NCBI RefSeq assembly: GCF_003122215.1
Contig: NZ_QEYD01000002.1
Coordinates: 124,001 to 188,000 of the forward strand
From: Pararhodobacter marinus
GTDB lineage: Bacteria > Pseudomonadota > Alphaproteobacteria > Rhodobacterales > Rhodobacteraceae
DNA length: 64,000 nt
Reading direction: 5' to 3'
The number at the start of each line of letters is the position of its first letter. The first letter of the stretch is position 1. Positions 1-64,000 of this stretch are shown piece after piece. The notes beneath the pieces are model-generated. The model was given only the letters and a program-made list of their open reading frames with translations. It was not told the origin of the DNA and made no database searches. A program made the translations under genes and the position numbers.

Positions 1-332
1 GTGCCGCTGGCGGGCGGGCGCGGCGCGGGCAGGTCCGCATAGCCGGTGAGCAGCCTGTCCTCGGCGGTGACGCGGTAAAACACCCGATCCTCGCTGATCG
101 CTCCCAGCATCGAAAAGGCGGCATAGGGCAGTTCCAGCCGGACCTCGCCCTGCTCGCTGCGCAGCGTCTCGGCGATGATCGTGGCCGAGGCGGCCAGCAC
201 GTTGTCCTGTGTGCGTTCGGCCGCCTCGCGCGCAAGCGCGCTCACCATGCTCCACGACAGCAGCGACAGCAGCGCCGCGACACCGGCCAGCAGCAGCGTC
301 AGCCGCTGCCAGATCGAAGCCGTGCGCATCAT
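1..332 (-). CDS. tctE: sensor histidine kinase TctE-like, N-terminal part (runs off the left edge)
   Basis: Only the first 110 or so codons are present. The reading frame opens with two ATG codons (332 and 329), one base past the stop of the response-regulator gene, so the pair is co-transcribed. The start encodes a short cytoplasmic tip, one hydrophobic membrane helix (about residues 10-30) and the beginning of an extracytoplasmic sensor domain. Kinase motifs would lie beyond the edge. The TctE assignment rests on its TctD-like partner and on the divergent tctCBA operon; family members sense a tricarboxylate and phosphorylate TctD. The sensor-kinase identity is likely, the exact ligand is inferred. 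Confidence 0.75.
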   Translation of the reverse strand, partial: MMRTASIWQRLTLLLAGVAALLSLLSWSMVSALAREAAERTQDNVLAASATIIAETLRSEQGEVRLELPYAAFSMLGAISEDRVFYRVTAEDRLLTGYADLPAPRPPASG

Positions 333-333
333 C

Positions 334-993
334 TCAGGTTTCCATCCGGTAGCCCAGCCCGCGCACCGTCTCGATCCGCACGCCCATGCCGTCGATGCGG
401 CGGCGCAGGCGCCCGACATAGACCTCGATCGCGTTCTCGGTCACATCGGCGTCGAAGGAAAACAGCCGGTCCATGAGCTGGCCCTTGGACAGGATCTGCC
501 CGGTATGGCGGGCGAAGATCTCCAGAAGCCGGATCTCGCGGTTGCGCAGCTCGACGCTGATATCGCCATGGCGCAGCGTTCCGGCCATCGGGTCGAACAC
601 GGCCTCGCCCAGCGTGATTTCGTTGCGCGCCGATCCGCCCCGGCGGCGCAGGACGGCGCGGCAGCGGGCTTCGAGTTCCTCGAAATCGAAGGGCTTGGTG
701 ATGTAGTCGTCCGCTCCCTGATCCAGCGCGCCCACCCGGTCTGACACCTGACTGCGCGCGGTCAGCATGATGACCGGGGTTTCGATCCGCGCGCGGCTGC
801 GGGCCAGGAAATCGCGCCCGTCGCCATCGGGCAGCATCACGTCGAGCAGGATCAGGTCGTAGCCCGTCGCGGCGAGCCAGTCCTCGGCCTCGGCCAGGGT
901 CGCGGCATGATCGACCGCGTGCCCGTCAAGGCACAACCTGTTCACCACGGCCTCGGCCAGTTCGCGATTGTCCTCGACCAGAAGATAGCGCAC
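334..993 (-). CDS. tctD: response regulator, OmpR/PhoB class, TctD-like
   Basis: A 219-residue two-component regulator. The receiver domain (residues 1-118) has the acidic pair E7/D8, the phospho-acceptor D51 in an LLDVMLPDGDG segment, and K100 in the YITKPF motif. A winged-helix DNA-binding domain fills residues 125-219. The gene is transcribed away from tctC and overlaps or abuts the kinase gene downstream. In known systems TctD switches on the tricarboxylate transporter when its ligand is present, and the 110-base gap to tctC carries a plausible binding site. The family call is secure; control of tctCBA is inferred from position. Confidence 0.88.
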   Translation of the reverse strand: MRYLLVEDNRELAEAVVNRLCLDGHAVDHAATLAEAEDWLAATGYDLILLDVMLPDGDGRDFLARSRARIETPVIMLTARSQVSDRVGALDQGADDYITKPFDFEELEARCRAVLRRRGGSARNEITLGEAVFDPMAGTLRHGDISVELRNREIRLLEIFARHTGQILSKGQLMDRLFSFDADVTENAIEVYVGRLRRRIDGMGVRIETVRGLGYRMET

Positions 994-1021
994 CCGACCT
1001 CCCTTGCGGACTAGGGCGCCG

Positions 1022-1039
1022 GTGTCAGGCCCGTGTCAG
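1022..1039 (+). promoter_or_regulatory. candidate TctD operator, two direct GTGTCAG half-sites
   Basis: GTGTCAG occurs at 1022-1028 and again at 1033-1039, an 11-base step (one helical turn), in the gap between the divergent tctD and tctC genes. OmpR-family regulators typically bind such direct repeats. A weaker TGTCTGA lies at 1052-1058. The site is seen in sequence; its function is inferred. Confidence 0.35.
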
Positions 1040-1103
1040 CTTCATGTGCTTTCTGTCTGACCATGGGCGGCGAGGAGCGGCCTGTCAAACGGGAGGATTC
1101 CAG

Positions 1104-2087
1104 ATGAACAAGGACATGACCCGCCGGGTCGTGATGGCCGCGGCTGCGGCGACGCTGGCCATGACCGGCATGGCGCGGGCCGACAATCACCAGATTCTCG
1201 ACAGCCTGCATTTCGTCGTTCCCGGCGGCGCCGGCGGCGGCTGGGACGGGACCGCGCGCGGCACCGGCGAGGCGCTGACCGAATCCGGGCTGGTCGGCTC
1301 GGCCAGCTACGAGAACATGTCGGGCGGCGGCGGCGGTGTGGCGATCGCCTACATGATCGAGAATGCCGAAAGCCTCGACTACACGCTGATGGTCAATTCG
1401 ACGCCGATCATCATCCGGTCGCTGACCGGGGTCTTCCCGCAAAGCTTCCGCGACCTGACGCTGGTGGCGGGCACGATCGGCGATTACGCGGCCATCGTCG
1501 TGCCGGCGGATTCGCCCATTCAGGACATGGCGGGCCTTTTGGCCGAGTATCACGAACAGGGCGAGGATTTCGCCATTGGCGGCGGCTCGGTGCCGGGCGG
1601 CATGGATCACCTCGTCGCGGCGATGGTGATGCAGGCGGCGGGCGAGGACCCGATCGCCGTCAATTACATCCCCTACGACGCGGGCGGCGAGGCGATGGCG
1701 GGTCTGCTGTCGGGCGAGATCGACGCGCTGTCGACCGGCTTTTCGGAAGCCATCGCGCTGGCCGAGCAGGACGAGGTCCGCATCCTGGGCGTGACCGCCG
1801 ACGAGCGTGTCCCGGCCTATGACAGCGCGCCCACCTTCACCGAGCAGGGCATCGACACGACTTTCGTGAACTGGCGCGGGTTCTTCGCGGCGCCCGGAGC
1901 CTCGGAAGAGCGCGTCGCGCAATACGTCGCGGCCTTCGAGGCGATGTATGACACAGAGGCCTGGGAAGAGGTCCGCGCGCGCAACGGCTGGGTGAACATC
2001 TTCCACCCGGGCGACGATTTCAGCGCCTTTCTCGAAGCGCAGGAACAGGAAATCGGCGATCTGATGCGCACGCTGGGCTTCCTGTAA
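1104..2087 (+). CDS. tctC: tripartite tricarboxylate transporter substrate-binding protein TctC
   Basis: A 327-residue periplasmic solute-binding protein of the Bug/TctC family. The start at 1104 is chosen over an upstream ATG because GGGAGG lies just before it and the protein then begins with a classic signal peptide (Lys/Arg-containing tip, Ala-rich core, cleavage near MARA-D at about residue 24). The family hallmark VPGGAGGGWDGTAR follows, then a G-rich ligand segment (SGGGGGVAI). It captures the substrate and delivers it to the TctAB membrane complex encoded directly downstream. The citrate-type substrate is inferred from the neighbouring CoA-transferase and lyase; many TctC relatives bind other carboxylates. 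Confidence 0.9.
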   Translation: MNKDMTRRVVMAAAAATLAMTGMARADNHQILDSLHFVVPGGAGGGWDGTARGTGEALTESGLVGSASYENMSGGGGGVAIAYMIENAESLDYTLMVNSTPIIIRSLTGVFPQSFRDLTLVAGTIGDYAAIVVPADSPIQDMAGLLAEYHEQGEDFAIGGGSVPGGMDHLVAAMVMQAAGEDPIAVNYIPYDAGGEAMAGLLSGEIDALSTGFSEAIALAEQDEVRILGVTADERVPAYDSAPTFTEQGIDTTFVNWRGFFAAPGASEERVAQYVAAFEAMYDTEAWEEVRARNGWVNIFHPGDDFSAFLEAQEQEIGDLMRTLGFL

Positions 2088-2163
2088 CCGGCCCTCACAC
2101 CTTTGGCGCGGGGGGCCCGTCTCGCCGCGCCGCATGACCCATTACCGGACAGGAGGGGCTGTC

Positions 2164-2658
2164 ATGGCGCTGGATCGCTGGATCGCGCTTATCTTCGTTA
2201 CATTCTGCTGCGCCTACGGGTATCTGGCCTTCTTCACGATGGACCAGCTTCTGCCGCCCTTCATGCAGCGCAATCCCGTCTGGCCCTCGACCTTTCCCAA
2301 GGTGCTGGCCGTGCTGGGCGCGCTGACCGGGCTGGTGGTGTTGCTGGGGCTGGAAAAACCCGAGGCGGGCAAGGGCCCGTCGGCCACCGATATCAACCTG
2401 GCGCGGCTGCACGAATACAAGATCGGCCAGGCGCTGCTGCTTCTGGGCCTGATGGTGCTTTATGCGCTGTCGCTGCGGGCTGCCGGTTTCCTGCTGGCCA
2501 CCACCGTTTTCCTGGTCGCCGGCAGCGCCATCCTGGGCGAGCGCAAATGGCATGTCATGCTTCCCGTCGCGATGCTGGCGACAGGGTGCGTCTGGTACCT
2601 GGTCCAGCAGGTGCTGGGCATCTACCTGCGGCCGCTGCCGTATTTCATGGGGACCTGA
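2164..2658 (+). CDS. tctB: tripartite tricarboxylate transporter small membrane protein TctB
   Basis: A 164-residue membrane protein with about four hydrophobic helices (residues 5-24, 40-60, 85-115 and 120-150). An ATG lies 30 bases upstream, but the start at 2164 is preferred because ACAGGAGGGG sits just before it and the protein then opens directly with a helix. The sequence is poorly conserved, as usual for TctB; identification rests on size, topology and position between tctC and tctA. It is the small membrane subunit that pairs with TctA for secondary-active uptake. Confidence 0.85.
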   Translation: MALDRWIALIFVTFCCAYGYLAFFTMDQLLPPFMQRNPVWPSTFPKVLAVLGALTGLVVLLGLEKPEAGKGPSATDINLARLHEYKIGQALLLLGLMVLYALSLRAAGFLLATTVFLVAGSAILGERKWHVMLPVAMLATGCVWYLVQQVLGIYLRPLPYFMGT

Positions 2659-2661
2659 ACC

Positions 2662-4182
2662 ATGCTTGAAGGCATCCTGATCGGCCTGTCGGCCGCGTTC
2701 TCGCTGCAAAATCTGCTGATGGTGGTCGCGGGCTGCCTGATCGGCACCTTCATCGGCATGTTACCGGGCCTTGGTCCGATGTCGATCATCGCCATCATGA
2801 TCCCGGTCGCGATCTCGCTGGGGGATCCGGCGGCGGCGCTGATCCTGTTGGCGGGCGTCTATTACGGCGCGATCTTCGGCGGCTCGACTTCGTCCATTCT
2901 GCTGAACGCGCCGGGGGTCGCGGGCACCGTCGCCACCAGCTTCGACGGCTACCCGATGGCCCGGAAGGGTCAGGCGGGCAAGGCGCTGACCATCGCCGCC
3001 GTGGCCAGCTTCGCGGGCGGCACGATCGGCGCCGTGCTGCTGATGATCTTCGCCCCCGCGCTCAGCACCGTGGCTCTGCTGTTCCATTCGGCCGAGTACT
3101 TCGCGCTGATGGTGGTGGGGCTCAGCGCCATCGCCGCCTTCGCGGGCACCGGGCAGGTGGCCAAGGCGCTGATGATGACGATTCTGGGCCTGATCCTGGC
3201 CACCGTGGGCGAGGGCGCCCTGTTCAACATGCCGCGCTTCACGCTGGGGCTGATGGACCTGCAGTCGGGGATTTCGTTCATCACGCTCGCCATGGCGATG
3301 TTCGCCTTGCCCGAGGCGATGTTCCTCGTCCTCAACCCCCAGCGCGGCGCCAGCGCCGGGTCCGACAGCAACAAGATCACCAACCTGCGCTTCTCGCGCG
3401 AGGAAGGGCGCGCCATTGCCCCGGTGATCGCGCGGCAATCGGTGCAGGGCTTCTTCATCGGCGTGCTGCCGGGGGCGGGGGCGACCATCGCCTCGTTCCT
3501 GGGCTACGCGGTCGAGCGCAACATCGCCAAGGGCGAGGAACAGGCCGAGTTCGGTCATGGCTCGGTCAAGGGGCTGGCCGCGCCCGAAACCGCGAACAAC
3601 GCGGCCTGCACCGGGTCCTTCGTGCCGCTTCTGACGCTGGGGATTCCCGGCTCGGGCACGACGGCGATCCTGCTGGGGGCGCTGATCGCCCTGAACGTGA
3701 CGCCGGGGCCGCGTCTGATGACCGACACGCCCGAAATCTTCTGGGCCGTCATCATCTCGATGTTCATCGGCAATCTCGTGTTGCTGGTGCTCAACCTGCC
3801 ACTGATCCCCTATATCGCCAAGATCCTGGCCATTCCGCGCAACTACCTGATCCCCTTCATTTTGTTCTTCACGCTGATGGGGGCATATATCGGCCAGAAC
3901 AACGCGACCGAGCTGCTGATCCTTGTCGGGCTGGGGGTGATGGCGACGATCTTCCGCTTCGCCGATTATCCGCTGGCGCCGCTGCTGATCGGGTTCATCC
4001 TGGGCACGATGCTGGAAGACAATTTCGCCCGCTCGATGCAGCTTTACCGGGGGCTCGATTTCATCGTCGAACGGCCGATGACGCTGGGGCTACTGGTGCT
4101 GGCCGTTCTTCTGGTGCTGTTGCCCAGCTACCGGGCCCGTCGCGCGCGCAAACGCGCCCAAGGGGTCGCCGATGGCGATTGA
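2662..4182 (+). CDS. tctA: tripartite tricarboxylate transporter large permease TctA
   Basis: A 506-residue polytopic permease of normal TctA length, starting three bases after tctB. It has the duplicated family signatures: an N-terminal GTFIGMLPGLGPM segment (about residues 28-40), its counterpart FFIGVLPGAGATIASFLGY in the middle, and the LGIPGSGTTAILLGAL motif near residue 325. About 10-12 hydrophobic helices are visible. It forms the transport channel and uses an ion gradient. The last 11 bases overlap the CoA-transferase gene, so uptake and the first enzymatic step are probably translated together. Confidence 0.95.
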   Translation: MLEGILIGLSAAFSLQNLLMVVAGCLIGTFIGMLPGLGPMSIIAIMIPVAISLGDPAAALILLAGVYYGAIFGGSTSSILLNAPGVAGTVATSFDGYPMARKGQAGKALTIAAVASFAGGTIGAVLLMIFAPALSTVALLFHSAEYFALMVVGLSAIAAFAGTGQVAKALMMTILGLILATVGEGALFNMPRFTLGLMDLQSGISFITLAMAMFALPEAMFLVLNPQRGASAGSDSNKITNLRFSREEGRAIAPVIARQSVQGFFIGVLPGAGATIASFLGYAVERNIAKGEEQAEFGHGSVKGLAAPETANNAACTGSFVPLLTLGIPGSGTTAILLGALIALNVTPGPRLMTDTPEIFWAVIISMFIGNLVLLVLNLPLIPYIAKILAIPRNYLIPFILFFTLMGAYIGQNNATELLILVGLGVMATIFRFADYPLAPLLIGFILGTMLEDNFARSMQLYRGLDFIVERPMTLGLLVLAVLLVLLPSYRARRARKRAQGVADGD

Positions 4183-5383
4183 AACACGCGCATCCGCGCC
4201 CCTGTCGGGGGTGCGGGTGCTGGACCTGACGAATGTGCTGGCCGGGCCCTTTGCCTGCCACCAGCTCACCCATATGGGCGCCGAGGTGATCAAGGTCGAA
4301 GCCGTCGGACGCGGCGATCTGGCGCGCAATCTGGGCGCCGATCCGGACTTGTCGGCGCGCGGGATGGGGATCAGTTTCCTGGCCCAGAACGCGGGCAAGC
4401 GATCCCTCACGCTGAACCTGAAGGATCCGCGCGGCAAGGAGGCGCTCTTGCGCCTGGTCGCGTGCGCCGATGTGCTGGTCGAGAATTTCCGCCCCGGCGT
4501 GATGACCCGGCTGGGGCTGGGATACGAGACGCTGAAGGTGCAAAATCCCCGCCTGATCTATTGCGCGATCTCGGGCTACGGGCAGGACGGGCCATGGGCC
4601 GGGCGCCCGGCCTATGACCAGATCGTGCAGGGCGCCTCGGGTGTCATGGCGGTCACGGGCGACGCGGACAGCGCGCCGATGCGCGTGGGCTACCCGCTGG
4701 CCGACACGGTGGGCGGGCTGACCGCCGCGATGGCGATCTGCGCGGCGCTCAACGCCCCGGAACGCGGCAGCTTCATTGACGTGTCCATGCTCGAGGCGGT
4801 GCTGGCGACGATGGGCTGGGTCGTGTCGAACCACCTGATCGGCGGCGTCGATCCGCAGCCGCAGGGGAACGAGAACCCCACCTCGGCCCCCTCGGGCACG
4901 TTCCAATGCGCCGACGCGCCGATCAACATCGCCGCCAACAAGGACGAGCAATGGGTGCTGCTGGCGCGCCACCTGGGCCGCGACGATCTGATCGGGCACC
5001 CGGATTTCGCCACCCGCGAGAACCGCAAGGCCAACCGCTTTCGCCTGCGCGCCGAGCTGGAAACCGTACTGGCCACGCGGCCCGCGCGCGACTGGGCGCG
5101 CGAGCTCAACGCGCTTGGCGTGCCCGCCGGCGCGGTGCTGTCCGTGCCCGAGATCCTGGCGCATCCGCAGGTCGCCGGCCGTGACTTCCTTGCGCATTTC
5201 GCCGACGTGCCGGGGGTCGGGCGGCCCATCGACCTTGTGCGGATGGGGGCGATGTTCGACGGGCTCCGGCCCTCGGTCGAGGCGCCACCGCCCGCTCTGG
5301 GGCAAGACAGCGGCGCGATCCTGCGCGAGCTTGGCTATTCCGACGACGACATCGACACGCTTCGGCGCGAGGGGGTGACATGA
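4172..5383 (+). CDS. class III CoA-transferase (CaiB/BaiF family)
   Basis: A 403-residue protein of normal family length with the N-terminal VRVLDLTNVLAGPF segment, the HMGAEVIKVE motif and the ISGYGQDGPWAGRPAYDQ segment, whose D149 matches the catalytic aspartate that forms the acyl-anhydride intermediate. These enzymes move CoA between carboxylic acids. It starts inside the end of tctA and its stop overlaps the next start (ATGA at 5380), so the transporter, this enzyme and the lyase form one unit. I infer that it charges the imported tricarboxylate with CoA; donor and acceptor are not visible from sequence. Confidence 0.85.
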   Translation: MAIETRASAPLSGVRVLDLTNVLAGPFACHQLTHMGAEVIKVEAVGRGDLARNLGADPDLSARGMGISFLAQNAGKRSLTLNLKDPRGKEALLRLVACADVLVENFRPGVMTRLGLGYETLKVQNPRLIYCAISGYGQDGPWAGRPAYDQIVQGASGVMAVTGDADSAPMRVGYPLADTVGGLTAAMAICAALNAPERGSFIDVSMLEAVLATMGWVVSNHLIGGVDPQPQGNENPTSAPSGTFQCADAPINIAANKDEQWVLLARHLGRDDLIGHPDFATRENRKANRFRLRAELETVLATRPARDWARELNALGVPAGAVLSVPEILAHPQVAGRDFLAHFADVPGVGRPIDLVRMGAMFDGLRPSVEAPPPALGQDSGAILRELGYSDDDIDTLRREGVT

Positions 5384-6150
5384 GCGACGTTTCCGACTGG
5401 TGGCGCACGGCGATCATCGACATGGAGCCGGGGCGCATTTCCCTGCGGGGCCGTCCGGTGCAGGAGCTGATCGGCACTACCGGTTTCGCGCCGATGATCT
5501 GGCTGATGGTCACCGGCGACGAGATTTCCGGCCCCCGCGCCGACCTGTTCGAGGCAGCGCTGGTCGCGGCGGTGGATCATGGCCCGCAAGCACCGTCGAT
5601 CGCCGCCGCCCGCATGGCCGCGACCTGCGGCGTCGGGCTGCAATCGGCGATGGCGACCGGGCTCAACATGCTGGGCGATGTTCACGGGGGCGCGGGCGAG
5701 CAGGCGGTCGAGCTTTATTCGGCGGTGGACGCGGCCGGGTTTGACAGGCTGGGTGAGACGCTCGATGCATGGCGCGCGGCGCAGGGACGCTACCTGCCGG
5801 GTTTCGGACACCGCTTTCACAAACCCGTCGATCCGCGCGCGCCGCGCCTTCTGGCACTGGTACGGGACGCAGCACGGCAGGGCGCCGTGTCGGGTCGTTT
5901 CGCGCAGATCGCCAGCGCGATCGAATCCCATCTGGCCGCCGAGAGGGGCAAACCCGTGCCGATGAATATCGACGGCGCGACGGCGGTGATCTATGCCGAA
6001 CTGGGCTGCCCGGCGCCGCTGGCCCGCGGGTTCTTCGGGCTTTCGCGCTCGGTCGGGATCCTGGCGCATGCCTGGGAGCAACGCCAGCAGGGCGGTCGCA
6101 ACAAGGGACCGACCCCTCCGGCCTATCGCTGGACCTATGACGGCACGTGA
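5380..6150 (+). CDS. citryl-CoA lyase-like protein (short citrate-synthase fold)
   Basis: A 256-residue protein much shorter than citrate synthase (about 430) but matching the core of its fold. It has the LRGRPVQELIG opening, a DVHGGAGE segment with H102 and the GFGHRFHKPVDPR motif (residues 141-153) that in the family binds the carboxylate and CoA ends. Proteins of this size act as citryl-CoA lyases, splitting citryl-CoA to acetyl-CoA and oxaloacetate. Being coupled to a tricarboxylate transporter and a CoA-transferase fits that reaction well. Cleavage of a related thioester such as citramalyl- or methylcitryl-CoA is an alternative. Confidence 0.75.
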   Translation: MSDVSDWWRTAIIDMEPGRISLRGRPVQELIGTTGFAPMIWLMVTGDEISGPRADLFEAALVAAVDHGPQAPSIAAARMAATCGVGLQSAMATGLNMLGDVHGGAGEQAVELYSAVDAAGFDRLGETLDAWRAAQGRYLPGFGHRFHKPVDPRAPRLLALVRDAARQGAVSGRFAQIASAIESHLAAERGKPVPMNIDGATAVIYAELGCPAPLARGFFGLSRSVGILAHAWEQRQQGGRNKGPTPPAYRWTYDGT

Positions 6151-6199
6151 CGCCTGAGCGGGGACAATCCGCGTGTTCCGTTTCGGCCCCGTCTTCCGC

Positions 6200-8901
6200 T
6201 CAGGGAAGCCGGGCGCCGCGCGCGGCAAGATAGCGGGTCAGTGGCCCGGTCAGGTTCTGGTTCCTCGGATCCGAGGTCAGGATCCCGGCCACCAGATCCA
6301 GATATTCCTGCGTCCAGCGCCCCAGCCATGCCGCCAGCGGCTCGTCCGGGGCGGGGTCGGACATCCGGCGGATATCGACGGTGATCCCGGTTTTCGAAAG
6401 GCGCTGCTGGATCCAGTAGACCGGGACCTTCATCCCGTGCGCAAGTTTCGGCACGGTGTCGACCAGGTGGCATTCCTGTCCGAACAGCGTGCCCGTCGCC
6501 GCCGATACATCCTGTGCATTCCAGCGCATCTCTGCCGGGAAATCCGGCGTCGACATCACGCTGTTGCCGGCGCGCAGCTCCTTGACGATGCGCGCCGCGG
6601 GCGTGCCCCGGACGGCCAGGATCGCGCGGAAACGCTGCTCCAGTTCGGGCTGACGCGGGCCGTCCTGCATCAGGTAGGTGAGATTGGGGAGATGCGGCGC
6701 CAGGGTGATGCTGCCCGGCGGGCTGGCATGGGTGCTGACCAGCAGACTGGGTTCGCGCCGTTCCAGCCGGTCGACAAGCGCGCGCAGCTCCGGCGTCTCA
6801 CGCAGCGGCAGGCGGGCCTCGGGCAGGGCCGAGCGGGCGATCACGGTCCGGAACGCATGCGTCGCGCGCGTCGCATGGCGCATCCAGCTTCGCTGCAGAT
6901 TGGCGGGCTTGCCCTGAAGTCGCCAGAGCGTCGCGGCCTCGGCCAGGAACAGGTCGGGGCCGGCGAGCAGGCTGGTTTCGGTATCCACCAGCGCCGCCGT
7001 CTCTTCGGAGGACAGCGGCTCCGGGACCGGATGGGACGGGTGCTCGGGCGGGCCGGCGGTATCGGTGCCGTTGAGCGTGTCGCTCAGCGCGCGCAGCCAG
7101 CGCGGCGCCTCGTCCGCCTCGCGCGCGCAGTCCCGCGCGACGACCGCGCGTAGAACCTCGGTCCGCCCGGTGAATTGCAGATGGTTGGCCAGCCGCAGGG
7201 TCAGCGCGATGTGGTTACGCATCAGCGCGTTGCACAGGAAATCCGCGCCGTCTTGCGGCTTGCCCTGCACGATATGCAGGGCAAGCCGCAATTCGATGAT
7301 CGGGCCCATCGTCGGCCAGTGGCGCAGGATGCGGTCGCAATGTTCGGCCGCGCGCTCGATGGCGCCGGTTTCGGCCAGCGCGCGGGCCTGCATCGCCGCC
7401 AGCGTGAGATCGCGCGGAGCCCGGGCGCAGGCCGTGTCTGTCAGGGTCAGCACCGCCGGCCAGTCGCCCAGCCCGAAGGCGCGGTGAAGCCGCAACAGCG
7501 CGAGGGTCCTGTCGGGCAGCGCCGGGGCAAGCCCGGCGATCAGGCGGTCCAGCGCGGCCAGGATCTGCCGCGAACGCGATGTGCCGATCCCCCATTGCAC
7601 CGCGGTCGAGACCATCCGCCGGACGACATTCAGGCTTCGCGTGGTATCCGTCGCGGCCTGTGCAAGCATCGCGCAACAGCCGTCGACATCGCCCTCAAGG
7701 CGCAGGATTTCGGACCGGGCAAGAAGACAGGCAGAGCTTTCGGCGACGCTGTCGGGCAGGGCGTCCGCAAAAGCCCGAGCCTCGTCGGGCCGGTGCAGAC
7801 CGACCAGAAGACCCAACAGCTGTGGCGCCAGTTCGGGAAGCGGCCGTTTGCGATAGCGTGCGTCGAGCAGGCTGAACGCCGCACCCGGCCGTCCCTCGGC
7901 CTGCAGGATCTGCGCCGTGAGCCGGTCGCGATGAAGCGCCTGCTTCTCGGGCAGGGCGGAAAGTTGCGCGCGGGCCTCGTCAAAGCGACGCCACTCGACA
8001 AGCAGCCGGACGCGCAATTCCGCATCGGGCACGGGCAGGGTGTCCAGCGCTTCCTCCGCCGCGACCAGATCGCCCAGCGCGATCAGCGCCAGGATGCGGT
8101 CCCGGGCGAAGCGGGGGTCGTCGGGCCAAAGGCGCAGGGCCCGTTCGGTCGCGTCAAGCACCGCGTCGGGGTCGAGCGCGGCGCGCGCCTGCGCCTGCGC
8201 CTGCACCAGAACGTCGCGCTCGTCGGGGAAGGCTTCGGCCAGGTCCGCCACGACATCCGCCGCCTTGCGGATCTGCTGCGCTTCGAGCAGCGCGCGCGCC
8301 TGTTCAAGCCGCAGCCGTCGCTCGGTATCGGCATTCATCACCAGCCGGGGCCCCCCCAGCAGCGCGCCCTCGATCTCGAGCCGGGCCGCGTCGGGCTGGC
8401 CGGCCAGACGCAGCGCGCGGGCATGCCGCAAGAGCGCCTCGCCGTCGTCGGGAAGCCGTGCGCGCAGGTCACGGGCGGCCTCGATCGCGGCGGGAAAGTC
8501 CTGCGCGTGAAGATGGGTGTAGAGCCGCCCGAACAGGTCGGGTTCGCGCACAGGATCTCGTCGCTCAGGGCGAGACTGCGCGCGCAATCGCCCGCGAACC
8601 GCAGCGAGACCGACAATTCGTGCTTTGCCGACAGATCGTCGGGCCGCTCCTTTGCCAGCCGTTCAAGCTGCGCCACGCTGTCGTCGTGCTGTCCGAGCTG
8701 CCGCAGGATCATGCCACGGCGCAATTTCAGCTTGGGATCGCGGGGCATGATTGCCAGCGCCTCGTCCACGCAAGCCAGCGCCCCGGCGTAATCGCGGCGC
8801 GATTCCAGCGCCCCCAGCGTGGCGAAGACCGCGTCCCGCGACGGGGCCGCAGGGGGTGTCGTGCCGGGTTGTCGGGCGGGGATCGTGTCGTCGGTCATCA
8901 T
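6200..8901 (-). CDS. TPR protein with C-terminal LPLAT-like acyltransferase domain, apparent frameshift
   Basis: Two frames make one protein of about 900 residues. The N-terminal part (from the double ATG at 8901/8898, or an ATG at 8964 that overlaps the previous stop) ends in ...SLALSDEILCAN; the downstream frame resumes with PDLFGRLYTHLHAQDF. The break falls in the GGG at 8540-8542, where one missing base accounts for the shift. Most of the protein is tetratricopeptide-like helices. The last 200 residues resemble the LpxL/HtrB acyltransferase fold (FGQECHLVDTVPKLA, VPVYWIQQRL), but a clean Hx4D/E catalytic motif is not evident (HASPPG instead). It is the last gene of the FAAL/P450 operon. 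The TPR call is firm, the acyltransferase call moderate. The shift may be a sequencing error or a real lesion. Confidence 0.55.
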
Positions 8902-8960
8902 TCCGAGGCCTTCGTCTGCAGAGTGGCTCCGTGGCTCCGGGCCGGCCCGGGGGGGCAGGC

Positions 8961-10652
8961 TCATGTGGCTGAGGGGTTTTTCTCGATCAGGGTGTCTTCG
9001 ATCAGCACGGCGTCGAGACCCGTGGTCATGAAGACCGCCAGCGCGTCCTCGACGGAATGCACGATCGGCTTGCCCATCACGTTGAAGCTGGTGTTCAGGA
9101 TCACCGGAACGCCCGTATGCTCGCCGAAGCGGCGCACGAGCCGGTGCATCCACGGCATGTCCCCGGCGGTGACGCTTTGCAACCGCCCGGTGCCGTCCTC
9201 GTGCACCACGGCGGGGACTTCGGCGCAGCGCTCGGGCCGCCAGCGCAGGGTCAGAGACATGTAAGGCGCGGGTTGCGGCGCGTCGAACCAGTCGGGCAGG
9301 TCCTCGGCGCAGATCACCGGCGCGAAGGGGCGATAGGGTTCGCGGCCCTTCACCGCCGCGTTGATGCGGTCCTTCATCCCCGCCGGGCGCGGATCGGCGA
9401 GGATCGAGCGGTTGCCCAGCGCGCGCGGTCCGAATTCCGCCCGCCCGCGCATGACGCCGACGATCTTGCCCTCGGCCAGACAGGCGGCCAGGCGCCCGGC
9501 GCTGTCGTCACCCAGATCGGTCACGCGCGCGGTGCGACGGACCGCGTCCAGGAACCGGCCCCCCCGCCCATCGACCGGCGTCCCCAGATAGGGCGAGCCG
9601 TCGCCCAGCGGGACCCGCGTTGTGCCGGCGGTTTCCATGTAGCTCAGCAAGGCCGCACCGATGGCGTTGCCGTCATCCGCCGGCGCGGGCGGGACATGAA
9701 GCCGCTCGAACCCCGCGCGCCCGGCGATGGTGCCGTTATACGACGAATTGAGCGCGCAGCCCCCCGACAGGATCAGCGAATCCGCGCCATTCCCGGCGCA
9801 ATCGGCAAGGATCCGGTCGACCAGCAGCGCATAGGCCGCCTGTCCGCTTGCCGCCAGGTCGGCGGCCTCCATGATCGGCGCCGAGGGCGCGCGTGCGGCC
9901 TTACGCAACCGCGCGGTCATTTTCGTGATCGTGGCATGGTCGGCCAGACGCAGGCGCCCGTTATCGACCTCGACCATCGCGGCAAGCGCATCGCGCAGAT
10001 CGGGGCGCACGGTGCCGAAAGCGGCAAGCCCCATGACCTTCCATTCCTCGCCCAGGCGCCAGTCGAAGCCGCAAAGCTGCGTCAGCGCGCTGTAGAGCGC
10101 ACCCAGGCTGCCCGGCCCCCACGACCGCCAGCGCCGTTTCAGGCTGCGTCCGCGCAGATCGAACAGCGAGACCGCGCCGACTTCGCCCTCGCCATCGATG
10201 ACGAGACAGGCGGCATCCTCGACCGGGGCAAAGGCGCAGGCCGCGACCGCGTGGCACAGATGGTGGTCGAAATGGCGCCGCTCTGGCATCTCGGCCACCA
10301 CGCCCAGCCGCATCAGCGAGGCCCCGGCCATCCGGTGCATGTCGGCCTGCAACTCGCGCACCCAGGTCACATCGGGCGCCTCGAGCAACTCGTCGGACAG
10401 CTGCACTGGCAGATCGGCCTTGGCCCGGCTCCAGCTCGTGGCGACGCGCAGCCGGTCGCCGGCGGGGTCGAAGCCCGCCACTTTCAGCGCGCTGGCGAGA
10501 TGGTTGAAATGGTCGGGCACGATACCCCAGGCGCGCTTGTCCTGTACGAAACGCTCGGTCGCTTCGGCAAACAGGATCTCGCCGGTTTCGGAAACCAGCG
10601 CCAGCGCGGGGTCATGGCCCGATGTCGAAAGGCCCAGGTGAAACAGCGCCAT
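8961..10652 (-). CDS. carbamoyltransferase, NodU/CmcH family
   Basis: A 563-residue enzyme that would move a carbamoyl group from carbamoyl phosphate, through an adenylate, to a hydroxyl of a product. The N-terminal Kae1-like domain carries GLSTSGHDPALALV and the metal-binding HHLCHA motif; the C-terminal YrdC-like half carries the FGPRALGNRSILADPR and LNTSFNVMGKPIV signatures. Length is normal. The start at 10652 overlaps the ACP stop (TGATG), so I chose it over upstream alternatives. In Nod-factor and cephamycin pathways such enzymes tailor the finished scaffold. Here the acceptor is unknown but presumably the acyl chain built on the adjacent ACP. Confidence 0.9.
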   Translation of the reverse strand: MALFHLGLSTSGHDPALALVSETGEILFAEATERFVQDKRAWGIVPDHFNHLASALKVAGFDPAGDRLRVATSWSRAKADLPVQLSDELLEAPDVTWVRELQADMHRMAGASLMRLGVVAEMPERRHFDHHLCHAVAACAFAPVEDAACLVIDGEGEVGAVSLFDLRGRSLKRRWRSWGPGSLGALYSALTQLCGFDWRLGEEWKVMGLAAFGTVRPDLRDALAAMVEVDNGRLRLADHATITKMTARLRKAARAPSAPIMEAADLAASGQAAYALLVDRILADCAGNGADSLILSGGCALNSSYNGTIAGRAGFERLHVPPAPADDGNAIGAALLSYMETAGTTRVPLGDGSPYLGTPVDGRGGRFLDAVRRTARVTDLGDDSAGRLAACLAEGKIVGVMRGRAEFGPRALGNRSILADPRPAGMKDRINAAVKGREPYRPFAPVICAEDLPDWFDAPQPAPYMSLTLRWRPERCAEVPAVVHEDGTGRLQSVTAGDMPWMHRLVRRFGEHTGVPVILNTSFNVMGKPIVHSVEDALAVFMTTGLDAVLIEDTLIEKNPSAT

Positions 10653-10903
10653 CAGGCCGCCAGGCGCCCGAGCACCGATTGCGCGAAATCGCCGACGGTC
10701 TCGTGTTCGAAAATTTCGGACGGGTCGATCTCGACCTCGAAACGGTCCTCGATCTCGCCGCACAGAAGCACCGCGTCGATCGACTGCATGCCCAGATCCG
10801 ACAGCTTGGCGTCGGGCGTCACGCGCTCGGCCGGGGCCCGGCTGCGTTGAACGACCTGCGCGCGCAGGAACTGGAACAGCTCGGTTTCAATAAGGGCGGT
10901 CAT
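10652..10903 (-). CDS. acyl carrier protein, pathway-dedicated
   Basis: An 83-residue carrier protein with the DLGMQSIDAV motif; S41 is the predicted site for the 4'-phosphopantetheine arm. The protein is acidic and helical, the usual ACP size, and not the fatty-acid-synthase copy (whose motif is normally DSLD or similar). It lies 13 bases after the P450 gene and is coupled to the carbamoyltransferase. A free-standing ACP beside a fatty-acyl-AMP ligase is the normal pairing: the ligase loads an acyl group onto it, and the P450 and carbamoyltransferase can then act on the tethered chain. Confidence 0.9.
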   Translation of the reverse strand: MTALIETELFQFLRAQVVQRSRAPAERVTPDAKLSDLGMQSIDAVLLCGEIEDRFEVEIDPSEIFEHETVGDFAQSVLGRLAA

Positions 10904-10916
10904 CGTCTGGGGTCCT

Positions 10917-13082
10917 TCAGGAGGTTAACGCGCAGGGCAGGGCACTCAGCGCCACGGTCTGCGACATCGGGTGATAGCGTTGGGCCTGTCCCACCGGGGC
11001 CAGTCCGGGGAAACGGGTGAACAGGGCGGGGATGGCTTTGCGGATGATCTCGCGCGAGAGGCGGGCGCCGACGCAGCGGTGCAACCCCTTCCCGAACGAG
11101 ACATGGCCCGCCCCGGCCGGGCAGGCGCGGTTGAGCCCATGCACGACCAGCCGCGCGGTATCGCCTGCCTTCAGGTCGAGATCGCCAAGGCGCAGATCCG
11201 CGCGCACCTGCCGGTAGATGTATTTCGGACCGCTGCCGCGCGCGATCAGCGCTTCCAGATGGGCGTCCATCCAGGCCGGATCGCTTGCCTGCCGCCGCTC
11301 CTCGGCCGGTCGCGAGAGCAGCCACAGCGCGATATTGGCCAGCGTGTGCGACAGGTTGAAACTGGCGCCGTAAAGCACAAGCACCACGGCGCGCAGGTCG
11401 TCTGGCGTGAAACCCTCGGGCGGATCGGCCAGAAGAGAGGTGAGCAGCGGGCGTGGCCCGTCACCGGGGACGGGGTCGCGCATCAGGCTCAGCGCGTCGG
11501 CGAAACAGCCCTGAACGCGGGTGAGATCGCGCAGCGACAGCCACGGCTCCAGCACCTCCTGCAGGCCCGGTGCCAGGGCCTCGAACCGTTCGGGATCCTC
11601 GATGTGGATCCCCAGAACCGCCCTGACCGCCTCGGGCCGCAGCGGGTCCGAGAACCCGGTGACCAGATCGGGCTTTGCCGCCTGCGCCAGCGCGTCGAGG
11701 GCGCGCGCGATCGCGGCGTCGATCCGCGGCATCCAGCGTGCCAGCATCGCCGCGTCGAAATCCCGCGCAAGCGCGGCGCGCAGCGCGGTGTGGCGCGGGC
11801 CTTCCATGAAGAACATGGCATTGCGCGCGATCCGGATGGCGGTGCCGAAATCGCGGCCGCTCTTGTCAGCCAGAAGCGCGAGATGGCGTTCCATCGGCGG
11901 CGGCGCAAAGACCGCGTCGTCGCGCAGGATCCGCTTGGCCGAGGGCATGTCGCGGATGTCGCACAGCCGGGCCGAGCGGCGCTGCGAGACCTGCCTCGGC
12001 GTACAGGGCAGGGCGGTCGGCGCCTGCATCATCGGCGTCAGCACGAACCGGCAGCGTTCGGGCTCCAGCGTCAGGTCGGGGAAACGGCGGGCCAGGACGG
12101 GGATCGCGGTTTCGAAGACCTGCTCGCTCAGAAAGGCGCCGGGGCATTTGTGCGGGCCGCTGCCGAAGGTCATATGCGCCGCCGGATTGCCACTGCGCGC
12201 GCGCAGGCAGCTATTGGCGTCGACGATATCCACCACGGCGGTCTGACCGGCCGCATAGGGGCAGCCGCCGGCGGTGGCGGGTTCGCTCGCCACCCGCACC
12301 AGCGTGCGCGTCGACTGGTAGAGCCCCAGCAACCGCTGCGGCGCGGTCCCGGCCCAGCCGGGCGCGGCGGCGGCGGCCCAGTCCTCGGCCGGGCCGGTCA
12401 GCAGGCCGTGCAGCGCGAAGGACAGCGATTGCGTGGCCGAGTTCGATCCCGCCAGAATGCCCAGCACGAAATATTCGGGCTCAAGCCAGGCGGGCAGGTC
12501 GGCCTGCCGCATCCGCAGATAGGCCAGCAGGCTTTGCGGCCCTTCCTCGTTGCCGTCGGCGTCGCTGCCGGGCGGCGGGCAGGTCGGCAGAAGCTGGCGG
12601 ACCGCGGAATCGAGCGCGCGCAGAGCGGGAACCGACAGATAGGGCTCTGTCAGGCGTTGCACGGTTTCGACGGCGTCGAAATGCGCAGCATCCTGCGGCA
12701 GGTCCAGCCCCAGGATCGCCGGCATGGTGCGCAGAAACAGCGGCGCGCTGAAATCGCGGACGAGGTCCGGCTTGGGGGCGGTCGCGAGCGTCTCCGCCGC
12801 CGCGTGGCTGGCCTGTTCCACCGCGTCGCGCCACGGCGCAAGCCCCGCGCGGCTGAAGAACGGCGCGATCACGCGGCGGGTCCTGAGATGGTCGTCGCCC
12901 GTCATCGCCACCAGCGTGTTGCGCGACAGCCGGTGCAGGGCGCTCAGGTCGAGCCCCGAGGCGCGCGCGACGGCCTCGTGATAGGTGTCGAGCCGGGGCA
13001 GGTCCAGCACGCGCAGCACCTCGGCCGCGCTTTGCGGATCGCGCACGAAACCGGCCGGATCGGACCAGACATGGCGGCTCAT
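10917..13082 (-). CDS. tandem (two-domain) cytochrome P450
   Basis: A 721-residue protein made of two P450 units of about 360 residues each, joined head to tail; normal bacterial P450s are about 400 residues and single. Heme-ligand motifs are intact in both: FGSGPHKCPGA (C313) and FGKGLHRCVGA (C670). Other hallmarks are eroded. The I-helices read LAGSNSATQ and YGASFNLSH with no acid-Thr pair, and no clean ExxR is seen in either K-helix (LLGLYQSTR and LEALIAR). The start at 13082 overlaps the ligase stop (ATGA). It presumably oxidises the ACP-bound acyl chain, but one or both units might have lost normal oxygen activation. Confidence 0.82.
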   Translation of the reverse strand: MSRHVWSDPAGFVRDPQSAAEVLRVLDLPRLDTYHEAVARASGLDLSALHRLSRNTLVAMTGDDHLRTRRVIAPFFSRAGLAPWRDAVEQASHAAAETLATAPKPDLVRDFSAPLFLRTMPAILGLDLPQDAAHFDAVETVQRLTEPYLSVPALRALDSAVRQLLPTCPPPGSDADGNEEGPQSLLAYLRMRQADLPAWLEPEYFVLGILAGSNSATQSLSFALHGLLTGPAEDWAAAAAPGWAGTAPQRLLGLYQSTRTLVRVASEPATAGGCPYAAGQTAVVDIVDANSCLRARSGNPAAHMTFGSGPHKCPGAFLSEQVFETAIPVLARRFPDLTLEPERCRFVLTPMMQAPTALPCTPRQVSQRRSARLCDIRDMPSAKRILRDDAVFAPPPMERHLALLADKSGRDFGTAIRIARNAMFFMEGPRHTALRAALARDFDAAMLARWMPRIDAAIARALDALAQAAKPDLVTGFSDPLRPEAVRAVLGIHIEDPERFEALAPGLQEVLEPWLSLRDLTRVQGCFADALSLMRDPVPGDGPRPLLTSLLADPPEGFTPDDLRAVVLVLYGASFNLSHTLANIALWLLSRPAEERRQASDPAWMDAHLEALIARGSGPKYIYRQVRADLRLGDLDLKAGDTARLVVHGLNRACPAGAGHVSFGKGLHRCVGARLSREIIRKAIPALFTRFPGLAPVGQAQRYHPMSQTVALSALPCALTS

Positions 13083-14728
13083 CGCTGCGGCTCCAGCGCG
13101 ACGGAACGCGGCGCCGACAGGAAATCCTGCGCGACCTGACGGCGGCGGATCTTGCCGCTGCTGGTGCGCGCCAGCGTTCCGCGCGGCAGGATCCGGATCT
13201 CGGCCAGCGCAACCCCGCAATGCCCGAGGACGCTGGCGCGGATCTTCCGGGCCAGCGCGTCGGGATCAGCGGGGGCGGGCGCCCCGGCGCGGATCTCGAT
13301 CAGCAGATGCGCGGTGCCGCTCGCGGATTGCGCGGCAGCAAACGCCGCGGCGCCCATGGGGTTCAGATCGGGATGCGCCTGCGCGGCGATCCATTCGATC
13401 TCGGCCGCGGCGATGTTGCGGCCGTTGACGATGACGATGTCCTTGATCCGCCCGGTGATGAACAGCCGGTCGTCGGCGACATATCCCAGATCCCCGGTGC
13501 GCAGCCAATGCCGGCCATCGCGATCCGCGGCAAAGGCGTCGGGATCGTCTTCGCCCAGATAGCCGTCGATGACCGAGGCGCCCGAAAGCCAGATCTCGCC
13601 CGTGATGCCCTCGGGCCGGGGCCGACCGCTGGCGGGATCGGCGATGCGCAGGCCCGCGCGGGTCGTGTCGCTCAGAAGACAGCCTTCGACCAGCGCCGCG
13701 CCGATGGCGGGGGCAGCGGCGCCCGGCGCTCCGGCTTCGCCCGCCGCGAAGAGCGTGCATTCCGCCATGCCGTAGCAGCCGAACACCGCCCCGGGCGCCA
13801 GTCCCTGCGGCGCAAAGCGCGCGCGGAACCGGTCCAGCAGCCCCGCCGGGATCGGTTCGGCGCCGCAAAAGGCGCGCTGCCAGCTGCTCAGATCGAGGCC
13901 CTGTGCCGCGTCCGGCTCGATCCGGTTGAGACATTCGAGAAAGGCGAACGAGGGCCCGCCGCTGATCGTGCCGCGCCACTCTGACACCGCCTCGAGCCAC
14001 GAAAGCGGGCGACGGATCATGTCGAAGGGGCTCATCTGCACGGAATGCGAGCCCGAGAGAAGCGGGTACAGGATGCAGCCCATCAGCCCCATGTCGTGGT
14101 AATGCGGCAGCCAGTTCACCATGACCGTGTTGCGGTCCATGCCCCATAGTTGCTGGATCAGCGCGCAATTGGCGCGGATCTGGTCGGCGGTGACGGGAAC
14201 CGCCTTGGGAAACCGCGTCGAGCCCGAAGTGTGCTGGATCACCGGAAAGGCGCTGACCGGGCGCGGGGGCCGTGACAGCGCGGCGGTATCGGGCTCGGGC
14301 GCGTCGAGTGCCAGGACCGGGCACGGCAGGGCGCCGTCGCCGTCGGACAGCTGCGCCACCACCGCATCCCGGTTGCGCGTCGTGCATAAGACCGCGCTGG
14401 CGCCACAGGTGCGGGCCATGCGCGCCAGCCGCGCGGGCGGGTCCCCGGCGCGGGGAGGGGCCACCGGCACCATCGTGCCGCCGCCCAGAAGCGTGGTCAG
14501 CAGGGCAATCAGGAAATCCTCGCCCGCCGGAAGGGCGGTCAGCACGATCTGCGGTCCGGGGCCAAGGCAGCGGTCCCACATCGCCTGCATCGCCTCTGAC
14601 CGGACGCGCAGCTCGGCGCCCGTCAGGCTGACCGATTGCCCGCGCCGTCCCAGCACCGTGATCATCGGCGCGTCCCCGCGACCGGCGAGGGCATCGATCA
14701 GATCGGGACGCAGCGTCGTATCGTTCAT
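13079..14728 (-). CDS. fatty-acyl-AMP ligase (FAAL-type)
   Basis: A 549-residue adenylate-forming enzyme. Core motifs are QHTSGSTRFPKAV (residues 165-177), NWLPHYHDMGLMG near 205, the acyl-pocket segment GGPSFAFLECLNRI, FGCYGMAECT, GRIKDIVIVNGRNI, and the C-terminal lysine motif RTSSGKIRRR. The LPHYHDMGL and GGPSFAF segments are typical of FAALs, which make acyl-adenylates for transfer to an ACP rather than to CoA. It overlaps the P450 gene by four bases and lies 41 bases after the radical SAM gene. It most likely starts the pathway by loading a fatty acid onto the ACP encoded two genes later. Confidence 0.87.
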   Translation of the reverse strand: MNDTTLRPDLIDALAGRGDAPMITVLGRRGQSVSLTGAELRVRSEAMQAMWDRCLGPGPQIVLTALPAGEDFLIALLTTLLGGGTMVPVAPPRAGDPPARLARMARTCGASAVLCTTRNRDAVVAQLSDGDGALPCPVLALDAPEPDTAALSRPPRPVSAFPVIQHTSGSTRFPKAVPVTADQIRANCALIQQLWGMDRNTVMVNWLPHYHDMGLMGCILYPLLSGSHSVQMSPFDMIRRPLSWLEAVSEWRGTISGGPSFAFLECLNRIEPDAAQGLDLSSWQRAFCGAEPIPAGLLDRFRARFAPQGLAPGAVFGCYGMAECTLFAAGEAGAPGAAAPAIGAALVEGCLLSDTTRAGLRIADPASGRPRPEGITGEIWLSGASVIDGYLGEDDPDAFAADRDGRHWLRTGDLGYVADDRLFITGRIKDIVIVNGRNIAAAEIEWIAAQAHPDLNPMGAAAFAAAQSASGTAHLLIEIRAGAPAPADPDALARKIRASVLGHCGVALAEIRILPRGTLARTSSGKIRRRQVAQDFLSAPRSVALEPQR

Positions 14729-14769
14729 CGTCTTCGGTTCCTCAGGCGGCGGTTCTTGCGGGGTCGGTA

Positions 14770-16317
14770 TCAGGCAATGGCCGAGGCAAGCGCCGGCGGC
14801 GCGGCGCGTCCCGGCTGCCCCACGAATCCGGATTGCGTGCTGTAGGTGTTGAGATAGCCGGCGAGGATCGTGGACAGGTCGCGCGCGATTTCCGGGCGCT
14901 GGTGGGACAGGTCGTTGACGGCGTCGATCACCCGCCGCGCACCGGGATCGCGCGCGCTTTGGCGCAACAGCTTCAGCACGCCCGCAGCCCCCTTGCCGGG
15001 CGCCAGCGTTTCATGCGCGCGGACAAGATGATCGGGGGCGGGGCGCAGAAGCCGGGCCAGATGCTCGAAGCGCGCGATGGCGTTGTCGGGCGCATACAGC
15101 GCCTCGACCAGCCACCGGGCCCCGTCGGCCAGTTCTTCGCGGCTCATCTTCGCGGGCCGGAAATTGGTCAGAAGACCGCCGCCCGGGAAGACGCTGAGAT
15201 CATCGTCGTAAAGCCGGCCCTCGGCCTGCATCTGCGCGTGAAGCGGCGTGCCGATCGGCGCCACCAGCACGGTGGGGCGCAGATTGACCACCGGCAGCGA
15301 CATGCCGAAATCGAACTGACGCTCGAAACAGGTGGCATCGTCGCTGTCGAATCCCACCATCATGCCCAAGGTAACCACCAACCCGCCCGAGACGATGCGG
15401 CTGACGGTTTCCACCAGATCCTGACGCAGGTTCTGACGCTTCTGGGATTCCTTCAGCGCCTCTTCGCTGCTGGTCTCGATGCCGATGAAGACTTCGCGCA
15501 GCCCGGCCTGGCGGCACATCTCGATCAGATCGGCGTCGCGCGACAGGTCGATCGAGCATTGCGTGGCAAATTCGACCGGCGCGCGGCCCTCGCGGCCGTT
15601 CCACGCGGCCAGACCGTCCAGCATGGCGCGCGACTTGCGGCGGTTGACGGTGAAATTGTCGTCCGACAGATTGATCGAGCGATAGCCAAGGTCGTAAAGC
15701 TGCTGCGCTTCGGCCACGACCTTGTCCACGGGCTTGTGACGCTGGACCCGGCCCAGATACTGGATCACGTCGCAGAAATTGCATTCGAACGGGCAGCCGC
15801 GGCTGGTCTGGATGACGCCCGTCAGGGCCCGGTCGTTGCGATAGAGATCCCAGCGCGGCATCGGGGCCGCGGCCAGATCGGCCTGCCCGCAGCGATAGCG
15901 GGCCTTGAGCGTTCCTGCCTTCAGGTCGGCGCGGAACTGTTCGGCGACCGTCTCGAACTCGCCGATCACCAGGCAATCCGCCGCGTCGGCAAAGGTCTCG
16001 GGCGAAAGCGATACATGCGGCCCGCCGACGACGATGGTGCGGCCCATCTCCCGGAACCGGCGGGCAATGTCGAGACCGCGCGCGGCTTGCCCCACATTCA
16101 TGCTGATCGCCACGACATCGCAATCGACGTCGAAATCGACCTCTTCGATCATCTCGTCGCACAGGCGCAGATCGACATCGTCGCCCAGAAGCGCGGCGAC
16201 GGTGGTGATGCCGGCCGAGGCCATGAGCGCATAGGACTCGCCGATATTCAGCATCCGCGAGGACGCATTGGCGTTGTGGCCAAAGTCCGGAAGGGGGGCG
16301 ATGAGGTAAAGTTTCAT
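14770..16317 (-). CDS. B12-binding-domain radical SAM protein (class B type, DUF4070-like C-terminus)
   Basis: A 515-residue protein, first gene of the operon. Residues 1-135 match the cobalamin-binding Rossmann domain (VVAISMNVGQAARGLDIAR, VVGGPHVSLSPE) though without the DxHxxG base. The radical SAM core has CPFECNFC (C175, C179, C182) for the 4Fe-4S cluster, followed by INLSDDNFTVNR and a GMMVGFDSDD segment. The C-terminal 150 residues look like DUF4070. Relatives methylate unactivated carbons or act on lipids (hopanoid HpnJ type). Start chosen at MKLYLIAPLP, the usual family opening. The reaction in this pathway is unknown. Confidence 0.85.
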   Translation of the reverse strand: MKLYLIAPLPDFGHNANASSRMLNIGESYALMASAGITTVAALLGDDVDLRLCDEMIEEVDFDVDCDVVAISMNVGQAARGLDIARRFREMGRTIVVGGPHVSLSPETFADAADCLVIGEFETVAEQFRADLKAGTLKARYRCGQADLAAAPMPRWDLYRNDRALTGVIQTSRGCPFECNFCDVIQYLGRVQRHKPVDKVVAEAQQLYDLGYRSINLSDDNFTVNRRKSRAMLDGLAAWNGREGRAPVEFATQCSIDLSRDADLIEMCRQAGLREVFIGIETSSEEALKESQKRQNLRQDLVETVSRIVSGGLVVTLGMMVGFDSDDATCFERQFDFGMSLPVVNLRPTVLVAPIGTPLHAQMQAEGRLYDDDLSVFPGGGLLTNFRPAKMSREELADGARWLVEALYAPDNAIARFEHLARLLRPAPDHLVRAHETLAPGKGAAGVLKLLRQSARDPGARRVIDAVNDLSHQRPEIARDLSTILAGYLNTYSTQSGFVGQPGRAAPPALASAIA

Positions 16318-16580
16318 GCGGATCCGAGTATCGGCCACGACTCGCTAACGGAATGGAAACGGGGACCCAACCGACACGGCCGGGGAAGACCGGCGCGTGT
16401 CGCTACTCAGACGTGTGAAAACATGCCGCCATACACGCAGATCGGCGGCGGAAGTTCAAGTCACGACGCTCAGAAACTGATAAATATTTAAGGAGTTATC
16501 GAAACAGTACAGGAGTAACGACAAGGCGTGGACCAGCACGGAAACAACAGGCTATCCGGAAATCAGAACCCCAAAAAGGG
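16318..16580. promoter_or_regulatory. leader region upstream of the FAAL/P450 operon
   Basis: A 263-base gap between the radical SAM gene and the tRNA. It contains a distinctly AT-rich patch around 16478-16500 (GATAAATATTTAAGGAG) in an otherwise GC-rich sequence, so the operon promoter probably lies here on the minus strand. I see no convincing -35/-10 pair and no lux-box-like palindrome. Confidence 0.35.
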
Positions 16581-16670
16581 TGGCGGAGAGACAGGGATTC
16601 GAACCCTGGGTGGGCTCTCACCCACAACGGTTTTCGAGACCGCCCCGTTCGACCGCTCCGGCACCTCTCC
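16581..16670 (-). tRNA. tRNA-Ser (anticodon CGA)
   Basis: Read on the minus strand, the gene starts GGAGAGG at 16670 and ends in an encoded CCA at 16581 (90 bases). The acceptor stem pairs GGAGAGG with TCTCTCC, followed by discriminator G as in serine tRNAs. The anticodon stem-loop GGTCTCGAAAACC gives anticodon CGA. A long variable arm (GTGGGTGAGAGCCCAC) and the T-arm GGGTTCGAATCCC are clear. The isoacceptor reads UCG serine codons. Confidence 0.95.
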
Positions 16671-16800
16671 GCGCTTCGGTGGTCAACGTGGGGGCGATGT
16701 AGCGAATGCGGCGTGCGGGTGCAAGAGGGTTGGGCGCGAAAAATGTGCCCCGGTTCCGGGGCCGGCAAACCGGCGCTGTCCGTGTGCCGCCGCTCCGGGT

Positions 16801-17235
16801 TCAGCCCCCGCGCGGGATGTCGAACCCGGGCGGCGCCAGGGTGAATCCGCTGAACTCGAAGCCCGGCGAAACGGCGCAGGAGACGAGCGTGAATGCGCCC
16901 TCGCTGCGCGCCGATTGCCAATGATCGGCGGGCACGACCAGTTGCGGCGCCTGCCCGGCCTGAAGGTCCGCCCCCAGCAACCGCTCCGAGGCAGGGCCGG
17001 TCTCGTCCCGGCTGATCGACAGGCGCAGCGGTGCGCCCGAATGATAAAGCCAGATTTCGGTCGAATCGACGCGGTGCCAATGCGAAACCTCGCCGGCTTT
17101 CAGCAGGAACAGGATCATCGTGCCCGCCGGCCGTTCGCCTTGCGGCGCATCGGCCCGCCACGTCTCGCGGTAATGCCCGCCTTCGGGATGCGGCTGCAGG
17201 TCAAGGGCGGCGATCAGGGCATCGGCATCGGTCAT
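16801..17235 (-). CDS. cupin family protein (DUF985)
   Basis: A 144-residue protein of the cupin DUF985 family, recognised from HPEGGHYRETWR near the start, the TMILFLLKAGEVSHWHRVDSTEIWLYHSGAPL barrel strand pair with candidate metal ligands H52 and H54, and the LVSCAVSPGFEFSGFTL tail. The start at 17235 (MTDADALIAALDL) is the usual family opening; an upstream in-frame ATG would overlap the ABC gene. Biochemical function is not established for most members; sugar- or nucleotide-linked roles have been proposed. It stands alone between the tRNA and the siderophore importer. Confidence 0.85.
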   Translation of the reverse strand: MTDADALIAALDLQPHPEGGHYRETWRADAPQGERPAGTMILFLLKAGEVSHWHRVDSTEIWLYHSGAPLRLSISRDETGPASERLLGADLQAGQAPQLVVPADHWQSARSEGAFTLVSCAVSPGFEFSGFTLAPPGFDIPRGG

Positions 17236-17276
17236 GGCCGCAGCATGGCCCGGCCCACGGCGCCGCACAAGCCGTG

Positions 17277-18068
17277 TCAGGCGGGCAGGATGACCGACGT
17301 ATCGCCGGCGCGCTCCAGCCGCAGCGGCGTGTCGTAGAGCTCGGACAGCAGATCGGCGGTGATGGTCGTGTCGCGCGGCCCGTGGCTGAGCACCCTGCCG
17401 TCCTTGAGACACACGAACCAGTCGGCATAGCGCCACGCGCTCTGCAGATCGTGCAGGACCAGCAGCACGCTGCGGGTTTCCTCGACGGTGGCGGGCTCGA
17501 CGGGTCTCCGTCCGGGCGGGGGCGCAAGATCACGCAGCCGGTCCATGATGTCGCGGGTATATTTCGGGTCCAGCGCCGAAAGCGGCTCGTCCAGCAGCAT
17601 CCAGGGCGTCGTCTGGGCATAGGCCATGGCGACAAAGGCGCGCTGTTTCTGACCGCCCGACAGCGTTTCGACATCGCGCGCGGCCATGGCGCCCAGGTCG
17701 AAGCGCTCGATCGCCTGCGCAACGATCGCGTGATCCTCGGGCCCCGGCCGGCCTCTGTGATGCGGCCACCGCCCGAAACCCACAAGATCGCGCACGCTGA
17801 GACGCGGCATCGCGCCGGGGCTCTGGGTCAGCAGCGCCAGAAGCCGGGCGCGGTCGCGCGCGGCGATACGGTGAATATCGCGGCCAAGAACGCGCACCTG
17901 ACCGGACGCGGGCGTCAGCAATCCGGCCAGGCAATGCAGAAGCGTCGATTTTCCCGCCCCGTTGGGGCCGATGATCGCGGTGATGCCGCCGCGCGGGATC
18001 TGCAGGCTGATATCGTCCAGGATCGCGAGGCCGTCGCGCGTGAGGGTCAGGTGGTCGATCTCGATCAT
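17277..18068 (-). CDS. iron-siderophore ABC importer, ATP-binding protein
   Basis: A 263-residue FepC-class ATPase. It has Walker A GPNGAGKST (residues 34-42), the signature LSGGQKQRA (136-144), Walker B WMLLDEPLSALD (156-167) and the switch histidine in LVLHD (H206). About ten extra residues (APPPGRRPVEPATVEET) are inserted before the H-loop. The start at 18068 shares ATGA with the stop of the permease gene. It powers the two FecCD-type permeases encoded just upstream. The order binding protein, permease, permease, ATPase matches FatBDCA/YclNOPQ-type importers. Confidence 0.9.
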   Translation of the reverse strand: MIEIDHLTLTRDGLAILDDISLQIPRGGITAIIGPNGAGKSTLLHCLAGLLTPASGQVRVLGRDIHRIAARDRARLLALLTQSPGAMPRLSVRDLVGFGRWPHHRGRPGPEDHAIVAQAIERFDLGAMAARDVETLSGGQKQRAFVAMAYAQTTPWMLLDEPLSALDPKYTRDIMDRLRDLAPPPGRRPVEPATVEETRSVLLVLHDLQSAWRYADWFVCLKDGRVLSHGPRDTTITADLLSELYDTPLRLERAGDTSVILPA

Positions 18069-19009
18069 GGGGCGGGCCTTCTGAGGACGAGCGCAAGAAA
18101 CAACAGCCCGCCCAGGAACTCGACCACCATGCCCAACGCCGATTGCAGCCCGAGAATGCGCTCGAACACGGTCTGCCCCAGAACGAGGATCGTCGCGCCG
18201 ATCACGGCAGCGGCGGGGATCAGCAGGGCGTGGCGGCTGTCGGGCAGGGCCGCTCGGGCAAGGCTGGCGGCCAGGAGCCCCAGGAAGGTCACGGGCCCGA
18301 CCAGCGCGGTGGACACCGCGACCAGTGCAGCGACGAGCCCCAGCCCGGTCAGAACCAGCCTGTCGTGATCGAGCCCCAGCGAGCGCGCTTTGGTCCGTCC
18401 CAATAGCGCCACGTCGAGGCGTGGCGAGAGGCGCCATGCCGCCAGCAGCGCCACGCTCAGCGCCAGCGCCGCGATGCCCAGGTGATCGCGCGGCACAGCA
18501 TTGAAGCTGGCGATGCTGGCCTGTTGCAGGACGGCAAATTCCGACGGGTCGAGCAGTCGTTGCGCGAACCCGGCCAGCCCGCGCAACAGGACGCCCAGGA
18601 TCACGCCGGTCAGAACCATGCGGATGATGTCATCGGCCCCTTTGCGGAAGACCAGCCCGAACAACGCCATCGCGGCGGCGATCAGGCAGCCGGCCTCGAG
18701 TGCAAAGCGCGGCATCGTGGGCAGGGCGGCGAAGCCCGCCGCGCCCAGCGACGCTAAGAGGGCCGTTTGCAGAAACACGAACAACGCGTCGAAGCCGACG
18801 ATGCCGGGCGTAAGCAGGCGATTGGCGACAAGGGTCTGGAAAATCACCGTGGCCGCCCCGCTGGCCGCGCCGACCAGAACCAGGGCGGCCAGCGTTCCTG
18901 CCCTGAGCGACAGGATGAATCCCATGGGCGCGCGCAGGTTCCATAAAAGGAACAGGGCCACCGCCAGCCCCAGCCCGCCCGCCAGCCAGATCAACCGCCG
19001 CTCAGCCAT
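18065..19009 (-). CDS. iron-siderophore ABC importer, FecCD-type permease 2
   Basis: A 314-residue membrane protein with about nine to ten hydrophobic helices. It has the FecCD hallmarks SGAATVIFQTLVANRLLTPGIVGFD near the N-terminus and ALLGRTKARSLGLDHDR, then GPVTFLGLLAASLAR, the stretch that contacts the ATPase. The start at 19009 overlaps the end of the first permease gene by eight bases; an upstream in-frame ATG would give a non-hydrophobic Pro/Ser-rich leader and is rejected. It pairs with permease 1 as a heterodimer in the inner membrane. Confidence 0.9.
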   Translation of the reverse strand: MAERRLIWLAGGLGLAVALFLLWNLRAPMGFILSLRAGTLAALVLVGAASGAATVIFQTLVANRLLTPGIVGFDALFVFLQTALLASLGAAGFAALPTMPRFALEAGCLIAAAMALFGLVFRKGADDIIRMVLTGVILGVLLRGLAGFAQRLLDPSEFAVLQQASIASFNAVPRDHLGIAALALSVALLAAWRLSPRLDVALLGRTKARSLGLDHDRLVLTGLGLVAALVAVSTALVGPVTFLGLLAASLARAALPDSRHALLIPAAAVIGATILVLGQTVFERILGLQSALGMVVEFLGGLLFLALVLRRPAP

Positions 19010-19946
19010 GGGCGCGCGCCTTCCTATTGCCCAGAAGTCCCAGGAAGATCGCGGCACCGGCGATGGCGAAGATCGTCGCGGCGGGGATTTCATAGGGCCA
19101 GCGCACCAGCCGTCCGATCACGTCCGAGGCCAGCACGAAGCCGCCGCCCGCCACCGCGACCAGCCCCAGATTGTCGCGCAGATTGTCGCCCCGGAACCGG
19201 GAGACGATATTGGGTACGACCAGCCCGACGAAGGGCATCGACCCGACCGTCACCACGACGACCGCCACCGCCATGGCGACGATGGCAAGCCCCGCCAACA
19301 CCGTCTGGCGGTAATTCAGGCCCAGCGACCGCGCCTGATCCTCGCCCAGGCCGAGGATCGTCAGCCGGTCGGCGAACAGCCACAGCAAGCCCGCCAGCGC
19401 GGCGATCAGCCACAACAGCTCGTATCGGCCCCGCAGCACGCCCGAGAAATCGCCGGTCTGCCAGATCCCCACGAATTGCACGAGATCGGTGGTCCACGCG
19501 ATGAACAGAGCCGCCGCGCCCAGAATACCGCCATAGATCAAACCGACGATCGGCAAGAGCATCGGATCGTGGCGCGGCACGCGGGTGCTGAGGGCGAAGA
19601 AACCGGCCGTGCCCAGAAGGGCGGCCAGGGCGGCCACCGACATCTTCGTCAGGAGCGCCGCGCCGGGCGCGATCAGCGTCACGCCCAGAAGCCCGATCAT
19701 CGCCGCTTCGGGCGTGCCGGTCAGGCCCGGCTCGACCAGCCGGTTGCGCATGGTCTGCTGGATCACCACGCCCGCCAGCGCCAGACCGGCGCCGGCGAGC
19801 AGCGCCGCCATCGTGCGCGGCAGGCGGCTGACCGCCAGCACCATCGAGCGGTCGAGCGGGCTGTCGAAAAGGTTGGTGGCGCCGGTCAGCAGGCTGGCCA
19901 TGGCCAGAACGGCCAGCGCGATCAGGGCGGGGATCAGGCGGCGCAT
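19002..19946 (-). CDS. iron-siderophore ABC importer, FecCD-type permease 1
   Basis: A 314-residue permease starting MRRLIPALI four bases after the binding-protein gene. FecCD motifs include LPRTMAALLAGAGLALAGV, IQQTMRNRLVEPGLTGTPEAA, LGEDQARSLGLNYR and VGSMPFVGLVVPNIV. About nine hydrophobic helices are visible. It forms the translocation channel with permease 2. The sequence places it in the group that imports Fe-siderophores; the particular siderophore cannot be told, and no siderophore biosynthesis genes are nearby, which suggests use of foreign chelates. Confidence 0.9.
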   Translation of the reverse strand: MRRLIPALIALAVLAMASLLTGATNLFDSPLDRSMVLAVSRLPRTMAALLAGAGLALAGVVIQQTMRNRLVEPGLTGTPEAAMIGLLGVTLIAPGAALLTKMSVAALAALLGTAGFFALSTRVPRHDPMLLPIVGLIYGGILGAAALFIAWTTDLVQFVGIWQTGDFSGVLRGRYELLWLIAALAGLLWLFADRLTILGLGEDQARSLGLNYRQTVLAGLAIVAMAVAVVVVTVGSMPFVGLVVPNIVSRFRGDNLRDNLGLVAVAGGGFVLASDVIGRLVRWPYEIPAATIFAIAGAAIFLGLLGNRKARAHG

Positions 19947-19950
19947 GGGA

Positions 19951-20862
19951 TCAGTCTTGCGCGGCGGCGAAGGCCCCGGCGATCTGGTCCACGATGCGCG
20001 ACATCGCCTGAAGGCCGCCCCCGGCAAGGTAGAGCGCGGCGCTGTCGAGATAGACGATCTGTCCGCGCTGCCCCGCCGTCGTGCCGCCCACCAGCGGGTT
20101 GTCCAGCGTCACTGCCGCTGCCTCGCCCTCTTGCCCGATGGCGGCGGCGCGGTCGATCACCAGAAGCCAGTCGGGATTCACCTCGGCGATATACTCGAAC
20201 GAGACGGCTTCGCCGTGATTCTCGGCGGTGATCCCGGGCGCGGCTTCGGGCAGGTTCAGCGCGCCGTGCAGCCAGCCGAACCGGCTGTCGCCGCCATAGG
20301 CGGACACGGTGCCGCCATTCGTCAGCACGATCAGCGCATCGCCATGGCCGTCGACCATCTCGCGCGCCGTTGCAAGCCGGGCGTCGAACTCCGAAAGCAG
20401 GCTTTCCGCGCGCGCCTGCAGGCCGAAGATCTGTCCGTAGGCGCGCAGCCGCTCGCGGCTCTGGCCCATCACGTCGCCGCTGATCGTCATGTCGAGCGTG
20501 GGCGCAATGCGGCTCAGCGCCGGGACTTGCGGCTGCGAGCGCCCGCCCGCGACGATCAGGTCGGGCCCCAGCACGGCGAGGCTTTCGAAATCGGGTTCGA
20601 ACAGCGTGCCCATGGTGGGAACGCCCGCGAAGGCTGGCGCCAGATAGGCGGGCGGGCGGATCGCCGGGACGCCGTCCAGCGCCACACCCAGCGCCTGCAG
20701 CGAATCGATGGCCGCAAGGTCGAACGCGACCACGCTTCGCGGCGCGAGCGGGGCGCGGGCCGGGCCGGCATAGGTGGGGATCGTGATCTCCTGGGCAAGG
20801 GCCGGAGACCAGGCAGCGACCGGCCACAGGGCCAGCGCCAGCAACGAGAGCAAGGATTTCAT
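19951..20862 (-). CDS. siderophore ABC transporter substrate-binding protein
   Basis: A 303-residue periplasmic binding protein with a clear signal peptide (cleavage after the Ala-rich ALA near residue 23). It belongs to the FatB/YclQ branch of class III binding proteins: VVAFDLAAIDSLQALG in the first lobe, FESLAVLGPDLIVAGGR, the connecting helix, and NPDWLLVIDRAAAIG in the second lobe. First gene of the four-gene importer. Family members bind ferric catecholate or mixed carboxylate siderophores. No Fur, Irr or RirA site is convincingly visible upstream. Confidence 0.88.
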   Translation of the reverse strand: MKSLLSLLALALWPVAAWSPALAQEITIPTYAGPARAPLAPRSVVAFDLAAIDSLQALGVALDGVPAIRPPAYLAPAFAGVPTMGTLFEPDFESLAVLGPDLIVAGGRSQPQVPALSRIAPTLDMTISGDVMGQSRERLRAYGQIFGLQARAESLLSEFDARLATAREMVDGHGDALIVLTNGGTVSAYGGDSRFGWLHGALNLPEAAPGITAENHGEAVSFEYIAEVNPDWLLVIDRAAAIGQEGEAAAVTLDNPLVGGTTAGQRGQIVYLDSAALYLAGGGLQAMSRIVDQIAGAFAAAQD

Positions 20863-20990
20863 CGCGACATCCGTCTGGTGGTACGACCGGGCGCCTGGCT
20901 CTGTATTGCTGAGTGTTTCGGTCAGATTGCGGCCTGGGGTCTACCCGGCTTTGCCAGCCTGCGCAATCGGGGAAAGCGGGGAGGGCGCCC

Positions 20991-21332
20991 TCAACCCTGC
21001 GGGCATTGCTGATGGGCGACGAGCTTCCACGATCCCGCCTGCCGGGCATAGGTCGACGAGCAGAGCGCGACATAGGGGCGGTCCTTGCCGCGATGGCCGG
21101 TGGCGCGGTAGGCCAGCACCATCGTGTCGCCGACGCGGGTTTCCTTGCGGTCGTGGAACTCGACCTCGTCCCAGCGCGGGGCGTCCTTCAGGCTTTCGAG
21201 GATCGCCTCGCCCGACAGGATGCCGGTGGGCGGCGGGAACACCATCAGCGCCTCGCTGGCCATATTGGTCACGTAGCTTGTCGTCCCGTCCAGCCAGAAG
21301 CGCGTCTCCGCATCCCAGAACGATGGCGTCAT
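20991..21332 (-). CDS. small NTF2-like (DUF4440-type) protein
   Basis: A 113-residue protein starting MTPSFWDAETRFWLDG. The pattern of an N-terminal helix ending in a long central Trp/Phe-bearing segment, a middle ILSGEAILESL motif, and C-terminal strands (GDTMVLAYRATGHR, YVALCSSTYARQAGSWKLVAHQQCPQ) is that of the NTF2-like/DUF4440 fold. Such proteins bind or isomerise small hydrophobic molecules or act as ketosteroid-isomerase-like subunits. No catalytic residue can be assigned. It is upstream of the siderophore operon but separated by about 130 bases, so the link is weak. Confidence 0.7.
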   Translation of the reverse strand: MTPSFWDAETRFWLDGTTSYVTNMASEALMVFPPPTGILSGEAILESLKDAPRWDEVEFHDRKETRVGDTMVLAYRATGHRGKDRPYVALCSSTYARQAGSWKLVAHQQCPQG

Positions 21333-21792
21333 GTCGGTCTCCAACCCGGTTAGCTCTGGGGGGCGCGCCACGGCGCGGCACGCTCAGGCCCCGAAAATCA
21401 CCCCGCACACTGGCCCGGTCCCGGGGGAAGTCTCAAGCCCCCGGGGCCGGCCGCCGCCATGCCCGAAGGGATTGCGGGCGCGGCCGACGGGGCGATCCGG
21501 GCCGGAAAACGCAGTGCTGCTTGGCCCGAACGGCCCTGCGCGGATTGCCGCCGATACCGGTCGGATGACTCCCGGGTGCCAGATCCGGGCGCGGCCGGGG
21601 CACGAAATCCGGGGGTGGTCGCCCTGAGCCGGCGTCCTGCGTTGGCGGCGAAAGTGTTGCTGCGGCATCGTCGGGGGCGCCCGGCGGTGAGGGTGAGCGG
21701 GGGTTTCACACCCCCGCACCCCCGTGGAGTATTTGAGGCAAAGTGAAAGGGCGCGGGGGGGGGGAGTGGTCCGGGGAGGAGGCCTGCGAGCA
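21333..21792. other. 460-base intergenic stretch with a hairpin repeat
   Basis: No supported gene. The stretch is GC-rich and carries a copy of an interspersed hairpin element at 21697-21740 (listed separately), downstream of the glutathione transferase gene. Short reading frames here have no family-like features. Confidence 0.5.
21697..21740 (-). repeat. interspersed hairpin element, type B
   Basis: On the minus strand this reads CAAATACTCCACGGGGGTG followed by a perfect hairpin, GCGGGGGT and ACCCCCGC around a five-base loop. A second copy lies at 61436-61476. It is just 3' of the GST gene in the transcribed direction and probably acts as a terminator or mRNA 3'-end structure. Confidence 0.6.
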
Positions 21793-22425
21793 TTACCTTT
21801 CGTCCGGGATCCCGGGCATGGTCGAGAAACCCGGCGTCGCGCGGACCCGGCGCGCCCACAGCCGCAGCGCGGGGAAGGCGTCGTGGTCGAGGCCGAAATC
21901 GCGCGACAGCGCGAAGGGCGCGAACAGCATGAGATCGGCCAGCGTGACCTCGGGGCCGGCCACGAAGCCGAGCCCGTCGAAGCCTTGCAGCGTCAGGTGG
22001 TCGTCGAGCAGACGGAACGCGCGCTTGGCCCGGTCCTTGAGCGCCGCGAGGTCGCCGGGCGCGTCCAGCATCGCCGTCGCCCGCGCCTCCGCCGCGACCC
22101 CCATCTCGCGCGCGGCGAAAGTCATCCAGTCGAGCATCCGCGCGCCGGTGATCGCGTCTTGCGGCAGGAGCGGGTGATCGGGGCAGCGCGTTTCCGCGAG
22201 ATGCAGGATGATCGCCAGCGGCTGCGTCAGGACCAGCGCATCCTCGACCAGCACCGGCAGACGGCCCTGAGGGCTGAGCGCCCGCATCTTGGGGCTCAGA
22301 TGCTTGTGGCCCGGATAAAGGTCGACCTGGCGCAGGTCGAGCGCGATGCCCAGGCAGCCGGCGATCATCCGCACCGTGTAGCAGTCGATGTCGAGATCGT
22401 AATTGTAGAGAACCGCGCCGCTCAT
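21793..22425 (-). CDS. glutathione S-transferase family protein, NdmE-like by context
   Basis: A 210-residue two-domain GST. The thioredoxin-like N-terminal half has the LSPKMRALSPQGRLPVLVEDALVLTQ segment (cis-Pro in RLPVL, then the E/D-ALVLTQ glutathione contact). The helical C-terminal half has GPEVTLADLMLFA with the usual conserved Asp. The start shares ATGA with the stop of the Rieske gene, so the two are translationally coupled. In the Pseudomonas caffeine pathway a GST homolog (NdmE) is a structural bridge in the NdmC-NdmD oxygenase complex; the same gene company here suggests a similar role, which is inferred. Confidence 0.82.
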   Translation of the reverse strand: MSGAVLYNYDLDIDCYTVRMIAGCLGIALDLRQVDLYPGHKHLSPKMRALSPQGRLPVLVEDALVLTQPLAIILHLAETRCPDHPLLPQDAITGARMLDWMTFAAREMGVAAEARATAMLDAPGDLAALKDRAKRAFRLLDDHLTLQGFDGLGFVAGPEVTLADLMLFAPFALSRDFGLDHDAFPALRLWARRVRATPGFSTMPGIPDER

Positions 22426-23081
22426 GCCGCGACCCCGGTGTCGGTTCCGCTTTCAACACTGTCGCGCAGGCGCGTTGCCGCCCGCGCGATCCCGGCGCGG
22501 GCTTCGGCGCCGGGATTCCCGGCGGCGGTGACATGCAGCGCGCATTGCGCCTCGCCGATTTCCTGCAGACCGATCCGCAGCGTGCCCCAGCGGGTGTCGA
22601 GCGTCACCACCGGTCCCCGGGCGGTCATGCCTCCGGCGTCGAAAGCCGAGGGCAGCGCCGCCAGCGCGGTATTGAGCGGCACATCGACATAAAGGCTGCG
22701 CACGCCGGTCGCCTCGGGCAGCACGGGCGCATCGCCCGGCGCGCCGAGGCCGGCCCAGATCATGCCCCCGGCCTCGGCCGCGCCATAGGTCTTCACGCAG
22801 ATGCTTCGCGGCACGTCCAGATCGGGATGCGCGGGGATTTTCCGGCACTGGCCGTCCGGTCCGTATTGCCAGCCGTGGTAGAGGCAGGCGATGTGGTCGC
22901 CGCGCACGACACCGAAGCTCATCTTCATGCCGCGATGCGGGCAGCGGTCTTCCCAGGCATGCGCCTCGCCCGCCTGATCGCGCCAGACCACGATCTCGGT
23001 TCCCTTCACGATCGCGCCCGCCGGGATGCCGGGCGGAATCGACCCGGACAAGGCGAGCGGGAACCAGCCGTTGATGGTCAT
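22422..23081 (-). CDS. stand-alone Rieske [2Fe-2S] protein, electron-transfer partner of a split oxygenase
   Basis: A 219-residue protein. Residues 1-110 are an oxygenase-type Rieske domain with cluster ligands C47 and H49 (CPHRG) and C66 and H69 (CLYHGW). The remaining 110 residues are a small domain without the DxxHxxxxH iron site, so this protein alone cannot be an oxygenase. Start chosen at MTINGWFPLAL, four bases after the upstream stop. It sits between a small acylphosphatase-like gene and the GST gene, divergent from a catalytic subunit that lacks a Rieske domain. The two together complete one oxygenase. Confidence 0.85.
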   Translation of the reverse strand: MTINGWFPLALSGSIPPGIPAGAIVKGTEIVVWRDQAGEAHAWEDRCPHRGMKMSFGVVRGDHIACLYHGWQYGPDGQCRKIPAHPDLDVPRSICVKTYGAAEAGGMIWAGLGAPGDAPVLPEATGVRSLYVDVPLNTALAALPSAFDAGGMTARGPVVTLDTRWGTLRIGLQEIGEAQCALHVTAAGNPGAEARAGIARAATRLRDSVESGTDTGVAA

Positions 23082-23085
23082 CCTG

Positions 23086-23361
23086 TCATCCTTCCTGGCT
23101 GCGCCGCGTCGTCGGGGGCAGGCCATCGTCATGGTGATGCCTGATCGCGCGGATCAGGCTGTCTGCGGGTCCAAGGCTGAGCGCCATCTCGAAGGCGGCG
23201 GTCAGCTCGGTCGGGCCGCTCACGGCGACCAGAAACCGGTCGGGCGCCGATTCGAGTATCTCCAGGCCCAGATCCAGCCGCTGCGCCCGGTGCCGGGCGA
23301 AGGCGTCCATGCTGGCCGGCGTGAGCGTGCCGGTGAATTCCAGAAGGACAGGTTCCGTCAT
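23086..23361 (-). CDS. small acylphosphatase-fold-like protein, first gene of the Rieske operon
   Basis: A 91-residue protein. Its spacing of strands and helices (LLEFTGTLTPASMDAFARHRAQRL, then FLVAVSGPTELTAAFEMALSLGPADSLIRAI) follows the acylphosphatase pattern, especially the SGP...LGPADSLIRAI end. The catalytic GVGFR arginine loop and the Asn motif are not present, so it is probably not an active acylphosphatase. Its stop is four bases from the Rieske gene start, so it belongs to that operon. It could be a chaperone-like or docking subunit. Function unknown; the fold assignment is from pattern only. Confidence 0.55.
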   Translation of the reverse strand: MTEPVLLEFTGTLTPASMDAFARHRAQRLDLGLEILESAPDRFLVAVSGPTELTAAFEMALSLGPADSLIRAIRHHHDDGLPPTTRRSQEG

Positions 23362-23666
23362 GCGGACTCCGATGGCTTTGGGCCGGGCGGGTTTGCTGCA
23401 GTGCGGAAACAGTAAGCGGCGGGAAGCTCTGCCCGTCAAGAGTTGCGTTGGCCGCCGCGTTCGGCGTCGCGCCCCGGCGCCCCGCACGGTTGCGCGGCCG
23501 CCGGGACGATGGGCGATCCCTTCAAGGTTGATCAAATCGTCATCAAAAGCGTACAGCTTGTCGCCGACGGGGCCTGCGCGCGCATCGACATCGGCGCGGC
23601 GCTGGCCGAACATCGCGCGTCGGGGCGTCGGGACCGCGACGCAAAGCCCAAGGCAAGGGGATCGCC
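23362..23666. promoter_or_regulatory. divergent promoter region with palindrome TTGATCAA
   Basis: A 305-base gap between two divergent operons. It contains TTGATCAA at about 23528-23535 in an AT-richer patch, a plausible operator for a regulator controlling both directions. No gene is supported here; a frame running through it has no family features. Confidence 0.3.
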
Positions 23667-24521
23667 ATGGCCGAGAAAGCCGCTCTGGATCAATGGTACT
23701 GCATCGAGAACCTCGCGGATGTGCCGCAGGGGGGAAGCGGGAACCGGTTGCTGGGCGTGGACCTGGCAATCGGGCGCGCGGGCAAGTTGATCTCGGTCTC
23801 GGCGCGGGGCCGGCAATTGCCGGTGCGCCAGCGCTACGGCTATCTGTGGACCTCGCTGGGCGAGCCCGCCGCGTCGGATCCGCCCGCGATTCCCGAAGCC
23901 GACGAATCCGACCGCCGCTACGTTCCCTGCGGCGCGTTCACGGTAAGGACCTCGGGTCTGCGGATCGTCGAGAATTTCCTGGATATGGCGCATTTTCCCT
24001 TCGTCCATACCGATATCCTGGGGTCCGAGCCGCATACCGAGGTCGCGCACTACGATTGCGAGATCCGCCGCGATGTCGACGAGGTCTGGGCCACCAACTG
24101 CACCTTCGTGCAGCCCAGGGCCGCCTTGTCGGCGGGTGGTGCGCTGAAGACCGATTACATGTACCGTATCGCCACGCCCTTCGTGACCGTGCTGTACAAG
24201 ACCTGCCCGATGGCCACCGACCGTTGGGATGTCATCGGGTTGTTCGTTCAGCCGCTCGACCCCGATCGCTGTCGCGCGCATCCGGTGATGTTCCTGATCG
24301 ACGATGCCGCGCGGCTTGCCGATCTGATCGGGTTTCAGCAGACGATCTTCCTGCAGGACCGCATCATTCTCGAGAACCAGCGGCCCGTCCTGTTGCCGCT
24401 TGAACCCCGGGCCGAGATCCCGACGCGCGCCGATGCGTCCTCGGTCGCCTATCGCCGCTGGCTGAAGGAAAAGGGTCTGACCTACGGGACGACGCTGGGC
24501 GAGGGTGCCAGCGCGGCATGA
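23667..24521 (+). CDS. Rieske-type oxygenase catalytic subunit lacking its own Rieske domain
   Basis: A 284-residue protein, 60-70 residues shorter than VanA/NdmA-type oxygenases. The mononuclear iron site is intact: ENFLDMAHFPFVH supplies bridging D106 and ligands H109 and H114 (DxxHxxxxH), and D231 in FLQDRIILENQRP is the likely third ligand. The N-terminus begins like a full oxygenase (DQWYCIENLADVPQG, LLGVDLAI) and then jumps to QRYGYLWTSLGEPA: the CxH/CxxH segment is cleanly missing. NdmC has the same architecture and takes electrons from an extra Rieske domain elsewhere. It is coupled by ATGA to guanine deaminase, which suggests a methylpurine substrate. Confidence 0.85.
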   Translation: MAEKAALDQWYCIENLADVPQGGSGNRLLGVDLAIGRAGKLISVSARGRQLPVRQRYGYLWTSLGEPAASDPPAIPEADESDRRYVPCGAFTVRTSGLRIVENFLDMAHFPFVHTDILGSEPHTEVAHYDCEIRRDVDEVWATNCTFVQPRAALSAGGALKTDYMYRIATPFVTVLYKTCPMATDRWDVIGLFVQPLDPDRCRAHPVMFLIDDAARLADLIGFQQTIFLQDRIILENQRPVLLPLEPRAEIPTRADASSVAYRRWLKEKGLTYGTTLGEGASAA

Positions 24522-25861
24522 ACCTGTCCGGACGGACCCTTGTCGCGCGCGGCTTTCATTGCCCGGACGGAACGCTCGACCCGTTTGCAGAACTCGCCAT
24601 CGAGATCGGCGCGGATGGCGTGATCACGCGCGTGCGCCGGCCTGGCGCGGACGGCTACGCAGTGCCCGCCGATGCGGTCCGCCTGCCCGAAGGCACGCTC
24701 TTGCTGCCCGGCTTCGTCGATCTGCATATCCATGCGCCGCAATATCCGCAGCTGGGCACCGCGCTGGACGAGCCGCTGGAGGTCTGGCTGCAGCGCTACA
24801 CCTTTCCGCTGGAAGCGCGTTATGCCGATCCGGCATTCGCCGAGCGGGTCTATGCGCGGCTGGTGCGCGACCTGCTGGCCTCGGGTACGACCACGGCGCT
24901 CTATTTCGGCACCGTCCATCTGCCCGCAACCCAGCGGCTGGCCGAGCTGTGTCTTGAGCTTGGCCAGCGCGCGCTGGTGGGCAAGGTGGCGATGGACCAC
25001 CCTGAGACTTGCCCGGATTATTACCGCGATGCCAGCGCCGATGACGCCATCGAGGGCACCCGCGCGCTGATCGCGCATATCCGCGCGCTGCCCGGCAATG
25101 ACGGGCGGGTCCAGCCGGTGGTCATGCCGCGTTTCATTCCCGCTTGCACGGATGAGGCGCTGGCAGGTTTGGGCGCGCTGGCTGCCGAGACGGGATGCCG
25201 GGTGCATACCCATGTCTCGGAAAGCGACTGGGAACACGGCCATGTGCTGGAACGCCATGCGATGAGCGATGCCGAGAGCCTCGCGCGCTTCGGCCTGATG
25301 ACGCCGCATTCGGTCCTGGCGCATGGCAATTTCCTGTCGGACAGCGATTTCGCGCTGATGAAGCGGCACCGCGCGGGCGTGGCGCATTGTCCGCTGTCGA
25401 ATGCCTATTTCGCGGGTTCGGTCTTTCCGCTGCGCAAGGCGCTGCGGTCGGGCGTGTCTGTGGGACTGGGCTCGGACATTTCGGGCGGGCCTGCGGGCAC
25501 GATCTGGGAGACCGCCCGCATGGCCGTCACCGCCGCGCGGATGCTGGAGACGGGCGTCGACCCTGCGCTCGCGCCCGAAGCGCGCGGTGGCCGGCCCGGC
25601 GCGCGGATCGACGCGGTGACGGCCTTCCACCTAGCCACGCGGGGCGGGGCCCAAACTTTGGGCCTGCCGGTTGGCGCCTTCGTGCCGGGGATGGCGTTCG
25701 ACGCGATGCTGATCGATCCGTCGGTCGAGGCGGGCACCCTGCGCGCTTTCGACGGCGAGACCGGCATACGGCTGCTTGAGCGGGTGCTCTACGGCACGTC
25801 GAAGCCCAATATCGCGCGGGTCTGGGTGCAGGGGGTGCAGGTCGCGGGGATGGCGAGATAG
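24518..25861 (+). CDS. guaD: guanine deaminase
   Basis: A 447-residue amidohydrolase converting guanine to xanthine and ammonia. It has the guanine-deaminase version of the metal motif, LLPGFVDLHIHAPQYPQLG (about residues 67-85), then THVSES, LAHGNFLSD, HCPLSNAYFAGS and LGSDISGG, which supply the remaining zinc ligands and the catalytic residues. Length is normal. It overlaps the oxygenase catalytic subunit by four bases, so the two products are made together. No xanthine dehydrogenase genes are in the window. The identification is strong. Confidence 0.93.
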   Translation: MNLSGRTLVARGFHCPDGTLDPFAELAIEIGADGVITRVRRPGADGYAVPADAVRLPEGTLLLPGFVDLHIHAPQYPQLGTALDEPLEVWLQRYTFPLEARYADPAFAERVYARLVRDLLASGTTTALYFGTVHLPATQRLAELCLELGQRALVGKVAMDHPETCPDYYRDASADDAIEGTRALIAHIRALPGNDGRVQPVVMPRFIPACTDEALAGLGALAAETGCRVHTHVSESDWEHGHVLERHAMSDAESLARFGLMTPHSVLAHGNFLSDSDFALMKRHRAGVAHCPLSNAYFAGSVFPLRKALRSGVSVGLGSDISGGPAGTIWETARMAVTAARMLETGVDPALAPEARGGRPGARIDAVTAFHLATRGGAQTLGLPVGAFVPGMAFDAMLIDPSVEAGTLRAFDGETGIRLLERVLYGTSKPNIARVWVQGVQVAGMAR

Positions 25862-25942
25862 GCAGAACCGCTTGCCCGGCGCCTTCGGCTTGCTCCGGGC
25901 TAAGGCGCTGATCCTACGCTAGAAACTGGCGCCCCTCCGCGT

Positions 25943-26821
25943 TCAGCCCTTCAACGCCTTCCCAAGCAATCCGCCCGCCGCCTGCAGCCGCGCCTCGGCG
26001 GCCCCGGCATCCAGCCCCAGCGTCAGCATCACCACCGCGCGCTTGATCGTGCCGCCCTCGGCCAGCGCGGTTTCGGCCGCCCCAAGGTCCTCTCCTGTCA
26101 GATCGGCCACCATTGCCACCGCGCGGGCGCGCAGCTTGACGTTGGTGGGCCGCATCTCGACCATCCGGCCCCGGTGGACATAACCCAGCCGGATCATCAC
26201 CCCGGTCGAGAGGCAGTTCAGCAGCACCTTCTGCGCCGTGCCCGCCTTCATCCGGGTCGATCCCGCGATGATCTCGGCGCCGGTTTCGGCCACCAGCGCG
26301 ATCTCGGCGGCCCCGGCCAGGGCGGCCTCGGGCGCGTTCGTCACGGCGAGGGTCAGCGCACCACGCTGCCGCGCATGGGCAATGCCCGCCAGGACGAAGG
26401 GCGTGCGCCCCGAGGCCGCGACGCCGATCACCACATCCGCCGGCGTCAGTCCCAGCGCGTCCAGCGCGTCCGGCGCCTCGCTCTCGCTGTCCTCGGCGCC
26501 TTCGACGGCCTCCGTCACGGCCGTGGGACCGCCCGCCATCAGCGCCACCGCGCGCTCGGGCGGCCAGTCGAAGGTCGGGGGCAGTTCCGCCGCATCCAGC
26601 ACCGCCAGCCGTCCCGAGGTGCCCGCGCCCAGATAGATCAGCCGCCCGCCTTGGCGAAGCCGCGCCGCGCAGGCGTCGATGGCTTTGGCAAGGGCAGGGC
26701 GCGCGGCCCCGGCCGCGGCCACGGCGGCCAGTTGCGTTTCCAGAAGCGCCGCCGCCAGATCGTCCGAGGGCCAGTCCTCGATCCCTGCGAAACGGGGGGC
26801 GGCCTGTTCGGTGCTGCTCAT
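25943..26821 (-). CDS. murQ: N-acetylmuramic acid 6-phosphate etherase MurQ
   Basis: A 292-residue SIS-domain enzyme that removes the lactyl ether from MurNAc-6-phosphate, giving GlcNAc-6-phosphate. Diagnostic segments are GGRLIYLGAGTSGRLAVLDAAELPPTF, the GGPTAVTEAVEGAEDSE loop carrying the catalytic acid, VVIGVAASGRTPFV, and GSTRMKAGTAQK. The start at 26821 shares ATGA with the stop of the kinase gene. It works in peptidoglycan recycling, taking the phosphosugar produced by the neighbouring kinase or by a PTS. Confidence 0.93.
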   Translation of the reverse strand: MSSTEQAAPRFAGIEDWPSDDLAAALLETQLAAVAAAGAARPALAKAIDACAARLRQGGRLIYLGAGTSGRLAVLDAAELPPTFDWPPERAVALMAGGPTAVTEAVEGAEDSESEAPDALDALGLTPADVVIGVAASGRTPFVLAGIAHARQRGALTLAVTNAPEAALAGAAEIALVAETGAEIIAGSTRMKAGTAQKVLLNCLSTGVMIRLGYVHRGRMVEMRPTNVKLRARAVAMVADLTGEDLGAAETALAEGGTIKRAVVMLTLGLDAGAAEARLQAAGGLLGKALKG

Positions 26822-27693
26822 GCGAAAGCCTCCTGCGCCAGTCGCGCCGCCGTCAGCGCGGCGTCGGGTTGCGGATAACACAGCGTGATGCCGGGTGTCC
26901 CGGCTTCGAGCGCGGCGCGTATGTCGGGATGCAGCGACAACACGCCGCCGATCACCGCGACCGGCGCCGCCCCCGCCCGCGCGACCAGGATCCGCGCCAG
27001 CCGTGCCAGTTCCTCGCCCGCGCGCCGCATCAGTTCCAGGGCCAGCGGATCGCCCGCCATTGCGGCCTGGGCCACGGGCTGCGCCAGCCGCCCGATGGCG
27101 CCCCGATCCGCGCCATAGACCGCGCGGCGCGTGGCCTCCCAGTCGCTGCCGCCCATCGCTGCGGCAAGCGTGCGGGCCAGCGTTTCGGCGCCCTCGGGTT
27201 TGCCGGACTCGTCGATCCGCCGCCACAGCGCGTCCAGCGCCCTGAGCGCGATCCACGCGCCCGACCCGGCATCGTCGATCAGCGTTCCGCGCCCGCCGAT
27301 CAGCAGCGTTTCGCCCTGCATCGTGAACCCGACCGAGCCGGTGCCCGAGGCGACCAGATGCCCGCCGCCCTTGGGCCAGCAGGCCCGCCACGCCAGAACC
27401 ATGTCGTTGACGACGCGAATTTTTTCCTCAGGCAGACCCAGCGCGCGGGCGATCAGGCGGCGCAAGTCGGGATCGTCCGCAAAACCCGCGCCGGTGACGC
27501 CCAGATAGGCGCCGTCGACCGGCCCCTGCGCGCGGAGCGGCGCCAGCGCGGCGTGGAGCGCGGCGCGCCCGGCGGCATCGAAAGCCAGCCCGCTCGCGCC
27601 CGGTGTCTCGCCGCGCGAGACGACCTTGCCGCCCGTTTCGACCAGCGCCCACCGTGTGGCGGTTCCGCCCATATCCACCCCGAGCCAGCGCAT
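26818..27693 (-). CDS. BadF/BcrA-type sugar kinase (MurNAc/GlcNAc kinase-like)
   Basis: A 291-residue member of the BadF/BcrA ATPase family of amino-sugar kinases. The actin-like fold is shown by phosphate-1 loop LGVDMGGTATRWAL at the start, VNDMVLAW, the phosphate-2 loop ASGTGSVGF, and the adenosine segment VAVIGGVLSL. It is coupled to murQ, so it probably makes MurNAc-6-phosphate from MurNAc (as MurK does) or phosphorylates GlcNAc. The exact sugar cannot be read from sequence. Length is normal for the family. Confidence 0.82.
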   Translation of the reverse strand: MRWLGVDMGGTATRWALVETGGKVVSRGETPGASGLAFDAAGRAALHAALAPLRAQGPVDGAYLGVTGAGFADDPDLRRLIARALGLPEEKIRVVNDMVLAWRACWPKGGGHLVASGTGSVGFTMQGETLLIGGRGTLIDDAGSGAWIALRALDALWRRIDESGKPEGAETLARTLAAAMGGSDWEATRRAVYGADRGAIGRLAQPVAQAAMAGDPLALELMRRAGEELARLARILVARAGAAPVAVIGGVLSLHPDIRAALEAGTPGITLCYPQPDAALTAARLAQEAFA

Positions 27694-27774
27694 CGTCGTC
27701 CCCGTTTGTTCGCCGCGACCCTAGCGGGCGCCGCCGGGGGGGTCAAAGGGGGACGCGCGGGATCCGCGCCGGGA

Positions 27775-28788
27775 TCAGGGACCGGGGTCGAGCGCCGCGA
27801 CCACGGCACCGTTCAGCACCGCGCGAACCAGATCGGGTTGCCCGCGGGTCCCGGTCTGCGCGAAGGTCTTCTTGGACGTGCTGCGCGCGGTCTCGATCGT
27901 CCAGCCCAGCCGTTCCGCCGCCTCGGCCAGCGAAAAGCCGTCGCAGATCAGCGCCGTCAGCCGCGCCTCGCTCCGGCTGAGGCCAAGGCCCCGCGCCAAT
28001 GCGCCAGCGTCGCGCCCGGCGATCCCGGGCATCTGCCGCAGCACCGCACAAAGGCAGGGCTCCAGCCCCGGCGCGGGCACGGAAAGGCCCGGCAGGATCG
28101 CCATCCGGGTCGGCGGATGCTCGGCCAGCGTCACCCCATGCGGCCCCGCGTCACCCGCCGCCGCCCGCTCAAGGGCCCGGCGAAAGGCGCGGCCGGTGAC
28201 CGGATTTCCCGCCTCAAGCCGCCCGCCCGGCGCCAGCCGCAGCGCACCGCTCCCGGCCAGCAGGGCGCGCGCGGTCTCGCTGGCCTCGACCACGCGCCCG
28301 GTCGTGTCGAGCCACAGCCATCCCGCGCCCAGCCGTCGCGCCAGCGCGTCGGCCTGTGCCTGCCGCGCGCGCGCGGTGCCGCTGTCGAGCCAGATCTCGA
28401 TCGCCTGTTCCAGATAGGGCGCGATACGGCCCAGCAGGACGCTGTCCACCGCGCGGAAATCGGTGAAGGGATGCCACAGGCAGAGCCAGCCGCGAAGGCC
28501 GGGCTGCGGATCGACACGAATGACCCGCAGCATCCCCTCCTGCGCGTCGAATTCGTCCTGCGCATAGACCCGCGAATGCCGCAGTGTTTCCAGCCGGGCC
28601 TGCGCGGGCAGGGGGGCCGCGTCCCCAAGGCGGTGGACCACGCCGCGCGCCTCGATCCGCAGGGCCACGGCGCGCGCCCGCGTCATCCCGCCCAGAAGCG
28701 GCAGGCTTTGCGCCCAGTCGCCCCCCGCCGCGCGGGCATCGGCATAGAGGAACCGCAGGATTTCGACGTCATTCGCCTGTTGCAGCAT
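27775..28788 (-). CDS. LuxR-family transcriptional regulator
   Basis: A 337-residue regulator. The C-terminal 65 residues form a LuxR-type helix-turn-helix ([40 protein letters not shown]). The upstream 270 residues look like a PAS/GAF-type sensing region with a [22 protein letters not shown] segment, and no receiver or autoinducer domain. The start [11 protein letters not shown] at 28788 is preferred; a longer frame upstream would run through the cysD leader. Target genes are unknown; cysD and the murQ operon flank it on either side. Confidence 0.78.
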
Positions 28789-28816
28789 CGGCGGATCCCG
28801 GCCATTTCGCAATGAG

Positions 28817-28832
28817 CCCCCCATATGGGGGG
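28817..28832. promoter_or_regulatory. 16-bp perfect palindrome between luxR-type gene and cysD
   Basis: CCCCCCATATGGGGGG is a perfect inverted repeat in the 115-base gap between the divergent regulator and cysD genes. It could be an operator for the regulator or a hairpin in a leader transcript. Function inferred from position only. Confidence 0.35.
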
Positions 28833-28903
28833 TGAAACCCGGCTTAGCGCTTGCTATCTGCCCCGGCAATGCAAAACACATGCGAACTGACAAGGAAGCG
28901 GGA

Positions 28904-29809
28904 ATGTCCGTGAAAACCCTGACCCACCTGCAACGCCTGGAAGCCGAGAGCATCCACATCATGCGCGAGGTCGTCTCGGAAGCGCAGAAGCCGGTGATGC
29001 TGTATTCCGTCGGCAAGGACAGCGCGGTGATGCTGCATCTGGCCAAGAAGGCCTTCTATCCCTCGCCGCCGCCCTTCCCGCTGCTCCATGTCGATACGAC
29101 CTGGAAATTCCAGGAGATGTACAAGCTGCGCGACAAGGCCGCCAAGGAAGCGGGCATGGAGCTGCTGGTCTACCAGAACCCCGAGGCGAAAGAGAAGGGG
29201 ATCAACCCGTTCGACCACGGCTCGCTGCACACCGACATGTGGAAGACCGAGGGGCTGAAGCAGGCGCTCGACAAGTACGGCTTCGATGCGGCCTTCGGCG
29301 GCGCGCGCCGCGACGAGGAGAAATCGCGCGCGAAAGAGCGCGTGTTCTCGTTCCGCTCGGCCAATCACCGCTGGGATCCGAAGAACCAGCGCCCGGAACT
29401 CTGGCGGCTCTACAACGCGCGCAAGAACAAGGGCGAGTCGATGCGCGTCTTCCCGATCTCGAACTGGACCGAGCTGGATATCTGGCAATACATCCATCTC
29501 GAAGGGATCGAGATCGTGCCGCTCTATTTCAGCGCGCCGCGTCCGACCGTCACCCGCGACGGGCTTCTGCTGATGGTCGACGACCACCGCTTTCCGCTTA
29601 ACCCGGGCGAAGAGCCGGTGATGCGCTCGGTGCGCTTCCGCACGCTGGGATGCTACCCGCTGACCGGCGCGGTCGAAAGCAACGCCACCACGCTGCCCGA
29701 GGTGATCCAGGAAATGCTGCTGACCACCACGTCCGAGCGTCAGGGCCGCGCCATCGACCACGATCAGGCCGCCTCGATGGAGAAGAAGAAGCAGGAAGGT
29801 TATTTCTGA
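28904..29809 (+). CDS. cysD: sulfate adenylyltransferase subunit 2 CysD
   Basis: A 301-residue ATP-PPase that makes APS from sulfate and ATP, driven by CysN GTPase. Visible are the PP-loop [16 protein letters not shown] (near residue 33), [10 protein letters not shown], the [14 protein letters not shown] segment, and [13 protein letters not shown]. Normal length. Start 28904 has AAGGAAGCGGG just before it; an upstream ATG (28832) lies inside the palindrome region and is rejected. It is followed 49 bases later by cysNC, completing sulfate activation. Confidence 0.97.
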
Positions 29810-29858
29810 GCCGCCGCCTTTTCGCCAAGACTTTCAACACCCTCTGAGGTGAACCGAC

Positions 29859-31760
29859 ATGACCGATCCGATTTACAAGACCGACGCGCTGATCGCGCAG
29901 GACATCGACGCCTATCTGGAAACCCATCAGCACAAGACCATGCTGCGCTTCATCACCTGCGGGTCGGTGGATGACGGCAAGTCGACGCTGATCGGCCGCC
30001 TGCTGTACGATTCGAAGATGATCTTCGAAGACCAGCTGGCGGCGCTGGAAGCGGATTCCAAACGCGTCGGCACGCAGGGGCAGGAGATCGACTTCGCGCT
30101 CCTGGTCGACGGCCTCGCCGCCGAGCGCGAGCAGGGCATCACCATCGACGTGGCCTACCGCTTCTTCGCCACCGAAAAGCGCAAGTTCATCGTCGCCGAC
30201 ACGCCGGGACACGAGCAATACACCCGCAACATGGTGACCGGCGCCTCGACCGCCGATCTGGCCGTGATCCTGATCGACGCGCGCAAGGGCGTGCTGACCC
30301 AGACCCGGCGCCACAGCTACCTGGTCAACCTGCTGGGCATCAAGAACATCGTGCTGGCGGTGAACAAGATGGACCTCGTGGGCTACGATCAGGCGGTCTT
30401 CGACGCGATCGTCGCCGATTACAGCGCCTTCGCCGCGTCTATCGGGATCGAAAGCTTCACGCCGATGCCGATCTCGGGCTTCAAGGGCGACAACATCACC
30501 GCGCCCAGCGAGAACACGCCGTGGTATACCGGCCCCTCGCTGCTGCCCTTCCTCGAAACGGTCGAACTCGACACCACGGCGGATCAGCGCAAGCCCTTCC
30601 GCATGCCGGTGCAATGGGTCAACCGCCCCAACCTGGACTTCCGCGGCTTCTCGGGCCTGATCGCCGACGGCGTCGTGCGTCCGGGCGACGAGGTGCGGGT
30701 GCTGCCATCGGGCAAGACCTCGACCGTGTCGCGCATCGTGGCGCTGGGCGGCGATCTGGAGGCGGGCGTGGCCGGGGAATCGGTGACGATCACGCTGGCC
30801 GACGAAATCGACTGCTCGCGCGGGCAGGTGATCGTCGCGGCGAAATCGCCGCTCGAAGTGTCGGACCAGTTCGAAGCCTCGGTCATCTGGATGGACGAGC
30901 ACGAAATGGTGCCGGGCCGCGCCTACTGGATGAAGATCGGTGCACAGACCGTCTCGGCCTCGATCGGCGCGCCGAAATACGAGGTCAACGTCAACACCCA
31001 GGAGCACCTGGCAGCGAAGACGCTCGATCTCAATTCGATCGGCGTGGCGAATATCACCACCGACCGCGAGATCCCCTTCGCGCCCTATGCCGACAGCCGC
31101 GATCTGGGCGGGTTCATCCTGATCGACAAGATGACCAATGCCACCGTGGCGGCGGGCATCATCCACTTCTCGCTGCGCCGTGCCCAGAACATCCACTGGC
31201 AGGCGACCGACATCACGCGTGAACACCATGCCAGCATGAAGCACCAGAAGCCGGCGGTGGTCTGGCTGACCGGGCTTTCTGGATCGGGCAAGTCGACCAT
31301 CGCCAACGCGCTCGAGAAAAAGCTGGCACGGATGAACCGGCATACCTTCCTGCTCGACGGCGACAATGTGCGTCACGGGCTGAACAAGGATCTGGGCTTC
31401 ACCGAGGCCGACCGAGTCGAGAACGTGCGCCGGGTGGGCGAAGTGGCGAAGCTGATGACCGATGCGGGGCTGATCGTGGTCACCGCCTTCATCTCGCCCT
31501 TCCGTTCGGAACGCGACATGGTGCGCGGCATGATGCAGCCCGGCGAATTCGTCGAGGTCTTCGTCGACACGCCGCTCAGCGTGGCCGAGGAGCGCGATGT
31601 GAAAGGGCTCTACGCCAAGGCGCGTTCGGGGCAGCTGAAGAACTTCACGGGCATCGACAGCCCCTACGAGGCACCCGACAGCCCCGAGATCCGCATCGAC
31701 ACCACGTCGATGACGCCCGACGAGGCCGCCGACATCATCATCGCCCGCCTGATCCCCTGA
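29859..31760 (+). CDS. cysNC: bifunctional sulfate adenylyltransferase subunit 1 / APS kinase (CysN-CysC fusion)
   Basis: A 633-residue fusion. Residues 1-450 are the CysN GTPase: [11 protein letters not shown]-loop at 34-43, [18 protein letters not shown]. From about residue 460 follows APS kinase with [12 protein letters not shown] and the [18 protein letters not shown] motif and FVDTPL. Such NodQ-like fusions are common in alphaproteobacteria. The protein with CysD makes APS and then phosphorylates it to PAPS, for assimilation or sulfation. A T-rich stretch after a strong hairpin ends the operon (see next site). Confidence 0.96.
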
Positions 31761-31782
31761 TCGGGCAGGCGAACCGTCCGGC

Positions 31783-31866
31783 GCGCATCTTTACGCCACA
31801 AATATCCTCGGGGGGTGAATTTGCCGCAGGCAAAGAGGGGGGCAGACAGCCCCCCTTTCTTCGTTT
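31783..31866 (+). terminator. intrinsic terminator within an interspersed repeat (type A copy 1)
   Basis: Starts GCGCATCTTTACGCC, then AAATATCCTCGGGGGG, a small hairpin (TTTGCC-GCA-GGCAAA) and a strong one (GGGGGGCAGACAGCCCCCC at 31837-31855) followed by TTTCTTCGTTT. The hairpin plus T-run makes it a good terminator for cysNC. The same element recurs at 49196 and, in part, at 54588 and 63768. Confidence 0.6.
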
Positions 31867-32028
31867 CCGGCCTTGCCCGGGCGGCGGGAACACGGCGCTG
31901 CTGCGGTTGCTGAACAGACGGGCAGGGCGGGCGGAAATCTTGGTTCTGCCGCGGAAATTCCGCATTCGCGCTGGCATGATGCGTCTCGCCCCCTATGGTG
32001 GGAGAGCACACAGCGACAAGGGCCCCGC

Positions 32029-35000
32029 ATGGCAATCTACGCCTCGATCCATCACCTGACGCATTACAAATACGACCGCCCGGTGACGCTGGGTCCGCAG
32101 ATCATCCGCCTGCGTCCTGCCCCGCATTCGCGCACGCGGGTGATCTCGCATTCGCTGAAGGTCAGCCCCGGCGGCCATTTCGTGAACCACCAGCAGGACC
32201 CATACGGCAACTGGCTGGCGCGGTTCGTGTTTCCCGAGCCGGTGCGCGAATTCAAGATCGAGGTCGACCTGACCGCCGACATGTCGGTCTACAACCCGTT
32301 CGATTTCTTCGTCGAAGAAAGCGCCGAGTACTGGCCCTTCGACTATCCCGCCGAGCTGCGCGAGGATCTGTCGATCTACCGCAGGCCCGATCCCGAAGGC
32401 CCGAAACTGGCGCAGCTGATCGGCGCGCTGGATTTCTCGCGCACGAGGACCATCGACCTTCTGGTCGCGCTCAATGCCCGCATCGCGCAGGAGGTGAATT
32501 ACACCATCCGCATGGAGCCGGGCGTGCAGACGCCCGAAGAGACGCTGACCCTGCGTTCGGGCTCGTGCCGCGACAGCTCGTGGCTGCTGGTGCAGGTGCT
32601 GCGCCATCTGGGCTTCGCCGCGCGCTTCGTGTCGGGCTACCTGATCCAGCTGAAGCCCGACGTGAAATCGCTCGACGGCCCGTCGGGGACCGAGGTCGAC
32701 TTCACCGATCTGCACGCCTGGGTCGAGGTGTTTCTGCCCGGCGCGGGCTGGATCAGGCTCGATCCGACGTCGGGTCTGCTGACCGGCGAAAGCCATATCC
32801 CGCTGGCGGCGACGCCCCATTATCAGAACGCGGCGCCGATCTCGGGCGGTTTTTCCTCGGATGGCGAGCCCGAGGTGGATTTCGCCTTCGACATGACGGT
32901 CAGGCGCGTGGCCGAGCATCCGCGCATCACCAAGCCGTTTTCGGATGAAAGCTGGGAGCGTCTCAGCGCGCTTGGCCAAGACGTCGACCGCCAGCTGCAG
33001 GAAGGCGACGTGCGGCTGACCATGGGCGGCGAGCCGACCTTCGTGTCCATCGACGATTTCGAAAGCGCCGAGTGGAACACCGCCGCCGTCGGGCCGCAAA
33101 AGCGCGGGCTGGCCGACGATCTGATCCGCCGTCTGCGCAACCGCTTCGCGCCGGGCGGTTTCCTGCATTACGGGCAGGGCAAGTGGTATCCCGGTGAAAG
33201 CCTGCCGCGCTGGACCTTCTCGCTGTATTGGCGCCGCGACGGGCAGCCGGTCTGGAAGAATCCCGACCTGATCGCGACCGAAACCCCCGAGGAGCCGGCG
33301 ACGGCGGATGAAGCCGGTCGCTTTCTGGCGGCATTCGCGAAGAATCTGGGCCTGGACGAGGCTTTTGCGCAGCCCGCTTACGAGGATCCGGCCGAGTGGA
33401 TCCTGAAGGAAGCGAACCTGCCGCCCAATGTCAGCCCCGAGAATTCCAAGCTGAAGAACCCCGAGGACCGCGCGCGCTATGCCCGTGTGTTCGACCGCGG
33501 TCTGACCGAGCCGTCGGGCTATGCCTTGCCGTTGCAGCGCTGGTGGCAATCGGCGGACAAGCCCGCGCGCTGGCGCTCCGAGCTGTGGAAGCCCCGACGC
33601 GGGCATATCTTCCTCATTCCCGGCGACAGCCCGGTGGGCTTTCGCCTGCCGCTGGGTTCGCTGCCCTATATCCCGCCCGCGCAGTACCCCTATTCCTATC
33701 CCGCCGATCCGACCGTACCCAAAGATGAATTGCCCGATTTCCACGACCGGCTGGACGCGCAGCGTGCGCAGGTCCGGGCCGAGGTCGACAGGACCGAGCG
33801 TGAGGATGCCGAACGCGGCGCGATGGTGCCGCCGACCACAGAGGGCCGCACGCAGCCCTCGCAGCCCGGCGCGACCGAGGCCGAGCGTCAGGACATGCGC
33901 CCGCAGGGGCCGATGGAAACCGTCGAGGGCGTCGATCCCGAATTCGGCGCGGTGCGCACCGCGCTGGCAATCGAGCCGCGCGACGGCAAGCTGTGCCTGT
34001 TCATGCCGCCCTGCGAGACGCTCGAGGATTATCTCGAACTGATCGCCAATGCCGAGATCACGGCGGCCGAGCTGGGCCTGCCCATCCATATCGAGGGCTA
34101 TTCGCCCCCCACCGATCCGCGTCTCGACGTGATGCGCGTGGCGCCCGATCCCGGCGTGATCGAGGTGAACATTCACCCCGCCCATAGCTGGGAGGAATGC
34201 GTCGCCACGACCGAGGCGATCTATGACGAGGCCCGCGCCAGCCGTCTGGGCGCCGACAAGTTCATGATCGACGGGCGCCATACCGGCACCGGCGGCGGCA
34301 ACCATGTCGTGGTGGGGGGCGCGACCACGCTCGACAGCCCCTTCCTGCGCCGCCCCGACCTGCTGAAATCGCTGATCCTGATCTGGCAGCGGCACCCGGC
34401 GCTCAGCTACCTGTTCTCGGGGCTGTTCATCGGCCCGACGTCTCAGGCCCCGCGCATCGACGAGGCCCGCCACGACACGCTCTACGAGCTGGAAATCGCG
34501 CTCAACCAGATCGGCGACCCGGTCAATGGCGGCAATCTGCCGCCCGCCTGGCTGGTGGACCGTCTCTTGCGCAACATGCTGACCGACGTGACCGGCAACA
34601 CCCACCGGGCCGAGATCTGCATCGACAAGCTCTATTCCCCCGATGGCCCGACCGGGCGTCTGGGCCTGGTCGAGTTCCGGGGATTCGAGATGCCGCCCCA
34701 TCCCCGCATGAGCCTTGCCCAGCAATTGCTGCTGCGCGCGATCATCGCGCGGTGCTGGAACGCGCCGGTCGTGGGGCGGCCCGTGCGCTGGGGCACGGTG
34801 CTGCATGACCGCTTCATGCTGCCGCATTTCCTGTGGGAGGATCTGCTCAGCCTGCTGGCCGATCTGCGCGAGCACGGCTTCGACATGGACCCCGTCTGGT
34901 TCGAGGCGCAATCCGAGTTCCGTTTCCCTTTTTGCGGCCAGATCGAGGCCGAGGGCGTGCATCTGGAAGTCCGGCAGGCGCTGGAGCCCTGGCATGTGCT

Positions 35001-35475
35001 GGGCGAGACCGGCGCGATCGGCGGCACGGTGCGCTATACCGACAGCTCGGTCGAGCGGTTGCAGGTCAAGCTGACGACGCTGCATCAGGACCGCTACCGG
35101 GTGATGTGCAACCAGCGTCCGGTGCCGATGGCGCGGACCTCGACCTCGGGCGTGGCGGTGGGCGGCGTGCGCTACAAGGCGTGGCAACCGCCCGAATCGC
35201 TGCATCCGGTCCTGCCGGTGAACACGCCGCTGGTCTTCGACGTCTACGATGACTGGACGGGCCGGGCGATCGCGGGTTGCACCTATCACGTCGCGCATCC
35301 CGGCGGGCGGAATTACGACACCTTCCCGGTCAACGCCTACGAGGCCGAGGCGCGGCGCCTTGCGCGGTTCGAAGCGCATGGCCACACGCCCGGAAGCTAC
35401 CGTCCTGCGCCCGAACAGCCGCATCCGGAATTCCCGATGACGCTGGACCTGCGGCGCCCGGCGGGTTTGATGTGA
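32029..35475 (+). CDS. DUF2126 protein with N-terminal transglutaminase-like domain
   Basis: A 1148-residue protein. The N-terminal 290 residues hold a bacterial transglutaminase N-domain and a transglutaminase core with a complete triad: C180 ([11 protein letters not shown]), H229 (DLHAWVEV) and D245 (RLDPTSG). The rest is DUF2126, which starts near residue 330 ([18 protein letters not shown]) and shows an amidoligase-like [19 protein letters not shown] segment. A linker at about 565-650 is rich in Arg, Glu and Pro. The gene starts at 32029 after AGCGACAAGGG and is followed 14 bases later by the ATP-grasp fusion. The set is thought to form or trim peptide/amide bonds; substrates are unknown. 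Confidence 0.87.
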
Positions 35476-35489
35476 GGGACTGACCCCTG

Positions 35490-37916
35490 ATGCCTGCCGC
35501 GTCCTCGCCACGACGCCCGGATCTGTTCGCGGGCTACAACCGGCTTCCGGGGGTAGCCGACGAGCTTTTCGACGCTGGGGGACAGATGCGCCCCGTCTGG
35601 CGTCGTTTCGTTGACCGTTTCGCAAAGCTGAGTCCGACCGAGATCGCCACCCGGTTCGAGCGCGGCAACAATTACCTGCGCGATGCCGGGGTGTATTTCC
35701 GGCAATATTCCACCGAACCGGGGGCCGAAAGGGACTGGCCTCTGTCCCATATTCCCGTCATCCTGCATGACAGCGAATGGGACGAGATCTGCGCGGGTCT
35801 TGCCCAGCGCGCCGATCTTCTGGAACGGGTGGTGGCGGATCTGTATGGACCCGCCGAGCTGGTGCGCGACGGGCATCTGCCCGCGTCGCTGATCGCGCGC
35901 TCGCCGCAATGGCTCCGGCCGATAGTGGGGGTGACGCCCGCCGATGGCCATTACCTGCACCTGCTCGCCTTCGAGATCGGGCGCTCGCCCGATGGCTCGT
36001 GGCTGGTGCTGGGCGACCGGCTTGAAGCCCCCTCGGGCGCGGGTTTCGCGCTGGAAAACCGCATGGCCACGGGGCGTATCTTTCCCGAACGCTTCCCGCG
36101 CGCCTATATCCACCGGCTGGCCGGGTTCTTCCACGATTTCCGCGCGCAGATGGAGCGGCTCGCGCAGGCCGAGGGGCGGCCGGGCGGGCAATCCGCGATC
36201 CTGACGCCGGGGCCGTCCAACGACACCTATTACGAACATACCTATATTGCCCGCTATCTGGGGATGCTGCTGCTCGAAGGCGAGGATCTGCTGGTCGAGA
36301 ACGGCGCGCTGAAAGTGCGCACCATCGAAGGGCCGCAACCCATCGGCGCGCTCTGGCGGCGGATCGACGCGGCCTTTGCCGACCCGCTCGAGCTGAATGC
36401 CGACAGCCGGATCGGCACGCCGGGTCTGCTGGAAGCGGTGCGGCAGGGCAATCTGTCCATGGTCAACGCGCTGGGGGCAGGGGTGCTGGAACTGCGCGCG
36501 ATGATGGCCTTCCTGCCGCGCATCAGCGAAGTGCTGACGGGCAAGAAACTGGCCCTGCCGAATATTGCGACGTGGTGGTGCGGCGGCGAGACCGAGCGCG
36601 ATTACGTGCTGTCAAAGGCCGAGAAGATGCTCATCGGCCCCGCCTTGACGCCTGCTTTGCCCTTCGACGTGACCGCGCGCACCGCGATGGGCGGGCGCTT
36701 TGCCGGCGGGGCCGAGGGCGACCTGCGCGACTGGATCGAGGCGAACGCCGCCGGTCTGGTCGGGCAGGAGGCCGTCGCGCTGTCGACCACCCCCGCCTGG
36801 GTCACCGAGCCGGGCCAGACGCTGGCCGAAGGCCGGATGGAGCCGCGCCCGATGACCATCCGCGTCTTCGCGACGCGCACCCCCGCCGGCTGGCGCTTCA
36901 TGAAGGGCGGCTACGCGCGGATCGGCCATTCCGGCGATGCCACCGCGCTGGCGATGCAGAAGGGCGGGTCGGTCGCCGATGTCTGGATCGTCTCGGACCG
37001 GCAGGTGCCCAAATATACCATGGTGCCCGAAGGCAACGCGCCCTTCCGCCGCGCCACGCCCGGTGTCGTGCCCGCGCGCGCGGCCGACAACCTGTTCTGG
37101 CTGGGCCGCTATGTCGAGCGGACCGAGGATGCGATCCGCCTGATCCGCGCCTATCACCTGCGCCTTGCCACCACCGACAACCCTGCCGACCCGCTGCTGC
37201 GGCGCCTTCGCGCGTTCCTCGGCGGCTACGGGATCGACCTGGGCAAGCCCGTGCCCGATGCGCTGATCGAGCGGATCACCATGGCGCAGGCCTGCGCGGC
37301 CAAGGTGCGCGACCGGTTCTCGGTCGATGGCTGGGCGGCGCTGTCGGACCTGCACAAGACCGCCGCCCAAACCCTGCGCGATGTCGAGCCGGGCGACGAC
37401 GCGGCCAAGGCCATGTTCGTGCTGGTGCGCAAGATCACCGGTTTTTCCGGTCTCGTGCAGGACAACATGTACCGCTTTCAGGGCTGGCGCTTCCTGTCGC
37501 TCGGGCGGGCGCTGGAACGGGCCGATGCGCTGACCGCCTTGCTGCACGGGCTCAGCGATGCCGACGCGCCCGATGGCGCGCTCGATCTCGCGGTCGAGGT
37601 GGCCGATTGCGTCATCACGCACCGCCGGCGCTATGCGGTGGAAACCTCGCGCGATACCGTCGTCGACCTGCTGGCGCTCGATGCCGACAACCCGCGCTCG
37701 ATCCTGTTCCAGATACAGGCGATGCGCGAACAGGCGGCGGCCCTTCCGGGCGCGATGGAGCACGGACGTCTCGCCGCCCTGTCGCGCGCCATCGTCCCGA
37801 TCGAGGCCTTTCTCAGCGTCGCCACGCCCGACCGCCTGACCCCGCGCGCGCTTTTGAAACTGCGCGGCGACCTGAGCCAGATCTCGAACCTCGTCACCTC
37901 TGCCTATCTGCGTTAG
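35490..37916 (+). CDS. circularly permuted ATP-grasp / alpha-E (DUF403) fusion protein
   Basis: An 808-residue fusion of two proteins that are separate in many bacteria. Residues 1-490 are a circularly permuted ATP-grasp ligase (VYFRQYSTE, ILTPGPSNDTYYEHTYIARYLGM, GEDLLVENGALKVRTIEGPQPI, NIATWWCGGE). Residues 505-808 are an alpha-helical alpha-E domain beginning with ARAADNLFWLGRYVERTEDAIRLIR. Fusion confirms that the two parts work together. Predicted to ligate an amino group to a carboxylate in an unknown peptide. It is flanked by two transglutaminase-type genes in one operon. Confidence 0.88.
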   Translation: MPAASSPRRPDLFAGYNRLPGVADELFDAGGQMRPVWRRFVDRFAKLSPTEIATRFERGNNYLRDAGVYFRQYSTEPGAERDWPLSHIPVILHDSEWDEICAGLAQRADLLERVVADLYGPAELVRDGHLPASLIARSPQWLRPIVGVTPADGHYLHLLAFEIGRSPDGSWLVLGDRLEAPSGAGFALENRMATGRIFPERFPRAYIHRLAGFFHDFRAQMERLAQAEGRPGGQSAILTPGPSNDTYYEHTYIARYLGMLLLEGEDLLVENGALKVRTIEGPQPIGALWRRIDAAFADPLELNADSRIGTPGLLEAVRQGNLSMVNALGAGVLELRAMMAFLPRISEVLTGKKLALPNIATWWCGGETERDYVLSKAEKMLIGPALTPALPFDVTARTAMGGRFAGGAEGDLRDWIEANAAGLVGQEAVALSTTPAWVTEPGQTLAEGRMEPRPMTIRVFATRTPAGWRFMKGGYARIGHSGDATALAMQKGGSVADVWIVSDRQVPKYTMVPEGNAPFRRATPGVVPARAADNLFWLGRYVERTEDAIRLIRAYHLRLATTDNPADPLLRRLRAFLGGYGIDLGKPVPDALIERITMAQACAAKVRDRFSVDGWAALSDLHKTAAQTLRDVEPGDDAAKAMFVLVRKITGFSGLVQDNMYRFQGWRFLSLGRALERADALTALLHGLSDADAPDGALDLAVEVADCVITHRRRYAVETSRDTVVDLLALDADNPRSILFQIQAMREQAAALPGAMEHGRLAALSRAIVPIEAFLSVATPDRLTPRALLKLRGDLSQISNLVTSAYLR

Positions 37917-37925
37917 GACCCGGCT

Positions 37926-38813
37926 GTGCTGTACGATATCGGGCTGACCATCGAATACGACTACGCCGCCGCCTCGGACCGCTCGCGCACGCTCGTCCGG
38001 CTGCTGCCCGCCGATGCGCCGGGTGTGCAGCGCGTCCTGTCCCAGCGTCTCGACATCCGCCCGCGCCCGGATGAACGGCGCGAAGGACGCGACTTTTTCG
38101 GCAACCGCACGGTCATGGCGGTGTGGCACGGGCCGATCCCGTCGCTGCAGTTCCAGCTGGCCCTGCGGATGGAGCGCCTGGCGATTCCCGCCCGCGCCGA
38201 CCTGTCCCCGACCCTGCGCGCGCTGCCGGCGGCGCTGGCCGCCGAAACCGGACTTGGCCCGTTATCGCCGCATCACTTCCGGGGCCCGTCGCCCCGTGTG
38301 CCCGATGTGCCGGAGATCGCCGGCTTCGCGCGTGGCCTCGTCACCGGGGACATGACCACGCAGGACGCGATCCGGACGCTGGGGCACGCGCTTCATGCCG
38401 AAATGCGCTTCGATTCCGCCGCGACCTCGGTCGAGACGGGGCCGGAACAGGCCTTCGCGCAGCGCTCGGGCGTCTGCCAGGACTTCGCGCATGTGATGAT
38501 CGCGGGGCTGCGCGCGCTGGGCATCCCGGCGGGCTATGTGTCAGGCTTCCTGCGCACCACGCCGCCGCCCGGCCAGCCCCGGCTTGAAGGGGCGGATGCG
38601 ATGCATGCCTGGGTCCGGTCCTGGGCCGGGCCGGGGATCGGCTGGGTCGAGTTCGACCCGACCAACGATCAGACGGCGGGGCAGGATTACGTGGCCATCG
38701 CCCAGGGGCGCGATTATCTCGACGTGGCCCCGGTGCGGGGCGCGCTGCGCAGCGCGGGCGGGCAGGACAGCCGCCACGCGGTCGACATGGTACCCTTGGG
38801 CGAAGACGCCTGA
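37926..38813 (+). CDS. transglutaminase-like family protein
   Basis: A 295-residue protein with an N-terminal beta domain and a transglutaminase core. The catalytic residues are C184 (RSGVCQDFAHV), H227 (DAMHAWVRSW) and D244 (VEFDPTNDQ). The gene begins with GTG at 37926, nine bases after the ATP-grasp stop; the protein opens LYDIGLTIEYDY, typical of the family. Third gene of the operon. Family members are thought to be peptidases or peptide-bond formers rather than true crosslinkers. No signal peptide, so it acts in the cytoplasm. Confidence 0.88.
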   Translation: MLYDIGLTIEYDYAAASDRSRTLVRLLPADAPGVQRVLSQRLDIRPRPDERREGRDFFGNRTVMAVWHGPIPSLQFQLALRMERLAIPARADLSPTLRALPAALAAETGLGPLSPHHFRGPSPRVPDVPEIAGFARGLVTGDMTTQDAIRTLGHALHAEMRFDSAATSVETGPEQAFAQRSGVCQDFAHVMIAGLRALGIPAGYVSGFLRTTPPPGQPRLEGADAMHAWVRSWAGPGIGWVEFDPTNDQTAGQDYVAIAQGRDYLDVAPVRGALRSAGGQDSRHAVDMVPLGEDA

Positions 38814-38851
38814 ATGGCGGCGCGCGCTGCGGGGCGCGCCGCCGGGCGCGA

Positions 38852-39406
38852 TCACGCGATGACGACCATCCGCAGGTCCTTCAGCGTCAGGCGGAAGCTT
38901 TCGGTGGGCAGCGGCACGACCAGCGTGTGAAAGCCTTCGGGGATCGCCAGCGGCGCGTCGTCCCGGACGCTGCAGGGCAGGATCTTGACCCCGTCATAGC
39001 CCATATCCGCTTCCCAGTCGAAAGCGGTATCGCGCCAGTCGGGCGTCGATTCCCAGCCCTCGGGTCCCTGCGTGCGGATGAAGGGGCGGATCGTTCCCAG
39101 CCCCTCGGCTTGCGCGTTGAGAATGGCAATCAGCGTGGCGCCCGGGGTGAAACTCGCCGTGCCCAGCTCGATGTTCAGCGACACCCATCCCGGTTCACCC
39201 GAGATCATCACGTTGAGGTCAAGCAGCGTACCCTCGCTCAGGATCCGGTGGCATTGCACCGCGCCCTGGCTGTCATCCCAGCTGAGATAGAGGTCGGGGA
39301 CAAGTCTCTCGTTATTGGTCACGGAGAGCCGGGTGCCGGGCGCGTCAGCGACGGCCGCGCGCAATTGTTCGCACAGCACGGAGCTGTTCGTCTCGCAGAT
39401 ATGCAA
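38852..39406 (-). CDS. protein of unknown function
   Basis: A 184-residue protein I do not recognise. It is soluble, acidic, without signal peptide or membrane helices, and rich in beta-type hydrophobic patterns (LYLSWDDSQGAVQCHRI, LDLNVMISGEPGWVSLNIELG, FHTLVVPLPTESFRLTLKDLRMVVIA). Three cysteines near the start could be structural. It runs convergent with the transglutaminase operon, 38 bases between stops. The codon pattern is regular for the genome, so it is probably a real gene. Confidence 0.6.
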   Translation of the reverse strand: MHICETNSSVLCEQLRAAVADAPGTRLSVTNNERLVPDLYLSWDDSQGAVQCHRILSEGTLLDLNVMISGEPGWVSLNIELGTASFTPGATLIAILNAQAEGLGTIRPFIRTQGPEGWESTPDWRDTAFDWEADMGYDGVKILPCSVRDDAPLAIPEGFHTLVVPLPTESFRLTLKDLRMVVIA

Positions 39407-39603
39407 CGGAATTTCCTGTTATTTTAGTTCACTAGCCCGATAATGCCGAAACAGGTTGCGGGCGCAATCGTTTTTTGTGCATTTGTGTAACAAGGTTCGG
39501 CGCGGGTGGCCTGAGAGCGTCATGGCCTTCGGTCGCCGGTCAGGGTTCTCGGCTCTGCCGAGATGCTCGCGCAGGCTACAATCCTTGATCCGCCTGCGTC
39601 CCG

Positions 39604-39748
39604 GTGACCTTCGTGGCCCTTTGATCCTCGTGCCTCACGGTGATCCTGGTGCCTCACCATGATCCCCATGCCAGCGGTAATCCACGTATCCGCGGTGATC
39701 TTTATGCTTGCGGTGATCGTCGTGCCAGCGGCGCTTTCCGTGTCGGGA
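39604..39748 (+). repeat. 18-bp degenerate tandem array, about eight units
   Basis: Units such as GTGACCTTCGTGGCCCTT, GTGATCCTGGTGCCTCAC, GTAATCCACGTATCCGCG, GTGATCTTTATGCTTGCG and GTGATCGTCGTGCCAGCG follow each other with an 18-base step (two have one extra base). Consensus is roughly GTGATCCTCGTGCCNGCG. Sequence drift between units shows the array is old. Confidence 0.75.
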
Positions 39749-40044
39749 CTGTTTCCTCGGCAGGGCAGGTGCCGCGCGGCCCGTGCCCATGCTTCCCGCC
39801 CTACGACGGCAAGACTACGGTTTCCCCGTCCGTTGCGTACAAGGCCGAACCGGCCTCGGAGCCAGGGTTTGGCAAACTCGCTCCGCCAATGCGCTCGCTC
39901 ATGCGGTTCGCTCAGGGGGAAAGGCGGTTCGACCGTGCAGGAACCGGCTCCGTTCGCTGGTACGATCGCCGGAGCGGATGCCCGGTGCGATGGCGGAATC
40001 CGAGCGGCCTTTCGCCCCGTACGCCCGCCTTGCTCGGGCGACGG

Positions 40045-40212
40045 GTCAGAGCGCCTTGTCAGTGCGTCTTATCTGAGCGCCTTGTCCGAGTGCCTCATCA
40101 GTAGGTCATGTTGGACTGTTCGGTCCGAATGAGCGACAGATTGGGCAGGTTGAATGTCTTGTCCGACCGTCTTGTCTGATCTTCTTGTCCGACCGTTCCA
40201 CTGAACGCCTCG
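40045..40212 (+). repeat. 13-bp degenerate tandem array, about thirteen units
   Basis: Units step by 13 bases: GTCAGAGCGCCTT, GTCAGTGCGTCTT, ATCTGAGCGCCTT, GTCCGAGTGCCTC and so on to GTCCGACCGTCTT, GTCTGATCTTCTT and GTCCGACCGTTCC. The period is not a multiple of three, so this is not coding. One unit near 40149 is a base short. Confidence 0.78.
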
Positions 40213-40350
40213 TCACAAAGCCACCGTCCTGACGCACCGCCTGATCGATGCGACCGAACCTGCTTGCGTGAGCCGTTCGTAAGGCCGATCCCTTCACGCA
40301 GGCCCCACGAAGATCGCCATGCGGTGCCATCCTTTCGGTGCATCGCGCGT

Positions 40351-41613
40351 TTACAGCGCGAAACCGCTTGCAAGACCCACGATCAGCACGCCGCCCAGAA
40401 GATGCGCCAGCGCGCTGAGATAGGGCAGGGTGCGGTTGTCGCCGCCGGCCAGCGCCAGCGCGCGCGCCGCGACGCCGCCGGTCGTGACCAGCGCGTTGAA
40501 GGCGGCGGTGCCCAGTCCCATCGCCACGACCGAAACAGCGCCCGCGGCGAAGACGTCGAATCGCGCGGCGATCAGCAGGACGATCAGCGCCCCCGAGCAA
40601 GGCCGGATCGCGATCCCCGCGACCAGCGCCGCCGCGTCCCGCCATCCCGTCAGCGAGCGGATCTCGTCCAGGCTGGGACCATGGGCATGGCCGCAGCCTT
40701 CATGTCCATGGTGATCGTGTCCATGGTGATGATGTCCATGCTTATGGTCACCCTGCTCATCGTCTCCATGCTGATGATAAGCATGGACACTATTCGGTCC
40801 GCCCATCCCGGAGCCGCTCTCCGTGCCCCGGGCGTCGCGACGCGCGGATACGCGCAGGCGAAGCAGGCCGCGCAGGCCGCGCCAGGCCAGGACAAGACCG
40901 ATCGCCACGATCGCCAGCGCACTGGCGCGCACCAGCCAGGTTTCAGTGATCTCGACAAGCGCCGCGCTGCTGGCGCGCAGCATAAGCGCCACGACCCCCA
41001 CAAGCGCGATGGCGACGAAAGCCTGTGCCAGCCCTGCGGCCAGGCTCAGCGCCCAGAGGCGCCGCAGGGTCGCGCCGCTGGCCAGCGCCGCGCCGCCGAG
41101 CAGCACCTTGCCGTGACCGGGACCCGCTGCATGGGCGAACCCATAGGCGGCGGTCACCGCGCAAAGCGACCAGATCGCCTGCGGCTCGTTCCGCCGGACG
41201 GCCTGCAAGGCACGCGCCATCCCGTCCTGGAACTCACGCTGCGCCGTTGCGGCCCAGTCCAGGAACGCGCTCCAGGGCAGAAGGGCCCAGGCGGCGACAC
41301 CGAGCAGAGCCGCGCAAGCCAGCCACAGAATCGAAGACCATAGCGCCCGGACGCCCGGATCTTCAGGCCCGGCCGCGGCGGGTGACACCGGATCGGGGAC
41401 GGACAGCGACGGCGTCTGCGGGCGGACATCGTTGCGAGCGGGAAACGCCCGCTGGTCCCGCGCCTCCGGTCCATGAAGCGGCCCCGCGTCATCCCGGTGC
41501 CCTGCTTCCTGACGGTGCCCCGCGTCCTGCCAATTGTCCGCTTCCTGCGGGTGGCTCGTCTCCGATCGCGCCCCCGCATCGGACCGGGGCGCTGTGTCGT
41601 GCCGGTGATCCAT
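40351..41613 (-). CDS. nickel/cobalt transporter, NicO/RcnA family
   Basis: A 420-residue membrane protein. NicO signatures are HAAGPGHGK (about residue 163) and AGIAIRPCSGALIVLLI (about 333), with six hydrophobic segments. Between helices 3 and 4 is a His/Asp/Gly-rich loop built of five-residue steps (HGHHHHGHDHHGHEG), likely metal binding. The first 85 residues are odd: hydrophilic, with six-residue steps (HPQEAD, NWQDAG, HRQEAG, HRDDAG) arising from an 18-bp DNA repeat. A GTG at 41388 would remove most of this, so the start is uncertain. The usual partner, DUF1007, lies upstream but about 980 bases away. Confidence 0.85.
   Translation of the reverse strand: MDHRHDTAPRSDAGARSETSHPQEADNWQDAGHRQEAGHRDDAGPLHGPEARDQRAFPARNDVRPQTPSLSVPDPVSPAAAGPEDPGVRALWSSILWLACAALLGVAAWALLPWSAFLDWAATAQREFQDGMARALQAVRRNEPQAIWSLCAVTAAYGFAHAAGPGHGKVLLGGAALASGATLRRLWALSLAAGLAQAFVAIALVGVVALMLRASSAALVEITETWLVRASALAIVAIGLVLAWRGLRGLLRLRVSARRDARGTESGSGMGGPNSVHAYHQHGDDEQGDHKHGHHHHGHDHHGHEGCGHAHGPSLDEIRSLTGWRDAAALVAGIAIRPCSGALIVLLIAARFDVFAAGAVSVVAMGLGTAAFNALVTTGGVAARALALAGGDNRTLPYLSALAHLLGGVLIVGLASGFAL
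40690..40800 (-). repeat. 15-bp coding repeat in the His-rich loop of the NicO transporter
   Basis: Read on the plus strand, units such as TGTCCATGGTGATCG, TGTCCATGGTGATGA and TGTCCATGCTTATGG step by 15 bases and on the coding strand give five-residue His-rich units. In-frame expansion here would change the metal-binding loop length without shifting the frame. Confidence 0.6.
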
Positions 41614-41714
41614 CTCGCGTTGCTCCCTCGCCTCAGGCCGGTGCTACAGGTCGGGTCAATGGTGTGCGTCCTGCCGATAAGTCCTGCCGATGCGTCGTGC
41701 CGTAGCGCGGACCG
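41478..41714 (+). repeat. 18-bp then 13-bp degenerate tandem repeats spanning the NicO start
   Basis: Units GGTGCCCTGCTTCCTGAC, GGTGCCCCGCGTCCTGCC and AATTGTCCGCTTCCTGCG follow with an 18-base step from 41478 to about 41675. After that, GATAAGTCCTGCC and GATGCGTCGTGCC step by 13. The array covers the N-terminal coding region of the transporter and the sequence before it. Confidence 0.65.
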
Positions 41715-42591
41715 GCCCCGCACCGATGGTCCGGAACGGACGGGTGTTGCGCCCATTGCTGGCGGTGTGTCGCTTGCCGCTCGGGCGCAAGGCCCCGCTT
41801 CTCGGCGTCGCGCGGGTTTTCTGTGTCTTGATCGTGCGCTGTGCGAAGAGGGTGCCCGGTCCCAAGCCGGTGAGTCGCTCTGGACCGGCGCCTCGCCGCT
41901 TGCCGTTGCTTTCCGTGCCATGGGCAGGCCGCGGTTTCAGGGCTCGCTACCCGCAGGTTGGACGGCGCCTCGCGACGCTCTGGCGCGCCCCGGGACACGC
42001 TATTGCGGCGCTCCGCCATGGAATGCGTGCCCTCTGCTGCCAGCGCGGACGGCCGCTGTTTCAGCCCGGGCCCCGCTTCGCGCGGCGTTCCAGCCGGCGG
42101 AGGCACTGCCCGGAATCGAAGGCGCTTCCCGGTTGCGCGATCAGGCGCGCACGGGATCTGAGCTTTGTTAAGGATATCCCCATCGCCGGGGCGTTTCGCC
42201 GCGGAAACCTGGACGGCTTCGGCCAGGGGCCTCGCCTCGGGCGAGTTCAGGGCTGCGAATCGGAGCCTGGTCACACGCCCATGCTCCTGCCTGCGCGCCC
42301 GCTTCGCGGCGGACCCGTCCCCGCCTTCATGCCCGGGCCCCGCCGCGTTCTGTGCCGCCCTTCCCGCATCGCCGCCGGTCGCCGAGCGCAACGCGTCAGG
42401 CGTCGCGGCAAAGCGCCGGGCGTGACCGGTGGGCAGGCAGGCCGCGCTTTGCTCCGGGTGGCGATCTGGCGACGAAGACGGGGTGCCGGGGCCTTTTGCG
42501 GCGCATGCACAAGCCTGCGCGCCGGGATCGCGCCCCGTTCCACCGGCGCCGGGCGCGGGAGCCCCCGGCGGAACAAGAACGCACCCCTGCG
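41614..42591. other. 978-base spacer between NicO and DUF1007 genes
   Basis: No supported gene. A 326-codon minus-strand frame (41633-42613) opens just inside the DUF1007 gene and could be read as a hydrophilic Arg/Ala/Gly/His-rich product, but its translation is low-complexity and unlike any family; I treat it as non-coding. The part next to NicO is repetitive (see the repeat at 41478-41714). Confidence 0.5.
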
Positions 42592-43290
42592 TCACCCCGA
42601 TACCCCCGAACATTCCAGCGTCACGCGGTCCGCGAAAAGGCTGCCGACATTCTCGTCCTCGGGGATTTCTTCGCGCGACAGGGCGGCAAGGCGCGCGCGC
42701 AGGGCCTCGCTGGCCTCGTCGGGAGTGAAAGGCGTGATCCGGGACGCGCAGCCCGGGGGCAGGGCCGGGGCGTCCGTGCCCTCGACGATCGTGTAGGCGT
42801 AATAGAAGATCGGATCGAAAAGTCGCAGCACGATCCCGTCACCGTTCCTGTCACCGTCGTCCCCCGGAGGTACATTCACGGGCTCGGCCAGCGGCAGGGT
42901 GAAGCGCACGACGACCTGATCCTCGATCAGCATGGCCGAGCCGTCCTCGGGCTGGCCCATCGCGACCGGCGCGCCGTGAAGGGTCAGGTGGATATCGCCG
43001 TCATAGCCCGGCTCCCATTCCGTTTCCCCCGCGACGATGGCGGCGCGGTCCTCATCGTCGAGCGCGCCGTCGCCATCGCGGTCGAGATCGAGGATCTCGA
43101 ACATGTAGAGACTTGTCAGAAGGTCATAGCGCCACTCGATCCGCAGGGCCTGCAGCGTTCCGCCCTCGACGACGAAGCCCGCGCGGGCATCGACGAAGAC
43201 ATGCGGATGAGCCTGCGCGAGCGACCCCCACAGGCACAGCGCGGCGGGCGCCAGACAGCGCAACGCGGAGAGGGGGGTGATACGGGGCAT
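42592..43290 (-). CDS. DUF1007 family periplasmic protein, NicO partner
   Basis: A 232-residue exported protein. The start at 43290 gives a signal peptide (LRCLAPAALCLWGSLAQA) followed directly by HPHVFVDARAGFVVEGG, the family's mature N-terminus with candidate metal-binding His residues. A calcium-binding-like DLDRDGDGALDDED stretch and LRLFDPIFYYAYTI complete the DUF1007 pattern. These proteins usually sit immediately beside a NicO-type metal transporter and are thought to assist nickel, cobalt or zinc handling. Here both are minus-strand, but a repeat-rich spacer separates them. Confidence 0.88.
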   Translation of the reverse strand: MPRITPLSALRCLAPAALCLWGSLAQAHPHVFVDARAGFVVEGGTLQALRIEWRYDLLTSLYMFEILDLDRDGDGALDDEDRAAIVAGETEWEPGYDGDIHLTLHGAPVAMGQPEDGSAMLIEDQVVVRFTLPLAEPVNVPPGDDGDRNGDGIVLRLFDPIFYYAYTIVEGTDAPALPPGCASRITPFTPDEASEALRARLAALSREEIPEDENVGSLFADRVTLECSGVSG

Positions 43291-43495
43291 CCGGACTCCA
43301 TCGGGTGGGCGCGACCATACTGCGGCGGGCGCCCGGACGACAAGCCGGGACACCCTTCCCCGGGGCGCGGCGCGCGGCCCGCCGCCCATGGCGCCCGGCT
43401 GCGGCCATCAATGACGCCCTTGTCGCCGCTATGGCCTTGCCTTGACCGGCCCCGATGCATGCGGGATAGTCGGCGCGCGGATGACGAGGGTTTTG

Positions 43496-44236
43496 ATGCA
43501 AGTATTGATCGTGGGGGATTCCCATACCGGTGCCCTGAAGCGCGGCCATGACCTGATGGTGCAGGATGGCACCGCGCCCGACGGGATCACATGGCGGATC
43601 CAGCCGCTGGGCCCGGGCAAACGCATGAACACGCCGTTCTGGAAGAAGGCCGGCGACCACGCGGTGATCACCGATCCGCAATACGGCAAGATGATGCCCA
43701 AGCTGCCGCCCGACGACCCGCGCCCCGATGCGATCGGTCTGTCGATGCCGATGTGGAACGGACGCATCATGCGGATGATCCTGCAAAGCGGCTACGTGGT
43801 GCACGGGCTGCCGGGGCAGGGGCATGTCATGTCGCGCGCGTTGCTGCGCCACATGGTGCTGTCGGACATGAAGTACATCATGGCGCTGGGCGCGTATCTG
43901 GGCGAACTGGGCTATCCCGTCTTTGCCATCGAGCCGCCGACGCTGTTTCGCCACTGGAGCTATGTGCGGCCCTTCGGCGCCGAGACCTGCCTTGCGCTGC
44001 AGGCCGAGGTCCGCGCGATCCAGCGCGCCTGCGTCGACGAGGCGGGGATGCCGGTGATCGAGCTGCCCGAAGGCTGCATCCTCGAAGACGGCTTCATGGA
44101 TCCGCAGCACCGGTCCGAGGACCCGACCGATACCCACCATGTCAACGCGGAATTCGGCGCGCTGATGCTCAAGCGCGCCGTGCCCTATCTGCGCCGGATC
44201 GCCACCGCGCCGGCCTCCCGCAACGCCGTCGGCTGA
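43496..44236 (+). CDS. SGNH-hydrolase-like protein, pair A
   Basis: A 246-residue protein. It opens MQVLIVGDSHTGALKRG, where GDSH is the nucleophile block of SGNH esterases, and ends with DPTDTHHVNAEFG, the DxxH block carrying the Asp-His pair. The start at 43496 is set by a GAGG just upstream and by the paralog at 46685, which begins at the same point. No signal peptide. It precedes a GSCFA gene by ten bases. Could be an esterase or acyltransferase acting on a glycan or lipid; substrate unknown. Confidence 0.75.
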   Translation: MQVLIVGDSHTGALKRGHDLMVQDGTAPDGITWRIQPLGPGKRMNTPFWKKAGDHAVITDPQYGKMMPKLPPDDPRPDAIGLSMPMWNGRIMRMILQSGYVVHGLPGQGHVMSRALLRHMVLSDMKYIMALGAYLGELGYPVFAIEPPTLFRHWSYVRPFGAETCLALQAEVRAIQRACVDEAGMPVIELPEGCILEDGFMDPQHRSEDPTDTHHVNAEFGALMLKRAVPYLRRIATAPASRNAVG

Positions 44237-44246
44237 GGAACACCCG

Positions 44247-45509
44247 ATGTCCCATCCCTATAACGACCAGCCCGACAGCGCCTTCTGGCGCCGCGCCATC
44301 GGCGACCGGATGCCGCACGAGATCGGCGACTGGTACACCAAGCGCTTCTCGCTCGACGGCAAACGCATCGCCACGGCGGGAAGCTGCTTTGCCCAGCATC
44401 TGGGGCGCCAGCTGCGCAATGCGGGGTTCGATTACGTCGATTGCGAATTGCCGCCCACCGGCCTGCCCGAAAGCGATTATCTCGACTGGGGCTACAAGAT
44501 GTATTCGGCGCGCTACGGCAACGTCTACACTTCGCGCCAGCTCGTGCAGCTTCTGGACCGCGCCACCGGGATCTTCGACCCGGTCGAGGATTACTGGGAG
44601 CGCGATGGCGGCGTGGTCGACCCGTTCCGCCCGACGATCGAGCCCGAACCCTTCGGCTCGGTCGAGGAATTGCGCGCCCTGCGCGAGGATCATCTTGCGG
44701 CCACGGCCGAGGTCTTCCGCACCGCCGATGTGCTCGTCTTCACCATGGGCCTGACCGAGGCGTGGCTGTCGAAGAAGGACGGCGCCTGCTTCCCGCTCTG
44801 CCCCGGCACGGCGGGCGGCACCTATGATCCCGACCGTCACTTCCTGCAGAACCTCGGCTCGGCCGACGTCCGCGCGGATATGGAGGCCTTTCTGGCCAAG
44901 GTCAGACGCATCAATCCCCGGCTGGAAATCCTGCTGACCGTCTCGCCGGTGTCGATGATGGCCACGGCGACGCCACAGCAGGTCTCGGTCGCCACGGTCT
45001 ATACCAAGTCGGTGTTGCGCGCCGTTGCGGGCGAGCTCTACGCGGCGCACGACCATATCGATTATTTCCCGTCCTATGACATGGTCGTCGGGCCCGCTGC
45101 GCGCGGCGCGTTCTTCAAGGAAGGGATGCGCGAGGTCGCGCCCGAGGGCGTGGCCTATGTGATGAGCCATTTCCTGTCCGAGCACCGCCCGCCCGGCGCG
45201 GGCGAGGCCCCGGCCGCTCCGGTCCGGCCGGAAGCCGCGCCCGACATCGCGCCCCGGATGGCACCGCGTCAGGCCCCGCACCAGCCTTCTGGGGGGGCCG
45301 ACCGTCCGACGCCGGCACCAACGACGGCTCCGGCCGCGCCCCAAGGTCAGAAACCCGCCGCCCGGCCCGTGCCCTCCCGTCCCGCTCCCGCGCGCCCGGC
45401 TCCCGCGCGATCCGCGCCGGTCGATCTGTCGGGCATCGATCCCGACGAAGACGACATCAAGTGCGACGAGGAACTGCTCAACACCTTCGGCAAGCCGGGC
45501 AAGGGGTGA
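44247..45509 (+). CDS. GSCFA family protein with Pro/Ala-rich linker and conserved tail, pair A
   Basis: A 420-residue protein. The GSCFA signature appears as ATAGSCFAQHLGRQLR (about residue 44), then YSARYGNVYTSRQL, FTMGLTEAWLSKKDGACFPLCPGT and LLTVSPVSMMATAT, all typical of this SGNH-clan family. After residue 310 comes a linker of about 85 residues rich in Pro, Ala and Arg, and then DDIKCDEELLNTFGKP. The same IKCDEELL tail ends the paralog at 45591, although the linkers differ. Probably an acyl/acetyl-transferring or hydrolysing enzyme working with the SGNH-like protein encoded upstream. Confidence 0.85.
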   Translation: MSHPYNDQPDSAFWRRAIGDRMPHEIGDWYTKRFSLDGKRIATAGSCFAQHLGRQLRNAGFDYVDCELPPTGLPESDYLDWGYKMYSARYGNVYTSRQLVQLLDRATGIFDPVEDYWERDGGVVDPFRPTIEPEPFGSVEELRALREDHLAATAEVFRTADVLVFTMGLTEAWLSKKDGACFPLCPGTAGGTYDPDRHFLQNLGSADVRADMEAFLAKVRRINPRLEILLTVSPVSMMATATPQQVSVATVYTKSVLRAVAGELYAAHDHIDYFPSYDMVVGPAARGAFFKEGMREVAPEGVAYVMSHFLSEHRPPGAGEAPAAPVRPEAAPDIAPRMAPRQAPHQPSGGADRPTPAPTTAPAAPQGQKPAARPVPSRPAPARPAPARSAPVDLSGIDPDEDDIKCDEELLNTFGKPGKG

Positions 45510-45590
45510 CGAGGTCCAATTTTCGCGGTCGTCCTTGGCGCCGGTTCTCGAAGCCATGACCGCAACAGTGTTCAGTCGATTGGAAACTGC

Positions 45591-46688
45591 ATGGAACACC
45601 CTTATCGCAGTCAGCCGGCAAAAGCCTTCTGGAAACGAACGGTTCCGGCCTATCACCCGCTCGAGGTTCCGGACTGGTACACGCGACGCTTTTCGATAGA
45701 CGGCGCCCGGATTGCTACAGCGGGAAGCTGTTTTGCACAGCATATCGGTCGCAACCTACGCGAAAAAGGATTCGCATACTTGGACGCCGAGCCCGCTCCG
45801 GCCCAAGTGTCGCCTGCGCTTGCGTCGGAATACGGCTACGGAATGTACTCGGCTCGGTACGGCAACATCTATACCGCGCGACAATTGCTCCAGTTGCTCC
45901 AGCGTGCGAATGGGACGTTCAGACCGACCGAAGATTACTGGATCAAGGGCGATGGCGTAGTCGATCCATTTCGTCCCACGATCGAACCAGAACCCTTCGG
46001 TTCGGTCGAAGAATTAAGGGCTGTTCGAGCAGGCCATCTGGATTGTGTATCCGGACTGCTGCGCGACGCGGATGTCTTTGTTTTTACGCTCGGCTTAACC
46101 GAAGCGTGGCTTTCGAAAACCGACGGTGCCTGCTATCCGCTTTGCCCAGGCACGGTTGCGGGGGTCTTCGACGAGACGGTGCATGCCTTCCGCAACCTGG
46201 ATTACACCGAAGTGCGTGCTGATATGGAAGCCTTCATCGCGGGCGTGCGTGACATCAATCCCAAGCTGCGCTTTCTGCTGACCGTGAGCCCGGTTCCACT
46301 GGCCGCGACAGCGACCGACACTCAGGTGGCCGTTGCCACAGCCTATTCCAAATCGGTTCTGCGAGCGGTGGCAGGCGATCTTGTGGCGGCGCATGAGTTC
46401 ATCGATTATTTCCCGTCATTCGAAATCATTACCTCGCCTTTCATGCGTGGGTATTTCTTCCAGCCCGACGGCCGCGAAATCCTGCCTCGTGGGGTCGAAC
46501 ATGTCATGTCGGTCTTTTTCGAACAGCATCCGGTTCCTGGCGGCAAAGCATCGGTGGCGACAGGATCCGCTGCCAGCGATGCCGATCAGGCGTCTTTCGA
46601 GCGCGACATGACCGCCGACGAGGTACGGGAAAAAATCAAATGCGACGAAGAACTTCTGAGCGCCTTCGCCCCGGAGAGAAACGCATGA
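45591..46688 (+). CDS. GSCFA family protein, pair B (lower G+C paralog)
   Basis: A 365-residue paralog of the previous protein: ATAGSCFAQHIGRNLR, MYSARYGNIYTARQL, FTLGLTEAWLSKTDGACYPLCPGT and LLTVSPVPLAATAT match closely. It lacks the long Pro/Ala linker but keeps the tail IKCDEELLSAF. The DNA is different in character: the first 120 bases after 45600 are about 59% G+C against about 68% in the matching part of the neighbour. The stop shares ATGA with the SGNH-like gene after it. Likely an acquired or long-diverged copy rather than a recent duplication. Confidence 0.85.
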   Translation: MEHPYRSQPAKAFWKRTVPAYHPLEVPDWYTRRFSIDGARIATAGSCFAQHIGRNLREKGFAYLDAEPAPAQVSPALASEYGYGMYSARYGNIYTARQLLQLLQRANGTFRPTEDYWIKGDGVVDPFRPTIEPEPFGSVEELRAVRAGHLDCVSGLLRDADVFVFTLGLTEAWLSKTDGACYPLCPGTVAGVFDETVHAFRNLDYTEVRADMEAFIAGVRDINPKLRFLLTVSPVPLAATATDTQVAVATAYSKSVLRAVAGDLVAAHEFIDYFPSFEIITSPFMRGYFFQPDGREILPRGVEHVMSVFFEQHPVPGGKASVATGSAASDADQASFERDMTADEVREKIKCDEELLSAFAPERNA

Positions 46689-47419
46689 AGATCTTGGTGA
46701 CGGGGGACTCGCATACCGGCGCATTGAACCTTGCCGTCAGGTCCATGAACGCTGGTGGCGAAATCCCGGACGGCATTTCCGTCAGCGTCCAGCCGGTAAG
46801 CGGAGGCGACAAGCTTCGCACAGAATTCTGGAGGGACGCGGGCGACCACGCCGAGATTACGGTGACGATGAAAAAGGACATCGGCGTCAAGCGCCTGCCG
46901 CCGGATCCAACCACGGACACGGTCGCATTCTGCATGCCGTTATGGCCGGCACGCGTGTTGCGTCCGCTGGTGGCTGGCAAGCATTCGGTCGCCGAAGACA
47001 TCCCCGGACGGCACGCGATATCCCGCTCGATGTTTCGCCGCATGGTGCTCGACGATCAGCATCACGTGCTAAGGCTGGCAGAATTCTTGCGCGATAGCGG
47101 TGTGCAGGTCATCGCCGTTTCGGCGCCGGGGCTGTTTCGCGATCACTACACCCTGCGTCAGGACGAACCGACACGCGTTCTCACCATGTTTCAGGACTAT
47201 CGTGCGATCATGCTCAAGGAACTTGAACGGCGGAAAGTGCCGGTCGTCAATATTCCGCCCGAGTGCCTTGATGACGAAGGGTTCATGCGGTCGGAATTCC
47301 GTCACGCTGACCCTAGGGACGAGCATCATGCAAATCCTGAGTTCGGAAAACTGATGATACGCGGGCTGCTGGAAATCGCTTCCTCCAACCCGCTCTTGCA
47401 AGCTGCCAATCGTTCTTAG
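46685..47419 (+). CDS. SGNH-hydrolase-like protein, pair B
   Basis: A 244-residue paralog of the 43496 protein, beginning MKILVTGDSHTGALN and ending with the DEHHANPEFGKLM block. The four-base overlap with the GSCFA gene fixes the start at 46685. Compared with pair A, the order of the two genes is reversed (GSCFA first), making a mirror-image arrangement across 43496-47419. Like its partner it has lower G+C than the surroundings. Function inferred only at the level of the SGNH fold. Confidence 0.75.
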   Translation: MKILVTGDSHTGALNLAVRSMNAGGEIPDGISVSVQPVSGGDKLRTEFWRDAGDHAEITVTMKKDIGVKRLPPDPTTDTVAFCMPLWPARVLRPLVAGKHSVAEDIPGRHAISRSMFRRMVLDDQHHVLRLAEFLRDSGVQVIAVSAPGLFRDHYTLRQDEPTRVLTMFQDYRAIMLKELERRKVPVVNIPPECLDDEGFMRSEFRHADPRDEHHANPEFGKLMIRGLLEIASSNPLLQAANRS

Positions 47420-47421
47420 GC

Positions 47422-48978
47422 TCAGAAATCCGTCGGCGCGCCGCCCTCTTCCTTGCGGCGCGCCACGAAGGCCTGCAATTCCTCGCGGATCGCCGGGTCC
47501 ATGGGCGGGGCCTCGAACGTGTCGACGATCCCGCGATAGATCCGGTGCGCGCGTTCGGGTGTCTCGACCGCGCCCGCCTGTGCCCAGGCCTCGTAATTGC
47601 GCCAGTCGCTGACCAGCGGATCGTAGAACGCCGTGGCATAGCGCGCCTGCGTATGCGCGCAGCCGAAGAAATGCCCGCCGGCGCCCACGTCGCGCACCGC
47701 GTCGAACGCGATGGACTCGGGGTCGGTCGCCACCAGGTCCGGCTCCATGTAGCGCTCGATCATCTGCAGCAACTCGCAATCCATCACGAATTTCTCGGGG
47801 CTGGCGATCAGCCCGCCCTCCAGCCAGCCGGCGGCGTGATAGACCATGTTCGACCCCGACTGCACCGCCGCCCAGAGCGAGTTCGACGTCTCCCACATCG
47901 CCTGCCCGTCGGGCACATTCGCGGTGCAGACCCCCGAAGAGCGCAGGGGCAATCCGTAGAACCGCGCCAGCTGCCCGGTGATCTGCGTCGCGCGCATGTA
48001 TTCGGGCGTGCCGAAAGCCGGCGCGCCCGAGCGCATGTCCACGTTCGAGGTAAAGGTGCCTATCCCCACCGGACAGCCCGGCGCCGCGTATTGCAGCAGC
48101 GCCACGGCGGCCAGTCCCTCGGCGATGGACAGCGCCACCGCGCCCGCCATCGTCACCGGCGCCATCGCGCCCGCCAGCGTGAAGGGCGTCACGATCACCG
48201 GCTGGCCGCGCCGCGCAAGGCGAAGCGCGCCGTCTATCATAGGGAAATCGTGCTTCAGCGGGCTGACCGAATTGATGTTGGTATACATCCGCGGCGCGGC
48301 CTCGAACTCGGCATGGCTGAGCCCGCCGGCGATGCGCACCATGTCCATCACGTCCTCGACCCGCTCGCGACCGAGGCTGTAGGCGTGGCAGACCTTGTCG
48401 GTCAGGGTGAGCTTCTCGTAGAGGCAGTCGAGATGGCGCACCGACGGGTGGATGTCGATCGGCTCGACCGGGTAGCCGCCGGCGATATGGATGCAGTTGA
48501 ACGCCTGCGTCAGCATCATGAATTCGCGGAACGTGGCGAAATCGCCGGGCCGCTTGCCGCGCACCAGGTCCCAGGCATTCGGCGGGCTCGAGACATTGAC
48601 GAAGGCCATGTAGCCATCGCCGATGGTCACCTGCCGGGCGGGATTGCGCGGGGTGATGGTGAACGAGGCGGGGGCACGGCCCACCATCTCCATGACGAAA
48701 TCGGCGTCCATCCGAACGTTCTGCCCGTCCACCCGGCATCCCGCGTCGCGCAGGATCGTCAGCGCCTCGTCATTGAGAAATTCGATGCCGATATCCGACA
48801 GGATGCGCATCGCGCCGGCATGGATCGCCTGCACGCCGGCCTCGTCCACCGGTTCGACCGGACGGTCGGTGTTGCGCGGTACCCGCCAGGGTCTCTGTTC
48901 CAGCTGAAACCCGCTCGCCCGCCGCGCATTGCCGCCCCGCCCGCCCTGCCGCGTCCTGCGGGCCACGCTGTCATCCAT
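47422..48978 (-). CDS. MttB-family (trimethylamine methyltransferase-like) corrinoid methyltransferase, non-pyrrolysine type
   Basis: A 518-residue protein of the MttB superfamily. The TIM-barrel pattern is seen in AGAMRILSDIGIEFLNDEAL, FTITPRNPARQVTIG, PIDIHPSVRHLDCLYEKLT, PVIVTPFTLAGAMAPVTMAGA and VGIGTFTSNVDMRSGAPAFGTPEYMRA. There is no in-frame amber codon, so it is not the pyrrolysine enzyme; relatives of this kind demethylate glycine betaine, carnitine or proline betaine. The start at 48978 has ACGGAGG just upstream, better than an upstream ATG at 49023. No corrinoid protein gene is visible alongside. Confidence 0.85.
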   Translation of the reverse strand: MDDSVARRTRQGGRGGNARRASGFQLEQRPWRVPRNTDRPVEPVDEAGVQAIHAGAMRILSDIGIEFLNDEALTILRDAGCRVDGQNVRMDADFVMEMVGRAPASFTITPRNPARQVTIGDGYMAFVNVSSPPNAWDLVRGKRPGDFATFREFMMLTQAFNCIHIAGGYPVEPIDIHPSVRHLDCLYEKLTLTDKVCHAYSLGRERVEDVMDMVRIAGGLSHAEFEAAPRMYTNINSVSPLKHDFPMIDGALRLARRGQPVIVTPFTLAGAMAPVTMAGAVALSIAEGLAAVALLQYAAPGCPVGIGTFTSNVDMRSGAPAFGTPEYMRATQITGQLARFYGLPLRSSGVCTANVPDGQAMWETSNSLWAAVQSGSNMVYHAAGWLEGGLIASPEKFVMDCELLQMIERYMEPDLVATDPESIAFDAVRDVGAGGHFFGCAHTQARYATAFYDPLVSDWRNYEAWAQAGAVETPERAHRIYRGIVDTFEAPPMDPAIREELQAFVARRKEEGGAPTDF

Positions 48979-49195
48979 CGGCGCCTCCGTCTGTCCGGTG
49001 AAAAGCCTAGAGCGCTCCGGCATACGGCGGCAATGCGAGAGAAGTCAGCGCTAGGTGGCGCGAAGTGACGGGCGCTTACGTCGCGGGCGCTGCGCAGCCG
49101 GGCCCTTGGCCCGCGCGAGAGCATCTGCACCGTCCCGGACCCTCCCGCAGGAGAGCCATGGTTCAAGGATGCCGCCTTCACACCGTGTCAACCCG

Positions 49196-49266
49196 GCGCA
49201 TCTTTACGCCGGAAATATCCTCGGGGGTGAATTGGCCGCAAGGCCAAGAGGGGGCAGACAGCCCCC
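49196..49266 (+). repeat. interspersed hairpin repeat, type A copy 2
   Basis: GCGCATCTTTACGCC, AAATATCCTCGGGGG, a TTGGCC/GGCCAA hairpin and a GGGGGCAGACAGCCCCC hairpin, all in the same order as at 31783. It lies between the regulator gene (3' end) and the MttB-family gene (5' side). Confidence 0.65.
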
Positions 49267-49275
49267 TCGACCCGC

Positions 49276-50112
49276 TCACCGCACCTCCAGCGCCCGGACC
49301 CAGCGCGCCGCGTCATGCGCGTGGATCTCGGCATGGCGGATATGCCGGTCGAAGCCCTGCGCCAGATCGCGGATCAGCGGTTTCGAGCGCACCAGCATGT
49401 AGGTATCGCCGGTATAGACCGCCGCGCGGGTATAGCCGAACACGGTCATCGGCGCGGCGAACCGCTTGCGGCCGTCGAACAGATACATGCGGAAGGCCGG
49501 GTAGAGCTCATCGAGCGTCGCGGCGATATGCGCCAGTTGCTGCGCGCGGGCTTCGGCGTCGAGTCCGGTCCAGATGCCCGCGCCTTGCGCGAAGATCTCA
49601 AGCGTTTGCAACGGCATGCACAGCTCGATATCGCTTTCGGGCATGCGCGAGAAATGCAGCCTGCGGTCGGTCTGGCTTTGCAGCCTGCGGCGTTCCTGCT
49701 CGTTCGACGCGGCCTGGTAGGCGATCACCTCGGGCGTGCGCATCAGGTCGGGCAGCCAGGCGGGGACGTAGCGCACCTTCTGGCCGCTGGCTTCGTGGTG
49801 CCAGCGCTCCATCGCCGTGCGGTTCTCCGCATCGAGCGCCTGCTCGGTCTCGACCGCGCCCAGCACCTGCATCGAGCGCCCCGGTTCGTCGCTGAGGCCC
49901 AGAAGCCAGTCGGCCGATACCCGGAACCGCGCGGCCAGCGCCAGCAGGGTCTCGGCCCGGGGCAGGCGGGGGTTCTGGCCGGAAACCAGTTGCGACAGCG
50001 CCGAGCGGTCGATGCCGATCTCGGCGGCGAAGGCGGTCTGCGACAGGCCCGAGCGCGCCTGCACATCGGCCAGCCGCTTGCGGAAGGCGGCGGCGGTCTC
50101 GCGTTTGTCCAT
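49276..50112 (-). CDS. XRE-family transcriptional regulator with C-terminal sensor-like domain
   Basis: A 278-residue protein. The N-terminal helix-turn-helix (FRKRLADVQARSGLSQTAFAAEIGIDRSALSQLVSGQNPRLP) belongs to the XRE class. The remaining 180 residues form a domain of unknown ligand, with YPAFRMYLFDGRKRFAAPMTVFGYTRAAVYTGDTYMLV near the end. The start at 50112 follows family length; a longer frame would cover the promoter. It is divergent from the desaturase operon with an inverted repeat in the gap, so it is likely autoregulated and may control that operon. Confidence 0.82.
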   Translation of the reverse strand: MDKRETAAAFRKRLADVQARSGLSQTAFAAEIGIDRSALSQLVSGQNPRLPRAETLLALAARFRVSADWLLGLSDEPGRSMQVLGAVETEQALDAENRTAMERWHHEASGQKVRYVPAWLPDLMRTPEVIAYQAASNEQERRRLQSQTDRRLHFSRMPESDIELCMPLQTLEIFAQGAGIWTGLDAEARAQQLAHIAATLDELYPAFRMYLFDGRKRFAAPMTVFGYTRAAVYTGDTYMLVRSKPLIRDLAQGFDRHIRHAEIHAHDAARWVRALEVR

Positions 50113-50127
50113 GGCTTCCCCGGGGTT

Positions 50128-50168
50128 ATCTGTCGCTTTCAGTAAACAGATGTGACTTGATGCGTCAA
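50128..50168 (-). promoter_or_regulatory. promoter and inverted-repeat operator of the XRE gene
   Basis: On the minus strand TTGACG (50168-50163) and TTTACT (50146-50141) with a 16-base gap resemble -35 and -10 elements. ATCTGT (50128-50133) and ACAGAT (50146-50151) form an inverted repeat around the -10, a layout typical of autorepression. Confidence 0.4.
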
Positions 50169-50255
50169 TCGCGGCCCATACTGACGTGCAAACGCGCGTT
50201 GCCGTGCGCGTCAAAACGCTCACACTGGCGGCATTCTTTCATGACGGGAGACAGG

Positions 50256-51161
50256 ATGCGCCGGGCATTGCGCCTTGAATGGCCGACATTGGGGCTGATC
50301 GCCTTTTGCTACGGCGCGTGGCTCGGGGCCGGTTTCTGGCTCTATCCGCGCGCCCCCCTCGCGGCGCTGGCGGTGATGGCGCTGATGACGGCGCTGCATT
50401 CCTCGCTGGTGCACGAATGCCTGCACGGCCATCCCACGCGCCACCGGCTGATCAACGAGGCGCTGGTCACGCTGCCCCTGTCGCTGGTCTATCCGTTCCG
50501 TCGGTACCGCGCGCTGCATCTGGCGCATCATCACGACACAAGGCTGACCGATCCGCTGGACGATCCCGAAAGCTATTATCGCGAGCGCTGGCTTTACCGG
50601 GCGCTTCCGGCGGTTCTGCGCGGGCTGTTGCGGGCCAACAATACGCTGACGGGGCGGGTCGTGATCGGTCCCTGGCTGGCGGCGATCGGGTTTCTGGGCG
50701 CCGAGGCGCGGCTCTTGCGCCAGAATGCCTGGGGGGTGCGGCTTGCCTGGGGGCTGCATTTGCCGGCGATGCTGGCGGTGCTGATCGCGGTCCAGGCGAT
50801 GGGGATCCCGTTGTGGCTCTACCTTCTGGCGGTCTGCTGGCCGGGGCTGTCGCTGATCGCGCTGAGAACCTTTGCTGAGCATCAATGGCACGAGGCGCCT
50901 GAGGGCCGGACCATCATCGTCGAGCGCTCTCCGCTCGCCTGGCTCTATCTCAACAACAACCTGCATATCGTCCATCACCGCCATCCCTCGACGCCATGGT
51001 ACGCGCTGCCGGCGCTCTACCGGTCGCGGCGCACGGAATGGCAGGCGCTGAACAAGGGTTACGTCTTTCCGCACTACTGGGCATTGTGGCGCCAGTGGGG
51101 GCTGCGGGCGAAAGAGCCCGTCGCCCATCCTGTCCTGAGACGCGAGCCCGAGACTTCATGA
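50256..51161 (+). CDS. membrane fatty-acid desaturase-like di-iron protein
   Basis: A 301-residue membrane protein with four or more hydrophobic helices and the eight-His motif set of membrane desaturases/hydroxylases: HECLHGH, HLAHHHD and HIVHHRHP, which bind two irons. Start at 50256 (MRRALRLEWP) has GGGAG just upstream; 50241 is an alternative. It overlaps the PhnD-like gene by four bases. Although annotated as a lipid desaturase in general, its operon (PhnD-like protein and DMGDH-like flavoprotein) suggests an oxygenase acting on an N-methylated or similar small molecule. Confidence 0.8.
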   Translation: MRRALRLEWPTLGLIAFCYGAWLGAGFWLYPRAPLAALAVMALMTALHSSLVHECLHGHPTRHRLINEALVTLPLSLVYPFRRYRALHLAHHHDTRLTDPLDDPESYYRERWLYRALPAVLRGLLRANNTLTGRVVIGPWLAAIGFLGAEARLLRQNAWGVRLAWGLHLPAMLAVLIAVQAMGIPLWLYLLAVCWPGLSLIALRTFAEHQWHEAPEGRTIIVERSPLAWLYLNNNLHIVHHRHPSTPWYALPALYRSRRTEWQALNKGYVFPHYWALWRQWGLRAKEPVAHPVLRREPETS

Positions 51162-51898
51162 CCCAGACGACACCGCTTGCCAGCCTGCCGATGTATGACT
51201 GGCCCGAGGTTCACGCCGAAACCGATGCCCAATGGCAGGCCCTGCGTGCCGCCATGGCCTGCGTCGACCTGCCCGAAACGCTGACCCGTCCCGATACCGG
51301 GCCCTACAAGCTCAACGATCACTGGCGCGATCCGGCGCTGGTGTTCAGCCAGTGTTGCTGGGGGCCGCTGGATGCGGGGATGATCGGCTTCCTGATCCCG
51401 CTGGCGCAGCCCGATTACGGCGCCTGGCCCGGCGGGCGCGGGCCGTTCTATCGCTCTGCCATGGTGGTCCGCAAAGGCGAGGGCGCTCCGGCGCCGCTGC
51501 CGTCGGGGTCAGCGGCGGAATTGCCGGACGGGGCGCTGAAGGGCCGGCGCTTTGCCTATAACGATACCGAGTCGCTGTCGGGCTACCGCGGCCTTGCCGC
51601 CGATCTGGGCGCCGATCCCGCGACGCTTGCGGCGCAGGCGATCCTGTCGGGCGGGCACCGCAATTCGGTACGCATGGTCGCGCAGCACGAGGCCGACATT
51701 GCCGTGATCGACTGCCGCTCCTGGGCGCTCGCGCAGCGATTCGAGCCCGAGGCGGCGTCGCGGCTCGAGGTGATCGGCTGGACCGGCGAACAGCCCGGCA
51801 TCGCCTATGTCACCAGCCGCGCCACCGAGGCCTCGGCGGTGACGGCCATGCGCGAAGGTCTGCTGGCTGCCGGGTGTCACCCGGTGGCGCCACGCTGA
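51158..51898 (+). CDS. PhnD/SsuA-like periplasmic-binding-fold protein without signal peptide
   Basis: A 246-residue protein resembling phosphonate-type solute-binding proteins: SLPMYDWPEV near the start, LKGRRFAYNDTESLSGYRGLAADLG, LSGGHRNSVRMVAQHEADIAVIDCRSW and a final TSRATEASAVTAMREGL. No signal peptide or transporter genes accompany it, so it may act in the cytoplasm as a binding or sensing protein. The start shares ATGA with the desaturase stop. It is followed 15 bases later by the DMGDH-like gene. The role in the operon is unknown. Confidence 0.75.
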   Translation: MTQTTPLASLPMYDWPEVHAETDAQWQALRAAMACVDLPETLTRPDTGPYKLNDHWRDPALVFSQCCWGPLDAGMIGFLIPLAQPDYGAWPGGRGPFYRSAMVVRKGEGAPAPLPSGSAAELPDGALKGRRFAYNDTESLSGYRGLAADLGADPATLAAQAILSGGHRNSVRMVAQHEADIAVIDCRSWALAQRFEPEAASRLEVIGWTGEQPGIAYVTSRATEASAVTAMREGLLAAGCHPVAPR

Positions 51899-51913
51899 AC
51901 GAAGGGAAACGGG

Positions 51914-54460
51914 ATGACACGAAGCTATCGGGCGGTGGTGATCGGCGGTGGCGTGGTGGGGGCCTCGGTCCTTTACCACCTCGCCAAGGCGGGCTGGACG
52001 GATGTGCTGCTGATCGAGCGCTCCGAGCTGACCTCGGGGTCGAGCTGGCACGCGGCGGGGGGCTTTCACACGCTCAACGGCGATCCCAACGTGGCGCGGC
52101 TTCAGGCCTATACCGTGTCGCTTTACGAAGAGCTCGAACAGATCAGCGGCCAATCCTGCGGCTTGCACCTGACGGGCGGCGTGATGATGGCCGACAGCCC
52201 CGAGCGGATGGACTTCCTGCGCCTGACCCATGCGCGGGGCCGCGCGCTGGGCATGGAGACCGAGCTGATCACGCCCTCCGAGGCCAAGGCCATGTTCCCG
52301 CTGATGGATGAGGGCCATTTCGTCGGCGCCCTGTGGGATCCGGTCGAAGGCCATCTCGATCCGTCGGGCACCACCCATGCCTATGCCAAGGCGGCGCGCG
52401 TTCTGGGCGCCGAGATCGAGCTGCGCAACCCGGTCGAGGACATCACCCAGACCCCGGATGGCACCTGGACCCTGCACACGAAGAACGGCCCCATCACCTG
52501 CGAGCATGTGGTCAATGCCGGCGGCCTCTGGGCGCGCGAGGTCGGGCGGATGGTCGGGCTGGAGTTGCCGGTTCTGGCCATGGAGCATATGTACCTGCTC
52601 ACCGACACGATGCCCGAAGTCGTGGAATTCAACCAGTCGACGGGGCGCGAGCTGGTCGGCGTCATCGATTTCAAGGGGGAAATCTACACGCGGCAGGAAC
52701 GCCAGGGCATCCTGCTGGGCACCTACGAGAAAGCCTGCAAGCCCTGGTCGCCGGTCAAGACGCCCTGGGATTTCGGGCACGAATTGCTGGCGCCCGATCT
52801 GGACCGCATCGCGCCCTCGCTGGAGGTCGGTTTCCGCCATTTCCCGGCGGTCGAACGCGCGGGCATCAAGCAGGTGATCAACGGCCCCTTCACCTTTGCC
52901 CCCGATGGCAACCCGCTGGTCGGGCCGGTGCCGGGGCTGACGAATTTCTGGTCCGCCTGTGCGGTGATGGCGGGCTTTTCGCAGGGGGGCGGCGTGGGTC
53001 TCGTGCTGGCCAACTGGATGACCGGGGGCGATCCCGGGCATGATGTCTTCGGCATGGATGTCGCGCGCTTCGGCGAATGGGCGACGCTCCGGTACACCAA
53101 CGCGAAGGTGCGCGAGAACTACTCGCGCCGCTTCTCGATCCGTTTCCCGAACGAGGAACTGCCCGCCGCGCGCCCGGCCGAGACCACGCCGCTTTATGAC
53201 CTGATGCTGTCCCAGAACGCGGTGATGGGCGATAGCTGGGGGCTGGAGACGCCCCTGTGGTTCGCCCCCTCGGCAGACGAGGCGCAGGATATCCCCTCTT
53301 TCCACCGCTCGAACGATTTCGCCCATGTCGCGCGCGAGGTGAAGACAACCCGCGAAAGCGTCGGCGTGACCGAGATCGCCAACTTCGCCAAATACGCGGT
53401 GACGGGCCCCGGCGCCGAGGCGTGGCTCGACCGGCTGATGACCAACACGATGCCGAAGACCGGACGGCTGGTGCTGACGCCGATGCTGAACGAGCGCGGC
53501 AAACTGATCGGCGATTTCACGATCGCCAAGGCAGGTGAGGAACGTTTCCTGATCTGGGGCTCGCTCGGTGCCTCGCGCTACCACATGCGCTGGTTCGAAA
53601 GCCACCTGCCCGGGGACGGTTCGGTCCGGGTTCATCGCTTTCACATGGATATGGTGGGGCTGTCGGTCTGCGGCCCGAAATCGCGCGACGTGCTGGCGAA
53701 ACTGGTGGATACGGACGTGTCGAACGCGGCCTTCCGCTTCATGGATTTCCTCGAGATGGACGTGGCCGGCGCGCCTTGCATGGTCAACCGCATCACCTAT
53801 ACCGGCGATCTGGGCTACGAGATCTGGATGAAACCGGCAGCCCAGCGGCGCGTCTACGCTGCAATCAAGGCGGCGGGGGCGGAATTCGGCATCGCAGATT
53901 TCGGCATGCGGGCGCTGTTGTCGATGCGACTGGAAAAGAACTTCCCCACATGGTTCGCGGAACTGCGGCCGATCTACGGGCCGTTCGAGAGCGCGATGGA
54001 CCGCTTCGTCAAACTGCAGAAACCCGATTTCATCGGCCGCGAAGCGGCGATGCGCGAGCGTGACGACGGCCCGAAACTGCGCCGCGTCTCGCTGGTGATC
54101 GAGGCAGGCAGCGCGGATGTGATGGGTGACGAGCCGATCTGGGCGCGGGTGGGCGACACCGATCACGGCACGATCGGCGCCCCGCATGGCTACGGCGCTC
54201 CGCGCTTCGACGCGGGCGGGCACGCGCTTGCCAAGCCCGACCCGTCGCGCGATGGCGACTGGCGGGTCGTGGGCTGGGTGACATCGGGCGGCTACGCGCA
54301 TTGGGTCGAGAAATCCATGGCGCAGGGCTACCTGCCGGCGGCTTTGGCCGATCGCGGCGAAGCGGGTCTGTTCGAGGTCGAGATCCTGGGCGAACGCTGC
54401 GCGGCCCGGATTGCGCTGGAGCCGCCCTTCGACCCGACGGGCACGAGGATGCGGATGTAG
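51914..54460 (+). CDS. dimethylglycine/sarcosine dehydrogenase-like FAD-GcvT protein
   Basis: An 848-residue flavoprotein. The N-terminal DAO-type domain has the FAD motif VIGGGVVGASVLYHLAKAG (residues 9-27) and SGSSWHAAGGFH, where the His is the likely covalent FAD site. From about residue 420 it is a GcvT-like tetrahydrofolate domain (SVGVTEIANFAKYAVTGPGAEAWLD, GDLGYEIWM). Such enzymes oxidise N-methyl groups and pass the one-carbon unit to folate. It is the third gene of the desaturase operon. The exact substrate (dimethylglycine, sarcosine or another N-methyl compound) is not decided by sequence. Confidence 0.88.
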   Translation: MTRSYRAVVIGGGVVGASVLYHLAKAGWTDVLLIERSELTSGSSWHAAGGFHTLNGDPNVARLQAYTVSLYEELEQISGQSCGLHLTGGVMMADSPERMDFLRLTHARGRALGMETELITPSEAKAMFPLMDEGHFVGALWDPVEGHLDPSGTTHAYAKAARVLGAEIELRNPVEDITQTPDGTWTLHTKNGPITCEHVVNAGGLWAREVGRMVGLELPVLAMEHMYLLTDTMPEVVEFNQSTGRELVGVIDFKGEIYTRQERQGILLGTYEKACKPWSPVKTPWDFGHELLAPDLDRIAPSLEVGFRHFPAVERAGIKQVINGPFTFAPDGNPLVGPVPGLTNFWSACAVMAGFSQGGGVGLVLANWMTGGDPGHDVFGMDVARFGEWATLRYTNAKVRENYSRRFSIRFPNEELPAARPAETTPLYDLMLSQNAVMGDSWGLETPLWFAPSADEAQDIPSFHRSNDFAHVAREVKTTRESVGVTEIANFAKYAVTGPGAEAWLDRLMTNTMPKTGRLVLTPMLNERGKLIGDFTIAKAGEERFLIWGSLGASRYHMRWFESHLPGDGSVRVHRFHMDMVGLSVCGPKSRDVLAKLVDTDVSNAAFRFMDFLEMDVAGAPCMVNRITYTGDLGYEIWMKPAAQRRVYAAIKAAGAEFGIADFGMRALLSMRLEKNFPTWFAELRPIYGPFESAMDRFVKLQKPDFIGREAAMRERDDGPKLRRVSLVIEAGSADVMGDEPIWARVGDTDHGTIGAPHGYGAPRFDAGGHALAKPDPSRDGDWRVVGWVTSGGYAHWVEKSMAQGYLPAALADRGEAGLFEVEILGERCAARIALEPPFDPTGTRMRM

Positions 54461-54760
54461 CGGGGGCGGGGCGGCTCGGGCCCCGCAAGGGGGCCGCTCG
54501 CCGCCCCGGCGGGAGGCGCTTCGCCCTCCCGCGCCCTCCCGAGGATATTTATGGAACAAAGATGAACAGGGCCGCGCGGCCGCGTCCTTGTTCCGAAAGT
54601 ATCTTCCGGGGGCGAGAGAACTGGTCTTCGGCCAAGAGGGGGGCAGAGAGCCCCCCTGATGCCTGCAGGGATCCGTGCGGGCGCTGCGCGACGCAAGGGC
54701 GGGCTTGCTCCGGACGCGCCGGGTGTGTTCTCTGAGGCGAAACCGGGGGGAGAACGAGTC
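54461..54760. repeat. 300-base intergenic region with two interspersed repeat copies
   Basis: Holds an inverted partial copy (CCGAGGATATTTATGGAACA, 54538-54557) and a direct copy (GTTCCGAAAGTATCTTCCGG from 54590, ending in AAGAGGGGGGCAGAGAGCCCCCCT at 54635-54657). The latter hairpin probably ends the DMGDH transcript. No gene is supported. Confidence 0.55.
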
Positions 54761-55843
54761 ATGAAAGCTGCAATCTGTCGGGACTTTGGTCAGCCGCTGA
54801 CGATCGAGGAGGTCGTGCTCAGGGCACCGGGGCCGGGCGAGGTGCAGGTCGGGATCGAGGCCGTGGCGATCTGCCATTCCGATATCGGCTATCTCGACGG
54901 GATATGGCACAGCCAGCTTCCTGCGGTCTATGGACACGAGGCCGCCGGGCGGATCACCGCCCTGGGCGAGGGGGTGCAGGGGCTTTGTGTGGGCGATGCG
55001 GTCGTGGTGACGATGATCCGCGCCTGCGGGCAATGCCGCGCCTGCCGCCTGGGCAAGCCCTATCTCTGCGCCACGCGCTACAACCGGGCCAACGGCGTGC
55101 TCAGCCTGCCCGATGGCAGCGTGGTCGAGCACGGGCTCGATACCGGCGCCTTTGCCGAGGCCTGCGTGGTTCATGCCAGCCAGGTGGCGAAGGTGCCCGA
55201 CGACCTGCCGATGGAGCTGGGTGCGCTTCTGGCCTGCGGGGTGATCACCGGCACCGGTGCGGTGATCAACACCGCGGGCGTCAGGGCGGGTGAGAACGTG
55301 GTGGTGATCGGCGCGGGGGGCGTCGGGCTCAACGCCATTCAGGGCGCGCGGCTGGCCGGGGCGGGCAAGATCATCGCCGTGGATCTCGCCGAGGAAAAGC
55401 TGGACGCCGCGAAGGAATTCGGGGCGACGGATGTGTTGCGGGCCGACATGAAGGGGCTGCGCAAGGCCGTCATGGCGCTGACCGAGGGGCAGGGGGCCGA
55501 GCATGTGATGGTCGCCGTGGGCGCGGTTGCTGCCTATAACCAGGCGGCCTCGCTGGCCTGCAAGGGGGGGCAGGTGGTCATGGTGGGGATGCCGCCCTCG
55601 GGTGCGAAGATGGAGGTCGAGCCGGTCATCGCCGCCGTCACCGCCCAGAGCTATCGCGGCAGTTTCATGGGCGCGACCGTGGTGCAGCGCGACATCCCCT
55701 ATCTGGTCGAGATGTGGCGGCAGGGGCGGCTGAAGCTGGAAGAGCTGATCACCGCGCGCTACGCCTTTGAGGAGATCAATCAGGCCATCGCCGATGCCCG
55801 GCAGGGCCATGTTCGCCGCAACGTGATCGTCATGGCGCGGTAA
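54761..55843 (+). CDS. zinc-dependent alcohol dehydrogenase
   Basis: A 360-residue medium-chain dehydrogenase. Catalytic zinc ligands C38 (AICHSD) and H59/E60 (YGHEAAG) and structural zinc C89, C92, C95, C103 (CGQCRACRLGKPYLC) are present. The NAD-binding motif VVIGAGGVGLNAIQGA follows. Close to the class III/aryl alcohol type. Start 54761 is chosen for GGGGGGAGAACGAG upstream. Some 60 bases separate it from the enolase-superfamily gene, and both run in the same direction, so a sugar-acid or aldehyde pathway is possible. Substrate is unknown. Confidence 0.87.
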   Translation: MKAAICRDFGQPLTIEEVVLRAPGPGEVQVGIEAVAICHSDIGYLDGIWHSQLPAVYGHEAAGRITALGEGVQGLCVGDAVVVTMIRACGQCRACRLGKPYLCATRYNRANGVLSLPDGSVVEHGLDTGAFAEACVVHASQVAKVPDDLPMELGALLACGVITGTGAVINTAGVRAGENVVVIGAGGVGLNAIQGARLAGAGKIIAVDLAEEKLDAAKEFGATDVLRADMKGLRKAVMALTEGQGAEHVMVAVGAVAAYNQAASLACKGGQVVMVGMPPSGAKMEVEPVIAAVTAQSYRGSFMGATVVQRDIPYLVEMWRQGRLKLEELITARYAFEEINQAIADARQGHVRRNVIVMAR

Positions 55844-55904
55844 CAGGCCGGAGGGGCAAGATCCGGGCGCGGTATCGGCGGGCATTTCCGTCAGAGAGGG
55901 TGCG

Positions 55905-57137
55905 ATGAAACTGCAGGATCTCGAGATCTTCGTCGTGGGCACGCCGCCCCCGGGCTGGGGCGGGCGCTATTGGCTGATCGTCAAGCTGACCGCCGATAAC
56001 GGCATCAGCGGCTATGGCGAGGTCTACGCGGCCTCGGTCGGTCCCAGGGCAATGGTCGCAGTGATCGAGGATGTCTTCGCGCGCCACATGCAGGGCGAGG
56101 CGCCCGCCAATATCGAGACGATGTTCCGCCGGGTCTATTCCTCGGGTTTCACGCAGCGCCCGGACCTGACGGTGATGGGCGCCTTCTCGGGGCTGGAAAT
56201 CGCCTGCTGGGATCTGTGGGGCAAGGCGCTGGGCCAGCCGGTCCATGCCCTGCTGGGCGGCCGGCTGAACGAACGGCTCAGGGCCTATACCTATCTTTAC
56301 CCGCTGGACGGGATGGAGGCGCGCGATTTCTGGTCCTCGCCCGAGATGCAGGCCGAATCCGCGCGCGCGGCGGTCGCGCAGGGCTTCACCGCGATCAAGT
56401 TCGATCCGGCGGGGCCCTACACGATCCATGGCGGGCATCAGCCGGCGATGTGGGATATCGACCTGAGCGTGCGGATGTGTGCGGCGATCCGCAAGGCGGT
56501 GGGCAACAGCGCGGACCTTCTGTTCGGCACGCACGGGCAGTTCACGCCCTCGGGCGCGATCCGGCTGGGACAGGCGCTTGAGCCTTACAGCCCGCTCTGG
56601 TTCGAAGAGCCCATCCCGCCCGACAACCTGCTCGACTTCGCCCAGGTGGCGCAGGCGGTGCGCATCCCGCTGGCGACGGGCGAGCGGATGACGACCAAGG
56701 CCGAATTCGGCACGCTCTTGCGCTCGGGCGGGGCGTCGATCCTGCAGCCGGCGCTGGGCCGTTCGGGCGGGATCCTGGAGACGAAGAAGATCGCCGCCAT
56801 GGCCGAGGCGTTCGGCGCGCAGGTGGCACCGCATCTCTATGCCGGACCGGTGGAATGGGCCGCGAATGTCCAGTTGGGCGCGACCCTGCCCAACCTGCTG
56901 CTGGTCGAAAGCATCCAGACCGGCGGCGCCTTCCATCGCGCGCTGACGCGCGAGTCGCTGGTGGTCGAGGACGGCTATATCACCGTGCCGACCGCGCCGG
57001 GGCTGGGCATCGCGTTCGACGAGGACCTTGCGCGGGCGCAGGCCTATGACGGCGATGCGCTCCACCTGCAGATGCAGGAAGCGCCCTGCGACTACACCGC
57101 CGCGAATGCCTTTCAGGGCGGCGCGCCGCGCGACTGA
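55905..57137 (+). CDS. enolase-superfamily (mandelate racemase/muconate lactonizing) protein
   Basis: A 410-residue protein. The capping domain leads into the barrel with the Lys motif KFD (K165, D167), EEP (E234, E235) and GER (E260), and a late His in VAPHLYAGP. The third metal ligand is unusual: where the family normally has DxN, this protein reads FGTHGQFT (residues 207-214), so the Asp is replaced by Gly and the Asn by His210. Related proteins are sugar-acid dehydratases or cycloisomerases. The substitution makes a standard assignment unsafe. It sits between the alcohol dehydrogenase and a peptide-type ABC importer. Confidence 0.85.
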   Translation: MKLQDLEIFVVGTPPPGWGGRYWLIVKLTADNGISGYGEVYAASVGPRAMVAVIEDVFARHMQGEAPANIETMFRRVYSSGFTQRPDLTVMGAFSGLEIACWDLWGKALGQPVHALLGGRLNERLRAYTYLYPLDGMEARDFWSSPEMQAESARAAVAQGFTAIKFDPAGPYTIHGGHQPAMWDIDLSVRMCAAIRKAVGNSADLLFGTHGQFTPSGAIRLGQALEPYSPLWFEEPIPPDNLLDFAQVAQAVRIPLATGERMTTKAEFGTLLRSGGASILQPALGRSGGILETKKIAAMAEAFGAQVAPHLYAGPVEWAANVQLGATLPNLLLVESIQTGGAFHRALTRESLVVEDGYITVPTAPGLGIAFDEDLARAQAYDGDALHLQMQEAPCDYTAANAFQGGAPRD

Positions 57138-57358
57138 GGCGCGCGGGGCAGCTCGTGCGCCGCCGGCGTCCCGCGCGCGCCCGGCCTGAAACCGCGCCGC
57201 CGTCGAGGGAAAATTCGGTTGAAACTCGGGCCCTGTCGCGTTTGGATGGTAGGGTGTCGCTTTTAAGGCGGTGTGACGCGTGACCTTTGGGCCGCATGAG
57301 CTAATTCGGACCAGCGACATGACCGCGCAAAGAATCCGAGCCAACAGGGAGTTGAACC

Positions 57359-58999
57359 ATGAAAGATCTTCACGCGAAGCGGGAGGCTGTTCGGCATCCC
57401 GTGGCCGAGATGTACGCGCGGGAATGCGCGGCGGGCAAACTCGATCGTCGGGAATTTCTGACCCGCGCGACCGCGCTCGGCGTGGCGGTTCCGGCGGCCT
57501 ATGGTCTTCTGGGCCTCGCCGCGCCCGAAGCCCATGCCCAGGAGCCGCAGATGGGCGGCACGCTGCGGATGCAGATGGCGATCAAGGCGCAGCGCGACCC
57601 GCGCACCTGGGACTGGTCCGAGCTGGCCAATGCCTGCCGCGGCTGGCTTGAATACCTGGTCGACTACCAGCGCGACGGCTCGCTGCAGCCGGTGCTGCTG
57701 GAAAGCTGGGAAGCCTCTGACGACGCGACGACCTATACGCTGCATGTCCGTCCCGGCGTGACCTGGAACAACGGCGATCCCTTCACCGCGTCGGATGTCG
57801 CCCACAATATCGAGCGCTGGTGCGACGCCTCGGTCGAGGGCAACTCGATGGCCAGCCGCATGGGCTCGCTGATGGAAAACGACGCGATGCGCGAAGGCGC
57901 GGTCGAGGTCGTCGATGACCTGACCGTGCGGCTGAACCTGTCGAGCCCCGATATCGCGCTGATCGTGTCTATGGCCGATTACCCGGCCGCGGTCGTGCAT
58001 CCGTCCTTTACCGGCGACGACCCGGTCGCCAACCCGATCGGCACCGGACCCTACCTGCCGGTCAGCTACGATCCGGGCATCGGCGCCGTGGTCGAGCGCA
58101 ATCCCGACCACACTTGGTGGAACGAGGGCAACGGCGCCTATCTCGACCGGATCGAATTCATCGACCTGGGCACCGATCCGGCATCGTGGATCGCCGCCGC
58201 CGAGGCGGGCGAGATCGACCTGAACTATCAGGCGCAGGGCGATATCATCGACATCTTCGATGCCATCGGCTACCCGCGCTCGGAAGCGGTGACCGCCGCC
58301 ACCATCGCCGTCCGCTTCAACCAGGACAACGCGCCCTACGACAACAAGGACGTGCGTCTGGCGCTGCAGAAGGCGGTCAACAACGCCATCGTGCTGGAGC
58401 TGGGCTACAACGATCTGGGCATTGTCGCCGAGAACCATCATGTCTGCCCGATCCACCCCGAATATGCCGAGCTGCCGCCGATCGAGGCCGACGCCGCGGC
58501 GGCGATGGCCCGGCTCGAGGAAGCGGGCCATGCCACGACCGAGTTCGAACTGATCTCGATTGACGAGCCGTGGCAGGCCGAGACCTGCGACGCGGTGGCG
58601 GCCCAGATGCGGGATGCGGGCATCAACATCACCCGCACGATCCTTCCGGGTGCGACCTTCTGGAACGACTGGACCAAGTACCCGTTCTCGGCCACCGAGT
58701 GGAACATGCGTCCGCTGGGGGTTCAGGTGCTCAACCTCGCCTACCGGACCGGTGGCGCCTGGAACGAGACGGCCTTCTCCAACGAGGAGTTCGACAGCCT
58801 GCTCGACGAGGCCAACGGCATCGCCGACGCCGATGCCCGCCGCGAGGTGATGGCGCGGATCGAGACCATCATGCAGGAAGAGGGTGTGCTCATTCAGCCC
58901 TATTGGCGCTCGATCTTCCGCAACGCGGCCGAGAACGTTCATGGTGCGGAAATGCACCCGACCTTCGTCGTCGATTACGTGAAGTACTGGAAGAGCTGA
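57359..58999 (+). CDS. ABC importer substrate-binding protein (SBP family 5), Tat-exported
   Basis: A 546-residue periplasmic protein of the oligopeptide/nickel-binding family. The N-terminus has a twin-arginine signal (DRREFLTRATALGVAVP) in a long leader and a cleavage site near AHAQEP, so it is exported folded, perhaps because it carries a cofactor or folds fast. Family hallmarks include LLESWEASDDATTYTLHVRPGVTWNNGDPFTASDV and NPIGTGPYLPVSYDPG. It is first of a four-gene importer. The preceding 220 bases hold the promoter, but no clear -35/-10 is seen. Confidence 0.9.
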   Translation: MKDLHAKREAVRHPVAEMYARECAAGKLDRREFLTRATALGVAVPAAYGLLGLAAPEAHAQEPQMGGTLRMQMAIKAQRDPRTWDWSELANACRGWLEYLVDYQRDGSLQPVLLESWEASDDATTYTLHVRPGVTWNNGDPFTASDVAHNIERWCDASVEGNSMASRMGSLMENDAMREGAVEVVDDLTVRLNLSSPDIALIVSMADYPAAVVHPSFTGDDPVANPIGTGPYLPVSYDPGIGAVVERNPDHTWWNEGNGAYLDRIEFIDLGTDPASWIAAAEAGEIDLNYQAQGDIIDIFDAIGYPRSEAVTAATIAVRFNQDNAPYDNKDVRLALQKAVNNAIVLELGYNDLGIVAENHHVCPIHPEYAELPPIEADAAAAMARLEEAGHATTEFELISIDEPWQAETCDAVAAQMRDAGINITRTILPGATFWNDWTKYPFSATEWNMRPLGVQVLNLAYRTGGAWNETAFSNEEFDSLLDEANGIADADARREVMARIETIMQEEGVLIQPYWRSIFRNAAENVHGAEMHPTFVVDYVKYWKS

Positions 59000-59152
59000 T
59001 CTTCCCTTCGGGCGCGCCGGGTTCCGGCGCGCCCCCCTGTTTCCAGACCCGCATTTCCTGCCCGCAAGGGTTCCCTCCTTCGCCGCCGCGACACCCGGAT
59101 GCCGCCCTGCCTCCGGCTTCCCTGATAATCGCGGCCCGCCATCGGAGACGCC

Positions 59153-60238
59153 ATGCTGCTTTTCCTCCTGCGGCGCATCGGTCTGATGCTTGTCACCGCG
59201 CTCTGCCTGACTTTCGTGGTCTTCGCGCTTACCAACATGCCCGCCAAGCTGGAAACGCTGGCCAAGACGCAGGCCGGCAGCCGCATGTCCGACGCCGAGG
59301 TCACGAGCTGGCTGGAACGCAACGGCTATGCCGAGCCGATGCTGGTGCGCTATGGCGAATGGCTGGGCGTGATGCCGGGCTGGGTGCGGGTCGACGCGGA
59401 TGGCAGCGTCACGGGCCGCTGTGTGGCCCTGCGTGGCACCGACGATGCGGCAGGCGAGCGTTGCGGCTTGCTCCAGGGTGACTGGGGCTTCTCCACCCGG
59501 TTCCGCGCCGAGGTCAGCGATGTCATCGCCGCGCGGCTGGGGGCGACGGGGCTTCTGATGATGTGGGTGCTCATCGTCATGGTGCCGATGGCGCTGATCG
59601 TGGGGGTGCTCGCGGGGATGCGTGAAGGCTCGCGCACCGACCGCACGCTCTCGACCTTCGCCATCGCCTCGACCGCGACGCCGGAATACGTCTCGGGCGT
59701 GCTGTTCATCGCCCTTCTGGCATCGTCCACCGTGGGCATCTCGCCGATCCTCGCCGAATGGGGCTGGATCGACGGGCGCGTGCTGTTTCAGGGCAATGCC
59801 CGCTCGGCCATCGAGGATATCACCCTGTCCAACTTCACCCTGCCGGTGCTGACCATCGCGCTCTACGGCATGGGCTATGTCGCGCGCATCACCCGTGCCT
59901 CGATGACCGAGGTGATGACCCAGCAATATATCCGCACCGCGCGGCTGAAAGGCGTGGCCTTCTCGAAGATCGTCCTCAGGCACGCGCTCCGGAACGCGCT
60001 GATCGCGCCATTCACGGTGATCATGCTGCAGATCCCGTGGCTGTTGAACGGCGTGGTCATCTCGGAAGTGCTGTTTTCCTATCCGGGCTTCGGCTGGACC
60101 CTCTACGAGGCCGCCGTGAACAACGATATCGAACTTCTGCTCGCCGCCTCGGTGGTGGCGGTCGTGGTGGTGCTGGTGACGCAGCTGATCTCGGATATCG
60201 GCTATGTCTATCTCAATCCCCGCATCCGGATTTCGTAA
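59153..60238 (+). CDS. ABC importer permease, DppB type
   Basis: A 361-residue inner-membrane permease with six hydrophobic helices. The N-terminal LLFLLRRIGLMLVTALCLTFVVF helix and the EAA loop (ITRASMTEVMTQQYIRTARLKG) are typical of DppB/OppB. Between helices 1 and 2 is an 80-residue periplasmic segment with a pair of cysteines 14 residues apart (CVALRGTDDAAGERC), longer than in the E. coli protein. It pairs with the next permease; 12 bases separate the genes. Confidence 0.92.
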   Translation: MLLFLLRRIGLMLVTALCLTFVVFALTNMPAKLETLAKTQAGSRMSDAEVTSWLERNGYAEPMLVRYGEWLGVMPGWVRVDADGSVTGRCVALRGTDDAAGERCGLLQGDWGFSTRFRAEVSDVIAARLGATGLLMMWVLIVMVPMALIVGVLAGMREGSRTDRTLSTFAIASTATPEYVSGVLFIALLASSTVGISPILAEWGWIDGRVLFQGNARSAIEDITLSNFTLPVLTIALYGMGYVARITRASMTEVMTQQYIRTARLKGVAFSKIVLRHALRNALIAPFTVIMLQIPWLLNGVVISEVLFSYPGFGWTLYEAAVNNDIELLLAASVVAVVVVLVTQLISDIGYVYLNPRIRIS

Positions 60239-60250
60239 GGAGAGCCCGCC

Positions 60251-61411
60251 ATGGACCCGCTCAACTGGTTCGAAATCCTCGCCCGCATGGCCCAGCAATT
60301 CCTGCCCGTCTGGGTGGCGCTGGTGGTGACCTACGCGCTTTCCATCCGGTTCAAACGCCGTCTGGGCCTCTACGGCAAACTCTTCGATTCCACGGTCGGC
60401 ATGATCGGCTTCGGGATCGTCCTGTTCTGGCTCTTCACCGCGCTCTTCGCCGATCTCATCGTCACCCATGACGCGCTCTCGCAGGTCAGCGGCATGCGCA
60501 ACGAGCCGCCGGGCAGCGCGCTGCGCGATCCCCGAGATCTCTATCCCTATTATCTGCTGGGCGGCGACAGCCTCGCGCGGGACGTGTTTTCGCGCATGGT
60601 GATGGGCGCGCGCGAGGTGCTGCGCATCGCCCCCTTCGCGGCGATGATCTCGTTCATGATCGGCATCACGCTGGGCCTGCCCGCGGGCTATTTCGGCGGC
60701 AAGCTCGATACCGGGCTGACCTTCCTCGCCAACCTGGTGCTGGCCTTCCCCGTCATCTTGCTGTTCTTCCTCCTCGTCGCGCCCGAGATCCAGGAAACCA
60801 TCATCCCCTCGGTCATGGCAGGCATCTTGTTCCTCGTGCCGATCCTGTTCGTGACCATCCTGCTCAACGCGCGCTTCTTCACCCAGCCCGCCAAACGCAA
60901 TCTCTATGTGGGCGGGGTGCTGCTTGTGGGCGTCTGGGCCTATGCCGGTCTGGTCTTCGATGCCGACCCGGTTGGCCTCTGGTCGATGTCGCCCAACCTG
61001 CTCAACGTCTTCGTCGCCGTGGTCTTCGTCAACGCGCCCACCGTGTTCCGCATCGTGCGCGGCATCACGCTCGACATCAAGTCGCGCGACTACGTCGCCG
61101 CCGCGCAGACGCGGGGCGAGGGGCCGTGGTACATCATGCTGTGGGAAATCCTCCCCAATGCGCGCGGACCGCTGATCGTCGATTTCTGCCTGCGCATCGG
61201 CTACACCACGATCCTCCTTGGCACGCTCGGCTTCTTCGGGCTGGGCGTCAGCCCCGAAAGTCCCGACTGGGGCTCGACGATCAATGCCGGGCGCCGGCTG
61301 CTCACGGTCTACCCGCATCCCGCGCTGGTCCCGGCCATCGCCCTCATGAGCCTCGTTCTGGGCCTCAACCTGCTCGCCGACGGGTTGCGCGAAGAAAGCC
61401 TGAAGGATTGA
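60251..61411 (+). CDS. ABC importer permease, DppC type
   Basis: A 386-residue permease, longer than the usual 290-300. The DppC core is clear: GGDSLARDVFSRMVMGAREVLRI and an EAA loop VRGITLDIKSRDYVAAAQTRG. The extra length comes from an N-terminal helix before the usual first one and from an insertion of about 85 residues with two hydrophobic helices between the second and third core helices. ATPase gene follows after a short spacer with a hairpin repeat. Translocates a peptide-like or other small molecule with its partner. Confidence 0.92.
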   Translation: MDPLNWFEILARMAQQFLPVWVALVVTYALSIRFKRRLGLYGKLFDSTVGMIGFGIVLFWLFTALFADLIVTHDALSQVSGMRNEPPGSALRDPRDLYPYYLLGGDSLARDVFSRMVMGAREVLRIAPFAAMISFMIGITLGLPAGYFGGKLDTGLTFLANLVLAFPVILLFFLLVAPEIQETIIPSVMAGILFLVPILFVTILLNARFFTQPAKRNLYVGGVLLVGVWAYAGLVFDADPVGLWSMSPNLLNVFVAVVFVNAPTVFRIVRGITLDIKSRDYVAAAQTRGEGPWYIMLWEILPNARGPLIVDFCLRIGYTTILLGTLGFFGLGVSPESPDWGSTINAGRRLLTVYPHPALVPAIALMSLVLGLNLLADGLREESLKD

Positions 61412-61435
61412 GGCCGCGCGCCCCTTTCACTCTGT

Positions 61436-61476
61436 TCCAAATACTCCACGGGGGTCCGGGGGTGTGAAACCCCCGG
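61436..61476 (+). repeat. interspersed hairpin element, type B copy 2
   Basis: CAAATACTCCACGGGGGT followed by a hairpin (CCGGGGGTGTGAAACCCCCGG). It matches the element at 21697-21740 on the other strand. It lies between the DppC-type and ATPase genes and may attenuate transcription within the operon. Confidence 0.6.
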
Positions 61477-61504
61477 TTCCCGAACCCGCCACAGGAGAGC
61501 CCGC

Positions 61505-63589
61505 ATGAGCGACTGGACCCCGAACCAACCGATCCTCGAGATCGAGAACCTGTCGATCAGCTTCTTCACCCGCCTGCGCGAGATCCCGGCGGTGATGGAT
61601 TTCTCCTGCCGCGTCATGGCGGGCGAGGCGATGGGCCTCGTGGGGGAATCGGGTTGCGGCAAATCCACGGTGGCGCTGGCGGTGATGCGCGATCTGGGCG
61701 TCAACGGCCGCATCACCGGCGGGACGATCCGCTTCAAGGGCCGCGACCTGACCAATATGGGCCAGGAGGCGTTGCGCAAGATCCGGGGCTCGGAAATCGC
61801 CATGATCTACCAGGAACCGATGGCGTCGCTGAACCCGGCGATGAAGATCGGCGCCCAGCTTGCCGAAGTGCCGATGATCCATCAGAAGATGGCCCGCGCC
61901 GAGGCGCTGAAACTCGCCCGGCAGGTCGTGGCCGATGTCCGGCTGCCCGATCCCGACCGCATCCTCGACGCCTATCCGCACCAGCTGTCGGGCGGTCAGC
62001 AGCAGCGCATCGTAATCGCCATGGCGCTGATGTCGAAGCCCGCGCTGCTGATCCTCGACGAACCCACCACTGCGCTCGACGTCACGGTCGAGGCGGGGAT
62101 CGTCGATCTGGTGGGCGAGCTGGCCGAGAAATACGGCACGTCGATGCTGTTCATCTCACACAATCTCGGGCTGGTGATGGAGGTCTGCGACCGCATCACC
62201 GTGATGTATTCCGGCGAGGCGGTCGAGACGGGCGACATCAAGGACGTGTTCGACAAGATGCGCCACCCCTATACGCAGGCGCTGTTCCGCTCGATCCCGC
62301 TGCCCGGCGCCTCGAAGACCGCGCGCCCGCTGCAAGCCATTCCCGGAAATTTCCCGCTGCCGCATGAACGCCCGCCGGGGTGCAATTTCGGCCCCCGCTG
62401 CACCTATTTCGAAGCCGGGCGCTGCGACGCGCGCGAGATCCCGATGGTGCCGGTCGCGGGGGACGAGCGCCATGACAGCCGCTGCCTGCGGATCGACGAG
62501 ATCGATTGGAGCGCAAGCCGCGCCGCGGAGACCGGCGAAGCCCGCGCGCCGATCGGGGATGTCGTGCTGGAGATGCAGGAGGTGCGGAAATATTACGAGG
62601 TCTCGGCCTCGACCCTGTTCCGGGGCGGCGATCCCAAGGTGGTGAAAGCCAACGAGACGCTGAGCTTCGACGCGCGCGAGGGCGAAACGCTGGCCATCGT
62701 CGGCGAATCGGGCTGCGGAAAATCGACCTTCGCCAAGGTGCTGATGGGGCTCGAGACGGCGACCGGCGGGCAGATCATGCTGTTCGACGAGAACGTGCAG
62801 TCGACACCGATCCAGGCGCGCAACACCGATACCGTGTCATCGCTGCAGATGGTGTTCCAGAACCCGTTCGACACGCTCAACCCGTCGATGAGCGTGGGTC
62901 GCCAGATCGTCCGCGCGCTGGAAATCTTCGGCGTCGGGAAGAACGACGCGGAACGCCAGCAGCGGATGCTGGAACTGCTCGACCTGGTCAAGCTGCCGCG
63001 CGAATTCGCCACGCGGATGCCGCGCCAGCTGTCGGGCGGCCAGAAACAGCGCGTGGGCATCGCCCGCGCCTTCGCCGGCAATGCCAAGGTGGTGATCGCC
63101 GACGAGCCGGTCTCGGCGCTCGATGTGTCGGTGCAGGCGGCGGTGACGGAACTGCTGATGGATATCCAGCGCAAGAACAAGACGACGCTGCTGTTCATCT
63201 CGCACGATCTGAGCATCGTGCGCTACCTCTCGGACCGCGTCCTGGTGATGTATCTGGGCCATGTCGTGGAACTGGGTACGACCGAACAGGTCTTCGCGCC
63301 GCCCTATCATCCCTATACCGAGGCGCTGCTCTCGGCGGTCCCGATCGCCGATACGAGGATCGAGAAGAAGCGGATCGTGCTGGAAGGCGACATTCCCTCG
63401 GCGGTGAACCCGCCGCCCGGCTGCCCGTTCCAGACCCGCTGCCGGTGGAAGTCGCAGGTCCCCGGCAATCTGTGCGAAACCGAGGTGCCGCCGCTGCGTG
63501 ACGTGGGCGGCGGGCTGCAGCTCAAATGCCACCTGTCGCAGGAGATCCTTGACGGGATGGAGCCGGTTTTCACCTTTGCCGCGGAATAG
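61505..63589 (+). CDS. fused double ATP-binding protein of the ABC importer (DppD-DppF type)
   Basis: A 694-residue protein with two complete ATPase domains in tandem. First: Walker A GESGCGKST near residue 48, LSGGQQQRI, LLILDEPTTALDV; it ends with the oligopeptide-ATPase C-terminal segment that contains CNFGPRCTYFEAGRC, a possible Fe-S or structural cysteine set. Second: GESGCGKSTF near residue 400, LSGGQKQRVG, VIADEPVSALDV, and again PPGCPFQTRCRWK. Fusions of DppD and DppF into one chain are common in alphaproteobacteria. It drives import through the two permeases encoded upstream. Confidence 0.94.
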   Translation: MSDWTPNQPILEIENLSISFFTRLREIPAVMDFSCRVMAGEAMGLVGESGCGKSTVALAVMRDLGVNGRITGGTIRFKGRDLTNMGQEALRKIRGSEIAMIYQEPMASLNPAMKIGAQLAEVPMIHQKMARAEALKLARQVVADVRLPDPDRILDAYPHQLSGGQQQRIVIAMALMSKPALLILDEPTTALDVTVEAGIVDLVGELAEKYGTSMLFISHNLGLVMEVCDRITVMYSGEAVETGDIKDVFDKMRHPYTQALFRSIPLPGASKTARPLQAIPGNFPLPHERPPGCNFGPRCTYFEAGRCDAREIPMVPVAGDERHDSRCLRIDEIDWSASRAAETGEARAPIGDVVLEMQEVRKYYEVSASTLFRGGDPKVVKANETLSFDAREGETLAIVGESGCGKSTFAKVLMGLETATGGQIMLFDENVQSTPIQARNTDTVSSLQMVFQNPFDTLNPSMSVGRQIVRALEIFGVGKNDAERQQRMLELLDLVKLPREFATRMPRQLSGGQKQRVGIARAFAGNAKVVIADEPVSALDVSVQAAVTELLMDIQRKNKTTLLFISHDLSIVRYLSDRVLVMYLGHVVELGTTEQVFAPPYHPYTEALLSAVPIADTRIEKKRIVLEGDIPSAVNPPPGCPFQTRCRWKSQVPGNLCETEVPPLRDVGGGLQLKCHLSQEILDGMEPVFTFAAE

Positions 63590-63767
63590 GCCGGGCCTCG
63601 GGGGCATCGAGCCCCCTCGGCCCGGCGGGCTGCCGCCCGCACCCGCCCGGAGGGGACGCAAGCGCCCCCTCCGGACCTCCCCTCTGATCCAAACCCTGAC
63701 CTCGCGCATGGATGTTTCCGGAACAAGGAGACGGGCAACGGGTGCGTCAACGCCGCGTCGGTGATCC

Positions 63768-63822
63768 GAAATATCCTCGGGGGTGAAGGGGCCGCAGGCC
63801 AAGCGGGGGCAGGACGTCCCCT
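63768..63822 (+). repeat. interspersed hairpin repeat, type A copy 3
   Basis: GAAATATCCTCGGGGGTGAA, a GGCC/GGCC stem (GGCCGCAGGCC) and a shorter GGGGGCAGGACGTCCCC stem, in the same order as the other copies. It lies between the ATPase gene and the convergent aminotransferase gene. The 63590-63836 gap holds no gene. Confidence 0.6.
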
Positions 63823-63836
63823 CATACCGTCCCCGG

Positions 63837-64000
63837 TCAGAGCGCCGCCCGAAGCCGTTCCATCAACGTGCCGATCTGCCCGACATCGGCATTGGCAAAG
63901 GCGATGCGCATTTCCCTGGCGCCCTCGGGGTCGCCGTCGGGCCGGAACATCGTGCCGGGCAGCATGAGGACACCAGCCTTCGCCAGGAGGCGCTTGGCCA
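63837..64000 (-). CDS. aminotransferase class I/II, C-terminal end only (runs off the right edge)
   Basis: The last 53 codons are present. The translation AKRLLAKAGVLMLPGTMF followed by RPDGDPEGAREMRIAFANADV and a short helix to RLRAAL fits the C-terminal domain of fold-type I PLP aminotransferases (a conserved LPG near the end and the R-IAFAN strand, whose Arg-containing region binds the substrate carboxylate). The PLP lysine lies beyond the edge. Subfamily cannot be decided. Confidence 0.7.
   Translation of the reverse strand, partial: AKRLLAKAGVLMLPGTMFRPDGDPEGAREMRIAFANADVGQIGTLMERLRAAL

Follow-up and report, generated by a model that had tools for sequence, protein, structure and literature searches.

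A split Rieske oxygenase module related to NdmCDE, coupled to a guanine deaminase gene in Pararhodobacter marinus: a candidate demethylase of methylated guanine

The NdmCDE system of Pseudomonas putida CBB5 acts on 7-methylxanthine and was termed very unique among Rieske oxygenases in the passages available from PMC4408171; the same passages assign no function to ndmCDE-like clusters of Sinorhizobium and Mesorhizobium, and report that ndm genes restored growth on caffeine to an E. coli guanine auxotroph. An excerpt of a 2026 paper describes the structure of the NdmCDE complex as still unsolved (PMC13237722). HpxD/HpxE has been reported to oxidise hypoxanthine and xanthine (PMC7373994, available in part). 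In the openly licensed literature, beyond which other reports may exist, we found no paper joining 7-methylguanine with Rieske enzymes, none joining 8-oxoguanine deaminase with Rieske enzymes and none joining 7-methylguanine, a demethylase, bacteria and purine catabolism.

We analysed a window of 64,000 nt of contig NZ_QEYD01000002.1 of Pararhodobacter marinus (positions 124,001 to 188,000). Five of its genes form a module of two divergent operons (Table 1). On balance, we lean towards reading this module as a split Rieske non-heme iron N-demethylase together with a follow-on enzyme, acting on a methylated guanine, most likely 7-methylguanine.

Table 1. Features of the module, in window positions
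Feature	Positions	Strand	Basis or remark
GST-like protein, NdmE-type, 210 aa	21793-22425	-	NdmE homology
Rieske partner, 219 aa, ATG at 23081	22422-23081	-	Rieske domain and truncated iron-less oxygenase-type domain
Small acylphosphatase-like protein, 91 aa	23086-23361	-	family profile searches, predicted structure
Intergenic region, 305 bp, between divergent operons	23362-23666	.	no Rfam family at cut-off
Catalytic subunit, NdmC-type, 284 aa	23667-24521	+	iron site kept, no CxH...CxxH motif
Guanine deaminase, second divergent paralogue, 447 aa	24518-25861	+	TIGR02967, 2uz9 matches

The GST-like and Rieske genes overlap by 4 nt, the small gene lies 4 nt upstream of the Rieske gene, and the catalytic stop overlaps the deaminase start as ATGA. 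An initial annotation had already given the ORF positions, the iron-site subunit without a Rieske motif, the divergent operon coding for a GST and a Rieske protein lacking an iron site, and the ATGA coupling to guanine deaminase; ORFs, motifs and the sequence itself bear these points out. It did not contain two further ones, the degenerate oxygenase character predicted for the Rieske partner and the acylphosphatase-like nature of the small gene product. Codon-based gene calling recovered all five genes, which, together with the complementary loss of motifs in relatives, argues that the module is no chance feature. The intergenic region presumably holds the promoters of both operons. In an Rfam scan of the operon region no family, riboswitches included, reached its cut-off; four weaker matches were taken as chance, and riboswitch control of the window operon was set aside.

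The catalytic subunit carries the iron site D106xxH109xxxxH114 together with D231, and these residues do not vary across 14 aligned rows; the core of the Rieske cluster domain is gone, with its flanking strands retained. The same division holds across the family: DxxHxxxxH is present in 103/103 called catalytic subunits and the Rieske motif in none of the 103. Cluster and iron, which define a Rieske non-heme iron oxygenase when both lie in one alpha subunit, are here split over two proteins. The window subunit is 44% identical (E 3e-79) to P. putida NdmC, identified by its position beside genes matching NdmB 6icl (9.5e-236) and NdmA 6ick (1.1e-229). The solved NdmB and NdmA structures themselves give far weaker matches (E 1e-9 and 1.1e-6).

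A tree of 72 rows unites the 60 Rieske-less subunits, NdmC among them, in one clade (100/100), with the 12 full-length rows outside; the tree was rooted on one annotated HpxD, chosen as outgroup, its bootstrap did not converge and it has long branches that meet. The window subunit does not group with HpxD in this tree, where the outgroup is the single annotated HpxD. Its subgroup differs from that of Sinorhizobium meliloti and that of NdmC, and the grouping of the latter two is weak (88/59). An aromatic ring hydroxylase identity, with full-length closest homologues and no purine link, had been raised initially as a counter-reading; we examined it and rejected it, since among solved structures SxtDIOX/SxtT and the Ndm enzymes match best and the relatives have purine neighbours.

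Two pocket positions differ between NdmA structures 6ick and 6icp (N282Q and F286L). The window subunit has Q224 and F228 there, the same letters as both NdmC sequences. Glu236 of the window, where the two NdmC sequences have Ile or Leu, was considered as a guanine-recognition residue and dropped because NdmA and NdmB have Glu there too. In a subgroup designated A', the residue corresponding to NdmA-282 is Glu, not Gln, in 7/7 sequences inspected; the window subunit, with its Gln, lies outside it.

The Rieske partner has the motif CPH...CLYH and contributes the sole Rieske domain found in the window. In an alignment of the window protein with 36 partners, selected by hand from 47 of suitable length, the Rieske motif occurs in 37/37 rows and DxxHxxxxH in 0/37. 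Sequence comparison by itself gives its C-terminal part little support (hhalign probability 12%), and the AlphaFold model is confident (pLDDT 93.9): in the best 20 Foldseek rows 207-216 of its 219 residues align with full-length enzymes, whereas free Rieske ferredoxins align at residues 3-113 only. The model indicates that the partner is a shrunken, iron-less Rieske oxygenase, and this point is new here. Both halves match separate parts of one full-length oxygenase chain, and they look like reciprocally decayed copies.

Comparison with described systems places the module as a variant. The analogy to NdmC, NdmD and NdmE drawn in the initial annotation holds as homology, in the tree, in the comparison with an ndm cluster and in sequence: besides the catalytic subunit, the Rieske partner is 34% identical to the Rieske part of NdmD and the GST-like protein 32% identical to NdmE (these two and the NdmC compared above are the versions of P. 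putida MT178). NdmCDE likewise has a Rieske-less catalytic subunit, a Rieske domain on another protein, a GST-like third protein and a purine context. However, NdmD (588 aa) fuses the Rieske part to a reductase, whereas the Rieske protein of the window is free-standing with no reductase nearby; because of this unfused domain we regard the module as a variant and not as NdmCDE itself. The window also adds the acylphosphatase-like protein and the guanine deaminase. NdmA and NdmB (N1- and N3-demethylases; 6ick, 6icl) share the catalytic domain, the iron site and the character of purine Rieske N-demethylases, but are full-length with their own Rieske cluster and much more distant from the window subunit. 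SxtT and GxtA/SxtDIOX (6wn3, 6wnc) are the best solved-structure sequence matches of both halves, each half to its own part, and also rank first in Foldseek for the Rieske partner; they are, however, single full-length chains whose substrates, by the entry titles, are saxitoxin-type alkaloids and not purines. HpxD is also a purine-linked Rieske oxygenase (PMC7373994, as far as its available text goes), but it is full-length, falls outside the Rieske-less clade and hydroxylates a ring carbon. The S. meliloti pSymA cluster has the same catalytic family; unlike the window, it keeps the NdmD-type fusion and has three catalytic paralogues, a transporter resembling that at the other loci and C1 genes. 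A small acylphosphatase-like gene was searched for in it and not found.

The window small protein alone matches no Pfam family, and 25/36 members of its family match PF00708 with E values of 1 or less, the lowest being 1.1e-8. Its model (pLDDT 89.6) has the order beta-alpha-beta-beta-alpha-beta, and family profile searches and model together place it in the acylphosphatase fold family. At what we presume to be the catalytic Arg and Asn positions, located via the profile alignment, the window protein has Asp and Glu; the family has Arg in 3/36 rows and Asn in 0/36. The small protein is acylphosphatase-like but lacks these catalytic residues.

As the initial annotation had proposed, gene neighbourhoods of relatives were compared, and purine genes were found near most loci. 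The 102 module loci comprise sets of 22 (window included, taken as positions 16001-32000) and 80. By tblastn, 17/22 and 57/80 loci have a purine deaminase or BMP-type transporter in their vicinity, as against 1/20 controls, which were ordinary Rieske oxygenase loci picked by hand and not at random. Fisher values of 1.5e-6 and 4.9e-8 are indicative only because the loci share ancestry. Earlier gene-call counts (15/22, 54/80 and 1/20) were replaced by those from tblastn because the gene caller had missed genes in loci including L047 and L060. Among the controls a BMP-type transporter occurs at L146 alone, and the oxygenase of this locus is one of the closest full-length relatives in the source list; no such transporter gene lies beside the window module. 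For the Rieske partner tblastn is unspecific (17/20 controls match too), so its presence is given by gene calls, in 16/22 and 65/80 loci. At 4/22 and 11/80 loci the gene immediately after the catalytic one encodes guanine deaminase. Judging by record titles, family members occur in rhizobia, roseobacters and acetic acid bacteria.

Neither deaminase nor transporter was found at 5/22 and 23/80 loci, and 13 of those 23 are A' clusters. A' clusters adjoin aldehyde dehydrogenase, GMC oxidoreductase and sulfopyruvate-decarboxylase-like genes, neighbours that the window module lacks. From the A' Glu and these distinct neighbours it follows that substrates within the family probably differ. A xanthine riboswitch was detected in 3/27 sources scanned (L042, L091 and L112); these are three of the five scanned sources with an A' cluster, the other two (L041, L124) having none.

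The window deaminase scores 372.6 bits against TIGR02967, just below the curated cut-off of 375.4, and matches human guanine deaminase 2uz9 at E 1.9e-62. Another guanine deaminase of the genome scores 529.1 bits against the same model, and the window copy is 31% identical to it. These scores suggest that the window enzyme is a dedicated, divergent second paralogue apart from the higher-scoring copy.

C1 genes offer a pointer to demethylation in some relatives. The pSymA cluster of S. meliloti encodes FrmA, serine hydroxymethyltransferase and PurU, which score above their cut-offs, and a GcvT-like protein that stays below all of them; FrmA surfaced only on reading this cluster. Elsewhere a GcvT-like gene lies in L059 and PurU in L044. 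GcvT-like matches of 29-32% also occur at L057, L061, L083 and L128 (0/20 controls at the same cut-off) and may be unrelated to the module. With FrmA and FghA of the ndm cluster as queries, the surroundings of the other 101 module loci yielded nothing, and seven C1 query proteins likewise had no match within window positions 16001-32000. Formaldehyde genes were set aside as a test of demethylation, as the frmA and fghA queries match only an alcohol dehydrogenase of the window (54761-55843; 37%), distant from the module.

As noted initially, no reductase is nearby: none of the 51 called genes of the window matched as NdmD-like reductase. Among the 102 module loci the reductase part of NdmD matches only L057 and L058; in some relatives a reductase is fused to the Rieske half or to the catalytic half. 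The best match in the genome (E 1e-45) is a candidate donor at most, because it lies in what we take to be a dimethylamine monooxygenase cluster.

Other chemistry has to be weighed. The split oxygenase could hydroxylate a purine ring carbon (guanine C8, giving 8-oxoguanine) or, in the manner of HpxD, oxidise hypoxanthine or xanthine, with the deaminases using its product or supplying its substrate. 8-Oxoguanine deaminase-like neighbours at 9/22 and 32/80 loci (two were scored: 580.6, over the cut-off of 532, and 391.4, under it) could equally suit a guanine C8-hydroxylase, as could the reported activity of HpxD/HpxE. Even so, we hold ring-carbon hydroxylation to be rather unlikely: the window subunit is an NdmC homologue, the annotated HpxD is full-length and 28% identical to one family member, outside the Rieske-less clade (100/100), C1-handling genes adjoin some relatives, and the genome already has a canonical xanthine dehydrogenase (1215.9 bits; cut-off 849.5). 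It also seems quite unlikely that the module N7-demethylates 7-methylxanthine or plant methylxanthines as NdmCDE does, with the deaminase in an unrelated purine step or turning 7-methylguanine into 7-methylxanthine first. Both pocket positions do carry NdmC letters, and 7-methylxanthine is the substrate given for NdmCDE itself (available passages of PMC4408171), but a full-length Rieske oxygenase like NdmA or NdmB is absent from the window, the gene overlapped at ATGA codes for an enzyme of guanine and not of xanthine, and many family organisms have, in our judgement, no obvious caffeine source.

The A' subgroup, with its Glu and distinct neighbours, speaks for removal of other groups or from other positions within the family (N1-, N2- or N9-methylguanine, larger alkyl groups); for the window, which has Gln, lacks A'-type neighbours and lies outside A', such a reaction is improbable. 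Finally, divergent transcription in the window and the broken catalytic gene of L060 would suit two halves that are not one enzyme, with the Rieske protein serving other oxygenases as a free ferredoxin and the catalytic gene being a copy in decay. We give this hardly any credence, given the complementary motif loss, the alignment of the Rieske model with full-length oxygenases over its whole length and not merely over the ferredoxin part, and the co-directional Rieske, catalytic and GST genes of 12/22 and 20/80 loci.

For the methylated-guanine demethylase that we favour, we infer the reaction (demethylation), the base (guanine), the position (N7), complex formation and the electron path. Of the initial interpretation, the NdmCDE-like split enzyme in a purine context stands; 7-methylguanine as substrate is a matter of fit with the second deaminase and the pocket letters. 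The two half-enzymes probably must work together. In ordinary Rieske oxygenase trimers electrons pass between neighbouring subunits, and 7-methylguanine is released by RNA turnover. Here, an unlinked reductase would deliver electrons to the [2Fe-2S] cluster of the Rieske partner, from which they would cross the subunit interface to the iron of the catalytic subunit. An iron-oxygen species would hydroxylate the N-methyl group of a methylated guanine (7-methylguanine derived from RNA turnover being the likeliest), and the carbinol would collapse to formaldehyde and guanine. The coupled deaminase would convert guanine to xanthine, for the xanthine dehydrogenase of the genome. The GST-like protein may keep the halves joined, the role that reviews of that system propose for NdmE, and the acylphosphatase-like protein would probably be a further structural or docking subunit.

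A wider reading, which we put forward tentatively and think may well prove wrong, is that split Rieske enzymes form a guild, widespread in Alphaproteobacteria, which salvages methylated purine bases from RNA turnover. A homo-oligomer would have become an obligate hetero-oligomer by reciprocal decay of duplicates, with the cluster lost from one and the iron from the other; the GST-like scaffold and the dead acylphosphatase would form an interface for general electron donors, replacing the tethered reductase, and the window version would turn 7-methylguanine into guanine for its own deaminase. The comparison places NdmCDE as one branch of a larger family, and the partner as a decayed oxygenase suggests a structural reason for the split. 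With an NdmCDE-related set beside a guanine-handling gene, the module may serve to recycle methylated guanine in bacteria; were 7-methylguanine the substrate, the locus would offer a route for a methylated base freed by RNA turnover.

The module in the window is a variant of the NdmCDE kind (the Pseudomonas putida 7-methylxanthine N7-demethylase) that has no fused reductase and has an additional small protein. All reading frames and overlaps of the initial annotation were recovered at its coordinates. The catalytic subunit, said there to have an iron site and to lack a Rieske motif, indeed has D106, H109 and H114 and no Rieske motif; D231 is also kept, and all four residues are invariant in a 14-row alignment. 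Pfam searches assigned VanA_C (and KshA_C) to the catalytic protein, Rieske to its partner, GST domains to the GST-like protein and amidohydrolase to the deaminase; the small protein of the window matched no Pfam family. Among solved structures, the catalytic protein matched by sequence SxtDIOX (3.2e-24), SxtT (1.1e-23), NdmB (1e-9) and NdmA (1.1e-6); these chains are also matched by the Rieske partner, in their N-terminal portion.

Features of the window and of the loci compared
Sequence	Coordinates	Strand	Feature	Remark
Window	21793-22425		GST-like gene	third in divergent operon
Window	22422-23081		Rieske partner gene	second in divergent operon
Window	23086-23361		Small protein gene	first in divergent operon
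Window	23667-24521	+	Catalytic subunit gene
Window	24518-25861		Guanine deaminase gene	overlaps stop of catalytic gene
Window	59802-59993	-	Ruegeria Cis52 sRNA family	above cut-off
Window	3706-3833	-	Ruegeria Cis8 sRNA family	above cut-off
L056	4647-5699		Full-length oxygenase near NdmA, NdmB, SxtT (E ~1e-30 to 1e-37)	adjoins split module
L059	3981-4997		Full-length oxygenase, same range	adjoins split module
L141	1976-12374		S. meliloti 1021 pSymA cluster
L144	8986-10800		Variovorax natural catalytic-reductase fusion	Rieske protein separate, opposite arrangement to NdmD
L041	2-7674		A' cluster
L042	9323-18161		A' cluster
L091	3914-14029		A' cluster
L042	19743-19801		Xanthine (NMT1) riboswitch adjoining A' cluster	upstream of 2-oxoglutarate-oxygenase-like gene
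L112	9596-9647		Xanthine (NMT1) riboswitch adjoining A' cluster	upstream of 2-oxoglutarate-oxygenase-like gene
L091	14775-14824		Xanthine (NMT1) riboswitch adjoining A' cluster	upstream of gene resembling ABC binding protein

The P. putida plasmid cluster (L142), whose full-length oxygenases match NdmB (6icl, 9.5e-236) and NdmA (6ick, 1.1e-229), provided the reference proteins. Identity between this cluster and the window module is 44% for NdmC and the catalytic subunit (280 columns), 34% for the N-terminus of NdmD and the Rieske partner (161 columns) and 32% for NdmE and the GST-like protein. Passages of a review (PMC4408171) describe NdmC as lacking the Rieske cluster, which is split off onto NdmD, and the GST-like protein as required; they also mention ndmCDE-like clusters of unknown function in 18 organisms, mostly Sinorhizobium and Mesorhizobium. 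A tree was built from 72 catalytic domains, of which 60 lack the Rieske cluster and 12 come from full-length enzymes; its bootstrap had not settled. In it the Rieske-less domains, NdmC included, form a single clade (100/100); the window falls within a 32-row subgroup (95/94) that also contains the 13-row A' subgroup (100/100), and the 18-row B subgroup is separate (100/99).

Three reductase layouts were observed: in L142, L143, L141, L057 and L058 the Rieske part and the reductase form one fusion; in L144 the reductase is joined to the catalytic subunit and the Rieske protein stands by itself; and in the third layout no reductase lies nearby, as in the window and as annotated initially. A search for the small protein in these six fused-reductase loci gave a best match of only E 0.022; the tie between its absence and fusion is loose, since L051, L055 and L093 have neither. 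Acylphosphatase (Pfam) is matched at E <=1 by 25 of the 36 members of the small-protein family (best 1.1e-8), the window member not among them, and the family profile matches solved acylphosphatases (1ulr, 1.3e-5). The predicted model has beta-alpha-beta-beta-alpha-beta order (pLDDT 89.6, pTM 0.76). At the positions of the catalytic Arg and Asn of acylphosphatases, located by alignment, the window protein has Asp and Glu; Arg is present in 3/36 members and Asn in 0/36.

With a threshold of E 0.001, the catalytic subunit found matches in 91 of 295 family genomes. Counting the window's own, 23 places spread over 21 of these genomes score 7.4e-61 or better; after them comes a match of 3.5e-22, which is a fragment of L060 (G124:C53), a broken module copy whose catalytic gene has in-frame stops. 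A class-wide sample gave matches at 1e-40 in 9/385 genomes, the window's counted. Neighbours were sought by tblastn. In the loci of the 21 family genomes plus L060, GST was found in 21/22, the small protein in 17/22, and a deaminase (family F8 or F10) and a BMP-type transporter in 14/22 each (either, 17/22). For the best 80 named loci of at least 571 confirmed relatives, the counts were 72 for GST, 56 for the small protein and 57 for deaminase or transporter; for 20 control loci with ordinary Rieske oxygenases they were 0, 0 and 1. Gene calling placed Rieske partners in 16/22 and 65/80 loci, respectively. Family F8 is 8-oxoguanine deaminase-like (members score 580.6 and 391.4 bits; cut-off 532). 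One gene cluster of 22 of these best 80 loci has an adenine-deaminase-like protein; the member scored, incomplete at the locus end, reached 185 (cut-off 472.5).

The window deaminase matches human guanine deaminase (1.9e-62) and scores just below the cut-off (372.6 versus 375.4 bits). Another guanine deaminase of the genome is above it (529.1 bits); the two are 31% identical, while identity to 11 module-linked copies is 56-80%. Judged by sequence, the window deaminase is a copy dedicated to the module. The genome's xanthine dehydrogenase, above its cut-off, adjoins a separate BMP-type transporter.

Clusters of subgroup A' (21 of the best 80 named loci of at least 571 relatives, by gene calls) encode a different Rieske-less catalytic subunit, a GMC oxidoreductase, an amidohydrolase and sulfopyruvate-decarboxylase-like subunits, mostly also a fused xanthine-dehydrogenase-like protein and an aldehyde dehydrogenase. 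Their substrate is perhaps a purine bearing a larger side chain.

The 8-oxoguanine deaminase-like neighbours of relatives would fit a C8 hydroxylase and so count against demethylation. Demethylation is favoured by C1 genes beside the split modules of pSymA, L059 and L044. The pSymA cluster has three Rieske-less catalytic paralogues, one NdmD, one NdmE, an ABC transporter (ATPase and permeases 50-55% identical to those of L059; binding protein matching family F7 at 29%), S-(hydroxymethyl)glutathione dehydrogenase (588.1 bits, cut-off 543.95), serine hydroxymethyltransferase (406.4, cut-off 335), PurU (319.3, cut-off 286.0) and a GcvT-like protein below all cut-offs; L059 has two GcvT-like genes and L044 one PurU. 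No C1 genes of the pSymA kinds were found beside the window module, which also counts against demethylation. Two active-site changes reportedly turn the N1 specificity of NdmA into N3, according to a passage of PMC8055839; the NdmA QL mutant (6icp) differs at N282 and F286. These positions are Gln and Phe in both the window subunit and NdmC, and Glu replaces Gln in all seven A' sequences examined.

The initial annotation had proposed demethylation of a methylated guanine: the NdmCDE-like split holds by homology and tree, and a methylated guanine stands as the best single guess at the substrate. The module very probably acts on purines, and its reaction is probably N-demethylation.
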